Shown: piece after piece, positions 1 to 44,590 of the stretch
Position numbering within the stretch: the first letter of the stretch is position 1
Layout of the letters: every line of letters begins with the position of its first letter
Assembly (NCBI GenBank): GCA_028866435.1
Contig: JAGWIC010000014.1
Location: 1-44,590, forward strand
Direction of reading: 5' to 3'
Length of the DNA: 44,590 nucleotides
Source of the DNA: Lysobacteraceae bacterium
GTDB lineage: Bacteria; Pseudomonadota; Gammaproteobacteria; Xanthomonadales; Rhodanobacteraceae
Notes under the pieces: model-generated
Seen by the model: only the letters and a program-made list of their open reading frames with translations
The model's database searches: none
What the model was told of the DNA's origin: nothing
Made by a program: the position numbers and the translations under genes

Positions 1-2337
<2,337 letters not shown>

Positions 2338-2677
2338 TCCGCGCCATCTCGACGGCACGGGTGCCATCCATGGCCCGTTCCACCGAGTCACCGAGTCACC
2401 GTCACGCTCCGGCATCTTGCCGAGCGCGGCGCAGATCGTCGGCGAATCATCGACCGCCGGGATCGGGGCACGCAGGCTGGCCTGCCGCTAGCCGTCGTCG
2501 GCCTGGTGGCCGCGCAGGCGCCGGATGAGTTCCATCCCGTTCATCGGTTTGCATGCCCGCCAGGGGATTTCCCTGGGGGCTATGGTCGACCGGAACGGCG
2601 CCGCGATGTGCGACGCATGACTCAACACCGGCGCTTGCCGGCCGGGCTCGCGCCGCCGATGCGGCTTGCCGGCCGGG
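2338..2677. other. Intergenic stretch after katG with a short open remnant
   Basis: No convincing gene is present in these 340 bases. A minus-strand frame can be read from a GTG at 2628 to a TAG at 2488-2490 (46 codons), ending PMNGMELIRRLRGHQADDG. The MNGMELIRRLR part resembles the segment after the phospho-acceptor in response-regulator receivers. It lacks a ribosome binding site and the rest of the fold, so it is either a gene remnant or part of a dispersed repeat. A small direct repeat (ACCGAGTC twice) lies near 2390. Confidence 0.3.
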
Positions 2678-3085
2678 CTATGGCCCGCTGCTTTTCAACC
2701 GCCGCAACCGGCGACGTGCCTGCTTGTCCGGGCGACCGGCGGGATGGTCGAACGCGGCACCGGTCAGGCGTCGCCGTTCGCGCTCGGCATCGCGCCGTGC
2801 GCGGCTGGCGTCGGTTTCGCGGTACAGCAGGCTGGCCTCGGCCGCCGGCCCGCGCCGCGACGACAACAGCAGCAGCTCGATCTCCAGCCGCTCCCCGCCG
2901 CGGCTGATGCACAGGCGGTCGGCGACATGCAGCGTCTTTGCCGCCTTGCAGCCGCCGCCGTTGACCTCGACCTTGCCGCCCTCGATCGCCTGCTTGGCCA
3001 GGCTGCGGGTCTTGAACAGGCGCGCCGCCCAAAGCCATACATCGGCGCGCACGTCATCGACAGGTTTCGCGCGGCTGGTCATCAT
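2678..3085 (-). CDS. hslR: Heat-shock protein 15, ribosome-associated S4 RNA-binding protein
   Basis: The roughly 135-residue product matches Hsp15, which binds free 50S subunits carrying a stalled nascent chain during ribosome rescue. The S4 domain is clear: VRADVWLWAARLFKTRSLAK followed by AIEGGKVEVNG, close to the E. coli VRLDKWLWAARFYKTR pattern. After it comes the family's basic C-terminal tail (RRPDKQARRRLRRLK), expected to contact rRNA. The start is taken at the ATG pair 3080-3085 (MMTSRAKPVDD), which gives the usual short N-terminus. An ATG at 3094 or 3130 is possible, and no strong ribosome binding site decides it. The gene stands alone, 89 bases downstream of the response-regulator stop on the same strand. 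No heat-shock promoter was recognised. Confidence 0.88.
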   Translation of the reverse strand: MMTSRAKPVDDVRADVWLWAARLFKTRSLAKQAIEGGKVEVNGGGCKAAKTLHVADRLCISRGGERLEIELLLLSSRRGPAAEASLLYRETDASRARRDAERERRRLTGAAFDHPAGRPDKQARRRLRRLKSSGP

Positions 3086-3174
3086 CGCCGGCATTATCGT
3101 GGCCGCGCGCCCGATCGCCAATCCGGCCATGCCGTTCCCGGCGCTGAACCGGCGTGGATGCCGGACGACACCGC

Positions 3175-3765
3175 TCAGGATGAGCCGCGCGGCGGCTCGG
3201 CCAGGTGTTCGGGATCCGGCATGGCGATATCCGGGATGGCCGCATGCTCGCTTTCGCTCAACCCGCTCTCGGCCGGCACGGGATCCTCGACCGTGCGCGA
3301 ACGCACGACCAGGCGGCCGCTCGCGGTCAGGTGGTGGATGCGGGCGAACACCTCGCCGCGACCGAACGGCTTCTTCATGAAGTCGTCGGCGCCGAAGCGC
3401 TGCACGTAGAACTGCTCGGTGGCCTGCAGGTTGCCGCTGATCATCACGATCGGAATGTCCCGCGTCAGCGGATCGCGGCGCAGCGCGCGCAGCACCGCGA
3501 AACCGTTCATCTCCGGCATCACGATATCCAGGAAAATCAGGTCGGGAAGCTCGCGCCTGGCCATGTCGATGGCGGACGGGCCATCGCCGGCCTTGAGCAC
3601 CAGTTGGCCATCCTGGCCCAACATCTTGCCCAGCACCGCACGGATGGTCGGCGAATCGTCGACCACCATGATGCGTGCGTTCTTGGGCAGGCCGCTGCGC
3701 GGTTCGGCACGGCGCTCGCCATGCTCACTGCCAAGAATGCGTCGGATCAGCTGAAAGCCTGCCAT
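3175..3765 (-). CDS. Single-domain response regulator, PilG/CheY-like
   Basis: The product has 196 residues and one receiver domain (about 30-150). The acidic pair D36-D37 precedes the phospho-acceptor D80 in FLDIVMPEMNG, with switch residue S110 (VMISGN) and the conserved lysine K132 in KKPFG. No DNA-binding or enzymatic output domain follows, only a Pro/Glu-rich tail of about 45 residues. It must therefore act by protein contact, as PilG/PilH-type regulators of twitching motility and chemotaxis do. A short N-terminal extension (MAGFQLIRRILG) precedes the receiver. The start is set by the ATG at 3765, with GAGGGGA at a good distance. Reading further upstream would run into the AEC permease gene. 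No histidine kinase is nearby, so the partner is unknown. Confidence 0.88.
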   Translation of the reverse strand: MAGFQLIRRILGSEHGERRAEPRSGLPKNARIMVVDDSPTIRAVLGKMLGQDGQLVLKAGDGPSAIDMARRELPDLIFLDIVMPEMNGFAVLRALRRDPLTRDIPIVMISGNLQATEQFYVQRFGADDFMKKPFGRGEVFARIHHLTASGRLVVRSRTVEDPVPAESGLSESEHAAIPDIAMPDPEHLAEPPRGSS

Positions 3766-3838
3766 GACATGTGTCCCCTCGCCACATACGCGTCCAGTCT
3801 GGTCAAAGCCTCGCCTTGAAGCAAGCGGCCACCGACCC

Positions 3839-4741
3839 TCAACGGCCCAGCAAGATATTTCCAAGCGGCACGGTGAGCAAGGACAGCACGATGCCGGCGC
3901 CGAGGATGGTGTTGGCAAGCGGCGGCTCCAGCGCGTACTCGTCGGCCAGGATCGCAGCGGAAATCATCGGCGCCATCGCCGCCTGCAACACGCCCACGGT
4001 AAGCACCAGGCCGCCGACGCCGGTCGCCGTCCCCAGCAGCAGGCACAGCACCGGCGCCAGCAGCAATTTCCAGCCCAGGCCCAGCCCGGCCGCGACCAGT
4101 TGCCGCTCGCCCAAGTGGAACTTGAACTGCAGCCCGACCGAAAACAGCGCCAGCGGCGTCAGCGTACCGCCGATCGGCGCAAACACGCCGTCGAGCCACA
4201 CCGGCCAGCCGCCCAGGCTGCCGACCGCGATACCGACGAGCAACGCGACGAAAGGCGGAAAGGTGAGGATCCGCCGGATGATCACTCGCGGCTGCGGTAC
4301 CCGGCCGGAGTAGAGCGACGCCACCACGATGCCGGCCGATGCCAGCACCGGAAAGCAGCCCAGCTGGTCGGCCACCACCGCCAGCGCCAACCCGGCCTTG
4401 CCATGCAGGGCCTGGATCAGCGGGTAACCCATGAAGGAGGTATTGCCCAGGCCACAGACCAGGACCAGCGCACCGATGCGCTGGCGCGACCAGCCCAACC
4501 GCGGACCGAGCAGGCCGAACAGCAGCCACGCGCCGCCGAAGGTCAGCCACATCGCCACGATCGGAAACCACAGCTGCGGGTCGAACTTCACCCGCGGGAT
4601 CAGTTCCAGCACCAGGGCCGACAGCGCGATATTGAGCACCCACCAGTTGATGCCGTGCACCATGCCGCTGGGCGGCCGGCCGAAGCGCGCCACCAGCACG
4701 CCGAGCACCAGGCAGACAAACAGCAGCAGCAAGGCACTCAT
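3839..4741 (-). CDS. AEC-family transporter (auxin efflux carrier/malonate permease type)
   Basis: This is a 300-residue integral inner-membrane protein with about ten hydrophobic segments. It starts MSALLLLFVCLVLGVLVARF, has the family's central gap with glycine- and asparagine-containing helices (LVCGLGNTSFMGYPLIQ) and ends LSLLTVPLGNILLGR. Members of the family are secondary transporters of weak organic acids; the substrate here cannot be told. The start is the ATG at 4741. The longer open frame to 4858 would add a non-membrane, Arg-rich leader that overlaps the divergent APH gene's upstream region. It is divergent from the APH-fold kinase (128 bases between starts), so that interval probably holds both promoters. 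No regulator lies next to it. Confidence 0.85.
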   Translation of the reverse strand: MSALLLLFVCLVLGVLVARFGRPPSGMVHGINWWVLNIALSALVLELIPRVKFDPQLWFPIVAMWLTFGGAWLLFGLLGPRLGWSRQRIGALVLVCGLGNTSFMGYPLIQALHGKAGLALAVVADQLGCFPVLASAGIVVASLYSGRVPQPRVIIRRILTFPPFVALLVGIAVGSLGGWPVWLDGVFAPIGGTLTPLALFSVGLQFKFHLGERQLVAAGLGLGWKLLLAPVLCLLLGTATGVGGLVLTVGVLQAAMAPMISAAILADEYALEPPLANTILGAGIVLSLLTVPLGNILLGR

Positions 4742-4869
4742 CGGTGGGTGGCAATTCGGCGGGGGAAGCGCCCTATTAGACGCGATGGCGCGCCGGCACG
4801 GAAGCGTGGCCGGCGCGCTTTCGCGCGATAATCCCCCGCTTGCCCGTCTGCGAAGCACCGCTCCCGCCC

Positions 4870-6006
4870 ATGAACGACCCCACCCACACGGTGCACGACC
4901 TGGCCGGCGGCGAGACCGCGGCGGACTGGCCGGCGATCACCGCCAGCGAGGCCAGGCACCTGTTGCGCGGCTATCCGTCACTGGGCAGCGCGGCGCGACC
5001 GCTATGGCACAGCCCGCGGCCGCTTTCCGCGGCGGCGCTGGTCGGCACCACCGCCGCTACCGTGTTCATCAAGCGCCATCACCGCAGCGTGCGGACGGCC
5101 GCCACGCTCGGCGAGGAGCATCGCTTCATCGCGCACCTGCGGCAGCGGGGGGTGCCGATACCGGCGGTGCTGGCGGATGCGGACGGTCGCACCGCGGTCG
5201 CCCTGGACGAATGGGTGTACGAGGTACATCAACGCGCCACCGGCATCGACATCTACCGCGACACGATCTCCTGGCAACCGCTGCTCAACCGGCGGCATGC
5301 GCACCGTGCCGGCGGCATGCTGGCCACCCTGCACCAGGCCGCCGAAGGCTACGTCGCGCCCCAGCGCGACAGCCACATCCTGGTGGCCCGCAGCGAGCTG
5401 ATCGCCGCCGCCGACCCGATCGCCGAGCTGCAGGCGCAACTGCCGCGGCGCCCGGGGCTGGCCGACTACCTGCGCAACCGCGACTGGCGCGCCGAACTGG
5501 GCGACGTGCTGGCGCCATGGCATGCCGCGCTGCAACCGGGGCTGGCCCGCCAGCCCCGGCTGTGGACGCACGGCGACTGGCACGTCTCCAACCTGTGCTG
5601 GAGCGGCGCCGGCGACGACGCCCACGTCGGCGCCGTGCTCGATTTCGGCCTCGCCGCCGCCAACACGGCCCTGTTCGACCTCGCCACGGCGATCGAACGC
5701 AACGCGATCGCCTGGCTGGCGCTGGACACCGGGGCGGCGGCCGTCCACCCGGACATCGCCTGCGCGCTGATCGACGGCTACCGCGAGGTACGGCCGCTGG
5801 ACCGCGACGAGCTGCGCCTGCTCGCCGACCTGCTGCCGCTGGTCCACGTGGATTTCGCGCTGTCGGAGGTGGAGTATTTCCACGCCGTCACGCACTCCAC
5901 CGCCAACGCGGATGTCGCCTACCAGACCTTCCTGCGCGGACACGCCGGCTGGTTCCGCGGCGCAACCGGGCAGTCGCTGCTGCGGACGATCCGCGAACTG
6001 GCCTGA
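4870..6006 (+). CDS. APH-fold phosphotransferase (small-molecule kinase, substrate unknown)
   Basis: The 378-residue product has the aminoglycoside-phosphotransferase/choline-kinase fold. It shows a candidate ATP lysine K68 (TVFIKRHH), the catalytic Brenner motif H234-G-D236-W-H-V-S-N241, and the metal-binding D258-F-G. The start is the ATG at 4870 (MNDPTHTVHD); a TTG at 4840 would only add 10 poor residues. The fold covers kinases for choline, homoserine, thiamin (ThiK), sugars and antibiotics, so it is not evidence of resistance. Its position directly upstream of a TPP riboswitch and thiamin transporters on the same strand (about 88 bases to the aptamer) raises the possibility of a thiamin-related kinase. 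This is inference only, because the gene itself is outside riboswitch control. Confidence 0.82.
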   Translation: MNDPTHTVHDLAGGETAADWPAITASEARHLLRGYPSLGSAARPLWHSPRPLSAAALVGTTAATVFIKRHHRSVRTAATLGEEHRFIAHLRQRGVPIPAVLADADGRTAVALDEWVYEVHQRATGIDIYRDTISWQPLLNRRHAHRAGGMLATLHQAAEGYVAPQRDSHILVARSELIAAADPIAELQAQLPRRPGLADYLRNRDWRAELGDVLAPWHAALQPGLARQPRLWTHGDWHVSNLCWSGAGDDAHVGAVLDFGLAAANTALFDLATAIERNAIAWLALDTGAAAVHPDIACALIDGYREVRPLDRDELRLLADLLPLVHVDFALSEVEYFHAVTHSTANADVAYQTFLRGHAGWFRGATGQSLLRTIRELA

Positions 6007-6093
6007 GCCGGCGCGCGCCGCGCCGGGCTTCCACGCGGCCGCGCCGGCCTTCGAGCGCCGCCGCGCTTCCGTTTCGTGCTTCAATACGCGTTC

Positions 6094-6178
6094 TTGAAGC
6101 GGGGGTGCCCGGTGTCGCCGGGCTGAGAGAGTCCCTTGGAACCTGATCCGGTCAGCACCGGCGTAGGGAGCTTGCCGA
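6094..6178 (+). promoter_or_regulatory. TPP (thiamin pyrophosphate) riboswitch, THI element
   Basis: The conserved core is easily read: GGGGGTGCCC, then GGCTGAGAGAGTCCC, then GGAACCTGATCCGGTCA, then ACCGGCGTAGGGAG. These are the pyrimidine- and pyrophosphate-binding helices of the TPP aptamer. A short P1 can form between AAGC before and GCTT after the core. The first downstream ATG (6242) belongs to a TonB-dependent receptor followed by a PnuC-type permease, which is the expected thiamin-uptake setting. A downstream hairpin at 6211-6241 probably serves as the expression platform. Confidence 0.95.
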
Positions 6179-6210
6179 GTCGAACCGTGCCCGCCACGGT
6201 GTCGGCCTGC

Positions 6211-6241
6211 CGTCGCTTCGTCCGCAACCCAGAAGACGACG
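6211..6241 (+). promoter_or_regulatory. Candidate Shine-Dalgarno-sequestering hairpin of the TPP riboswitch
   Basis: CGTCG-CTTC at 6211-6219 can pair with GAAG-A-CGACG at 6232-6241, giving nine base pairs with a single bulged A. The right arm contains the only purine-rich ribosome binding site (AGAAG) before the ATG at 6242. A ligand-stabilised version of this hairpin would block translation of the receptor. There is no run of T after it, so control at translation initiation is more likely than transcription termination. The pairing is seen; its use as the switch is inferred. Confidence 0.6.
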
Positions 6242-8419
6242 ATGACCAGCAAATTCCCCCGCACCGCCCTGTTCCTTGCCCTGATTTCGCTCGTGGCCGC
6301 GGCCCATGCCCAGGACGACAGCGCCCCGCCGTCGCAGGCCACGCCCCTGGCACCCGTGCACGTGCAGGCGGACGGCAACAAGGGCTACCAGGCCGACAGC
6401 AGCAGTCTCGGCGGCCTCGGCCATGCGCCCCTGCACGACACGCCGGCGGCGATCGTGGTGATCACCCGCGCGCAGATCGACGATCGCCAGCCGCGCAGCC
6501 TGAGCGAGCTGGCCCACGCCGATGCCGCGCTCGGCGACAACTACGCCGCCGTCGGCTACTACCAGGACATCTCCATCCGCGGCTTTGCGCTGGATCTGGC
6601 CAGCGGCTACCGCATGAACGACCTCAGCATCGCCGGCGAGCAATACCTCACGCTGGAGGACAAGCAGCAGGTGGAGATCCTCAAGGGCCTGGCCGGCCTG
6701 GAAGCTGGCGTCGTCGCCCCCGGCGGCCTGGTCAACTACGTCAGCAAGCGCCCGGCCGACGTGCATTCGGTCACCGTGGGCACCGATTCCCGTGGCTCGC
6801 GCTACGGCGCGCTCGACATCGGCGGCTGGCTGAGCCCGGATATCGGCGTGCGCGTGAACGCCGCCCACGAGGACATGCACTCCTATGTGCAGCACGACCC
6901 CGGCCGGCGCAACTTCATTTCGCTGGCCGCCGACTGGAAGATCGGCAGCAAGGCCACCCTGCGGCTGGACACCGATTACCAGACCAGCGGCCAGCGCTCG
7001 GTCTCCGGCTACCAGTTGCTCGGCGGCACGGTGATTCCGCCCAACCCCAGCCGCAACCGCATGCTCGGCTACGAGCCCTGGCAGCAGCCGGTGGGCATCC
7101 ATGCCAGCAACACCACGCTGCGCTTCGACTATGCATTCAACGACCAGTGGACGGCGCAGCTCTCGGCCGGGCACAGCCACGTGGTGATCGACGACAACGT
7201 CGCGTTCGCCTACGGCTGCGCCTACTCGCCCGCCTGCGCCAACAACGCGTCGCCCGGCTGGTTCTTCGCCCCCAACGGCGACTACGACGTGTACGACTAC
7301 CGCAGCCCCAACGACACCCGCCAGAACGACGAGGTCCGCGCCGTGCTCAAGGGCTCGTTCGATACCGGCATGCTCGGCCACGAGCTGAGCCTCGGCGCGA
7401 GCACGTTCCAGCGCACGCTCAACCAGCGCCCCTATGTCTACGACTACGTCGGCACCGCCAACATCGGCGAGGTGAACCCGCCCTACTTCGCACCGTCGCC
7501 CAACCAGCCGGGCACCCCCGCGCGCGCGCTGGACAGCTGGCAACGGTCGCTGTTCGGGCTCGATCGCGTGCACCTGGACCCGCACTGGCAGCTGCTCGCC
7601 GGCGGCCGCTACGTGCGCCTGGACGAAAGCGCATTCGACGACACCGGCGTGCTGCAGCGGCATACCGTGCAGGACCGGTTCCTGCCGCAGGCCGCCGTGA
7701 TGTGGCAGCCGACCGCGCCGCTGACCGCCTATGTCAGCTACAGCGAAAGCCTGTCGCTGGGCGGGCAGGCGCCGTGGTGGGCCACCAACGGCAGCGCCGT
7801 GCTGGCGCCGCTGCTGGCGCGCCAGGTCGAGGCCGGCGTGAAATACGCCTGGACGCCGGCACTGAACCTGCAGGTCGCGCTGTACCGCATCCGCCAGCCC
7901 TACCAGTTCGCCCAACCGGACAACTCCGTCGCCGGCTTCACCTTCGTCCAGCATGGCAACGAGGTCCACACCGGGCTCGAACTGAACGCCGCCGGCCAGG
8001 TCACCGGCAACCTGCAGCTGAGCGCCAGCGCCAACCTGATCCGGGCGCGGGCCGAGGACACCGGCACCCCGGCCTACGAAGGCCACCAGGTCGTCAACGT
8101 GCCCCGCTTGCGCACTTCGGTGTTCGCCGACTACCGGCTCCCCTTCGCGCAGCAGCTGAGCCTGCTCGGCGGCTGGCGCTACGCCAGCCCCAATACCGCC
8201 ACGCCCAACGGCCTGGTGCGGGTACCGGCCTATCACGTGTTCGATGCCGGCCTGAAATACGTCAGCCAATGGCAGGGCCATGCGCTCACCTTGCACCTGA
8301 ACATCGACAACCTGTTCAACCACCTCTACTGGCGCGACACCGGCAGTTCCGGCGGCGACAGCTACCTGTTCCCGGGCGCGCCGCGATTGGCGCGGCTGTC
8401 GCTGACCTACGAGCTCTGA
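6242..8419 (+). CDS. TonB-dependent outer-membrane receptor, probable thiamin uptake
   Basis: The 725-residue precursor has a signal peptide (residues 1-23, cleavage after AAAHA). A plug domain follows, with APVHVQADG as a possible TonB-box region, RGFALDLASGYRMND, and the strongly conserved VEILKGLAGLEAG...APGGLVNYVSKRP. A 22-strand beta barrel ends in a terminal aromatic-type strand (RLSLTYEL). By sequence it belongs to the siderophore-receptor-like branch. The TPP riboswitch in front and the PnuT-like permease immediately behind point to thiamin or a thiamin precursor as cargo. It would move the ligand from outside to periplasm using TonB energy. The stop is one base before the next ATG, so the pair is one operon, repressed when TPP is plentiful. 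The vitamin assignment rests on context, not on barrel sequence. Confidence 0.9.
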   Translation: MTSKFPRTALFLALISLVAAAHAQDDSAPPSQATPLAPVHVQADGNKGYQADSSSLGGLGHAPLHDTPAAIVVITRAQIDDRQPRSLSELAHADAALGDNYAAVGYYQDISIRGFALDLASGYRMNDLSIAGEQYLTLEDKQQVEILKGLAGLEAGVVAPGGLVNYVSKRPADVHSVTVGTDSRGSRYGALDIGGWLSPDIGVRVNAAHEDMHSYVQHDPGRRNFISLAADWKIGSKATLRLDTDYQTSGQRSVSGYQLLGGTVIPPNPSRNRMLGYEPWQQPVGIHASNTTLRFDYAFNDQWTAQLSAGHSHVVIDDNVAFAYGCAYSPACANNASPGWFFAPNGDYDVYDYRSPNDTRQNDEVRAVLKGSFDTGMLGHELSLGASTFQRTLNQRPYVYDYVGTANIGEVNPPYFAPSPNQPGTPARALDSWQRSLFGLDRVHLDPHWQLLAGGRYVRLDESAFDDTGVLQRHTVQDRFLPQAAVMWQPTAPLTAYVSYSESLSLGGQAPWWATNGSAVLAPLLARQVEAGVKYAWTPALNLQVALYRIRQPYQFAQPDNSVAGFTFVQHGNEVHTGLELNAAGQVTGNLQLSASANLIRARAEDTGTPAYEGHQVVNVPRLRTSVFADYRLPFAQQLSLLGGWRYASPNTATPNGLVRVPAYHVFDAGLKYVSQWQGHALTLHLNIDNLFNHLYWRDTGSSGGDSYLFPGAPRLARLSLTYEL

Positions 8420-8420
8420 C

Positions 8421-9008
8421 ATGACCGCGATCGAACTCATCGGTGCCCTGATCAGCGCCTGGGCCGTATGGCTCACCGCCCGGCGCCGGCCGTGGTGCTG
8501 GCCGATCGGCCTGCTGTCGGTGGTGCTGTACGGCGTGATCTTCGTCGAGGCGAAGCTCTACTCCGACGCCCTGCTGCAGGTGGCGTTCGCCGGCCTGATC
8601 GTCTACGGCTGGCGGCGCTGGCTGCAGAACCTCGGCGATGACGGCCGCGTCCAGGTGGCCGCCCTGCCGCGCGGGGAGGCGCTCGGCCACGTCCTGCTCG
8701 GTGTGCTCGGCGCGCTGGCGCTGGGCTATGCGATGCACCGCTGGACCGACGCCGCGCTGCCCTGGCTGGACGCCGCGCTGACCGCCTTCAGCCTGGTCGC
8801 GCAGTGGTGGCAGGGCCGCCGGCACATCGCCGCGTGGTGGCTGTGGATCATCGTCGACACGATCTATGTCGGCGAGTACGTCTACAAGCACCTGCTGATC
8901 ACCGCGGTGCTGTACGCCGGCTTCATCGTGCTGGCCGCGGTCGGGCTGCGGGCGTGGCGGAAAGTGGCGGTGCAGGACGCAGGGGCGGCGCCGGCCTCCG
9001 TCGCCTGA
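8421..9008 (+). CDS. pnuT: PnuC-family vitamin permease, PnuT-like thiamin transporter
   Basis: The product is a 195-residue inner-membrane protein of the PnuC/SWEET-like family. It has the typical start (TAIELIGALISAWAVWLTAR), a tryptophan-rich core (RRPWCWPIGLLSVVLYG and AWWLWIIVDTIYVGEYVYK) and about seven helices. PnuC proteins carry nicotinamide riboside, whereas PnuT proteins under TPP riboswitches carry thiamin. The ligand is trapped after phosphorylation in the cytoplasm. The ATG lies one base after the receptor stop, so translation is likely coupled. No thiamin pyrophosphokinase gene follows, unlike in some known pnuT operons. The nearest kinase is the APH-fold gene upstream. A C-terminal Ala-rich tail is present. 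Assignment as PnuT rather than PnuC depends on the riboswitch. Confidence 0.87.
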   Translation: MTAIELIGALISAWAVWLTARRRPWCWPIGLLSVVLYGVIFVEAKLYSDALLQVAFAGLIVYGWRRWLQNLGDDGRVQVAALPRGEALGHVLLGVLGALALGYAMHRWTDAALPWLDAALTAFSLVAQWWQGRRHIAAWWLWIIVDTIYVGEYVYKHLLITAVLYAGFIVLAAVGLRAWRKVAVQDAGAAPASVA

Positions 9009-9134
9009 AGCCGCCGACGGCCGGCGACCAGGTGGTACCCGTCGGGCCTTCCGGCACCCATGCATGAACGGGACGGCGGGCAACGGCAGCGGCGGCCTTT
9101 CAATCGCGCGGGTTTGGCGCAAAATGGAACGGCC

Positions 9135-9767
9135 ATGAAAACCTCCATGACCGGCACATCCCTCCTGGCGACCGTCCTGTTCCTGCTCGCGGCGACGACG
9201 GCGGCCGGCGCACAGGACATCTACAAGTGCAACCTGGGTGGCGAGCCCGCCTACATGGATCATCCCTGCCCCGGCGGCAAGGGCGTGCTGCTGCACCGGG
9301 CCGACGATACCGAGATCATCGACCAGTTCCTGCGGCTGGGGCAGCAGGACAAGGCCAAGGCCTACGCCGACTCGCTGCGCCTGGACGCCCTGTACGAAGA
9401 ACGGCTGGCCGCCTACCGGCAGGGCCAGCAGGAAAAGGCACAGCGCCAGGCCGACGAGGCCGTGGCCGCCGAGCAGCGCGAGCGGCAGGCCAGGCAGCAG
9501 GCGCTGGTCGATCAGCTGGCCAACAGCAACCAGCTGCAGGCGGAGAACAATGCGCTGCGCCGGCAGAACGCGCAGTACCAGCAGCAACTGAGCGCACCGG
9601 TCGAAAACTATGCACCGGCTTACTGGGGCACGGCGCCACCCTACCTGGGCCGACCGGACGAGCATCATCGCCGCGACCACGACGGCGACCACTGGCATCG
9701 CCCCGCGCCGCAGGAACCCGTGTTCCACCCGTGCAAGCAACTGGCCGGTGGCCGGGTGCAGTGCTGA
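9135..9767 (+). CDS. Secreted DUF4124-type protein with coiled coil
   Basis: The product has 210 residues, with a signal peptide (MKTSMTGTSLLATVLF..., cleavage near AGAQ at about residue 26). A short DUF4124-like module follows, in which IYKCNLGGEPAYMDHPCPG resembles the 'YKC...G...Y.D.PC' pattern of this periplasmic domain. Residues 60-150 are a Gln/Ala/Glu-rich coiled coil, and the tail is His/Asp-rich (EHHRRDHDGDHWHRP) with a final cysteine pair. Its function is unknown; in Xanthomonadales such proteins are common and uncharacterised. The start is the ATG at 9135, which gives a clean signal peptide; the longer frame to 9060 would bury it. It is convergent with the M19 dipeptidase gene. The His-rich tail could bind metal, but this is a guess. 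Confidence 0.82.
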   Translation: MKTSMTGTSLLATVLFLLAATTAAGAQDIYKCNLGGEPAYMDHPCPGGKGVLLHRADDTEIIDQFLRLGQQDKAKAYADSLRLDALYEERLAAYRQGQQEKAQRQADEAVAAEQRERQARQQALVDQLANSNQLQAENNALRRQNAQYQQQLSAPVENYAPAYWGTAPPYLGRPDEHHRRDHDGDHWHRPAPQEPVFHPCKQLAGGRVQC

Positions 9768-9829
9768 GGACCGGCGCCACCGCCTGACGCCGGTCGCGAC
9801 GGCGCGGCCCGCTTTCCCGGCGCGCGGGT

Positions 9830-11158
9830 TCAGGCGTTGCCGTTGGCCGCGCCAGGCGCCAGCGATTCGAGCGTCGCCGATGACGGCGGCTCATCGGCCT
9901 GCAGCCGCCCGGCCACCGCCGCCGCTTCGCGCATCACCCGCAGCAGGTTGCCGCCGGCCAGCCGGGCCAGGTCCTCGTCGCTCCATCCGCGCCGCGCGAG
10001 CTCCATCAGCAGGGCCGGATAGGTGCCGACATGCTCCAGGCCCTGCGGCGTATCGGGGATGCCGTCGAAATCCGAGCCGATGCCGACGCAGTCGACTCCC
10101 GCCACCTTGCGCAGGTGCTCGATGTGGTCGGCCACCATCGCCAGGGTGACGACCGGCCCGGGGTGTTCGCGATCCCAGTCGGCCAGCGCCGCCTTCGCCC
10201 GTTCGGGCTGGCCGATGTAGAGGCCGGCATAGGGCGGCGCGTTGAGCCGCGTGCGCTCGGCCGCCCGATCCGACTCCCAGCGATGGCGCCCGGCCGAGAC
10301 ATAGGCCGTCGCGAAGGTGGCCATGACGATGCCGCGATGGCGCGCCACCCGCTCCAGCACGTCGTCGGGCACGTCGCGCGGATGATCGTTCAGCGCACGC
10401 GCGTTGGAGTGGGAAAACATCACCGGCGCCAGCGAGGTATCCAGCGCGTCGCGCATGGTGTCGGGCGATACGTGGCTGAGGTCGACCAGCATGCCGAGGC
10501 GGTTCATCTCGCGCACCACGGCGCGGCCGAACGGGGTCAGCCCATGGTGCCTGGGCGTATCCGTGGCCGAATCGGCCCAGTTGTTGCCGAGCGTGTGCGT
10601 CAGCGTCATGTAGCGCGCACCGAGCGCGTGCATTTGCCGCAGCACGGGCAGCGAGTCGTCGATCTGGTGGCCGCCTTCGATGCCGATCAGCGAGGCGATG
10701 CGGCCGGCTGCGTGCGCCTGCAGGATGTCGTCCGCCGAATAGGCCAGCTGCAGGTCCCGCGGGTAGCGGGCCACCATGTCGCGCACGATGTCGATCTGTT
10801 CCAGCGTCATCTTCACCGCCGCCGCGCCGCCCACCGTGGGCGGTATCCACACCGACCAGAACTGTCCGCCGACCCGGCCCTCGCGCAGGCGCGGGATGTC
10901 GGTCATCAGCGCCGCCGGCATCCGCCCGTCCTCCGCCTTCAGCGGCAGCTCCGCGGTGCTGCGGGCCAGATCCACGCCGGCGGCGCTGCCGAAGCGTTGC
11001 CGGATCCGCCAGGCGAGGTCGTTGTGGCCATCGATCAGCGGCGTGCGCTGCAGCACGCGGTCGATGCGCGCGGCGAGGTCCGCGTCAGGGGATGGCGCCG
11101 CGCCCGGCGCGGCCGTGGCGGAGGCGGGAATCGGGGCGTCGCTGGGGTTGCCGCTCAT
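9830..11158 (-). CDS. M19 (renal-type) zinc dipeptidase
   Basis: The 442-residue protein shows all metal ligands of membrane-dipeptidase family M19: H45 and D47 (LIDGHNDLAW), bridging E161 (GIEGGH), H229 (VDLSHV) and H250 (FSHSN), plus D363 (GIGSDFDG). These enzymes split dipeptides and tolerate D-residues at the C-terminal position, which suits a route for D-amino-acid-containing dipeptides. No signal peptide or lipobox is visible; the N-terminus is an Ala/Pro-rich leader. The enzyme is therefore predicted to be cytoplasmic, where imported dipeptides would arrive. It is the last gene of the minus-strand peptide cluster, 70 bases after the preceding hydrolase stop. The start is the ATG at 11158; an internal start near residue 86 would remove H45, so it is unlikely. 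Confidence 0.92.
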   Translation of the reverse strand: MSGNPSDAPIPASATAAPGAAPSPDADLAARIDRVLQRTPLIDGHNDLAWRIRQRFGSAAGVDLARSTAELPLKAEDGRMPAALMTDIPRLREGRVGGQFWSVWIPPTVGGAAAVKMTLEQIDIVRDMVARYPRDLQLAYSADDILQAHAAGRIASLIGIEGGHQIDDSLPVLRQMHALGARYMTLTHTLGNNWADSATDTPRHHGLTPFGRAVVREMNRLGMLVDLSHVSPDTMRDALDTSLAPVMFSHSNARALNDHPRDVPDDVLERVARHRGIVMATFATAYVSAGRHRWESDRAAERTRLNAPPYAGLYIGQPERAKAALADWDREHPGPVVTLAMVADHIEHLRKVAGVDCVGIGSDFDGIPDTPQGLEHVGTYPALLMELARRGWSDEDLARLAGGNLLRVMREAAAVAGRLQADEPPSSATLESLAPGAANGNA

Positions 11159-11228
11159 GGGATGCGCTCAAAGCCGCGGTCGGTTTCGGTGACGGTTGAT
11201 GGAACGGCGCCCGCAAAGACACGGCGCC

Positions 11229-12854
11229 CTACCTGCCGGCCTGCACCGGCGTGAAGCGCAGGTCCTGGTAGTCCCAGCTGAAGTCGGCCAGCGGCGATAC
11301 CGCCTTCATCGTCATCCGGTCGATGCCGCCGTCCGGCTTGAGCGCGAAGGTGACGTAGGCGTCCTCCACGTCGGGCATCGCCCAGCGCGTGCGGAACGTA
11401 TCGTACTGCACGTGCTGCAGCGTGCCGTGCAGGCCGGGCGAACGGTCGAAGCTGATCTGCAGCGTGCCGTGGCGGTTCCGGCGGATCGTGGCGGTGCCGT
11501 ACCACGGGTCCCGGTAGACGCCGGCATAGGCGGACAACGGCAGCGACGGTCCGCGTTGCGGATGCATCGCCGCGCCGTGGCGGTGCATGGCGGCGATGGC
11601 GCCGGCCTGGATGCCGTCGAACATGTGCTTGTAGCCGCCGATCCAGTCCGGCGAAGGCAGGCCCAGCACGGTGTCGAGCAGGTGTTCGCGCATCGCGAAC
11701 AAGGCGCCCACGTCCTCCGAATTGAGCATGATCGCGAAGGCCGCGTGCTTTTCCGGAACGATCACCACCGCCGATATGCCGCCCAGCACGCCACCGAGAT
11801 GGGTGATGATCTTGTGGCCGCGGTAATCCTGCACCTCGAAGCCCAGCGCGTAGGCGTCGAACTGCGGCTGCGCCAGCGCGACCTGCGCCGGCAACGGCGA
11901 AATCGGAATCAGCGTCTGCGGCGTCCACAGCATCTTCGCGGACGCCGCGCTGAAGATGCGCCGGCCGTCGCCCAGCCGCCCGCGATCCAGCTGCAGCCGC
12001 AACCAGCGCCCCATGTCCGCCGCGCTCACCTGCAACGCGCCGGCCGGCGCGAACACGCTGCCCGTCATCACCGTGGTGAGCACCGCCTGCGGACCGACGC
12101 CGCGCACCGCCGTGGTGTTCCTGGCGTGCAACGACACCTGGTCGGCGACGCGCGCGTCGATGCTGGTCCGGGTGTCGCGCATCCGCAGCGGATCGAGGAT
12201 GTGCTGCTGCACGAAATCCTCCCAGCGCTGGCCGGAGACGGCCTCGACCAGTTGCCCGGCCACGACGTAGAGCACATTGTCGTAATCGTAGTCGGCGCGG
12301 AAGGAATGCGCCGGCTTCAGGTAGCGGATGGCGTGCACCAGTTCCGCACGCGTGCGGTCGGTGGTGGGAAACATCAGCAGGTCGCCCTCTCCCAGCCCCA
12401 GCCCGCTGCGGTGCACCAGCAGGTCGGTGACGGTCATCTCGCTGGACGCGTAGGCGTCGTACATGCGGAAGCCGGGCAGCTTGTCGACCACCCGGTCGTC
12501 CCAGTGCAGCTTGCCCTCGTCCACCAGGATCGCCAGCGCGGCCGTCGTGAAAGCCTTGGTGTTGGAGCCGATCGGGAAGATCGTGTGGGCATCCACCTTC
12601 GCCGCACCGCCCAGCCGGCGCACGCCGTAGCCGTGCGTGCTGACGACGCCGCCTTCGACCGTTGTCACCGCCATGCCGGGCGGGCCGAAGACCCGCATGA
12701 CCTGATGCGCGTAGGCATCGAGCGGGGACGCCGATGCGACCGGCGCCGCGGCGGCGGCCGACCCGCCGCAGCCGGCCAGCAGCACCAGCATGCCGGCGAC
12801 GCGGCCGCATGCGGCGATGCGCGCGGCGACCTCTTTGCGGATTCGACGGATCAT
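11229..12854 (-). CDS. Serine hydrolase of the beta-lactamase/PBP fold, lipoprotein, DUF3471-like tail
   Basis: The 541-residue precursor has a lipobox (LLAGC, C29), so it is a lipid-anchored periplasmic protein. The catalytic domain (about 45-400) carries S97-N-T-K100, Y191-D-N193 and H352-L-G354, equivalent to the SxxK, YxN and KTG motifs of class C beta-lactamases, DD-peptidases and D-aminopeptidases. A beta-rich C-terminal domain (about 435-541, including YAGVYRDPWYG) resembles DUF3471. The presence of H-x-G and the setting favour a peptidase or esterase rather than an antibiotic-resistance enzyme. The start at 12854 is fixed by CAGGGGAG eight bases upstream. That site is also complementary to the C-rich loops of the candidate small RNA at 42408-42530. 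It sits between the RpiR regulator and the dipeptidase in the peptide cluster. Confidence 0.88.
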   Translation of the reverse strand: MIRRIRKEVAARIAACGRVAGMLVLLAGCGGSAAAAAPVASASPLDAYAHQVMRVFGPPGMAVTTVEGGVVSTHGYGVRRLGGAAKVDAHTIFPIGSNTKAFTTAALAILVDEGKLHWDDRVVDKLPGFRMYDAYASSEMTVTDLLVHRSGLGLGEGDLLMFPTTDRTRAELVHAIRYLKPAHSFRADYDYDNVLYVVAGQLVEAVSGQRWEDFVQQHILDPLRMRDTRTSIDARVADQVSLHARNTTAVRGVGPQAVLTTVMTGSVFAPAGALQVSAADMGRWLRLQLDRGRLGDGRRIFSAASAKMLWTPQTLIPISPLPAQVALAQPQFDAYALGFEVQDYRGHKIITHLGGVLGGISAVVIVPEKHAAFAIMLNSEDVGALFAMREHLLDTVLGLPSPDWIGGYKHMFDGIQAGAIAAMHRHGAAMHPQRGPSLPLSAYAGVYRDPWYGTATIRRNRHGTLQISFDRSPGLHGTLQHVQYDTFRTRWAMPDVEDAYVTFALKPDGGIDRMTMKAVSPLADFSWDYQDLRFTPVQAGR

Positions 12855-12862
12855 CGGCGACG

Positions 12863-12870
12863 CTCCCCTG
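12863..12870 (-). promoter_or_regulatory. Ribosome binding site CAGGGGAG, possible small-RNA target
   Basis: Read on the minus strand, the eight bases CAGGGGAG lie eight bases before the ATG at 12854, so they set the start. They are the exact complement of CUCCCCUG, present in two loops of the candidate small RNA at 42408-42530. Pairing there would block ribosome access. The complementarity is seen; regulation is inferred. Confidence 0.5.
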
Positions 12871-12921
12871 TTTCCATGGACGCTGCCGCCCCGGCCGGGC
12901 GGCACCGCCGTGACGAATGGT

Positions 12922-13836
12922 TCAGCCCTTCGGCCGGGCGCGCGGCTTGCCGCGGGCGGGCTTGCCGGCGCCTTGCGGCCTGGGCTTCTTCTCCAGCACC
13001 GGCGCCTCGACGTAACCCACCAGCCGCTGGCGCAGCTGGGTGATGTCGCCGATGCGGTCGAACATGTCGCCCTGCTCGCGGGTGACCGCGCCGATCAGCA
13101 GGCTCAGCAGGCTGGTGGCGGCGGTGAAGTTGTGCCACGGCCGCTCCATCTCGGCCGGCAGCATCAGCACGTGGCTGGTGAGCTGGCGCGCCCAGTAGCA
13201 CTGGCTGTCGGTGATGATCGCCAGCGGGATGCCGCGCGCGACCGCTTCCTCGGCGAGGATGCGGAAATGCCGCGAATAGCGCCGGAAGTCGATCAGCAGC
13301 ACGCAGCTTTTCTCGGTGGAGTCCAGCAGCATGTCGGTATAGGCGCCATCCAGCCCTTCGTCGAACACGGTGCGCGGCTTGACGTGCTGCATCAGGCTGG
13401 CGAAACCCAGGCCGAGGAAGCGGCCCTGGTGAAAGCTGGCGACCGAGACCCGGTCGGCGTCCACCAGCAGCCTGACCACGGACTTCCACTCCGCCGAACG
13501 GGTCAGTGCGTGCGCGATCGTCACGCCGCGTATCTCCGCCTGCAGGCTTTCCGACATCGTCGCCGGGTCGCCGGCCTGGTCCGGGTTCTTGTACAGCTGC
13601 AGCCACGGCGCATCGCCGCGCAGCTCCTCTTTCAACTCGTTGAGCCCGGCGTAGCCGAGGTTGCGCAGGAAGCGGCCCACCGTCATCGCGCTGACGCCCA
13701 CGCGCTGGCCCAGCGACGCGGCGGTCTCGAACGGGATGGCGCCGGGGTTGTGCAGCAGGTAGGTGGCAATCTTCTGCTCGGAGGTGGTGAACGCGTCCCA
13801 GCCGCCCTTCAGCTTCTTCTGCAAGTTCTTGATCAT
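12922..13836 (-). CDS. MurR/RpiR-family transcriptional regulator
   Basis: The protein has 304 residues. Residues 1-77 form the RpiR-type helix-turn-helix: MIKNLQKKLKGGWDAFTTSE, then ETAASLGQRVGVSAMTVGRFLRNLGYAG. Residues about 115-250 form the SIS (sugar-isomerase) domain that senses phosphosugars or other small ligands (VSVASFHQGRFLG..., VLLIDFRRYSRHF, AIITDSQ). A very basic tail (KKPRPQGAGKPARGKPRARP) follows, which is not usual. The best-known relative MurR responds to MurNAc-6-phosphate, which fits a cell-wall-peptide setting, but the ligand cannot be read from sequence. The start is the ATG at 13836; upstream residues of the open frame are Pro/Arg-rich and would run into the transporter stop (10 bases away). 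It is the obvious local regulator of the 9830-20649 cluster. Confidence 0.9.
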   Translation of the reverse strand: MIKNLQKKLKGGWDAFTTSEQKIATYLLHNPGAIPFETAASLGQRVGVSAMTVGRFLRNLGYAGLNELKEELRGDAPWLQLYKNPDQAGDPATMSESLQAEIRGVTIAHALTRSAEWKSVVRLLVDADRVSVASFHQGRFLGLGFASLMQHVKPRTVFDEGLDGAYTDMLLDSTEKSCVLLIDFRRYSRHFRILAEEAVARGIPLAIITDSQCYWARQLTSHVLMLPAEMERPWHNFTAATSLLSLLIGAVTREQGDMFDRIGDITQLRQRLVGYVEAPVLEKKPRPQGAGKPARGKPRARPKG

Positions 13837-13846
13837 CGGCCTGCGC

Positions 13847-15172
13847 TCATCCGGCCGGCGCCGTGGCGGTGGCGCCGGACTGTCCATGTTGTCCCACCGT
13901 GCGGTGGCGACGGCTGAGCATATACAAAAGCACGGCGGACAGCCCCGAGACCGCGCCGATCAGCGCAAAGAACGCGCCGTGGTTCATCCGGCTCCACAAG
14001 GTGCCGAGCACGCCGGCCAGCAGGTTGCCGAAGAAGCCGGCGAAGAACCACGTCGCGATGCTGGTGGCGCGAAAACCTTCCGGCGCCATGCGCCCGAACA
14101 GGGCCAGCCCCACCGGCAGGATGTACAGCTCGCCGATGGTGAACACCACGAACCAGACGAACAGCCAGACCCAGCTGGCACGCGTGCCATGGGCTTCGTG
14201 CCAGGCCGCCACCAGGCCCAGGGCCAGGTACGACGCCGCTACGATCGTCGCGCCGAACGCCATCCGGGCCAGCAGCGGCGTGTCCACGCCACGCCTGGCC
14301 AGCCGCGACCAGTGCGCCACCAGCACCGGCGTGAAGGCGAACACCGCCAGCGAGTTGATCGACTGGAACCAGGTCATCGGTATCGACCAGCCGGATGCCA
14401 GCTGGCGGTCGATGCCGGTATCGGCCCACAGCGCGATGGTGTTGCCGTTCTGCTCGTAGGCGCCGCGAAAGATCACCACGATGGCGGCGATGCCGATCAG
14501 CAGGCCGAAGCGTTCGCGGGCGGCCCGGTCCATCGGCGGACGGGCGGCCCGCGCGGCGGCGCCGCGCGCCGGTTCGGCCGGCAGGTAGCGACGCCCGCCC
14601 AGGTAGATCACCAGCGACAGCAGCATGCCGAAGCCCGCCGCGGCAAACCCCCAGTGCCAGCCATAGGCCTCGCCTAGGGTGCCGCACACCAGCGGCGCCA
14701 GGAAGCCGCCGATATTGATGCCGACGTAGTAGATGTTGTACGCGCTCTTGCTGCGCGCGTCGCCGTCGCGGTAGAGCCCCTCGATCTGGCTGGCCAGGCT
14801 GGGCAGGAACAGGCCGTTGCCCAGCGCGATCATGCACAGCGCCGGATAGAACAACGCATCGGCAGACATCATGAAATGGCCGAGCGCCATCATCGACCCG
14901 CCGATCACCACCGCGCGCCCCTTGCCCAGCCAGCGGTCGGCCAGCATACCGCCGAACACCGGGGTGAAGTAGACGAAGGCCGCGTACGCGCCATAGACCA
15001 GCGAGGCGTACTGCTGGCCCATGTCCAGGTGCATGGTCATGTAATAGACCAGGATCGCGCGCATGCCGAAGAAGGAGAACATCTCCCACATTTCGGTCAG
15101 GAACAGGATGGTCAGGCCGCGGGGATGGCCGAACCAGTTTTTTCCGGCGGTTGGGGACGTTGCCAGGGACAT
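13847..15172 (-). CDS. POT/PTR-family proton-coupled peptide transporter with altered ExxER motif
   Basis: The product is a 441-residue, about 12-helix MFS protein of the proton-dependent oligopeptide transporter family. Supporting features are the first helix around TEMWEMFSFFGMRAILVYYM, the helix 2-3 region GGMLADRWLGKGRAVVIGG, and NIYYVGINIGGFLAPLVCGTLGE. The family imports di- and tripeptides with protons. The diagnostic ExxERFxxYG of helix 1 is here E27-M-W-E30-M31-F-S-F-F-G, so the conserved Arg is Met and the Tyr is Phe. This may change proton coupling or mark a subfamily. The start is the ATG at 15172, with GAGGAGG 12 bases upstream; a GTG at 15175 is equally spaced. It lies between the epimerase (31-base gap) and the RpiR regulator (10-base gap), so co-transcription is likely. 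Confidence 0.9.
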   Translation of the reverse strand: MSLATSPTAGKNWFGHPRGLTILFLTEMWEMFSFFGMRAILVYYMTMHLDMGQQYASLVYGAYAAFVYFTPVFGGMLADRWLGKGRAVVIGGSMMALGHFMMSADALFYPALCMIALGNGLFLPSLASQIEGLYRDGDARSKSAYNIYYVGINIGGFLAPLVCGTLGEAYGWHWGFAAAGFGMLLSLVIYLGGRRYLPAEPARGAAARAARPPMDRAARERFGLLIGIAAIVVIFRGAYEQNGNTIALWADTGIDRQLASGWSIPMTWFQSINSLAVFAFTPVLVAHWSRLARRGVDTPLLARMAFGATIVAASYLALGLVAAWHEAHGTRASWVWLFVWFVVFTIGELYILPVGLALFGRMAPEGFRATSIATWFFAGFFGNLLAGVLGTLWSRMNHGAFFALIGAVSGLSAVLLYMLSRRHRTVGQHGQSGATATAPAG

Positions 15173-15203
15173 CACGCGCACGAGCCTCCTCGCTGCCGGC
15201 ACA

Positions 15204-16229
15204 CTATGCCGCAACCGCCAGCGGACTGCCCCACAGCGCCTCGGGGCACCAGATGCTGCCGTCCTCGTAGACCACCGAGGGCGTGTAGTCCTCGATCAGG
15301 CTGAGCGGGCCATCGAGATCCACCACGTCGCACAGCTGGCCGACCACGAACGAGGGCGCCATCGCCAGCGATGAGCCACCCATGTTCCCGACCATCAAGC
15401 CGAAACCGAGCGTGCGCGCTTCCTCGGCGATCGCCAGCGCCTCGGTCAGCCCGCCGCACTTGTCCAGCTTGATGTTGATGACGTCGACCCGGCCGACCAT
15501 CCGGGCCAGGTCGCCGCGATCCTGCACGCTCTCGTCCGCCGCGATGCGGATCGGCCGCTCCAGGCCATCCAGCCACGCCTCGTTGCCGACCGGGAACGGC
15601 TGCTCGACCACGTCCACCCGGGCCTGCACCAGGGTCGGCAACAGCCGCGCAAACGACTCGCGGGTGAAGCCCTGGTTGGCATCGACCATCAGCCACACGT
15701 CCGGGCGCGCCTTGCGCACGGCCAGCACGCGCTCGGCATTGCGATCGTCGTCGGTGAGCTTGAGCTTGATCGCGCGAGCGCAGGTGTAGGCGAGCGCGCG
15801 ATCGGCCATCTCGGCCGGCTCGTCGGCGCCCACCGTGTAGGTGGTGAGCAGCGGCTTCGGCGCGGCCTGCCCGGCCATCTGCCAGACCGGCTTGCCGGCG
15901 CGCTTGGCGGCCAGATCCCACAGCGCGCAATCCAGCGCATTGCGCGCGCCGCCGGCAGGGAGCAGCTGCTGCAGCTCGGCGCGGCTGATGCCCGCCTCGA
16001 TCCGTGCGCGCAGCGCTTCGACCTGCGCCAGCATGGTGGCCGGCGTATCGTGGTGATAATAGACGCCTTGCGCCTCGCCGCGCCCGGTCAGGCCCTGCGC
16101 GTCGGTCAGTTCGACGATCAACGCATCGAATGCGGTGAAGGTGTAGCCGGTGATGTGGAACGGTGCATTGATCGCCCAGCGCGTGGGCGTCGCCTGCAGG
16201 CGCAGGCGCCCGCCATCATGGATGTTCAT
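15204..16229 (-). CDS. Dipeptide epimerase (L-Ala-D/L-Glu epimerase-like, enolase superfamily)
   Basis: The 341-residue protein has the enolase-superfamily capping domain (1-125) and barrel. The catalytic K155-x-K157 (AIKLKL), metal ligands D183 (MVDANQG), E209 (VVEQPFP) and D232 (AADES), and the second base lysine K254 with K257 (INIKLDKCGG) are all present. The D304-L-D306 pair matches the DxD motif that in dipeptide epimerases holds the substrate's amino terminus. It should therefore invert the C-terminal residue of a dipeptide such as L-Ala-D-Glu, turning cell-wall-type peptides into ordinary L,L-dipeptides. No signal peptide is present, so it acts in the cytoplasm. The exact dipeptide preference cannot be told. 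It is followed 31 bases later by the peptide transporter and then the regulator. Confidence 0.92.
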   Translation of the reverse strand: MNIHDGGRLRLQATPTRWAINAPFHITGYTFTAFDALIVELTDAQGLTGRGEAQGVYYHHDTPATMLAQVEALRARIEAGISRAELQQLLPAGGARNALDCALWDLAAKRAGKPVWQMAGQAAPKPLLTTYTVGADEPAEMADRALAYTCARAIKLKLTDDDRNAERVLAVRKARPDVWLMVDANQGFTRESFARLLPTLVQARVDVVEQPFPVGNEAWLDGLERPIRIAADESVQDRGDLARMVGRVDVINIKLDKCGGLTEALAIAEEARTLGFGLMVGNMGGSSLAMAPSFVVGQLCDVVDLDGPLSLIEDYTPSVVYEDGSIWCPEALWGSPLAVAA

Positions 16230-16275
16230 GCCAGCTTCTCTGTATGGGGCGTGCGGCGGCCGGGAACCGCCGCAC

Positions 16276-16285
16276 GGGGGGGGGG
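16276..16285 (+). repeat. Homopolymer tract of ten G
   Basis: Ten consecutive G (C on the transcribed strand) lie just after the stop of the membrane serine hydrolase gene (16287-16289) and 46 bases before the epimerase start. Length changes would not alter either reading frame but would change the intercistronic spacer. It could also be a sequencing weak spot. Confidence 0.9.
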
Positions 16286-16286
16286 A

Positions 16287-18311
16287 TCAATAGCGGACGT
16301 TGAAGCTGACCATGCCGAACGCGACGATCAGCCAGCCCAGATAGATCGTCGCCAGCGCCAGCAGGGTTTCGCCCGCCAGCACCCAGCGGCCGCGGCGCGG
16401 CCGCATCCAGCTGCGCACGGCATGCCGCACGACCGCCAGCACGCCGAGCAGGCCGACCACGCCAAGCACGTACTGCAGGTACAGCCACGGCGTCATCGCG
16501 CCATGCAGCAGGATCTCCTGGTCCGCCGCGGTGGCGATCAGCAGGCCCATCCAGCCGGCGAGGTCGACGAACAGCGCCAACACGCCCAGCCGCGACAGCA
16601 GCCGCGAACGACGCTGCGCGGCATCGAGCGCGAGCGGGCGGCGATAGTGGCGACGCACCAGCCAGCCGCCCAGCCAGACCAGCAGCGTGGCCAGCAGGAA
16701 CAGCAGCGACAGGCTGCCCCACAGCTCGATGCTGCCCAGCGTATGCAGGCCCTTCACCGCCAGGAAGACCATCACCGGCGGCTCGGCGTCGGTGACCCAG
16801 GAGCGGACGTCGCCATTGGCGTCCGCGACGAACTCCATGTGGTAGGGACCGTCCACCTGCTGGTATTTCAGCGGGCCCACTTCGCGCCAATGCATCGGCG
16901 CACCGGAGGGATGGATGAAGGCCGGCCCGAGGATGCTGCCGTCGGGCAGCGCCGTCACCTTGGTCTGGGTCAGCGCATACAGCATGCGCAGGGCGCTGTC
17001 GTTGCGGCGGCTGGCCAGGTACCAGCCCGCCACCCGTGCCGCATCGGCCTTGGCGGTGGCGGCGGTGGGCAGCTGTGGCGCCGCCAGCGGGAAATAGCGG
17101 TCGAGGAAGGCGTCGAAGATCGCCGCGCGGATCACCTCGGCGCCGCCCTCGTTGCCCGCGCTGTTGAACGACATGAAGACGCCGACGTCGGCGTCCAGCA
17201 GCAGATGCAGGTCGGTGTGGAAGTAGTCCGTATCGCCGGCATGGCCGATGATCCGCTGGCCGTTGCGGTTCTCCTGGTAGAAGCCCAGTGCATAGCCATT
17301 CATTCCCGGCGCGTCGTTGCGCTGCGGCGTGTGCATCAGAGCGACCGTGGCCGGCGCCAGGATCCGCCCGCCCTGGTAACTGCCGCCCTGCAGATGGGCG
17401 ATCATGAAATGGGCCATGTCCATCGCCGTCGTGCTCATCGCACCGGCCGGCGACGGGTCGACGATCTCGAACGGCTCGGCCTTGCCGTCGGATGCCTTCG
17501 CGTAGCTGGTGGCCATCATCGGCGCCATCGCCGCCGGCAGCGGTTGCCGGAAGGTCGAGTGCCGCATGTCCAGCGGCTCGAAGATGTGCTGCTCGATGTA
17601 GTCGTCGAAGTCCTGCCCGGACACCCGCTGCACGATATAGCCGGCCAGGCCGCAGCCGTAATTGGAGTACGCCACCAGCTGGCCCGGCGCGAAGATCCGC
17701 GCCGGCAGGTGGGTCTTCAGGTAGCCCTCCAGGCTGACCGGCTTGCCGTCGGTGGAAATCAGGTCGCGCGCGGTATCCTCGAACCCGGGGCTCTGCGTCA
17801 TCAGGTTGCGCAGGGTGATCGGCTTGCCGTGGAACGGCGGAATCCTGAAGTCCAGGTAGTCGTTGATGTCCTGGTCCAGGTTCAGCTTGCCCGCCTGCAC
17901 CAGCTGCATCACCGCGGTCCAGGTGAACAGCTTGGAGGTCGAGCCGATGCGGAACAGCGTCGTCTCGGGCGACGGCACCGTGCGCTTGTGCAGATCGTCG
18001 CGGCCATAGCCGCGGGCGAAGATGACCTGGCCGTCCTTGACCACCGAGATCACGCCGCCGGCAACGTCGCCACGCTGCAGGGCGAACGGCACCAGCCCGT
18101 CCAGGAAGGTCGACAGGTCCGCTGCGGTGAGCGCGGGCGGCTGGGCCCGCGTGTCCGTCGGCGCGGCGGTGGCGGCGGTGGCGGCGATGCCCGGGGCCGC
18201 GGCGGCGGACGCGGCCGCTGCCGGATTCGCCGGCGTCGGCACCTGTGCGGTGGCCAGGCCGGTGGCGCAGGTCGCGATCAGCGACAGCAGCAATTTCGTG
18301 GTGCGATTCAT
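16287..18311 (-). CDS. Membrane-anchored serine hydrolase of the beta-lactamase/PBP fold
   Basis: The 674-residue precursor has a signal peptide (1-22, cleavage near ATA) and an Ala/Pro-rich linker to about residue 60. A beta-lactamase-fold domain follows with S124-T-S-K127, Y215-S-N217 and H357-A-G359. After a beta-rich segment come four clear membrane helices (about 518-546, 570-596, 610-632 and 645-670). The catalytic domain therefore faces the periplasm, tethered to the inner membrane. The motifs allow DD-peptidase, D-aminopeptidase, endopeptidase or esterase chemistry. In this cluster, trimming of peptides imported by the neighbouring TonB receptor is the simplest reading. A CGGAGTAAG ribosome binding site precedes the ATG at 18311. 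The gap to the receptor stop is 34 bases. It is one of two such hydrolases in the locus, but it differs by the membrane tail. Confidence 0.9.
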   Translation of the reverse strand: MNRTTKLLLSLIATCATGLATAQVPTPANPAAAASAAAAPGIAATAATAAPTDTRAQPPALTAADLSTFLDGLVPFALQRGDVAGGVISVVKDGQVIFARGYGRDDLHKRTVPSPETTLFRIGSTSKLFTWTAVMQLVQAGKLNLDQDINDYLDFRIPPFHGKPITLRNLMTQSPGFEDTARDLISTDGKPVSLEGYLKTHLPARIFAPGQLVAYSNYGCGLAGYIVQRVSGQDFDDYIEQHIFEPLDMRHSTFRQPLPAAMAPMMATSYAKASDGKAEPFEIVDPSPAGAMSTTAMDMAHFMIAHLQGGSYQGGRILAPATVALMHTPQRNDAPGMNGYALGFYQENRNGQRIIGHAGDTDYFHTDLHLLLDADVGVFMSFNSAGNEGGAEVIRAAIFDAFLDRYFPLAAPQLPTAATAKADAARVAGWYLASRRNDSALRMLYALTQTKVTALPDGSILGPAFIHPSGAPMHWREVGPLKYQQVDGPYHMEFVADANGDVRSWVTDAEPPVMVFLAVKGLHTLGSIELWGSLSLLFLLATLLVWLGGWLVRRHYRRPLALDAAQRRSRLLSRLGVLALFVDLAGWMGLLIATAADQEILLHGAMTPWLYLQYVLGVVGLLGVLAVVRHAVRSWMRPRRGRWVLAGETLLALATIYLGWLIVAFGMVSFNVRY

Positions 18312-18345
18312 CAGGCGCTTACTCCGTTGGGCCAGCGTGGCATGC

Positions 18346-20649
18346 TCAGAAATCCAGACCGACGGTCACGCCCACGGTGCGCGGCGGCACGTAGGTCGCG
18401 GCGAACGGACTGCCCTGCGGGTCGATGGTTTCCGAGGCCAGCGAGGTGATGCCGCGCGCATTGGTGACGTTCTTGACGTACCCGCGGATCGTCCAGTTGC
18501 CGACATAGGTTCCGGCGTGCAGGTCGATGCCGTGGTAGCCCGGCACCGACATGCGCGGACCGGGCACCGACAGGAAATCGGTCATGCGCGCACCGACGTA
18601 GCGATAGCTTGCGCCGACAAAGCCCGACCAGCCGTCGCCCAGCGGGAAGTCGTAATCCGCGCCCAGGTTGGCATTCCACTTCGGCACCCACGGCAGGCGG
18701 TCGCCGTTGTAGCCATACAGCCCCGGCGGCGTGTCCGCCGTCAGCCTGGCATCGGTCCAGCTGGCGTTCGCCGACAGCACCAGGCCGCGCACGGGCTGGT
18801 ACTGCCAGTTCGCTTCCACGCCCTGGCTGCGGGCCTTGCCGCCGTTACTGAGGAAAACGAAACCGCCGGCGGCGGAGGTGAGCTGGATCTGGTTCCAGTC
18901 GATGTAGAACACGTCGGCGTCGAACACCATGTGCTGGTCGGGCGCGGTGGCCTTGAAGCCGAGTTCGTAACTGGTCAGCTTGTCGGGCGCGAAGCCCAAC
19001 GGCGCGCCCAGGCCCGGCGGCACGCCGACGTTGGCGCCGCCGGGGCGGAAGCCCGAGGCCACGCGCACATAGGCCATCAGGTTGTCGCTGAACTTGTAGC
19101 TGGGATTGACCAGGAACGTGGTGGGGGTGTCGCTGCTGCGGATGGTGAAGTCGCTGGGCCCGGTCAGCAGGCCGCTGCCGACCTGCGTGTACGAAGTGCT
19201 GTCGTGGGTGTGGCGCGCACCCACCAGCACGCTCAGCTGCGGGGTGGCGTGCCAGGTCACGTCGGCGTAGCCGGCCCATTCCTTGAAGATGCCCGGGCCG
19301 ATCGCCAGGTCCGCCAGGTTGGGCAAGGCGATCGGTGCGCCGGTCGTCGCGTCGAACACATTGACGGTCTGGTGGTTGCTGCTGTTCTCACGCGTGTAGA
19401 ACGCGCCCACGCGCCATGCCAGCGTCTGCTGCGCCGGCGACTGCAGCCGCAGTTCCTGGGTGAACTTGCCGAGGCTGACCGGCTGGCTGACCGAATAGCC
19501 GCCGTTGGCCAGGCCGAACAGCGGATTGAGCAGCGGGCCGTAGGCGGTCGTCACGTCGCCGTCCTGGCTGACCTTCTGCGAGCCGTAGCTGGTCGACGAG
19601 ACCAGCGTGGCCCAGCCGAGATCGGCGTTGACCGAGAGATCGTAGAGCCGATACTTGATCGCCAGCTGGCCCGTCCCGGCCGCCCGACTCTGCTTGTCGT
19701 AGCCGTAGATCGGCCGCAGGGTCGCCGGGTCCACTTCCACGCCGGTGTTGGCCAGGCCGTCGCCGCTGAGGCTCTGCGCCAGCGCCGAAAAGCGCACGTC
19801 GACCTTGTCGCTGGGCGTCCACCTCACTTGCGCACGGCCGCCGTCGACCTTGTCCTGGTTGACCTGCGACTTGCCGGTGAACACGTTGTCGATGTAGCCC
19901 GGGTCGTCACGATGGTAGGCGTTGACCCGCAGCGCCAGCTTGTCCTGCACCAACGGCAGGTTGAACATGGCCCGCCCGGTGAACCCGCTGCCGCCGCCGT
20001 CCACGCTGCTGAAGCCGGTGGTGACGCGACCGTACGCGCGGGTGGCGTCCGGCGGCGCGGTCACGAATTTCACCAGGCCGCCCAGCGAATTGGCGCCGTA
20101 GAGCGTGCCCTGCGGACCGCGCAGCACTTCGATGCGCTCGATGTCGGCCGGATCGATGTCCGGCGTCAGCAGGCTGCCCTCGGCGTACACCGTGCTCGAT
20201 CCGTACGGCGCGTCGTCGATATAGGTGCTGACGCTCGAATTGGCCTGGCTGCTGCCCGAGGTGATGCCGCGCAACACCAGCTGCGTCTGCCCCGCCGAAC
20301 TGGAGATCAGGTTGAGCCCGGGCACCTGGGTGGCGTAGTCGGCGAAGCTGTTCGCCCCCTCGCGCCGCAGGTCGTCGCCGGACACCACCGCTACCGCCAT
20401 GGGCACGTCCTGCAGGCGTTCCTTCCGCTTGTTCGCCGTCACCACCACCTTGGCCAGGTTGGTGGGGGTGACGCGGTTCGCGTTGGCGGACGCGCCTTGA
20501 TCGGCCTGCGCACCGGCGCCGCCGGCCACGGCCGCGCCGTCCGCTGCCGCCGCCATGGCCGGTACCGCGCCGCCGAATGGGCCGGCCAGGGCCACGGCAA
20601 TGGCCAGGCAGATGCCGCGACGAGCCTGTTGAACACGATGAAGTCCCAT
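18346..20649 (-). CDS. TonB-dependent outer-membrane receptor of the peptide cluster
   Basis: The 767-residue precursor has a long signal peptide (MGLHRVQQARRG..., cleavage near AMAAA, about residue 35). A TonB-box-like KVVVTANKRKERLQDVPMAV and a plug domain follow, with LRGITSGSSQ, IERIEVLRGPQGTLYGANSLGG and VKFVTAPPD. The beta barrel ends GVTVGLDF with a terminal Phe. The TANK(R)xE...Q-D-VP start is typical of the Caulobacter/sphingomonad/xanthomonad receptors for non-iron cargo such as carbohydrates or peptides. It heads the minus-strand peptide cluster and is followed 34 bases later by the membrane serine hydrolase. The start is the ATG at 20649 behind GGGGGAG. This site can pair for six bases with the C-rich loops of the candidate small RNA. 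Cargo is inferred from neighbours. Confidence 0.92.
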   Translation of the reverse strand: MGLHRVQQARRGICLAIAVALAGPFGGAVPAMAAAADGAAVAGGAGAQADQGASANANRVTPTNLAKVVVTANKRKERLQDVPMAVAVVSGDDLRREGANSFADYATQVPGLNLISSSAGQTQLVLRGITSGSSQANSSVSTYIDDAPYGSSTVYAEGSLLTPDIDPADIERIEVLRGPQGTLYGANSLGGLVKFVTAPPDATRAYGRVTTGFSSVDGGGSGFTGRAMFNLPLVQDKLALRVNAYHRDDPGYIDNVFTGKSQVNQDKVDGGRAQVRWTPSDKVDVRFSALAQSLSGDGLANTGVEVDPATLRPIYGYDKQSRAAGTGQLAIKYRLYDLSVNADLGWATLVSSTSYGSQKVSQDGDVTTAYGPLLNPLFGLANGGYSVSQPVSLGKFTQELRLQSPAQQTLAWRVGAFYTRENSSNHQTVNVFDATTGAPIALPNLADLAIGPGIFKEWAGYADVTWHATPQLSVLVGARHTHDSTSYTQVGSGLLTGPSDFTIRSSDTPTTFLVNPSYKFSDNLMAYVRVASGFRPGGANVGVPPGLGAPLGFAPDKLTSYELGFKATAPDQHMVFDADVFYIDWNQIQLTSAAGGFVFLSNGGKARSQGVEANWQYQPVRGLVLSANASWTDARLTADTPPGLYGYNGDRLPWVPKWNANLGADYDFPLGDGWSGFVGASYRYVGARMTDFLSVPGPRMSVPGYHGIDLHAGTYVGNWTIRGYVKNVTNARGITSLASETIDPQGSPFAATYVPPRTVGVTVGLDF

Positions 20650-20956
20650 GACGTTCTCCCCCGAATGAGTCAAGTGCACAGCCTGCCCTGCTATTGGTAC
20701 ACGTCTAACATTATCGTGTCAATGATATATTTCTATCATTCGAGGAAGAACGGGCGCGCGTGGTCGCATACCGGCGGGCCGGCCCGGCCCAACGGCAGTT
20801 GAACCGGTTTGGCCGGATACGAAGCCCGCCTTTGTGGTTTTTCATTGCGCCGCGCATCATGCCGCGGGACGCAGCCTGCCCAGGCGAAGAAACTGCCCGA
20901 TCGCGTTGCCGACTCCTGATCCGCCCCACCGATTTCCCTTCCCCCGGAATGCCCCG
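20650..20956. promoter_or_regulatory. Divergent control region between the peptide cluster and isochorismatase genes
   Basis: This 307-base gap contains an island of unusually AT-rich sequence (20695-20745). On the minus strand a TTGACA -35-like hexamer lies at 20716-20721, followed by a poor -10 candidate, TACCAAT, ending near 20692. Two inverted repeats overlap it: ACACG/CGTGT (20699-20703 with 20715-20719) and TGATA/TATCA (20723-20727 with 20734-20738). Such palindromes over a promoter are good operator candidates for the cluster's RpiR-type regulator. GGGGGAG at 20656-20662 (minus strand) is the receptor's ribosome binding site. The right-hand half shows nothing specific. Confidence 0.5.
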
Positions 20957-21526
20957 ATGGCCGTTACCACGCTGGACCCGCACACCGCGCTGATCGTGAT
21001 CGACCTGCAGAAAGGCATCGTCGCCTACCCCACCGCCCACCCGATCGCCGACGTGCTGGCGCACGCGAGTACCCTCGCCGGCGCCTTCCGCCGGCAGCGG
21101 CAGCCAGTGGTGCTGGTCAACGTGACCGGCGCCGCGCCCGGGCGCAGCGAGCAGGCGCGCCGGCCGGGCGAGCGGCCCGCCGAATGGGCCGACCTGGTAC
21201 CCGAACTCGACCGCCAAGCCGGCGACCACACGGTGAGCAAGCAGACCTGGGGCGCGTTCAGCGGTACCGACCTGCTGGCCCACCTCGAAAAAAACCGGGT
21301 GACCCAGGTGGTGCTGGCCGGTGTCGCCACCAGCATCGGGGTCGAATCGACCGCCCGCCAGGCCTACGAACTCGGCTTCAACGTCACGCTGGCGATCGAC
21401 GCCATGACCGACACGAGTGCCGATGCCCACGCCAACAGTGTCGCGCGCATTTTCCCGCGCCTGGGCGAGACCGGCAGCTCCGCCCAGATCATCGCGCTGC
21501 TCGAAGGAGGCGCGACCGCGACATGA
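20957..21526 (+). CDS. Isochorismatase-family hydrolase lacking the catalytic cysteine
   Basis: The 189-residue cytoplasmic protein has the cysteine-hydrolase/isochorismatase fold: D16 in ALIVIDLQKG, K95 in HTVSKQTWGAF, and the strand-turn VVLAGVATSIGVESTAR. In amidohydrolase members the cysteine sits where this protein has G128 (T-S-I-G-V). True isochorismatases also lack it, so this may be a vinyl-ether hydrolase type or a non-hydrolytic member. The ATG at 20957 gives MAVTTLDPHTALIVID. Its TGA overlaps the next gene's ATG in an ATGA arrangement, so it is coupled to an MFS exporter. The pairing suggests that a small aromatic or amide-type metabolite is processed and exported, but the substrate is unknown. 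Confidence 0.87.
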   Translation: MAVTTLDPHTALIVIDLQKGIVAYPTAHPIADVLAHASTLAGAFRRQRQPVVLVNVTGAAPGRSEQARRPGERPAEWADLVPELDRQAGDHTVSKQTWGAFSGTDLLAHLEKNRVTQVVLAGVATSIGVESTARQAYELGFNVTLAIDAMTDTSADAHANSVARIFPRLGETGSSAQIIALLEGGATAT

Positions 21527-22809
21527 TGAAAGGCACGTTCCGCTCGCTGAAGAACCGCAACTACCGGCTGTGGGCCGCCGGCGCGGTGGTATCCAACATC
21601 GGCACCTGGATGCAGCGCATCGCGCAGGACTGGCTCGTGCTGACCGAATTGACCCGGCACAGCGCCACCGCCGTCGGCATCGTGATGTCGCTGCAATTCG
21701 GGCCGATGGTCCTGCTGCTGCCGTTGAGCGGGTTCGCCGCCGACCACCTGGATCGACGCAAGCTGCTGGTCGCCACCCAGGCGGCGATGGGCTTGCTGGC
21801 GCTGGGGCTGGGCCTGCTCACCCTCGGCGGCACCGTGCAGCTGTGGCAGGTGTATGCCTTTGCCCTGCTGCTGGGTTGCGTGACCGCGTTCGACTCGCCG
21901 GCACGGCAGACCTTCGTCGCCGAGATGGTCGGCGAGGCCGACCTCTCCAACGCGGTGGCGCTGAATTCCACCTCGTTCAACGCCGCGCGCATGGTCGGCC
22001 CGGCCGTCGCCGGCCTGCTGATCGCCGGCGTGGGTACCGGCTGGGTGTTCGTGATCAACGCGCTTTCATTCGCCGCCGTACTGGTGGCGCTGTGGCGGCT
22101 GCGGGTGACCGACCTGCATCGCAGCGAAAAGGCGCTGCGCAACCGCGGCAGCCTGGCCGACGGCTTTCGCTACGTGCGCCAGCGGCCGGACCTGATGGCG
22201 GTGCTGTTCATGCTGCTGCTGATCGGCACCTTCGGCCTCAACTTCGCCATCTACATCTCCACCATGGCCGTGATGGTGTACCACGCCGGCGCCGGCACCT
22301 ATGGCCTGCTCACCTCGACCATGGCCGTCGGCTCGATCGCCGGTGCCCTGCTTGCCGCGCAACGCGACAAGCCAAGCATTCCCCTGCTGATGGTCGGCGC
22401 CGGCGTGTTCGGGCTTGGCTGCACGCTGGCGGCGCTGATGCCGAACGAGCTGCTGTTCGCCGCCACGCTGGTGATCATCGGCATCTCGGCGCAAACCTTC
22501 ACCACCTCCACCCTGAGCCTGGCGCAGATGACCACCGCGCCCGCCGTGCGCGGGCGGGTGATCGCGATCGTGCTCGCCATCGCGATGGGCGGCACCCCGA
22601 TCGGCGCGCCCATCGTCGGCAGGGTCGCCGACAGCCTCGGCCCACGCTGGGCCCTGGCCCTGGCCGGCGCGTCCGGCTTCGGCGCGGCACTGGTCGGCGC
22701 GCGCTACCTGGCGAGGCATCGTGGTCTTCGCTTCGGCTTTGCCGGCGGGCGCTGGCACTGGCACATGGACGATGGCGAGCTGCCGGGCGATTCGGCGCCC
22801 TTGCGGTAG
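21523..22809 (+). CDS. MFS exporter, EntS/MFS_3 type
   Basis: The 428-residue protein has about 12 hydrophobic segments and the MFS_3 hallmarks: FRSLKNRNYRLWAAGAVVSNIGTWMQ at the start, the helix 2-3 loop GFAADHLDRRKLL, and FDSPARQTFVAEMV with LNSTSFNAARMVGPAVAGLL in the middle. Relatives include the enterobactin exporter EntS and multidrug exporters. Translation starts at the ATG at 21523, four bases overlapping the isochorismatase stop; a second ATG follows directly. The C-terminus ends with a short hydrophilic tail (HWHMDDGELPGD). It probably works with the hydrolase in front of it. No TetR- or MarR-type regulator is adjacent. Confidence 0.88.
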   Translation: MMKGTFRSLKNRNYRLWAAGAVVSNIGTWMQRIAQDWLVLTELTRHSATAVGIVMSLQFGPMVLLLPLSGFAADHLDRRKLLVATQAAMGLLALGLGLLTLGGTVQLWQVYAFALLLGCVTAFDSPARQTFVAEMVGEADLSNAVALNSTSFNAARMVGPAVAGLLIAGVGTGWVFVINALSFAAVLVALWRLRVTDLHRSEKALRNRGSLADGFRYVRQRPDLMAVLFMLLLIGTFGLNFAIYISTMAVMVYHAGAGTYGLLTSTMAVGSIAGALLAAQRDKPSIPLLMVGAGVFGLGCTLAALMPNELLFAATLVIIGISAQTFTTSTLSLAQMTTAPAVRGRVIAIVLAIAMGGTPIGAPIVGRVADSLGPRWALALAGASGFGAALVGARYLARHRGLRFGFAGGRWHWHMDDGELPGDSAPLR

Positions 22810-22850
22810 GCGGGAGCCTCGGCGGCGGTCTTTGTCGGGACCGCAGGCTG

Positions 22851-23045
22851 CTAGATCCCGGCCGCGGGATACAGCCAGCGGGCATGGCTGCGGGTCAGCA
22901 ACTCCGGCACGCCGGAGCTTTCGTTCCACAACGCCGCACACTGCCTGCAGCGCATCAGGAAACTCGGCAGGTCCGGGTTCGTTGCCAGCCGCTCGAAGCG
23001 GTCATATGGTGCGTGGTAACCGGATTGGCAATCAGTGCAAAGCAT
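22851..23045 (-). CDS. Small protein with two CxxC pairs, putative zinc ribbon
   Basis: A 64-codon frame starts at the ATG at 23045. The product has C3-x-x-C6 near the N-terminus and C33-x-x-C36 in the middle (MRCRQCAALWNES), with aromatic residues between, as in a compact zinc ribbon. The C-terminal third is a plain globular tail. No clear ribosome binding site is visible, and I do not recognise a family. The Cys spacing and the absence of a better frame in this 440-base gap make it credible. It is divergent from the phosphoesterase gene and convergent with the MFS gene. Confidence 0.5.
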   Translation of the reverse strand: MLCTDCQSGYHAPYDRFERLATNPDLPSFLMRCRQCAALWNESSGVPELLTRSHARWLYPAAGI

Positions 23046-23248
23046 GCGGCAGGGAAAATCGGCGGGAGAATGGCGGCAGCAGGCAGGACGGTGGCGGCGA
23101 GTTTACGCCGGCGTTGCGCTGCGTGAGGCTGTCGTTGAACATTCATGGCGGGGTGGTTCAATCGCCGCCCTGCCTTGCCGGCGCCGTAGCGGCCGCGGCA
23201 AGCCCTTGCCTCTTCCTGTCCCGTGTCATCCATTCCAGGAGCTCTCCG

Positions 23249-24985
23249 ATGTCGCGTCCCCACCTGTTCCGCAAGACCGTGCTGTCGATCGCCGTCGCCA
23301 CGTCGGGATTGATCATTGCCGCCTGCGCCAGGGTCCAGCCCTCCGCGGATCACGCCGCCCATGCGCGGCCGGCGCATCGCCAGCCGGCATCCGGGACATC
23401 CGCGCAGGACGCCGTGCCCACCGCGACGCCGATCAAGCACCTGGTGGTGATCTTCGGTGAGAACCGTTCGTTCGATCACTACTTCGGCACCTATCCGGTG
23501 GCCGGCAACCCGCCCGGCGAGCCGGTGTTCACCGCCCTGCCGGGGACGCCGGCCGTGCACGGGCTGAGCAAGGCCCTGCTGACGGACAACCCCAACGCGC
23601 GCAATCCGGCCAACGGCGTCAACGCCGTCAACCCATTCCGACTGGACCGCACCCAGGCGAACACCGAGGGCCAGAACCACGCCTATACCCCGGAGCAACT
23701 GGCCTACGACAACGGCCTGGCGGACCGTTTCCCCGCCTACACCGGCAACAACACCGTCAGCAGCACGGGCGCCTTCGGCGCCAGCGGCCTGGTGATGGCC
23801 TATTTCGACGGCAATACGGTCACCGCGCTGTGGAACTATGCGCAGCACTTCGCGTTGAATGACAACACCTACACCGACACCTACGGGCCCTCGACGCCCG
23901 GTGCGCTGGAAGTGGTCTCCGGCACCAACAACGGCGCCCAGGCCATCGTCGGCAAGGCGTCGACCATCCCCGACGGGCGTGGCGGGCTGACCCTGATCGG
24001 CGACACCGACCCCGCCTACGACGTCTGCTCGTCGCGCACCAGCGAGGTGCGGATGACCTCGAGGAACATCGGCGACCTGCTCGATGCCAGCCACCTCACC
24101 TGGGGCGGGTTCATGGGCGGCTTCGACCTCACCGCCACCAACGGCAACGGCACGACCGGTTGCGCGCGCAGCACCTATTCCAGCGTCATGGGCGCCACCG
24201 AGACCGACTACATCCCCCATCACAACTGGTTCCAGTACTACGCCTCCACGGCAAACCCGACCCATGCGCGGCCCAGCTCGACCGCCGAGATCGGCTACAC
24301 CGACGAAAAGGACGCCGGCGCCACCCCCGTCCACCACGAATACGACGTCAACGATTTCTTCGCCGCCGTCTCCTCCGGCAACTTCCCCTCGGTCAGCTAT
24401 CTCAAGGCTCCCGCGGTGGAGGATGCGCACCCGGGCAATTCGGACCCGCTGGACGAACAGGCGTTCATCGTGAGGGTCGTCAATTTCCTCGAGCGGCAAC
24501 CCGACTGGAAGAACACCGCGATCATCATCACTTACGACGATTCCGACGGTTGGTATGACCACCGCTATGCTCCGCCGACCACGTCGTCCTTCGACGCGAC
24601 CACGCGCCAGGGCCGGGTGACGGGCGCCGACCAGCTCAACGGCCCCGGCATCTGCAACGGCCCGGATGCCAAACCCGGCATCGGCGTGCACGGCGGCACC
24701 GTCAACGGCCGTTGCGGCCCTGGCACGCGGATCCCGCTGCTGGTGGTTTCGCCCTACGCACGCGTCAACTACGTGGACGATACCCGGCTCACCCAGTCCT
24801 CGGTGGTGCGTTTCATCGAAGACAACTGGCTCGACGGGCAGCGGCTGGGACAGGGTTCGAACGATGCCACGGCCGGCAGCCTCATGGGCATGTTCGATTT
24901 CGGCCGTACTCCTTCCACGCTGGCGCCGCCGATCTTCCTCGATCCGACCCTCGGCACCAGGATCGCCCGCCCCGGCCACGGCTGA
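23249..24985 (+). CDS. Secreted phosphoesterase (phospholipase C/acid phosphatase AcpA family), lipoprotein
   Basis: The 578-residue precursor has a lipoprotein signal (LIIAACARVQ, Cys about residue 27) and the phosphoesterase family core. FGENRSFDHYFGTYP supplies the N-terminal metal/nucleophile region (N and S/D residues). TETDYIPHHNWFQYY, YDVNDFFAAVSSGNFPSVSYL, EDAHPGNSDPLDEQ, IIITYDDSDGWYDH and the RIPLLVVSPYA segment follow in the family order. Members cleave phosphate esters such as phosphatidylcholine or act as broad acid phosphatases. AGGAG eight bases before the ATG at 23249 fixes the start. The di-haem peroxidase gene follows 34 bases later, so the two are probably co-transcribed. 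Substrate is undetermined; no second large C-terminal domain (as in Pseudomonas PlcH) is present. Confidence 0.9.
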   Translation: MSRPHLFRKTVLSIAVATSGLIIAACARVQPSADHAAHARPAHRQPASGTSAQDAVPTATPIKHLVVIFGENRSFDHYFGTYPVAGNPPGEPVFTALPGTPAVHGLSKALLTDNPNARNPANGVNAVNPFRLDRTQANTEGQNHAYTPEQLAYDNGLADRFPAYTGNNTVSSTGAFGASGLVMAYFDGNTVTALWNYAQHFALNDNTYTDTYGPSTPGALEVVSGTNNGAQAIVGKASTIPDGRGGLTLIGDTDPAYDVCSSRTSEVRMTSRNIGDLLDASHLTWGGFMGGFDLTATNGNGTTGCARSTYSSVMGATETDYIPHHNWFQYYASTANPTHARPSSTAEIGYTDEKDAGATPVHHEYDVNDFFAAVSSGNFPSVSYLKAPAVEDAHPGNSDPLDEQAFIVRVVNFLERQPDWKNTAIIITYDDSDGWYDHRYAPPTTSSFDATTRQGRVTGADQLNGPGICNGPDAKPGIGVHGGTVNGRCGPGTRIPLLVVSPYARVNYVDDTRLTQSSVVRFIEDNWLDGQRLGQGSNDATAGSLMGMFDFGRTPSTLAPPIFLDPTLGTRIARPGHG

Positions 24986-25019
24986 CGGCGGGAGGCTTCC
25001 CTGAACCCGCCACCGCGTC

Positions 25020-26456
25020 ATGCGCCTTCGTCCAGCCCCTTTCCCTGCGCCCGGTTGCCGCCCGCCACGTGGCGTCGCGCGAACCCGCGGACGCCTGCCG
25101 AAGACCGCCCTCTGCCTGGCTTCCATCGCGGCCTGGCTGGGCGGCCATGCCGTTCCCGGCCAGGCCGCGGCGGCCGGCCCCGCCGGCGTCAACCCGCATC
25201 CGATCCACTTGCTGCTGCCGCCCGTGCAGCCGCTGAGCGCGGTCGCCCGGCTCGGCAGGCGGCTGTTTTTCGATCCCTCCCTGTCGGCGTCGGGGCGGCA
25301 ATCGTGCGCCTCGTGCCACAGCCCCGGCTACGGCTACAACCCGCCGGACAAGCGGGCCGTCCAGCCGGGTGGGCCGGACCTGAAAAGCGTCGGCTACCGG
25401 CCGCCGCCGTCGTTGGCGTATCTGTACCGGCAACAGCCCTTCAGCATCGGCCCGGACACGTCCTCCGTCGACATTCCCGTCAATTTGAACGCGGTGGCGG
25501 CCTCGCTGCGCAACGTTCCCAGGGTGCCGAAGTCCGCGGGCATGCCGCCGCCGGCGGCGATGGTGCCGCAGGGCGGATTGTTCTGGGATGGGCGCGCCGA
25601 CTCGCTGCAGCGGCAGGCCCTGCTGCCGGCGCTCAGTCCAGTGGAAATGGCCAATGCCAGCGTGTCCGCGATCGCCCGCAAGCTGGCCCGCACGCGCTAC
25701 CGCGACCGGTTTGCCCAGCTGTTCGGCCCGACGATTTTCCAGGCGCCGCGGCAACTGGTCGCCGAGGCGATGTTTGCGATCGCCCGGTACCAGGTCGAGG
25801 ACCCGTCGTTCCACGCCTTCACCAGCAAATACGATGCGTGGCTGCAGGGCCACGCCCGGCTGACGCCGGCCGAGCTGCGCGGCATGCACCTGTTCAACGA
25901 CCCGGCCAAGGGCAATTGCGCGGCCTGTCACCTGAGCCGGCCCGGCCGCGACGGGCTGCCGCCGCTGTTCACCGACAGCCAGTACGAGGCGCTGGGCGTA
26001 CCGCGCAATCCGCGCCTGGCCCCCAACCGCGATCCCCATTTCTTCGATCTCGGCCTGTGCGGCCCCTACCGCAAGGATCTTGCGCGGCAGACCCAGTACT
26101 GCGGCATGTTCCTGACCCCGACCCTGCGCAACGTCGACCGGCGCGCGGTGTTTTTCCACAACGGCGTCTACCGCAGCCTGAAGCAGGTGCTGGACTTCTA
26201 CAACCTGCGCAGCGTGCAACCGGAGCGCATCTACCCCCGCGACAGCGACGGCGTGACCGTGCTGTACAACGACTTGCCGAAGGATCTGCGCGGCAACGTG
26301 GATAGCACCGACGCCCCCTTCAACCGCCACCGCGGCGACCTGCCGCCGCTGAGCGCGCTGGACATCCAGGACATCATCGCCTTCATCCATACCCTGGACG
26401 ATGGCTATGCCCCGCCGCGCGCAAGCGCACCGGTCCGTCCCCGAACCCGCGATTGA
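25020..26456 (+). CDS. Di-haem cytochrome c peroxidase/MauG-family protein
   Basis: The 478-residue precursor has a hydrophobic export segment at about 28-50 after an unusually long Pro/Arg-rich start. Two haem c sites follow: C96-A-S-C99-H100 and C300-A-A-C303-H304. The segments RLFFDPSLSASG, GGLFWDGRADS and FLTPTLRNV...VFFHNGVYRSL are typical of bacterial cytochrome c peroxidases and MauG-like oxidases. It would work in the periplasm, taking electrons from a small cytochrome or copper protein to reduce peroxide or to modify a protein. It lies directly behind a secreted phosphoesterase, an arrangement I believe recurs in other proteobacteria. The start is the ATG at 25020; no other start precedes the export segment. 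Confidence 0.9.
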   Translation: MRLRPAPFPAPGCRPPRGVARTRGRLPKTALCLASIAAWLGGHAVPGQAAAAGPAGVNPHPIHLLLPPVQPLSAVARLGRRLFFDPSLSASGRQSCASCHSPGYGYNPPDKRAVQPGGPDLKSVGYRPPPSLAYLYRQQPFSIGPDTSSVDIPVNLNAVAASLRNVPRVPKSAGMPPPAAMVPQGGLFWDGRADSLQRQALLPALSPVEMANASVSAIARKLARTRYRDRFAQLFGPTIFQAPRQLVAEAMFAIARYQVEDPSFHAFTSKYDAWLQGHARLTPAELRGMHLFNDPAKGNCAACHLSRPGRDGLPPLFTDSQYEALGVPRNPRLAPNRDPHFFDLGLCGPYRKDLARQTQYCGMFLTPTLRNVDRRAVFFHNGVYRSLKQVLDFYNLRSVQPERIYPRDSDGVTVLYNDLPKDLRGNVDSTDAPFNRHRGDLPPLSALDIQDIIAFIHTLDDGYAPPRASAPVRPRTRD

Positions 26457-26576
26457 AAGGGATTGGCCACGCCGGCCGCCCGTTCCCGGGCAGGCACGGC
26501 CCGCACCAGCACGGCGGCGCCGCAGGCGAATCCCACCGGGCGGCGGGCCCCTCCTGCGACGCGCCAGGGTCGGCCA

Positions 26577-28445
26577 TCAGCCCAGCAACACCCGGTTCAT
26601 GCGCTGCACGAAGGCCGCCGGATCCGGCAGCTGCGCGCCGGCGGATATCTCCGCCTGCTCCAGCAGCAGCGTGGCGAGGTCGCGTGCCCTGCCCTCGTCG
26701 GCCTCGGCCTCCACGCGCCGGACCAGGGCATGGGCCGGATTGATCTCCAGCGTCGGCTTCGACTCGGGCATGTCCTGCCCGGCCTCGCGCAGCAGACGGG
26801 CCAGGTGCGGCGCCATCTCGTAGTCGCTCAGCGCCAGGCATGACGGCGAGTCGGTGAGGCGGGCGGAGACCTTGACCTCGCCGACGCGCTCGCCAAGCAG
26901 GTCCTTGATCTTCTTCAGCAGCGGCTCGGCTTCCCGGGTCGCCTCTTCCTGCTTCGCCTTGTCGGCGTCATCCAGCGGCACATCGCCCTTGGCGGCGCTC
27001 TTGAGCTTCTTGCCTTCGTACTCGCTCAGGGAGCCGATCATCCATTCGTCGATGCGGTCGAACATCAGCAGCACTTCGATGCCCTTGGCCTTGAACGCTT
27101 CCAGTTGCGGGCTGCCGAAGGCCGCGGCGTAGCTGTCGGCGGTGATGTACCAGATCGCCTCCTGGCCGACCGCCATGCGGCCGATGTAGTCGTCCAGCGA
27201 GACGGTCTGCTTGCCGGGCTCGCCCTTGGTGCTGGCGAAGCGCAGCAGCTTGGCGATGCGCTCGCGGTTGTTGGCGTCCTCGCTGATGCCTTCCTTGAGC
27301 GTGTTGCCGAACGCCTTGTAGAAGGTGGCGAACTTCTCCGGTTCGTCGCGCGCCAGTTTTTCGATCAGGTCGAGCACCCGCTTCACGCAGGCGCCCTTGA
27401 TGCGGTCGAGCTGGCGGTTGTGCTGCAGGATCTCGCGGCTGACGTTGAGCGGCAGGTCGTCGGCATCGACCACGCCGCGCACGAAACGCAGGTAGTTCGG
27501 CAGCAGTTCCTCGGCGGCGTCCATGATGAAGACGCGCTTGATGTAGAGCTTCAGGCCCTTGCGCTCGTCGCGGCCGCCCATCATCAGGTCGAACGGCGGC
27601 TGCGAGGGGATGTAGAGCAGCGTGGTGAAGCTCTGGCTGCCCTCGACGCGGTTATGCGTCCAGGCCAGCGCATCGTTGAAATCGTGGCCGAGCGACTTGT
27701 AGAAGCTCTGGTAGTCCTCGTCGGAAATCTCGCTCCTGGGCTTGGTCCACAGCGCCGAGGCGGCGTTGGTACTCTCGAACTCGCCGGTCGGCTTGCCGTC
27801 CTTCTCCACCGGCGTGCGGATCGGGAAGGCGACGTGGTCGGAATATTTGCGGATCAGCGACTTCAGCTGCCAACCCTTCAGGAACTCGTTCTCGTCGGCC
27901 TTCAGGTGCAGGATCACCGCCGTGCCGCGCTGTGGCTCGTCGACCCGCTCCAGCGAATACTCGCCCTTGCCGTCGCTTTCCCATTTCACGCCATCGGCGG
28001 CCGGCGCATCGGCGCGGCGGGTGATCACGGTGACCTTGTCGGCCACCACGAAGGCGGAATAGAACCCCACGCCGAACTGGCCGATCAGCCGCGCATCGGC
28101 CTTCTGCTCGCCGGACATCGCTTCCAGGAAGCGCTTGGTGCCGGAGCTGGCGATGGTGCCGATATTGGCCACCACTTCGTCACGGCTCATGCCGATGCCG
28201 TTGTCGCGCACGGTGATGGTGCGTGCCGCCTCGTCCCAGCTGACGTCGATATGCAGCTCGCTGTCGCCGGCCGACAGCGCCGGGTTGGCGATCGACTCGA
28301 AACGCAGCTTGTCGCAGGCATCGGAGGCGTTGGAGATCAACTCGCGCAGGAAGATTTCCTTGTGCGAATACAGTGAGTGCGTGACCAGGTGCAGGACCTG
28401 GGCGACTTCGGCTTCGAACTTGCGGGTTTCGGCAGGTGCGTTCAT
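26577..28445 (-). CDS. htpG: Molecular chaperone HtpG (bacterial Hsp90)
   Basis: The 622-residue protein is full length. The GHKL ATPase domain shows FLRELISNASDACDKLRF, TVRDNGIGM and GQFGVGFYSAF. The middle domain contains the KLYIKRVFIMD and FVRGVVD-DLPLNVSREILQ segments, and the C-terminal dimerisation domain ends FVQRMNRVLLG. It is an ATP-driven cytosolic chaperone that remodels folding clients with DnaK. The start is the ATG at 28445 (MNAPAETRKFEAEVAQVL); the open frame continues upstream without a family counterpart. A sigma-32-type promoter is visible at 28606-28633, giving a leader of about 150 bases. It is convergent with the peroxidase gene and divergent from gluQ. Confidence 0.98.
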   Translation of the reverse strand: MNAPAETRKFEAEVAQVLHLVTHSLYSHKEIFLRELISNASDACDKLRFESIANPALSAGDSELHIDVSWDEAARTITVRDNGIGMSRDEVVANIGTIASSGTKRFLEAMSGEQKADARLIGQFGVGFYSAFVVADKVTVITRRADAPAADGVKWESDGKGEYSLERVDEPQRGTAVILHLKADENEFLKGWQLKSLIRKYSDHVAFPIRTPVEKDGKPTGEFESTNAASALWTKPRSEISDEDYQSFYKSLGHDFNDALAWTHNRVEGSQSFTTLLYIPSQPPFDLMMGGRDERKGLKLYIKRVFIMDAAEELLPNYLRFVRGVVDADDLPLNVSREILQHNRQLDRIKGACVKRVLDLIEKLARDEPEKFATFYKAFGNTLKEGISEDANNRERIAKLLRFASTKGEPGKQTVSLDDYIGRMAVGQEAIWYITADSYAAAFGSPQLEAFKAKGIEVLLMFDRIDEWMIGSLSEYEGKKLKSAAKGDVPLDDADKAKQEEATREAEPLLKKIKDLLGERVGEVKVSARLTDSPSCLALSDYEMAPHLARLLREAGQDMPESKPTLEINPAHALVRRVEAEADEGRARDLATLLLEQAEISAGAQLPDPAAFVQRMNRVLLG

Positions 28446-28605
28446 GGAATTCACTTGATGGATGGTATGTCGTTGGCACGGATGCAATGGCCGGGAGAAC
28501 AGCGGCAGGCTCCCGAACGGGCCACCCCCGCCGATCCGGCGCATCACTGTCGCGCTGCCCCGGGTGAAGCTGGCGAAGGGAGAGGCCCTCGGGCGGCCAC
28601 GGATT

Positions 28606-28633
28606 ATTCGGGGCAGCAGTGGGCACTTTCAAG
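28606..28633 (-). promoter_or_regulatory. Sigma-32 (heat-shock) promoter for htpG
   Basis: On the minus strand CTTGAAA (28633-28627) is followed after 13 bases by CCCCGAAT (28613-28606). The sigma-32 consensus is CTTGAAA, 13-15 bases, then CCCCATnT, so only the centre of the second box differs. It points at htpG, a classic sigma-32 gene, and would start transcription near 28598. Confidence 0.8.
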
Positions 28634-28735
28634 GGTGTGACGGCCAGCACATCCTGGTTGCCCGCCGGCAGCGGCACGCCCCTCGAGGTCAATTCGCCGC
28701 AGTCGCCCGCACCCGAATCACCCTAGAATCCGCCG

Positions 28736-29602
28736 ATGACCTACCGCGGCCGGTTTGCTCCCTCCCCCACCGGACAACTGCATTTCGGCTCACTGGTGGC
28801 GGCCGTCGGCAGCTGGCTGTGCGCGCGCCACGCCGGCGGCCAGTGGCTGCTGCGGATGGAGGACATCGATCCCCCGCGCGAAGTGGCCGGCGCGGCGGCC
28901 GGGATCCTGGCCACCCTGCCCGCCTTCGGCCTGGTCGCGGACGAACCGGCACTGTTCCAGTCGCAACGCCTGGCCGCCTACGACGCGGCGTTCGGGCAGT
29001 TGCAGGCCAACGGCATGATCTTCCCGTGTACCTGCAGCCGCAGCGAACTGGCCGGCAGCGGCGGCATCCACCGTGACGGCAAGTGCGTCGGCAGCGCGCA
29101 GGCTGGCCGCACGCCGGCCTGGCGCCTGCGCGTACCCGAGGTGGAGGTGTGCTTTGAAGACGCCGTGCAGGGGCCGCAATGCGACAACCTGCGCGAGCTG
29201 GTCGGCGATTTCGTGATACGCCGGGCGGACGGCCATTACTCGTATCAGCTCGCCTGCGTGGTGGACGATGCCAGGCAGGGCATCACCGAGGTGGTGCGCG
29301 GGCAGGACCTGCTCGACTCCACCGCGCGGCAGATCTGGCTGCAACGCTGCCTGGACCTGCCGACCCCGGCCTACCGCCACCTGCCGGTGGTCCTGGATGC
29401 CGAAGGCAGCAAGCTGTCCAAGTCGACCCAGGCATGGCCGCTCGACCCCCGCGACCCGACCCCGGCGCTGCGCCGGGCGCTGGCTTTCCTGGGGCGGCCG
29501 CTACCGGACCGGGTCATCGACGCACAGGGTTTGCTGTCCCACGCGCTGGCCGATTTCGACCCGTCGCGTTTGCCGCAGTGCAGCGGTAATTCTTCCGCCT
29601 GA
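28736..29602 (+). CDS. gluQ: Glutamyl-Q tRNA(Asp) synthetase
   Basis: The 288-residue protein is the catalytic half of a glutamyl-tRNA synthetase without an anticodon-binding domain. It charges glutamate onto the queuosine base of tRNA(Asp). The signature motifs are FAPSPTGQLHFGS (residues 7-19, HIGH-like) and KLSKS (KMSKS-like). A zinc-type C-x-C...C set is seen in IFPCTCSRSEL with CVGS downstream. The length matches the family (about 290-300). The ATG at 28736 begins MTYRGRFAPSPTG, the normal start. It stands alone here, without the dksA neighbour often found next to gluQ. The next plus-strand gene, phaB, begins 104 bases after its stop, with a TATAAA at 29608 that could belong to a separate promoter. 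Confidence 0.96.
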   Translation: MTYRGRFAPSPTGQLHFGSLVAAVGSWLCARHAGGQWLLRMEDIDPPREVAGAAAGILATLPAFGLVADEPALFQSQRLAAYDAAFGQLQANGMIFPCTCSRSELAGSGGIHRDGKCVGSAQAGRTPAWRLRVPEVEVCFEDAVQGPQCDNLRELVGDFVIRRADGHYSYQLACVVDDARQGITEVVRGQDLLDSTARQIWLQRCLDLPTPAYRHLPVVLDAEGSKLSKSTQAWPLDPRDPTPALRRALAFLGRPLPDRVIDAQGLLSHALADFDPSRLPQCSGNSSA

Positions 29603-29706
29603 ACGGCTATAAAGAATCGCGGCCCCGGCTTGTACCGCGACGCTCCCCAGCGATCATGAGCGATGATTGCGTACCCCACGCACAATTTCACAAGGAGATC
29701 GACAAC

Positions 29707-30447
29707 ATGACTCAACGCACGGCATTGGTCACTGGCGGCACTGGCGGCATCGGCAGCGCGATCATCCGCTATCTGGCCGGCCAGGGGCACCGCGTCGCCA
29801 CCAATTACCGTGACCCGGTCAAGGCCGAAAGCTGGCGCCAGGCGATGGCCGCCGACGGCGTCGAGGTGTGCATGGTGCAGACCGACGTGACCGACCCCAA
29901 GGCCTGCGCCGCGATGGTCCGCGAGATCGAGGAAAAGATCGGCGGCGTGGACATCCTGGTCAACAACGCCGGCATCACCCGCGACACCACCTTCCACAAG
30001 ATGAGCTACGAGCAGTGGACCGCCGTGATCAACGCCAACCTCAACTCATGCTTCAACGTCACCCGCCCGGTGATCGAGGGCATGCGCGCGCGCAAGTGGG
30101 GGCGCGTGGTGCAGATCAGCTCGATCAACGGCCAGAAGGGCCAGTACGGCCAGGCCAACTACGCCGCCGCCAAGGCCGGCATGCACGGCTTCACCATCTC
30201 GCTGGCGCAGGAGAACGCGAAGTTCGGCATCACCGTCAACACCGTGTCGCCCGGCTACGTGGCCACCGATATGGTCATGGCGGTACCCGAGGAGGTCCGC
30301 GAGAAGATCGCCGCGCAGATCCCCATCGGCCGGCTCGGCAGGCCGGAGGAAATCGCCCATGCCGTCGCCTTCCTGACCGGCGAGGAAACCGCCTGGATGA
30401 CCGGCGCCAACCTGTCGATCAACGGCGGCCAGTACATGGGCTGGTAA
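29707..30447 (+). CDS. phaB: Acetoacetyl-CoA reductase (NADPH), short-chain dehydrogenase
   Basis: The 246-residue SDR enzyme has the nucleotide-binding TGGTGGIGSA (residues 9-18), NNAGITRD, the catalytic serine in VQISSINGQKGQ, the YAAAK pair (Tyr-x-x-x-Lys) and a C-terminal INGGQYMGW. The INGQKGQYGQ and NGGQYM segments are specific to PhaB/PhbB, which reduces acetoacetyl-CoA to 3-hydroxybutyryl-CoA for polyhydroxybutyrate synthesis. The start is the ATG at 29707 behind AAGGAG. No phaC, phaA or phasin gene is nearby, so the rest of the pathway would be elsewhere. FabG of fatty-acid synthesis is the closest alternative, but the motif set favours PhaB. A REP pair follows 13 bases after the stop. 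Confidence 0.92.
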   Translation: MTQRTALVTGGTGGIGSAIIRYLAGQGHRVATNYRDPVKAESWRQAMAADGVEVCMVQTDVTDPKACAAMVREIEEKIGGVDILVNNAGITRDTTFHKMSYEQWTAVINANLNSCFNVTRPVIEGMRARKWGRVVQISSINGQKGQYGQANYAAAKAGMHGFTISLAQENAKFGITVNTVSPGYVATDMVMAVPEEVREKIAAQIPIGRLGRPEEIAHAVAFLTGEETAWMTGANLSINGGQYMGW

Positions 30448-30460
30448 CAACGAATCGAGC

Positions 30461-30541
30461 CGTAGGAGCCCGCTCGCGGGCGATGCCCTTGAGGTCTGCG
30501 CCTCTCGGGGCAGAAGCATCGCCCGCCAGCGGGCCCCTACG
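30461..30541. repeat. Inverted REP pair (GTAGGAGC type)
   Basis: CGTAGGAGCCCGCTCGCGGG plus CGATGC at 30461-30486 is matched in inverted orientation at 30515-30540, with two or three mismatches. About 28 bases separate the arms. Each arm is itself palindromic (CCCGC...GCGGG). The GTAGGAGC core resembles the dispersed REP elements of Pseudomonas and xanthomonads. It sits between convergent phaB and tcdA and could act as a two-way terminator or mRNA stabiliser. The right arm supplies the TAG stop of tcdA. Confidence 0.85.
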
Positions 30542-31325
30542 AGCGGTTGAGCAGCTTTTCCAGCACCCTGCCTACGGCGGCGAAGGCGAAGGCGCCGGTG
30601 ACATGGGTGGCCGCCCCGAGGCCACCGCCGCAGGCCAGGTTCAAGGCATCGCCACCCGGCGGCCGGGTGCCGCAGACGCTGCCATCCGGCTGCGGGTATT
30701 GCACGTTCTGCAGCGAATAGACGGCCGAAACGCCGAAGTAGCGATCCGGGTTGCGCGGAAAATTGAAGTCCGTGCGGAGCTTCTTGCGGATCAGGCTGAA
30801 CATGGCGTCGTGTTCGGTGCGCGACAGGTCGCGCACGCGGATCTGGGTGGTGTCGGTACGCCCGCCGGCCGAACCCACGCTGACGATGGGCAGCTTGCGC
30901 CGGCGGCACCAGGCGATGGTCTCCAGCTTGACCCGAAACGCGTCGCAGGCATCCAGCACCACGTCGTAGCCGCGATCGAGCAGTTCGTCCAGCGTGGCCG
31001 GGGTGAGGAAACGCTCGATCGCCTCCAGCCGGATGGCCGGGTTGATCGCGTGCGCGCGCCGGGCCATCACGCCGACCTTGAGCTTGCCGTACTCCCCGTC
31101 CAGTGCGTGCAGCTGGCGGTTGGTATTGGAAACGCAGATCTCGTCCGCGTCGATCAGGGTTAGCCGCCCCACGCCACTGCGTGCCAGCGCCTCGGCCGCC
31201 CACGAGCCGACGCCGCCCACGCCGATCACGCAGACATGGGCCTGCGCCAGCACGTCCACGCTGCCGCGGCCATAGAGGCGCTCGACACCGGCGAAGCGCT
31301 CGGCCTGGAAGCCCGGCTCAGTCAT
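30537..31325 (-). CDS. tcdA: tRNA threonylcarbamoyladenosine dehydratase
   Basis: The 262-residue member of the E1/ThiF-MoeB family has the ATP-binding G-V-G-G-V-G-S-W (about 35-42), DADEICVSNTNRQLHAL, and VLDACDAFRVKLETIAWC. The TcdA/CsdL-specific C-terminal part follows: RTEHDAMFSLIRKKLR...VSAVYSLQNVQYP. The enzyme cyclises t6A at position 37 of ANN-decoding tRNAs, using ATP. The start is the ATG at 31325. The stop codon TAG (30537-30539) lies inside the REP pair shared with phaB, so the last residues (LLNRS) may have been set by insertion of the repeat. The length is still close to the E. coli protein, about 268. No csdA/csdE sulphur-transfer genes are nearby. Confidence 0.95.
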   Translation of the reverse strand: MTEPGFQAERFAGVERLYGRGSVDVLAQAHVCVIGVGGVGSWAAEALARSGVGRLTLIDADEICVSNTNRQLHALDGEYGKLKVGVMARRAHAINPAIRLEAIERFLTPATLDELLDRGYDVVLDACDAFRVKLETIAWCRRRKLPIVSVGSAGGRTDTTQIRVRDLSRTEHDAMFSLIRKKLRTDFNFPRNPDRYFGVSAVYSLQNVQYPQPDGSVCGTRPPGGDALNLACGGGLGAATHVTGAFAFAAVGRVLEKLLNRS

Positions 31326-31475
31326 GCCGCAGGGCCGGAGCGGATGGATGCAGCGGTGAATGTCTCACGGCGGTACCTGAAAGCGATGGCCGGCCATTTT
31401 ATCGCGTCGGCGTGGAGCGTGGCGGCCAGGCACGTTATGCTTGCCCGGCCCCCGCCTCACCGAGGAAACCACTGC

Positions 31476-31865
31476 ATGCGCGTTGCACTGATGATCCTGC
31501 TGGGCCTGGTCATTGGCATCCTGGGCACGGTCAACGTGATGGGCGCGCTGGAGGCACGCAACCCGATGCCCAAGGCGGTGATGCACACCATGGGCTACCA
31601 CATGGGTGAACTGGGCCGTGCGATGAAGGCCCGCCAGTGCGCGGCCGCCGGCATCCAGCAGCACCTGCAGCGGCTGCAGTCGACCGCCACCGACATCGTG
31701 CCGGTATTCGGGATCAGCGACAAAGGCTTCACCGACAAGGCGGCCGAGCTGCAGACCCGCCTGCAGCAGGCATTGCAGGCCGCGCCGGCCACCTGCCCGG
31801 CACTGGCCGCGGCGATCAAGCCCATCGACGACACCTGCAAGAGCTGCCACCAGCAGTACCGCTGA
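31476..31865 (+). CDS. Small c-type cytochrome, cytochrome c'-like
   Basis: The 129-residue protein has a single N-terminal hydrophobic segment (1-24) that can be an uncleaved anchor or signal. A helical body follows, and one haem c site C121-K-S-C124-H125 lies five residues from the C-terminus. A C-terminal CxxCH after a four-helix bundle is the hallmark of cytochrome c'/cytochrome b562-like proteins, which bind NO or carry electrons in the periplasm. A second cysteine pair (C55, C107) could form a disulphide. The start at 31476 is supported by GAGGAAA upstream; the longer frame to 31236 overlaps tcdA. Role here is unknown; it is divergent from tcdA and convergent with pirin. Confidence 0.85.
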   Translation: MRVALMILLGLVIGILGTVNVMGALEARNPMPKAVMHTMGYHMGELGRAMKARQCAAAGIQQHLQRLQSTATDIVPVFGISDKGFTDKAAELQTRLQQALQAAPATCPALAAAIKPIDDTCKSCHQQYR

Positions 31866-31917
31866 GCCACGGCCCGGAGGCTGATCCGGCCGCCACGGCG
31901 GCAGCCGGGCCCGCCAC

Positions 31918-32790
31918 TCATCCCGGCAAGGGAATGAACTCGTTCTCGTCGCCCGCCACCTTGCCGAACGCCTGGGCCTGCCACTCGAGCCTGGCCTGCT
32001 CGATCCGCTCGCGCGTGCTGGCCACGAAGTTCCACCACAGGTGACGCTCACCGTCCAGCGGCGCCCCACCGAACAGCATCAGCCGGGTCGCCGCGCGTGC
32101 GCGCAGGGCCGGCGCCGGCGTGCCGGCCTGCACCGCCATCCGCGCCGCGCCCACCTCGATCCCGCCCCATTCGACGGCGCCTTCGACCACGAAGATGCCG
32201 TGCTCGGCATGCTCCCGCGGCAGCGCCAATTCGGCACCGGCGGCCAGGTCCGCTTGCAGCAGGTACATCGGCGCAAAAACCTTCACCGGCGAGCGCTGCC
32301 CATAAGCGCTGCCGGCCACCAGCACGGCCTCGGCGCCGGGCAACGAAACCCGCGGCAACACGTCGCGGTCATGGTGATGGAACGCTGGAGCGGTCTCGGC
32401 ATCCGCCTGCGGCAAGGCCAGCCACATCTGCACGCCATGCAGGGTCTGCCCGGCGCGACGCTCGGCCGGCGGCGTGCGCTCCGAATGCACGATGCCGCGG
32501 CCGGCGGTCATCCAGTTCACCTCGCCCGGCCGGATGTCGGCCAGGCTGCCGAGACTGTCGCGATGGCGAATCGCGCCATCGAACAGCCAGGTCACGGTGG
32601 CCAGGCCGATGTGCGGGTGCGGCCGCACATCCATGCCCTTGCCGGCCGCGAACACGGCCGGCCCGATATGGTCGAAGAACACGAAGGGACCGACGTGGCG
32701 AGCCTGCAGCACCGGCAGCAGCCGGCGCACGCTGAAACCGTCGCCGAGATCATGCACCTTGCCTTCGATCAGCAGCGGCTGTGCGTCCAT
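31918..32790 (-). CDS. Pirin family protein (bicupin)
   Basis: The 290-residue protein has the two-cupin pirin fold. Metal ligands H58 and H60 (RPHPHIGLATVTW) and H102 and E104 (GIVHSE) are intact, together with GPFVFFDHIGP and the second cupin (PREHAEHGIFVVEGAVEWGG). Bacterial pirins are iron proteins; some oxidise quercetin and others modulate metabolic enzymes. The function of this one is not predictable. The start is the ATG at 32790. It is preceded 31 bases away by an Old Yellow Enzyme gene on the same strand, so the two may be co-expressed as a stress/redox pair. It ends 52 bases from the convergent cytochrome gene. Confidence 0.93.
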   Translation of the reverse strand: MDAQPLLIEGKVHDLGDGFSVRRLLPVLQARHVGPFVFFDHIGPAVFAAGKGMDVRPHPHIGLATVTWLFDGAIRHRDSLGSLADIRPGEVNWMTAGRGIVHSERTPPAERRAGQTLHGVQMWLALPQADAETAPAFHHHDRDVLPRVSLPGAEAVLVAGSAYGQRSPVKVFAPMYLLQADLAAGAELALPREHAEHGIFVVEGAVEWGGIEVGAARMAVQAGTPAPALRARAATRLMLFGGAPLDGERHLWWNFVASTRERIEQARLEWQAQAFGKVAGDENEFIPLPG

Positions 32791-32821
32791 GGTGTACTCC
32801 TGCGAATGGCGGGAAAGCGGC

Positions 32822-33892
32822 TCACCAGGCCCGCTGGTACTGCACCGGCGCTTCGATCTTCACGCCCAGCGCCTGCGCTGCCCGACGCGGGAAGTACGGA
32901 TCGCGCAGGCTCTCGCGGGCAATCAGCACCACGTCGGCCTCGCCGCTGGCGACGATTGCCGCCGCCTGCGCCGCTTCGGTGATCATGCCCACCGCGCCGG
33001 TGGCGATGCCGGCCTCGCGCCGGATGCGTGCCGCAAACGGCACCTGATAACCCGGGCCAAGCGGGATCGTCACGTGCGGCAGCAGCCCGCCGCTGGAGAC
33101 GTCGACCAGGTCCACGCCCAGCGCCCCGAGCTGTTGCGACAGGCGCACGCTCTGCTCGATATCCCAGCCGCGCGGGCCGTCGTCGGGCGCCCAGTCCGTC
33201 GCCGAGATGCGCAGCCACAGCGGCAGATCGGCCGGCCACACCTCCCGCACCGCGGTGACCACATCGCGCACCAGGCGGGTACGGTTGTCGAAGCTTCCGC
33301 CATAGAGGTCGGTGCGCTGATTGCTCAGCGGCGACAGGAACTGGTGCAGCAGGTAGCCATGTGCGGCATGCACCTCGACCAGCTCGAATCCAGCCGCCAG
33401 GGCGCGCTGCGCCGCCGCGCGGAAATCGGCCACCACCTGGCGGATCCCCGCCGCGTCGAGCGCCTGCGGCGTCTGCCAGCCGCTGTCGAACGGCAACGCC
33501 GAAGGCGCCACGCTGACCCAGCTGCCCTGCTCCGCCGGCACCGGGCCGGAGCCATCCCAGGGCCGCAAGGTGCTGGCCTTGCGCCCGGCATGGGCCAGTT
33601 GCACCCCTGCCACCGCGCCGTGCGCCTTGATGAAACGGGTAATCGGCTGCCATGCCTCGACCTGGGCCTGGTTCCACAGACCCACGTCCTGCGGCGAAAT
33701 GCGCCCCTGCGCAGACACCGCGGTCGCTTCGGCGATCACCGCGCCCGCACCGCCCACGGCGCGACTGCCCAGGTGCACCAGGTGCCAGTGGTCGGGCACG
33801 CCATCGGTCGCCGAGTACTCGCACATCGGCGACACCAACAGGCGGTTGCGCAGCGTGAGCCCGCGTTGAGCAAAGGGATCAAACAGGTTCAT
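32822..33892 (-). CDS. NADH:flavin oxidoreductase, Old Yellow Enzyme of the YqjM/NamA class
   Basis: The 356-residue TIM-barrel FMN enzyme shows the thermophilic-like (YqjM) class signatures. These are the cysteine in LLVSPMCEYSATDG that tunes FMN, QLAHAGRKAS, EVHAAHGYLLHQFLSPLSNQRTD with the substrate-binding His pair, YGGSFDNRTR, and the C-terminal FMN-phosphate loop around GAVGMITEAAQA. It reduces activated alkenes such as enals, enones and nitro compounds using NAD(P)H. The start is the ATG at 33892 (MNLFDPFAQRGLTLRNR), the family's normal beginning; upstream codons in frame are low-complexity. It lies upstream of the pirin gene with a 31-base gap. Substrate is unknown. Confidence 0.93.
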   Translation of the reverse strand: MNLFDPFAQRGLTLRNRLLVSPMCEYSATDGVPDHWHLVHLGSRAVGGAGAVIAEATAVSAQGRISPQDVGLWNQAQVEAWQPITRFIKAHGAVAGVQLAHAGRKASTLRPWDGSGPVPAEQGSWVSVAPSALPFDSGWQTPQALDAAGIRQVVADFRAAAQRALAAGFELVEVHAAHGYLLHQFLSPLSNQRTDLYGGSFDNRTRLVRDVVTAVREVWPADLPLWLRISATDWAPDDGPRGWDIEQSVRLSQQLGALGVDLVDVSSGGLLPHVTIPLGPGYQVPFAARIRREAGIATGAVGMITEAAQAAAIVASGEADVVLIARESLRDPYFPRRAAQALGVKIEAPVQYQRAW

Positions 33893-34108
33893 CGGGAGAA
33901 TTTCCAGCATGGGTCGGCAACAACACATGCTGGCGCCGGACCGGCGAATCAAGCGCAGGCGTCCACAGCGGTGCGACGCGCGCCGTCGGCCGCAAGGACC
34001 GGCAGCAGGGACGTGTTCGCTTGCACCGTGCCCGAGGCTTCGTCGGGCACCGGCGGAGACGGACGAATCGGCACCGGACAATCACGGCGAGGCGCGCGGC
34101 AAGAGCGG

Positions 34109-34144
34109 AAAAAAGGCCGGCATCTGCCGGTGCCGGCCTTTTTT
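34109..34144. terminator. Strong bidirectional Rho-independent terminator
   Basis: AAAAAAGGCCGGCA at 34109-34122 is the exact complement of TGCCGGCCTTTTTT at 34131-34144. This makes a 14-bp hairpin with an 8-base loop and U-tracts in both directions. It lies 20 bases after the cold-shock gene's stop and would also stop any transcript entering from the left. Confidence 0.95.
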
Positions 34145-34164
34145 CGACCCCCTGGACGGGGGAT

Positions 34165-34374
34165 TCAAACGGGCGTGACTTCTTCCGCCTGCAAGCCCTT
34201 CTGGCCGTCAACGACCTTGAAGCTCACCTTCTGCCCTTCCTGCAGGCTCTTGAAACCCGAACCCGTGATGGCGCGGAAATGCACAAACACATCCGGGCCG
34301 GATTCACGACTGATGAAACCAAAACCTTTGGCGTCGTTGAACCACTTCACCGTACCTACTTCACGATCCGACAT
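34165..34374 (-). CDS. CspA-family cold-shock protein
   Basis: The 69-residue protein is one OB-fold cold-shock domain. It has [17 protein letters not shown] (RNP1 KGFGFI), DVFVHFRAI (RNP2 VFVHF), and a [19 protein letters not shown]-type second half. Such proteins bind single-stranded RNA and DNA and melt mRNA structure; some are cold-induced and others are constitutive. CGGAG stands seven bases before the ATG at 34374. The leader appears long (about 140-150 bases to the candidate promoter at 34550), as for cold-regulated csp genes. A perfect terminator follows the stop. Which csp paralogue this is cannot be said from sequence alone. Confidence 0.97.
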
Positions 34375-34764
34375 GACTCACTCCGATCCAATCCATACGC
34401 ATGAGACAAACCAGCCCCGACGGGCCGACGATTTACTGGGCGTGACATGGTCTGGCACGAGGCGAGATCGCGGGACGTTGCCCCTGATGCACATGTGGCC
34501 AAGCAGACACAGTAACCTCAGCATAACGTATTTTTCTTCAAAAGTGATTTGTCAAGCATCCTGTTGCGGGCACGGTCACGGCCAGGGGCTGCGGGCCGCC
34601 GCGGGGCCGGCCAGGAGGCAGGAAAAGGACCATGCGACGCCATCGCACCGTGCTTGCGGGCAACCGACGACAACGGTAATTTGCCGTAGGCCCCACCTGC
34701 CGCGAGGCGGCCGATCGCACCGGCCTGGCCGCCGGCAACAGCCCACTTTGCGAGGAGCAGCCCC
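34375..34764. promoter_or_regulatory. Cold-shock gene leader and promoter; start region of the next gene
   Basis: The 390-base gap has an AT-rich island (34518-34557). On the minus strand a perfect -35 TTGACA lies at 34555-34550. AAATACG stands about 16-17 bases on as the most likely, though imperfect, -10. Transcription from there gives a csp leader of about 145 bases. The remainder up to 34764 is GC-rich. It contains a GAGGAGC ribosome binding site for the lipoprotein at 34765 but no clear promoter. Confidence 0.6.
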
Positions 34765-35217
34765 ATGTCCGCCCCGACCCTGACCCTGGCGATCAGCGGC
34801 TGCCTGTTGCTGGCAGCCTGCGCCCGGCAGCCGGCCACCCGTCCGACACCGGCCGCGGCCGGCTCGAGGCCACCGTCCGCCGGCAGCAACGCGGTATCCA
34901 GGCGGCCGAGCAGCGTGGTCGCCGCCGAGGGCGCCGGCAACGACGGCGCGAGCCTGCCGAAAACCACCGGCATCCCCGCCTGCGACGACTACCTGTCCAG
35001 TTATATCGCCTGCCATCACGCGGCAGGGATCTTCACGCCGGGGCAGCTGCCCGCCCGCTACGAGGCGATGCGCACCAGCCTGCTCCGCGATTCGCAGAAT
35101 CCGGACATCCGCCCGCAACTCGCGCAGCGCTGCAACTCCCTGGCCAGCCAGTTGCGCGAAGCCCTGCATGGCAAGGCGTGCGCCGTGAACCCTGCGCCAA
35201 CCGACAGTTCCCGCTGA
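34765..35217 (+). CDS. Small lipoprotein with cysteine-pair domain, function unknown
   Basis: The 150-residue precursor has a lipobox CLLLAACARQ (Cys about 21). A disordered Pro/Ser/Ala linker to about residue 65 follows. The conserved-looking domain is CDDYLSSYIACHHAAGIFTPGQLPARY...QRCNSLASQL, with four cysteines that could form two disulphides. I recognise this pattern as common among hypothetical lipoproteins of Xanthomonadales, but no function is known to me. GAGGAGC before the ATG at 34765 supports the start. It is convergent with the glycosylase-like gene, 30 bases away. Confidence 0.8.
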   Translation: MSAPTLTLAISGCLLLAACARQPATRPTPAAAGSRPPSAGSNAVSRRPSSVVAAEGAGNDGASLPKTTGIPACDDYLSSYIACHHAAGIFTPGQLPARYEAMRTSLLRDSQNPDIRPQLAQRCNSLASQLREALHGKACAVNPAPTDSSR

Positions 35218-35247
35218 GGCCGTGCCGACGGCCTGGCGCGCGCTTGC

Positions 35248-36531
35248 CTAGCCGCACGCCACGGCGACGGCGGTCCGCAAGGCTTTGCGCAGCGATGCCG
35301 GCCGGATGAAGCCGAACCGCAGCTGCGGCGTGCCATGCCAGCGGGCGACATCGGCCAGCGTCAGCGCCAGCGCGTCCAGCAATACCGGCCCGACCTGCAC
35401 GCCCGGCTCCAGCCACAGCGACTTGACCTCGAACACACCTTCGCCGCGATGCGCCTTGGCATCGAGCCGGCCGACCAGGCGACCGCGATGCAGGATGGGC
35501 AACACGAAATAGCCGTAGCGCCGTTTCGGCGCCGGCGTGTAGCACTCGAGGGTGTACTCGAAATCAAACATCGCCTGCAATCGGGCGCGGTCCCACACCA
35601 GTGGATCGAACGGCGACAGCAGCGTGGTATGCGTGGCGCGCAGCCGTCCGCGCCGTGCCTGCTCGAGCAGGGCGGCATGATCGCGGTGCACATAGGCCGG
35701 GCTGCTCCAGCCCTGCACCGCGACCGCCAGCAATTCTCCACTGGCCAGCAGGGGCGCCAGCTCATCGTCGCCGACCCTGGGTTTCAGGCGGAAATAGTCG
35801 GCGATCCAGGCCGCCGGGGTCACTCCCAGTGCGCGCACGCTGTCGAGGATGAAGCCGCAGCGCAGTGCGGCGGCGGAAACCGTCGCCGCGGCCGGATCGA
35901 AGGGAGGGTCGAGCGCGGCCAGCACCCGCTCGCTGAGGTCGTATACGCGCTGGAAGTTCTCGCGCCGCGCCACCATCAATTCACCCAGTGCAAACCAGGC
36001 CTCAAGCCAGCGCTTTTCCGGCTTCCACGCCCACCAGCCGGGCTTCGCCGTCGCCTCGCCGTGGCCGTCGCGCGCGAAGTCCGCTGCCCGCGCCGGGCCG
36101 GTGCGGCGAATGCCGGCGAGCAAGGCGTCCATGCCCTCGCGCTGTTCACGATGCATGCGCACGGCATGCCGGTGTGCCCAGTGGTCGGCCCTTTGCGCGC
36201 GCCAGCCGTGGTGCCGGCCGATATCGGCGGCGCCGACGAAACAGGCCTCGTGGGCCCAGCACTCGGCCAGCCTGCCTTGCGCCAGTGCTTCGTCCAGCCA
36301 GGGCATCGGGTAGGCACCAAGCCGCGAGTACAGCACCAGGGAAGGGCTGCGGGCCACCACGTGGATGGTGTCGATCTGCAACAGCCGCATGCGCTCGACC
36401 GTCGCCACCAGGTCCGCGCGGTGCGGCCGCCGGCGCAGCGGCTGCAACAACCCCTGCGCCGCCAGTTGCATGCAGCGCGCCTGCGCCAGGCTCAGCGGCC
36501 TGCCGCAGGCTGAAGCGCGGTTCAACGGCAT
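35248..36531 (-). CDS. YcaQ/AlkX-like winged-helix DNA glycosylase (HTH_42 family)
   Basis: The 427-residue protein belongs to the winged-helix family that includes Streptomyces AlkZ and E. coli YcaQ, glycosylases that unhook DNA interstrand crosslinks and alkylated bases. The catalytic-loop motif is RLLQIDTIHVVARSPSLVLYSRLG, with Q-x-D (Q-I-D) as in the YcaQ branch rather than the Q-x-Q of AlkZ. SPFDPLVWDRARLQAMFDFEYTLE and the YGYFVLPILHRGRLVGRLDAK block follow in the usual order. The start is the ATG at 36531 (MPLNRASACGRPLSLAQAR). It is convergent with the lipoprotein gene and divergent from the EF-hand gene. No biosynthetic cluster is near, so a general repair role is more likely than self-resistance. 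Confidence 0.9.
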   Translation of the reverse strand: MPLNRASACGRPLSLAQARCMQLAAQGLLQPLRRRPHRADLVATVERMRLLQIDTIHVVARSPSLVLYSRLGAYPMPWLDEALAQGRLAECWAHEACFVGAADIGRHHGWRAQRADHWAHRHAVRMHREQREGMDALLAGIRRTGPARAADFARDGHGEATAKPGWWAWKPEKRWLEAWFALGELMVARRENFQRVYDLSERVLAALDPPFDPAAATVSAAALRCGFILDSVRALGVTPAAWIADYFRLKPRVGDDELAPLLASGELLAVAVQGWSSPAYVHRDHAALLEQARRGRLRATHTTLLSPFDPLVWDRARLQAMFDFEYTLECYTPAPKRRYGYFVLPILHRGRLVGRLDAKAHRGEGVFEVKSLWLEPGVQVGPVLLDALALTLADVARWHGTPQLRFGFIRPASLRKALRTAVAVACG

Positions 36532-36692
36532 GAGGCTTTCACGAATTCGTCACCCAAAAATTCAGCGGTCATAGACATAACAGCCACTAACGTGGTTTGC
36601 AGTTCGGTCGCCGTCATCCGCTCGACAGGCTGCGGACCCGACCTAGGCGCGAACCGCCTCAACTTTCCGCATTCTCACATGGAGCAACGCTC

Positions 36693-37052
36693 ATGAAATC
36701 CTCTCACCTGCTGTTGTCGTCACTGATGGCGGGCACCCTGCTGTGCTCGGACGTCGTCCTCGCGCAAGCCGCCCCGGCGGCGGCGCCGGCCACGGCGGGT
36801 TCCACCGCCGGCACGGACTCCGCCACCTACCAGACCGCGCAAGGCACGCTGGTGGTAAACAGCGTAGCGGCACCCGCCCCGTCGATCGGTCCGGCGCCAT
36901 CGTTCGCGACGCTTGCCGGTAGCGGCAAGAGCATCACCGCCGCGCAGGCCGCGGCCTATCCACCGCTGGCCAACGACTTCATCAACGCCGACCGCAACCA
37001 GGACGGCAAGATCAGCAAGTCGGAGTACGCGCACTGGCTGAAGCAGCTCTGA
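36693..37052 (+). CDS. Secreted single EF-hand protein
   Basis: The 119-residue precursor has a signal peptide (cleavage near VVLAQ, about residue 25), an Ala/Pro/Thr-rich middle and one EF-hand near the end: D-A-D-R-N-Q-D-G-K-I-S-K-S-E. The calcium-ligand positions Asp, Asn, Asp, Ile backbone and Glu are all suitable. Isolated EF-hands usually pair by dimerisation. Calcium binding in the periplasm or outside the cell is likely, and the role is unknown. GGAGC before the ATG at 36693 fixes the start. The outer-membrane phospholipase pldA, which needs calcium, begins 225 bases downstream on the same strand. This may be chance. Confidence 0.83.
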   Translation: MKSSHLLLSSLMAGTLLCSDVVLAQAAPAAAPATAGSTAGTDSATYQTAQGTLVVNSVAAPAPSIGPAPSFATLAGSGKSITAAQAAAYPPLANDFINADRNQDGKISKSEYAHWLKQL

Positions 37053-37277
37053 CGGATACCGTGTGCGCACGGGCGACCCGACGCACGCGGATACGTGAAG
37101 GTGACTGTCGCCCCATCCGCTCGTCGCGTGGGGCGACGGCGCCGCGGGACGGCAACCGGCCTGACGGTCTGGCAAGGAGCCCGGATACCCGGCTTCGAGT
37201 AGACTTTCGCTGGGGAGTCCGCATGGCGGACCCCGCGCAAGCAAGTGCCCTGATTTCACGGCCACCCCGGAAACCCC

Positions 37278-38357
37278 ATGAAAGCAGCACTGGTCGCCGT
37301 GTCCGCGGCACTGCTCCTGGTTATCGCCGCCCGCGGCGCCCGAGCGCAGAATCCCGATCCCACCGACATCCGTGGCTGCACGGCGATCGAGAGCGACGCG
37401 CAACGCCTGGCCTGCTACGACCAGGCCACCGGACGGGTGAACCTGCCCGCGGCGCAGAAGCGCGGCGGCGCGCATACCCCTGCCGCAGGCGTGTTCGGCA
37501 ATGACGCCATACCGCATGACGGCGACAACGACGTATCCACCCCGCTGTCGCTGCTCGACAGCCGCTGGGAGCTGAGCCCGGAGAGCAAGCTGGGCACCTT
37601 CAATCTCCGCGGCTACAAACCGGTTTATGTGATGCCGGTGTTTGCCACCAGCCACCAGAACAACCGGCCGCACAGCCCGAATCCCGACAACACCGTGGCG
37701 AACAGCGAGCGCCTGGACAACATCGAATCGAAGTTCCAGCTCAGCCTGAAGACCAAGGTCTGGCAAGGCGTCTTCGGCGACGCCGGAGATTTATGGATCG
37801 GCTACACCCAGTCCTCGCGCTGGCAGGTATACAACTCCAGGGTGTCGCGGCCGTTCCGCGAAACCAACTACGAGCCCGAGGCGCTGCTGGTGTTCGCGAC
37901 CCACTACGAACTCTTCGGCTGGCAGGGGCGGATGCTGGCGATCGGCTTCAACCACCAGTCCAATGGCCGCAGCAATCCGCTGTCACGCAGCTGGAACCGT
38001 GCCGTTGCCAATATCGGCTTCGAACGCGAGGGGTGGACGGTGATGTTGCGGCCCTGGTGGCGCATCCCCGAAACCCGATCGACCGACGACAACCCCGACA
38101 TCAGCAACTACGTCGGACGCGGCGAAATCGAGATCGTGCACGAGTGGCATGGCCAGGAATTCGGCATGAACCTGCGCGATTCCTTCCGCGGCGGCCGCAA
38201 CCAGCGCGGTTCCGCCCGGCTCAGCTGGAGCTTTCCGATCGCCGGCAACCTGCGCGGCTACGCGGAACTGTTCAAGGGCTATGGCGAAAGCCTGATCGAC
38301 TACAACCACAACGCCACCTACCTGGGCCTGGGCGTGTCGCTGCTGGACTGGTACTGA
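37278..38357 (+). CDS. pldA: Outer-membrane phospholipase A
   Basis: The 359-residue precursor has a signal peptide (cleavage ARA-QNP, residue 23) and a 70-residue N-terminal extension containing a C34/C46 pair, longer than in E. coli. The 12-strand OMPLA barrel follows. The catalytic motif GFNHQSNGRSNPLSRSWNR contains H226, S228 and N240, which line up with His142, Ser144 and Asn156 of E. coli OMPLA. The enzyme is a calcium-dependent dimer that removes phospholipid from the outer leaflet when the membrane is disturbed. The start is the ATG at 37278. The 225 bases before it carry no other gene. The final GLGVSLLDWY fits a barrel end. Confidence 0.95.
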   Translation: MKAALVAVSAALLLVIAARGARAQNPDPTDIRGCTAIESDAQRLACYDQATGRVNLPAAQKRGGAHTPAAGVFGNDAIPHDGDNDVSTPLSLLDSRWELSPESKLGTFNLRGYKPVYVMPVFATSHQNNRPHSPNPDNTVANSERLDNIESKFQLSLKTKVWQGVFGDAGDLWIGYTQSSRWQVYNSRVSRPFRETNYEPEALLVFATHYELFGWQGRMLAIGFNHQSNGRSNPLSRSWNRAVANIGFEREGWTVMLRPWWRIPETRSTDDNPDISNYVGRGEIEIVHEWHGQEFGMNLRDSFRGGRNQRGSARLSWSFPIAGNLRGYAELFKGYGESLIDYNHNATYLGLGVSLLDWY

Positions 38358-38421
38358 CCGGCCGCCGCCGGGCCGGCGGTGGCGACCCGGCCCCCGGCGA
38401 ACCGCCGTGGCTGGCTGGCGC

Positions 38422-38904
38422 TCAGTGGTGATGGCCACCGGCGCCGTGCACGTGGCCGTGCTCCAGCTCTTCCGCGCTGGCGGCGCGCACGTCGGCGACT
38501 TCGATGGCGAAATGCAGGGTCTTGCCGGCCAACGGATGGTTGCCGTCGATGAACACCTTGCCGTCCTCGACCTTGGTCACGATGACGTTGATCTCGCCCT
38601 GCGGGCCACGGCCCTGGAACTGCATGCCGGGCTGGATGTCATCGACGCCCTGGAATGCCTCGCGCGGCACTTCCTGCATCAGCTCGGCGTGGTGCACGCC
38701 ATAGCCTTCCTCCGGCGCCACGTCGGCGTGGAACTTGTCGCCCGCCACGCGGCCTTCCATCTGCTTCTCCAGACCCGGCACGATCATGCCGCCGCCGTGC
38801 AGGTAGGTCAGCGGTTCGCGACCTTCGGAGCTGTCGATGACCTGGCCTTCGTCATCGGTCAGCGTGTAGTGAAAGGCCGCAACGGTGTTCTGGGCAATCT
38901 GCAT
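38422..38904 (-). CDS. slyD: FKBP-type peptidyl-prolyl isomerase, SlyD family
   Basis: The 160-residue protein has the SlyD layout: a split FKBP domain (MQIAQNTVAAFHYTLTDDEG, EPLTYLHGGGMIVPGLEKQMEG) with the insert-in-flap chaperone domain (PEEGYGVHHAELMQEVPREAF...IDGNHPLAGKTLHFAIEV). A short His-rich tail (HGHVHGAGGHHH) follows and can bind nickel or other metals. It is a cytosolic folding helper and metal chaperone. The start is the ATG at 38904; the open frame upstream to 39012 is not family-like. The tail is shorter than that of E. coli SlyD, so its nickel capacity is probably lower. It is divergent from dacB, with about 130 bases between starts. Confidence 0.96.
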   Translation of the reverse strand: MQIAQNTVAAFHYTLTDDEGQVIDSSEGREPLTYLHGGGMIVPGLEKQMEGRVAGDKFHADVAPEEGYGVHHAELMQEVPREAFQGVDDIQPGMQFQGRGPQGEINVIVTKVEDGKVFIDGNHPLAGKTLHFAIEVADVRAASAEELEHGHVHGAGGHHH

Positions 38905-39036
38905 GGGAGTCTCGCCAATAGGTTCATGTCCGCCGGCCGGGCGCCGGCATGAGCAGCGAATGCTAGCAGAGTCGGCCCGGCGGACAGGCTCGGGATTGGC
39001 GATACTGTGCACCGGATTTCGCCACCACCGAGCCCC

Positions 39037-40548
39037 ATGCGCCGCGCCATCCCACTGACCCTGATCGTCGCCAGCCTATTCTTCGGCGGCATGGTGGCGA
39101 AGGCAGCCGCACCGGCCAACGCGGGCGTGGCCAGCCGCGCCGCGCTGGTGGCGCAGATCGACGCGGCGATCGGGCAACCCCGATTCGCGGCCGCCCGCTG
39201 GGGCATCGCGGTGGTCTCGCTCGACCACGGCGACACCTTGTATGCACGCAACGCCGGGCAGTTGCTGCAACCGGCCTCCACCGCCAAGCTGTACACCGCC
39301 GCGCTGAGCCTGGCGGCCCTGGGCGCGGACTACCGCATACCGACCCGCCTGCTCGCCACCGGCCCGCTCAGCCACGGTCGTCTGAACAGCCCGTTGCTGC
39401 TCTACGGCTTCGGCGACCCGACCCTCGGCACCGCCGGCAGTGTCGGCTGGGCCGACCAACTCGCCGCGCAGGCCGCCGCCCGCGGCCTGCGCGTGGTGCG
39501 TGGCGACCTGATCGCCGACGACAGCTATTTCACCGGCCCGGCCCACGGCAGCGGCTGGGAACTCGACGATATCCTGAGCGCGTTCGCGGTGCCCGCATCC
39601 GCGCTCAGTGTCGGCGAGAACGTGGTCAGACTGACGGTGAGCCCCGCCCCGCGCCCGGGACAACCCGCCCGGCTGCAGCTCGACCCGGCCGCGGCCACCC
39701 CGGTCGCGGCCAGTCGACTGCTGACCGCCGCGGCCGGCACCCGCAACGACATCCATTTCGATCGCGCATCGGGACAAGACACCCTGCAGGCGTTCGGCCG
39801 CATCGCGGCGGATGCGCCGGCGCAGCGCTTTGTGCTGTCCGTGGCCGATCCCGCACGGCTGGCGGGACGGCAATTGCGTGACGCGCTGAAGCGTCACGGC
39901 ATCCGCATCACCGGGCGCGTACGCGTATTGCACTGGCCGCAAGGCGATGCCGCGCTGATGACCTCGAGCGAGCTGCTTGGCGAAGTCTGGTCGCCGCCAG
40001 TGGGCGAGATCCTGCGCCGGGGACTGAAGCGCTCGCAGAACCTCTATCTGCAGAACCTGCTGTTGACCGTGGGGGCGCGCGAGCGCACCGCCACGCCCGG
40101 CTTCAGCAGTGCCGAAAGCCGTGGCCTGAACGCCATGCGGCAGATACTCGGCGCGGCCGGCATCGCGCCGTCGACGGTGCTGCTCAGCGAGGGAAGCGGC
40201 CTGTCGCGCCGCGATCTGGTCACGCCGGAGGCGCTGGTGCGCTTGCTGGTCTATCTGGCGCATCAGCCGCAGGCGCAGGTGTTGCGCGACGCCCTGCCCA
40301 TCGCCGGTGTCGACGGCACCCTGATCCACCGCATGCGGGGGACCGCAGCGGAAGACAACGTGCATGCCAAGACCGGCAGCATGAGCTACGTCTCCAGCCT
40401 GGCCGGCTACGTCACCAGCGCGAGCGGCGAACACCTGGCATTCGCGATCATCCTCAACAACTACCAGCGCCCGCCGCACGCACCGCCCGTCAGCAGCGAC
40501 ATCGATGCCATCGCCGTGCTGCTGGCCAACTATCGCGGCGCCCGGTGA
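39037..40548 (+). CDS. dacB: D-alanyl-D-alanine carboxypeptidase/endopeptidase, PBP4 type
   Basis: The 503-residue precursor has a signal peptide (about 1-24) and the class C low-molecular-weight PBP layout (S13 family). S81-T-A-K84 (QPASTAKLYTAA) is the active serine, with SQN in KRSQNLYLQNLL as the SxN motif and KTGS in HAKTGSMSYVSS. Between the first two lie the extra domains typical of DacB (GDPTLG..., RGDLIADDSYF). It trims D-Ala and cuts cross-links of peptidoglycan in the periplasm. The start is the ATG at 39037; the alternative at 39007 would weaken the signal peptide. It is unlinked to the peptide cluster at 9830-20649, although its products could be that cluster's substrates. Confidence 0.95.
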   Translation: MRRAIPLTLIVASLFFGGMVAKAAAPANAGVASRAALVAQIDAAIGQPRFAAARWGIAVVSLDHGDTLYARNAGQLLQPASTAKLYTAALSLAALGADYRIPTRLLATGPLSHGRLNSPLLLYGFGDPTLGTAGSVGWADQLAAQAAARGLRVVRGDLIADDSYFTGPAHGSGWELDDILSAFAVPASALSVGENVVRLTVSPAPRPGQPARLQLDPAAATPVAASRLLTAAAGTRNDIHFDRASGQDTLQAFGRIAADAPAQRFVLSVADPARLAGRQLRDALKRHGIRITGRVRVLHWPQGDAALMTSSELLGEVWSPPVGEILRRGLKRSQNLYLQNLLLTVGARERTATPGFSSAESRGLNAMRQILGAAGIAPSTVLLSEGSGLSRRDLVTPEALVRLLVYLAHQPQAQVLRDALPIAGVDGTLIHRMRGTAAEDNVHAKTGSMSYVSSLAGYVTSASGEHLAFAIILNNYQRPPHAPPVSSDIDAIAVLLANYRGAR

Positions 40549-40566
40549 GGCGCCGGCGACCGCGGC

Positions 40567-41052
40567 TCAGCCGCTGAGCAGGGCCAGCGTTTCCCTGCCG
40601 ATTTTCTGCGGCGTCTCGGTGGAGGCGTAGCGCTTGACCACCTGGCCCCTGGCATCGACCAGGAACTTGGTGAAGTTCCACTTGATCGCCTCGCTGCCGA
40701 GGATGCCCCTGCCCTCGCTCTTCAGCCACTTGTACAACGGATCGGCCTTGTCGCCATTGACCTCCACCTTGGCGAACATCGGGAAGGTCACCTCGTACTG
40801 GGTGCTGCAGAAATGCCTGATCTCCGCTTCGTCGCCCGGCTCCTGGTGGCCGAACTGGTCGCACGGGAAACCCAGCACCACCAGGCCGCGATCGCGCTGG
40901 TCCTGCCACAGCGTTTCGAGCCCCTTGTACTGCGGGGTGAAGCCACACTTGGAAGCCACGTTCACGATCAGCAAGGTCTTGCCGCGCCACTGCTCCAGCG
41001 GATGCGGCCTGCCGTCGATATCGGTCACGGTGAAGTCGTAGACGCTGGTCAT
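40567..41052 (-). CDS. Glutathione peroxidase (thioredoxin-fold, Cys type)
   Basis: The 161-residue protein matches bacterial BtuE/GPx. The peroxidatic cysteine is in NVASKCGFTPQYKGLE (about residue 37), the resolving-loop cysteine with catalytic Gln is in GFPCDQFGHQEPG, and the third site residues are in IKWNFTKFLVD. It reduces hydrogen peroxide and lipid peroxides, usually with thioredoxin. Cysteine replaces the selenocysteine of animal enzymes. The start is the ATG at 41052. It is tail-to-tail with dacB (18 bases) and shares a strand with pncB upstream (80-base gap). With katG broken in this genome segment, such peroxidases may matter more, but other catalases cannot be excluded. Confidence 0.95.
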   Translation of the reverse strand: MTSVYDFTVTDIDGRPHPLEQWRGKTLLIVNVASKCGFTPQYKGLETLWQDQRDRGLVVLGFPCDQFGHQEPGDEAEIRHFCSTQYEVTFPMFAKVEVNGDKADPLYKWLKSEGRGILGSEAIKWNFTKFLVDARGQVVKRYASTETPQKIGRETLALLSG

Positions 41053-41132
41053 GCCGTTGCTCCTTCGAATGAAACCTCGCCGGCCAGTCTACGCCATCGC
41101 AACGTCATGCCGCCGCCAGGCAGCACGGCGGC

Positions 41133-42317
41133 TCAGTCGATCTCGGCGGGAATCTCGAACACCTGCCTGAGATAGGCCACGTAGGCCTTGTCCCCGCACA
41201 TGTTCTTGCCCGGCGAATCGCTCAGCTTCGCCACCGGCTGCCCGTTGCAGCGGACCATCTTGATGACGATGTTGAGCGGCGTCGGCCCCACGTCGTTGGT
41301 GAGGTTGGTGCCCACGCCGAAGGCCAGCAGACAGCGGCCCTTGAAGTGGGCGTACAGCTGCATCACCTTGGGAATGTCCAGGCTGTCGCTGAATACCAGC
41401 ACCTTGTTGCGTGGGTCGACGCGGTTCGAGCGGAAATGCGCCAGCACCTTCTCGCCCCATTCGAAGGGATCGCCGGAATCATGCCGGGTGCCGTCGAACA
41501 GCTTGCAGAAGTACATGTCGAAATCGCGCAGGAATGCGTTGAGCCCGTACACGTCGGACAAGGCGATGCCCAGGTCGCCGCGGTACTCGCGCGCCCACGC
41601 CTCCAGCGCCGCCACCTGGGAATCGCGCAGGCGCGGGCCAAGTGCCTGATGCGCCTGCAGGTACTCGTGCGCCAGCGTGCCCAGCGGGGTCAGGTCCAGC
41701 TTGCGGGCCAGCCACACGTTGCTGGTGCCTGCCAGTTGCCCGCCCAGCCCGTCGCGCAACGTGGTCACCACCTCCTCGTGCCAGCTCCGCGAATAGCGCC
41801 GGCGGCTGCCGTAGTCGGCGATCCGGCAACCGCCGAAATCCGGGGTATCGCGCAACAGGGCGATTTTCCGGGCGAGGCGGCGGCGACCCTCGCCAAGATC
41901 GAGATGCGCGCTGGTGCGCCTGAAATACACCTCGTTGACGATCGCCAGCAGCGGCACCTCGAACAGGATGGTGTGCAGCCACGGGCCGCAGATGCGGATG
42001 TCGATCTCACCGTTGCCGGATTCGGACGGACCGATCTCGACATATTTTTCGTTCAGCTGGAACAGGCCGAGGAAATCGACGAAGTCGCTCTTGATGAAGC
42101 GCCAGCCGCGCAGGTAGTCCAGCTCATCGGCACGGAAACGCAGCTGGCACAGCGCGCTCAGCTCGGCACGGATTTCGTCGATGCAGGGCACCAGGTCGAC
42201 GCCGGGGTTGCGGCATTTGAAGCGGTATTCGACCTGGGCGGCGGGATACTGGTGCAGCACCACCTGCATCATGGAAAACTTGTACAGGTCGGTGTCGAGC
42301 AGCGATTCGATGATCAT
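41133..42317 (-). CDS. pncB: Nicotinate phosphoribosyltransferase
   Basis: The 394-residue enzyme of NAD salvage converts nicotinate and PRPP to nicotinate mononucleotide. It shows the family's [18 protein letters not shown] start, [27 protein letters not shown], the [13 protein letters not shown] helix with the conserved His, [17 protein letters not shown] for PRPP binding and [10 protein letters not shown] for the phosphate. The start is the ATG at 42317 ([14 protein letters not shown]); upstream frame residues do not belong. The gene begins about 90 bases downstream of the small-RNA terminator, so it is insulated from it. No other NAD gene is nearby. Confidence 0.96.
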
Positions 42318-42407
42318 CAGTGGCCCAGGCGATGGAGCGGGAATGCCCGCCGCATCCATTATCCATGCCGGCGAGCATGCGCTGCGACCACGCGGAAACG
42401 CAGGCAT

Positions 42408-42446
42408 AAAAAAACCTCATCAACCAGGGGAGGATTGATGAGGTTT
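42408..42446 (-). terminator. Intrinsic terminator of the small RNA
   Basis: AAACCTCATCAA (42412-42423) is the exact complement of TTGATGAGGTTT (42435-42446). On the minus strand the stem is followed by seven U, whereas on the plus strand only three T follow, so it works for leftward transcription. No protein gene lies immediately upstream of it on that strand, which itself implies a short RNA transcript. Its loop carries one of the two CCUCCCCUGG copies. Confidence 0.93.
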
Positions 42447-42530
42447 GTCAGGCGGCCTCCAGGGGAGGTAAGGCCGGCCCCTCAGTGACGCGCTGGTACT
42501 GCGCCACTTCCTGTCGCCATCACGGCGATA
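42408..42530 (-). ncRNA. Candidate trans-acting small RNA with two C-rich loops (sX13-like)
   Basis: The predicted RNA runs leftwards, about 120 nt, and ends at a perfect intrinsic terminator. It folds into three hairpins: TCGCC/GGCGA (42514-42528), CGGCCT/AGGCCG (42453-42476) and the 12-bp terminator stem (42412-42446). The last two expose the same loop sequence CCUCCCCUGG; on the plus strand CCAGGGGAGG stands at 42459-42468 and 42424-42433. Size, three-hairpin layout and C-rich loops resemble sX13 of Xanthomonas (115 nt), which acts on GGGG-containing translation start regions. A loose promoter (TTGAAC near 42562, TAAGGCT near 42540) precedes it. No protein frame fits. The remaining gap, 42531-42659, shows nothing else. 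Identity with sX13 is not proven. Confidence 0.7.
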
Positions 42531-42659
42531 CGTAGCCTTAGTGTGTCCGCAGCGCCATCGGTTCAACCGGCAAGGTGGCGCATGTTCAGCTGCCCGACAG
42601 GCTGGCGGCCCGGCCATGGCAAGCCCGGTACGCGCAAATCCACGCAGGCCGGCTCGCGC

Positions 42660-43775
42660 TCACCGTCCGGGTGTCTGCGGGGCCGCCGCCGCAGGGGTCG
42701 AGGGCGACGGCAGCAGCGCCTGCAGTTCATGCTCGCGCTTCGCCTTCGGCTCGCGCGCCAACGCACGCACGCTGGCGTAGAAACGCGGCCAGTTCGCCCC
42801 TGCGCGGTCGAACACGGCGGCGAATGCCGGCGTCCAGCGGTCGTACAGGCCAAACGGCAGCAATCGCGCGTTGTTGATCGGTTTCGCCACCCAGCCGTCG
42901 TAACGATGGTCAGCCGGCCCGTCGCGATCGCGCCATTGTTCGTAACGAAGGCGAAACGCGGCGATTTCGGCCTGCTTGGCGGCCTCCATCGCCGTGGCGT
43001 CGGCGCCGCTGGCGTAGACGCGCCGGAGTCGTTCGCGCAGGCCCAGCACCAGCCGGGTGAAGCCATCCTCCAGCGCCTGATCGCGTTCATCCCGCGCCGG
43101 CAGGCCGCGGGACGCCCGCCATTCGCGCAGCCCCTGCTCCTGCACGAAGGTGGCGAACGACTCGTTGAACGCCGTATCACCCTTCACGTAGATCAGTTGA
43201 TGCGCCAGCTCGTGGAAAATCGTGCTGGCCAGCTCGTCATCATCCCATGCCAGCATGCTCGACAGCAGGGGATCGGCGAACCAGCCCAGGGTGGAATACG
43301 CCGGCACGCCCCCCACCCACACGTCGTCGCCGCGCGCCCGCCACTGCCTCGCGTCGGCCTTCGCCGCGGCCTCGCTGAACCAGCCGCGATAGGCCACGCA
43401 GCCTGCGATCGGGAAACACTGCGGCACCGCATCGACCGAATAACGGGGCGCGACAAACACATTCCAGACCACCCAGCGGCGGTGCAAGTCCACGTAGCCG
43501 GTGTAGCTGCGGTTGTCGGGCAGGCCCAGTCGCCGCGAGGCAAACCGGCGCGCCTGCTGCGACAGGCGAAGCCGCGCGGCGAGTTTCGGATCCGTCGCCG
43601 GATCGTCCAACAGCCGGCTGACCGGGCGCCGGTGAACAAGCAGCTCCGCCTGCCCCCGCACCGCCTGCGCGTAATAGCGCATGCTGCTGCAGCCACACAG
43701 CCAAAAGCCCGTCATCGCGAGGATGATGAGCCGTGCCATCGGCGCGCGCGACGCCATGCGGCGGGTGGGGGACAT
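42660..43775 (-). CDS. Predicted aminopeptidase, zinc lipoprotein (COG4324/DUF2265 type)
   Basis: The 371-residue precursor has a hydrophobic start ending in a lipobox-like FWLCGCSSMRYYAQ (Cys 29). The zinc-protease motif is H-E-L-A-H-Q in ASTIFHELAHQLIYVKGDTAFNESFATFV, where the NESFA glutamate is the expected third ligand. SVDAVPQCFPIAGCVAYRGWF and YSTLGWFADPLLSS, both typical of this family, lie before it. These proteins are annotated as putative aminopeptidases, but I know of no defined substrate. Starts are possible at 43775, 43757 and 43739. All keep the lipobox; I chose the longest, which retains the positively charged n-region. It would sit on the periplasmic side of a membrane. It is downstream of the Tyr-rich lipoprotein gene on the same strand. 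Confidence 0.85.
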   Translation of the reverse strand: MSPTRRMASRAPMARLIILAMTGFWLCGCSSMRYYAQAVRGQAELLVHRRPVSRLLDDPATDPKLAARLRLSQQARRFASRRLGLPDNRSYTGYVDLHRRWVVWNVFVAPRYSVDAVPQCFPIAGCVAYRGWFSEAAAKADARQWRARGDDVWVGGVPAYSTLGWFADPLLSSMLAWDDDELASTIFHELAHQLIYVKGDTAFNESFATFVQEQGLREWRASRGLPARDERDQALEDGFTRLVLGLRERLRRVYASGADATAMEAAKQAEIAAFRLRYEQWRDRDGPADHRYDGWVAKPINNARLLPFGLYDRWTPAFAAVFDRAGANWPRFYASVRALAREPKAKREHELQALLPSPSTPAAAAPQTPGR

Positions 43776-43887
43776 CCCGACATTGTGCCTGATGGATTCT
43801 CGGACTCCGCTGGCCGCGGCCGGCGCCCGGCCGCGCGAGGACCGCTCTTCGCCGAGACACCGGTCGATCCCACGGCCCGCCCGGCGG

Positions 43888-44358
43888 CTAGTTGCGATGG
43901 TCGTGCGCGCGATCGCGCCGATGATCGCCGCCACGGCGACCGCCGCCCGGCGTCGAGGGCCGCGCCTGCGCCCTCACGCCGGATGACTGGCGAACATCGC
44001 CACGATAACCACCACGGCGGTCATCGTGATATCCGCCGTCCCGGTCGCGCCGATAGCCCCGGTCGTCCCGGTCGTGCCCGTGGTAGCGTGAGCCGCCGTA
44101 CCAGGCGCCACCGATGCCGACGCTCACGCCCGGCGTATAGCAGCAGCCGTAGTAGCCGTAGTAGCCATCGCCGTAGTAGCCCGGATAGTAGCCGTCGTAG
44201 TAACCCGGCGCCGCGTAGTAGGTGGTGGCGCCCTGCCCGTAGTAGGCATCGCCCCGGTAAGCGGAGCCGCGCACGTAGCTGTAGCCCGGGTCGTAGTAGC
44301 AACCCGAAAGCGACACGGCCACCGCGATCAGGATGAAACTGGCCAGGATGCGTTTCAT
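43888..44358 (-). CDS. Tyr/Gly-rich lipoprotein with basic tail
   Basis: The 156-residue precursor has a signal peptide and lipobox (VSLSGCYYDPGYSYV, Cys 20). Residues 21-75 are a low-complexity run of Tyr, Gly, Pro and Asp with YYxGYYPGYYGDGYYGYYG-like repeats. The rest is rich in Arg, Asp, Gly and His. No known domain is present. Such tails are probably disordered and may hold to the cell wall or to metals, but this is speculation. GGAG before the ATG at 44358 fixes the start. It lies 112 bases before the predicted aminopeptidase start, so the two could share a transcript. Confidence 0.78.
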   Translation of the reverse strand: MKRILASFILIAVAVSLSGCYYDPGYSYVRGSAYRGDAYYGQGATTYYAAPGYYDGYYPGYYGDGYYGYYGCCYTPGVSVGIGGAWYGGSRYHGHDRDDRGYRRDRDGGYHDDRRGGYRGDVRQSSGVRAQARPSTPGGGRRGGDHRRDRAHDHRN

Positions 44359-44471
44359 GACGCGTCTCCACTCAAGGCTGACGAGCGCATGCTAGGCGCT
44401 CGCTGTTGAACCCGCCCTGAGCCTCGCCACATGGCCGGGCAGAGCGCGCCGGCACGGCGTTGCGAGTCGGC

Positions 44472-44590
44472 TCAGCCCTTGCGCTTGCCCTGTTCCTGGC
44501 GCAGCGGCACGGCGGCACGTCCGCCGCCCGCAGCGGCCACCGGCGGGCGCAACTGTGACACATTCGACGGCGGCGGCTGCCGATCCGCAC
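44472..44590 (-). CDS. C-terminal tail of a gene entering from the right edge
   Basis: A minus-strand frame is open from the window edge to a TGA at 44472-44474. It reads a Pro/Ala/Gly-rich, basic tail that ends RQEQGKRKG. Strong third-position GC and the natural-looking C-terminus suggest the end of a real protein whose body lies outside. Nothing can be said about function. Confidence 0.4.
   Translation of the reverse strand, partial: ADRQPPPSNVSQLRPPVAAAGGGRAAVPLRQEQGKRKG

What the first reader, a model, noticed from the sequence alone, without database searches (positions are those of the whole stretch)
9830..20649. Seven-gene locus for capture, import, epimerisation and hydrolysis of D-amino-acid peptides
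Seven consecutive minus-strand genes span every compartment. They are a TonB receptor, a periplasm-facing membrane serine hydrolase, a dipeptide epimerase with complete KxK, D-E-D, KxDK and DxD residues, a POT peptide transporter, a MurR/RpiR regulator, a lipoprotein serine hydrolase and a cytoplasmic M19 dipeptidase. Gaps are 10-85 bases. Known muropeptide recycling uses AmpG, MpaA and the like; none is here. The combination suggests a TonB-fed scavenging route for cell-wall-type or other D-residue dipeptides. The family assignments are firm; the joint pathway is inference.
Basis: partly seen in the sequence, partly recalled or inferred. Interest (0 to 1): 0.85.

Follow-up and report, generated by a model that had tools for sequence, protein, structure and literature searches.

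The report
Dedicated operon for scavenging D-residue peptides
Seven neighbouring bacterial genes look like one switch-controlled kit for taking up unusual peptides containing mirror-image amino acids and turning them into food, with a transporter and an epimerase that both differ from their textbook relatives.

Summary
The seven genes are real, on one strand, 10-70 bases apart once internal ATG starts are used, and they behave as a unit. A tandem palindrome, TGNTA-N6-TANCA-N12-TGNTA-N6-TANCA, overlaps a TTGACA box before the TonB receptor. With that box it occurs once in this genome and, among 60 relatives, only in the nine carrying this epimerase type, always before the first cluster gene. 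TonB receptor, membrane S12 hydrolase, epimerase and POT recur together in Xanthomonadales, sphingomonads, Caulobacter and Duganella. RpiR, S12b, M19 and a DgcN-like gene come and go.

Three corrections. (1) The epimerase is a sister of DgcA and L-Ala-D/L-Glu epimerase but lacks their loop arginine, so murein L-Ala-D-Glu is an unlikely substrate; an AmpG-type permease exists elsewhere in the genome. (2) The POT is atypical: the ExxER arginine and TM4 lysine are lost in all 48 cluster POTs examined. (3) All 13 M19 relatives inspected at 50% identity or more look exported; the window copy lacks a signal peptide, and dgcN, which precedes M19 in L002 and G003, is missing here.

Best reading: a regulated outer-membrane-to-cytosol route for peptides with a non-acidic D-residue. 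New variant of a known kind; substrate unproven.

The parts
20694..20738 (-). Promoter/operator: TGATA-N6-TATCA (20738-20723), TTGACA (20722-20717), then TGTTA-N6-TACCA ending at 20695; proposed -10 TACCAA (20699-20694). Candidate RpiR binding site
   Evidence: sequence; comparison; one site in G000; 9 of 60 relatives, each before the first cluster gene
18346..20649 (-). TonB-dependent receptor (GTG start possible at 20679)
   Evidence: PF07715, PF00593; below the cut-off of each of the 25 models shown
16287..18311 (-). S12a: S12-family serine hydrolase, signal-like N-terminus by eye, SxxK 124-127, YxN 215-217, about four C-terminal TM helices; predicted periplasm-facing
   Evidence: weak model with four C-terminal helices
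15204..16229 (-). Dipeptide-epimerase/DgcA-like enolase-superfamily enzyme with loop ITGYTF in place of the Arg loop
13847..15172 (-). Atypical POT/PTR2 transporter (EMWEM in TM1, Leu for Lys in TM4); TTG start possible at 15214
12922..13836 (-). MurR/RpiR-type regulator (HTH_6 + SIS); ATG also at 13887
11229..12854 (-). S12b: S12-family serine hydrolase with DUF3471, lipobox LLAGC by eye; SxxK 114-117 and YxN 208-210 in the 558-aa ORF
9830..11158 (-). M19 (membrane-dipeptidase family) enzyme without signal peptide; accessory, variable member
11159..11228 (-). Junction where L002 and L161 (G003) carry a dgcN-like gene between S12b and M19; no remnant detected here

Best explanation
One RpiR-controlled unit takes up peptides, or acylated peptide-like compounds, that contain D-residues. 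The TonB receptor brings them through the outer membrane. The membrane-anchored and lipoprotein S12 hydrolases cut them in the periplasm. The atypical POT carries a di- or tripeptide-sized product, with changed end-group recognition, into the cytosol. The epimerase inverts the C-terminal D-residue, probably a neutral one and not D-Glu, to the L form. Ordinary peptidases, and in this strain a relocated M19 enzyme, finish hydrolysis. In relatives with the DgcN-like acetyltransferase, free D-residues can probably enter the same epimerase as N-acetyl derivatives. Shown by calls: conserved gene order, operator-like element, loss of the Arg and Lys residues, M19 without signal. Inferred: co-transcription, operator binding by RpiR, substrates, direction and order of steps.
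For: Family calls. S12a-EPI-POT directly adjacent in 34 of 59 full-flank loci, and TBDT + S12a + POT present in 32 of 59. Operator found once in the genome and matched to epimerase type in 60 relatives. 91 window-side epimerase rows split from 14 DgcA/AEE-side rows at SH-aLRT 99; loop Arg absent in all 91 by the motif test (residues shown in 27). Epimerase fold best matches 4gfi, 1jpd and other dipeptide epimerases. POT lacks the ExxER Arg and TM4 Lys in 48 of 48, while the genome's three other POT hits keep both; DtpC is a precedent for such a swap. DgcN-like gene in or near the cluster of 31 of 59 (38; 25, 51, 53). Five of ten genomes with the closest named epimerases have no DgcN over the cut-off, so the epimerase probably works without it there. 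Periplasmic S12 plus PTR2 transporter for a peptide toxin is known in Mlr.
Against: No substrate, activity or transcript is shown. S12 and TonB families are functionally broad. Nine of 59 full-flank loci carry the epimerase with none of TBDT, S12a, S12b, POT on its strand. NCBIfam places the epimerase nearest N-acetyl-D-Glu racemase (373.8 bits, cut-off 400), so an N-acyl amino acid could be the main substrate. Loss of the loop Arg is not unique: five rows on the DgcA/AEE side (L096-L100) also lack it. Leu for the TM4 Lys could also mean that the POT moves something other than peptides. Promoters in the gaps inside the cluster were not compared. L009 has the operator but no RpiR hit.
Confidence: 0.6

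Rival explanations
1. N-acyl-D-amino-acid route: the locus imports peptides or N-acyl compounds, frees a D-amino acid, and the epimerase racemises its N-acetyl form as in DgcN-DgcA. The window strain lost DgcN and uses another acyl donor or imported N-acyl substrates.
For: DgcN-like gene in or near the cluster in 31 of 59 full-flank loci. An amidohydrolase component occurs in 17 of 80 loci by a home-made ORF caller (one representative scanned, Amidohydro_3). Best NCBIfam model is DgcA.
Against: No DgcN over cut-off in G000 (89% complete) or in five of ten genomes with the closest named epimerases. DgcA cut-off not met, loop Arg absent. The two cluster DgcN-like proteins scanned also fall below their model's cut-off (445.9 and 447.8 of 480).
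Confidence: 0.25
2. Cell-wall (murein) peptide scavenging: L-Ala-D-Glu or similar fragments from other bacteria.
For: Best-known role of dipeptide epimerases (recalled; also stated in the passage); 4gfi and YcjG (1jpd) are the nearest solved structures.
Against: 1jpd Arg24 and Arg27 align with Gly28 and Phe31. A permease over the cut-off of TIGR00901 (AmpG-type by recall) lies elsewhere in the genome. No amidase, lysozyme or LD-peptidase family among the Pfam hits of the cluster genes.
Confidence: 0.1
3. Detoxification: the S12 enzymes and importer destroy a D-residue peptide antibiotic and the rest reuses the pieces.
For: Both S12 proteins match alkaline D-peptidase 4y7p, and S12b also matches ClbP entries. 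Mlr shows degradation of a peptide toxin by a periplasmic serine hydrolase, a PTR2 transporter and other enzymes (that microcystin holds D-residues is recalled).
Against: A TonB importer would bring the antibiotic in. ClbP-type Ser/Thr at the third letter of YxN is not present; both have Asn (with PMC9889268 passages).
Confidence: 0.1

Closest known systems
DgcN-DgcA D-glutamate pathway (Yu et al. 2023; paper not held; role taken from passages of citing papers)
   Same: Epimerase is in a sister family; many relatives carry a DgcN-like gene in the cluster
   Different: Epimerase and the two DgcN-like proteins scanned fall below the equivalog cut-offs; loop Arg lost; envelope and transport genes added. 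Of 13 comparison loci none had a POT hit
L-Ala-D/L-Glu epimerase YcjG (1jpd)
   Same: Fold, metal ligands, KxK, KxDK, DxD
   Different: Arg24 and Arg27 replaced by Gly28 and Phe31; PYPRYGE by GVYYHHD; VDANE by VDANQ; GCM by GNM
Microcystin mlr system (PMC12474180, passages read)
   Same: Periplasmic serine hydrolase, PTR2 transporter and cytosolic metallopeptidase working on one peptide
   Different: No MlrA (Rce1-like) or MlrC (M81) family among the cluster's Pfam hits; epimerase, TonB receptor and RpiR added; sequence relation not tested
Atypical POTs such as DtpC (PMC9309889, passages read)
   Same: ExxER changed (DtpC QxxEY), with a shift in peptide-end recognition
   Different: Here M, L, Q, K, I or T follows xxE, and the TM4 Lys is Leu in 48 of 48
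ClbP-type S12 membrane peptidases (PMC9889268, passages read)
   Same: Periplasmic S12 domain plus C-terminal membrane helices (S12a)
   Different: About four helices rather than three (weak model); consensus Asn in YxN rather than Ser/Thr

Membership tests
DgcA (NF042940) | Score over curated cut-off 400 | tested here: not met
   373.8 bits; canonical L115 490.9
DgcN-DgcA pair | DgcN partner in the genome | tested here: not met
   best DUF1611 hit 20.8 bits, cut-off 25; genome 89% complete, so absence is not certain
L-Ala-D/L-Glu epimerase (NF011708) | Score over cut-off 343 | tested here: not met
   237.1 bits
L-Ala-D/L-Glu epimerase | Loop arginine for the Glu side chain (role recalled; presence tested) | tested here: not met
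   Gly28 in the window
Dipeptide epimerase, enolase superfamily | KxK, D-E-D, KxDK, DxD | tested here: met
   invariant in 49 sequences
Dipeptide epimerase, enolase superfamily | Activity on dipeptides | not testable with these tools
   needs enzyme assay
POT/PTR2 | Family score | tested here: met
   PF00854 167.2 bits, cut-off 27; TIGR00924 279.7, cut-off 130.2
Canonical proton-coupled POT | ExxER in TM1 and Lys in TM4 | tested here: not met
   EMWEM and Leu; 0 of 48 cluster POTs have the Arg or the Lys
M19 membrane dipeptidase | Family score | tested here: met
   373.5 bits, cut-off 26
M19 close relatives | N-terminal export signal (read by eye, no predictor run) | tested here: not met
   window lacks it; 13 of 13 relatives at 50% identity or more (L002, L042, L059, L064, L157-L165) appear to have it. 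Among weaker M19-like hits, L032 at 30% shows none
ClbP-type prodrug peptidase | Ser/Thr at position 188 (third letter of YxN) | tested here: not met
   YSN in S12a, YDN in S12b (rule)
MurR/RpiR regulator | HTH_6 plus SIS domain | tested here: met
   best NCBIfam model SapR 138.1 bits, cut-off 500
mlr microcystin cluster | MlrA and MlrC families alongside | tested here: not met
   not among the Pfam families of the seven genes

The most novel reading that the evidence does not exclude
A previously unnamed, widely distributed nutrient pathway: a single-operator D-peptide utilisation operon whose POT has abandoned the canonical peptide-end contacts and whose epimerase forms its own specificity class for non-acidic D-residues, with DgcN as an optional side entrance through N-acetylation.
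Probability: 0.45. Interest if true: 0.7.

Novelty: new variant of a known kind. Interest (0 to 1): 0.55.

Why it matters
It gives a testable whole-cell route, outer membrane to cytosol, for using D-residue peptides. It marks an epimerase class and an atypical POT class that travel together, which is a handle on both substrates. The operator gives a ready reporter for finding the inducer. My paper searches listed no title or abstract that describes this gene set. I saw listings (10 of 19 hits, 10 of 12, the full lists in the others) and opened only a few papers by passage; most subscription papers are not held, so this is not proof that none is in print.

Tried and rejected
Murein recycling as the role: set low after the loop-Arg loss and the AmpG-type permease elsewhere. 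DxD as proof of a dipeptide substrate: rejected, because DgcN-linked rows share it. S12a structure: model too poor (pLDDT 45.8), not searched. Promoter scan: 2 promoter-like sites against 0.8 expected and 4 terminator-like against 3.8, so uninformative by itself; the site it lists at 20739-20710 is not the one I propose. I did not compare the gaps inside the cluster for further promoters. Plasmid search: 599 plasmid records with an epimerase relative, all under 60% identity; not followed. Papers on active-site residues: PMC8142540 (passages) and PMC3605383 (term search without hits) gave nothing on the loop Arg, so its role stays recalled. PMC6090828 (passage) lists a dipeptide epimerase among genes shared by bean-pathogenic Xanthomonas; not followed.

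One slip: window:21495-22809 was handed to Pfam out of frame (protein 9), so its '0 families' means nothing. Limits of the counts: the 80 loci were the best of 395 relatives found with the window epimerase, so they describe that set, not bacteria at large. They are not independent (L017 and L018 are identical; several genomes give two or three loci). Neighbours were counted only on the epimerase's strand, with bit-score thresholds chosen by me; the M19 count of 10 includes distant M19-like hits. The match of operator and epimerase type (9 of 9 against 0 of 51) lies within one genus and is not 60 independent tests. The shuffles keep base composition only. The ORF caller was home-made and missed genes. 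Rows left out of the tree by my choice: L001, L016, L018, L033, L040, L069, L102, L103-L111, L123. In one search I gave 45 loci, not all 80.
Full report
The observation. Internal ATG starts remove two apparent overlaps and give gaps of 10-70 bases. The genome is a 3.08 Mb assembly in 128 contigs, 89% complete. The loci with the closest epimerases are mostly from Rhodanobacter, Dyella and Fulvimonas, so the host is probably a Rhodanobacter or close kin (inference).

Conservation. A scan of GTDB genomes with the epimerase gave 395 relatives, of which the best 80 were kept. I searched these loci with the seven proteins by tblastn. 59 of 80 have more than 9 kb on both sides of the epimerase. In those 59, on the epimerase's strand, S12a is present in 44, TBDT in 44, POT in 37, S12b in 27, RpiR in 27, M19 or an M19-like gene in 10, and on either strand a DgcN-like gene in 31. 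S12a, epimerase and POT are directly adjacent in 34 of 59. TBDT, S12a and POT are all present in 32 of 59, and with RpiR in 18. Nine of 59 have none of TBDT, S12a, S12b or POT; two of these nine, L074 and L076, have S12a-like and TBDT hits on the other strand. The full sets come from Xanthomonadales, sphingomonads, Caulobacter and Duganella among others, so the grouping is old (inference).

Comparison loci. For contrast I fetched 13 loci around other DgcA/AEE relatives (L141-L153). None gave a POT hit at 1e-8 and none an S12a hit of 250 bits. All 13 have a DgcN-like gene. Three (L147-L149) have an RpiR-like gene at 35-36% identity. L146 has a TonB receptor (299 bits) and weaker S12 hits; its epimerase (row L118) branches at the base of the window side of the tree. 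L148 and L149 have weak TonB hits (159 and 196 bits), and L151 weak S12 hits. L151-L153 were not in the tree.

One operator-like element. The region before the TonB gene carries two copies of TGNTA-N6-TANCA either side of a TTGACA box (26 sequences aligned). A strict search of all sequence held finds the full tandem in the window and in 12 of the named loci (L002, L003, L004, L007, L008, L009, L010, L012, L014, L015, L025, L042), and in L154 and L155. L020, L021 and L027 have the upstream half with TTGAC only; others, such as L005 and L017, have diverged versions. Three base shuffles of all sequence gave no match. In the window's genome the pattern with its TTGAC box occurs once at up to one mismatch, and the reversed control pattern not at all. 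In 60 relatives it occurs in nine: G000, G001, G003, G007, G008, G020, G029, G032, G033. These are exactly the nine whose epimerase is at least 68% identical; the other 51 have none. Each site lies directly before the TonB receptor (eight) or S12a (G003). That the RpiR protein binds it is inference; L009 has the operator but no RpiR hit in its locus.

The epimerase. Catalytic residues are kept and the model is confident (pLDDT 94.9), with 4gfi and 1jpd as nearest structures. Where 1jpd, 4gfi and the rows L101 and L112-L117 have [SA]RG, the window has TGY; PYPRYGE of 1jpd becomes GVYYHHD. That this arginine (Arg24) holds the Glu side chain is recalled, not from a call. In a tree of 105 rows 91, the window among them, part from 14 at SH-aLRT 99 (quick method, midpoint root). 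None of the 91 has the arginine by the motif test; nine of the 14 do, and five (L096-L100) do not. The DgcA model scores the window at 373.8 against a cut-off of 400, and a canonical relative, L115, at 490.9. So it belongs to a sister class, probably for non-acidic residues (inference).

DgcN and M19. In L002 and in G003 (L161) a DgcN-like gene lies between S12b and M19. In L042 it also lies between them, followed by a second S12a-like gene. In the window the gap is 70 bases with no remnant, and the genome has no DUF1611 hit over the cut-off. Of ten genomes with the nearest named epimerases (L002-L010, L012), five have DgcN over the cut-off and five do not (their completeness is not given). 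All 13 M19 relatives at 50% identity or more that I inspected (L002, L042, L059, L064, L157-L165) show signal-like N-termini by eye; the window protein does not. Some weaker M19-like hits also look exported, but L032 (30%) does not. One deletion could explain the loss of both dgcN and the signal (inference). Close M19 relatives also occur in genomes without a window-type epimerase (G004, G006, G015, G017, G025), so M19 is not a core part.

The transporter. All 48 cluster POTs, window included, lack the ExxER arginine (M 26, L 8, Q 6, K 4, I 3, T 1) and have Leu for the TM4 lysine. The first Glu is Asn or Gln in 16. The TM7 and TM10 Glu are kept in 46 of 48 each. The three other POT hits in the genome have EFWERF or EMWERF and GNGLFKPN. 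In DtpC a QxxEY motif goes with lost contact to the peptide's C-terminus and a new side-chain selectivity (PMC9309889, passages). In PepTSo2 the ExxER arginine contacts the group that stands for the peptide's C-terminus (PMC4331665, passages). This points to specialised cargo (inference).

How it probably works. Receptor, periplasmic S12 cleavage, atypical import, epimerisation, hydrolysis. A precedent for a periplasmic serine hydrolase plus PTR2 transporter acting on one peptide is the mlr system (PMC12474180, passages; that its substrate holds D-residues is recalled). A TIGR00901 permease (AmpG-type by recall) is present elsewhere in the genome, so ordinary murein recycling need not depend on this locus.

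Verdict. The unit and its operator-like element are well supported; the D-peptide role is the best available reading at about 0.6; the exact substrate is open.

Noticed in passing
window 4840-9008: A second TonB receptor (6242-8419), a PnuC-like transporter (8421-9008) and an APH-fold kinase (4840-6006) lie together and look like a vitamin uptake set (thiamine is a guess from memory). L004, L008, L010 and L014 carry relatives of all three in their loci.
   Followed up: partly
L017 and L018 (CP007444): The same 21,020-base stretch occurs twice, letter for letter, in the Dyella jiangningensis SBZ 3-12 record, one copy near its end: duplication or assembly artefact.
   Followed up: partly
18 loci, e.g. 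L056 6898-7626: An XRE-cupin regulator gene is found in 18 of 80 loci, mostly Xanthomonadaceae and sphingomonads and often divergent from S12a; an amidohydrolase component is in 17 and a membrane protein without Pfam hit (YkvI-like by recall) in 11.
   Followed up: partly
L036, L054, L070, L072 (also L035, L049, L090, L091, whose flanks are short): A further epimerase subtype with loops ITGSTM, ITDYTM or ITGRTY sits near a DgcN-like gene with no POT hit seen; maybe another substrate class.
   Followed up: no
window 9060-9767: Small exported-looking protein (DUF4124-like by recall, no family search run) between the two gene sets; relatives of 46-61% identity lie in L008, L010, L012, L014 and L015.
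   Followed up: partly
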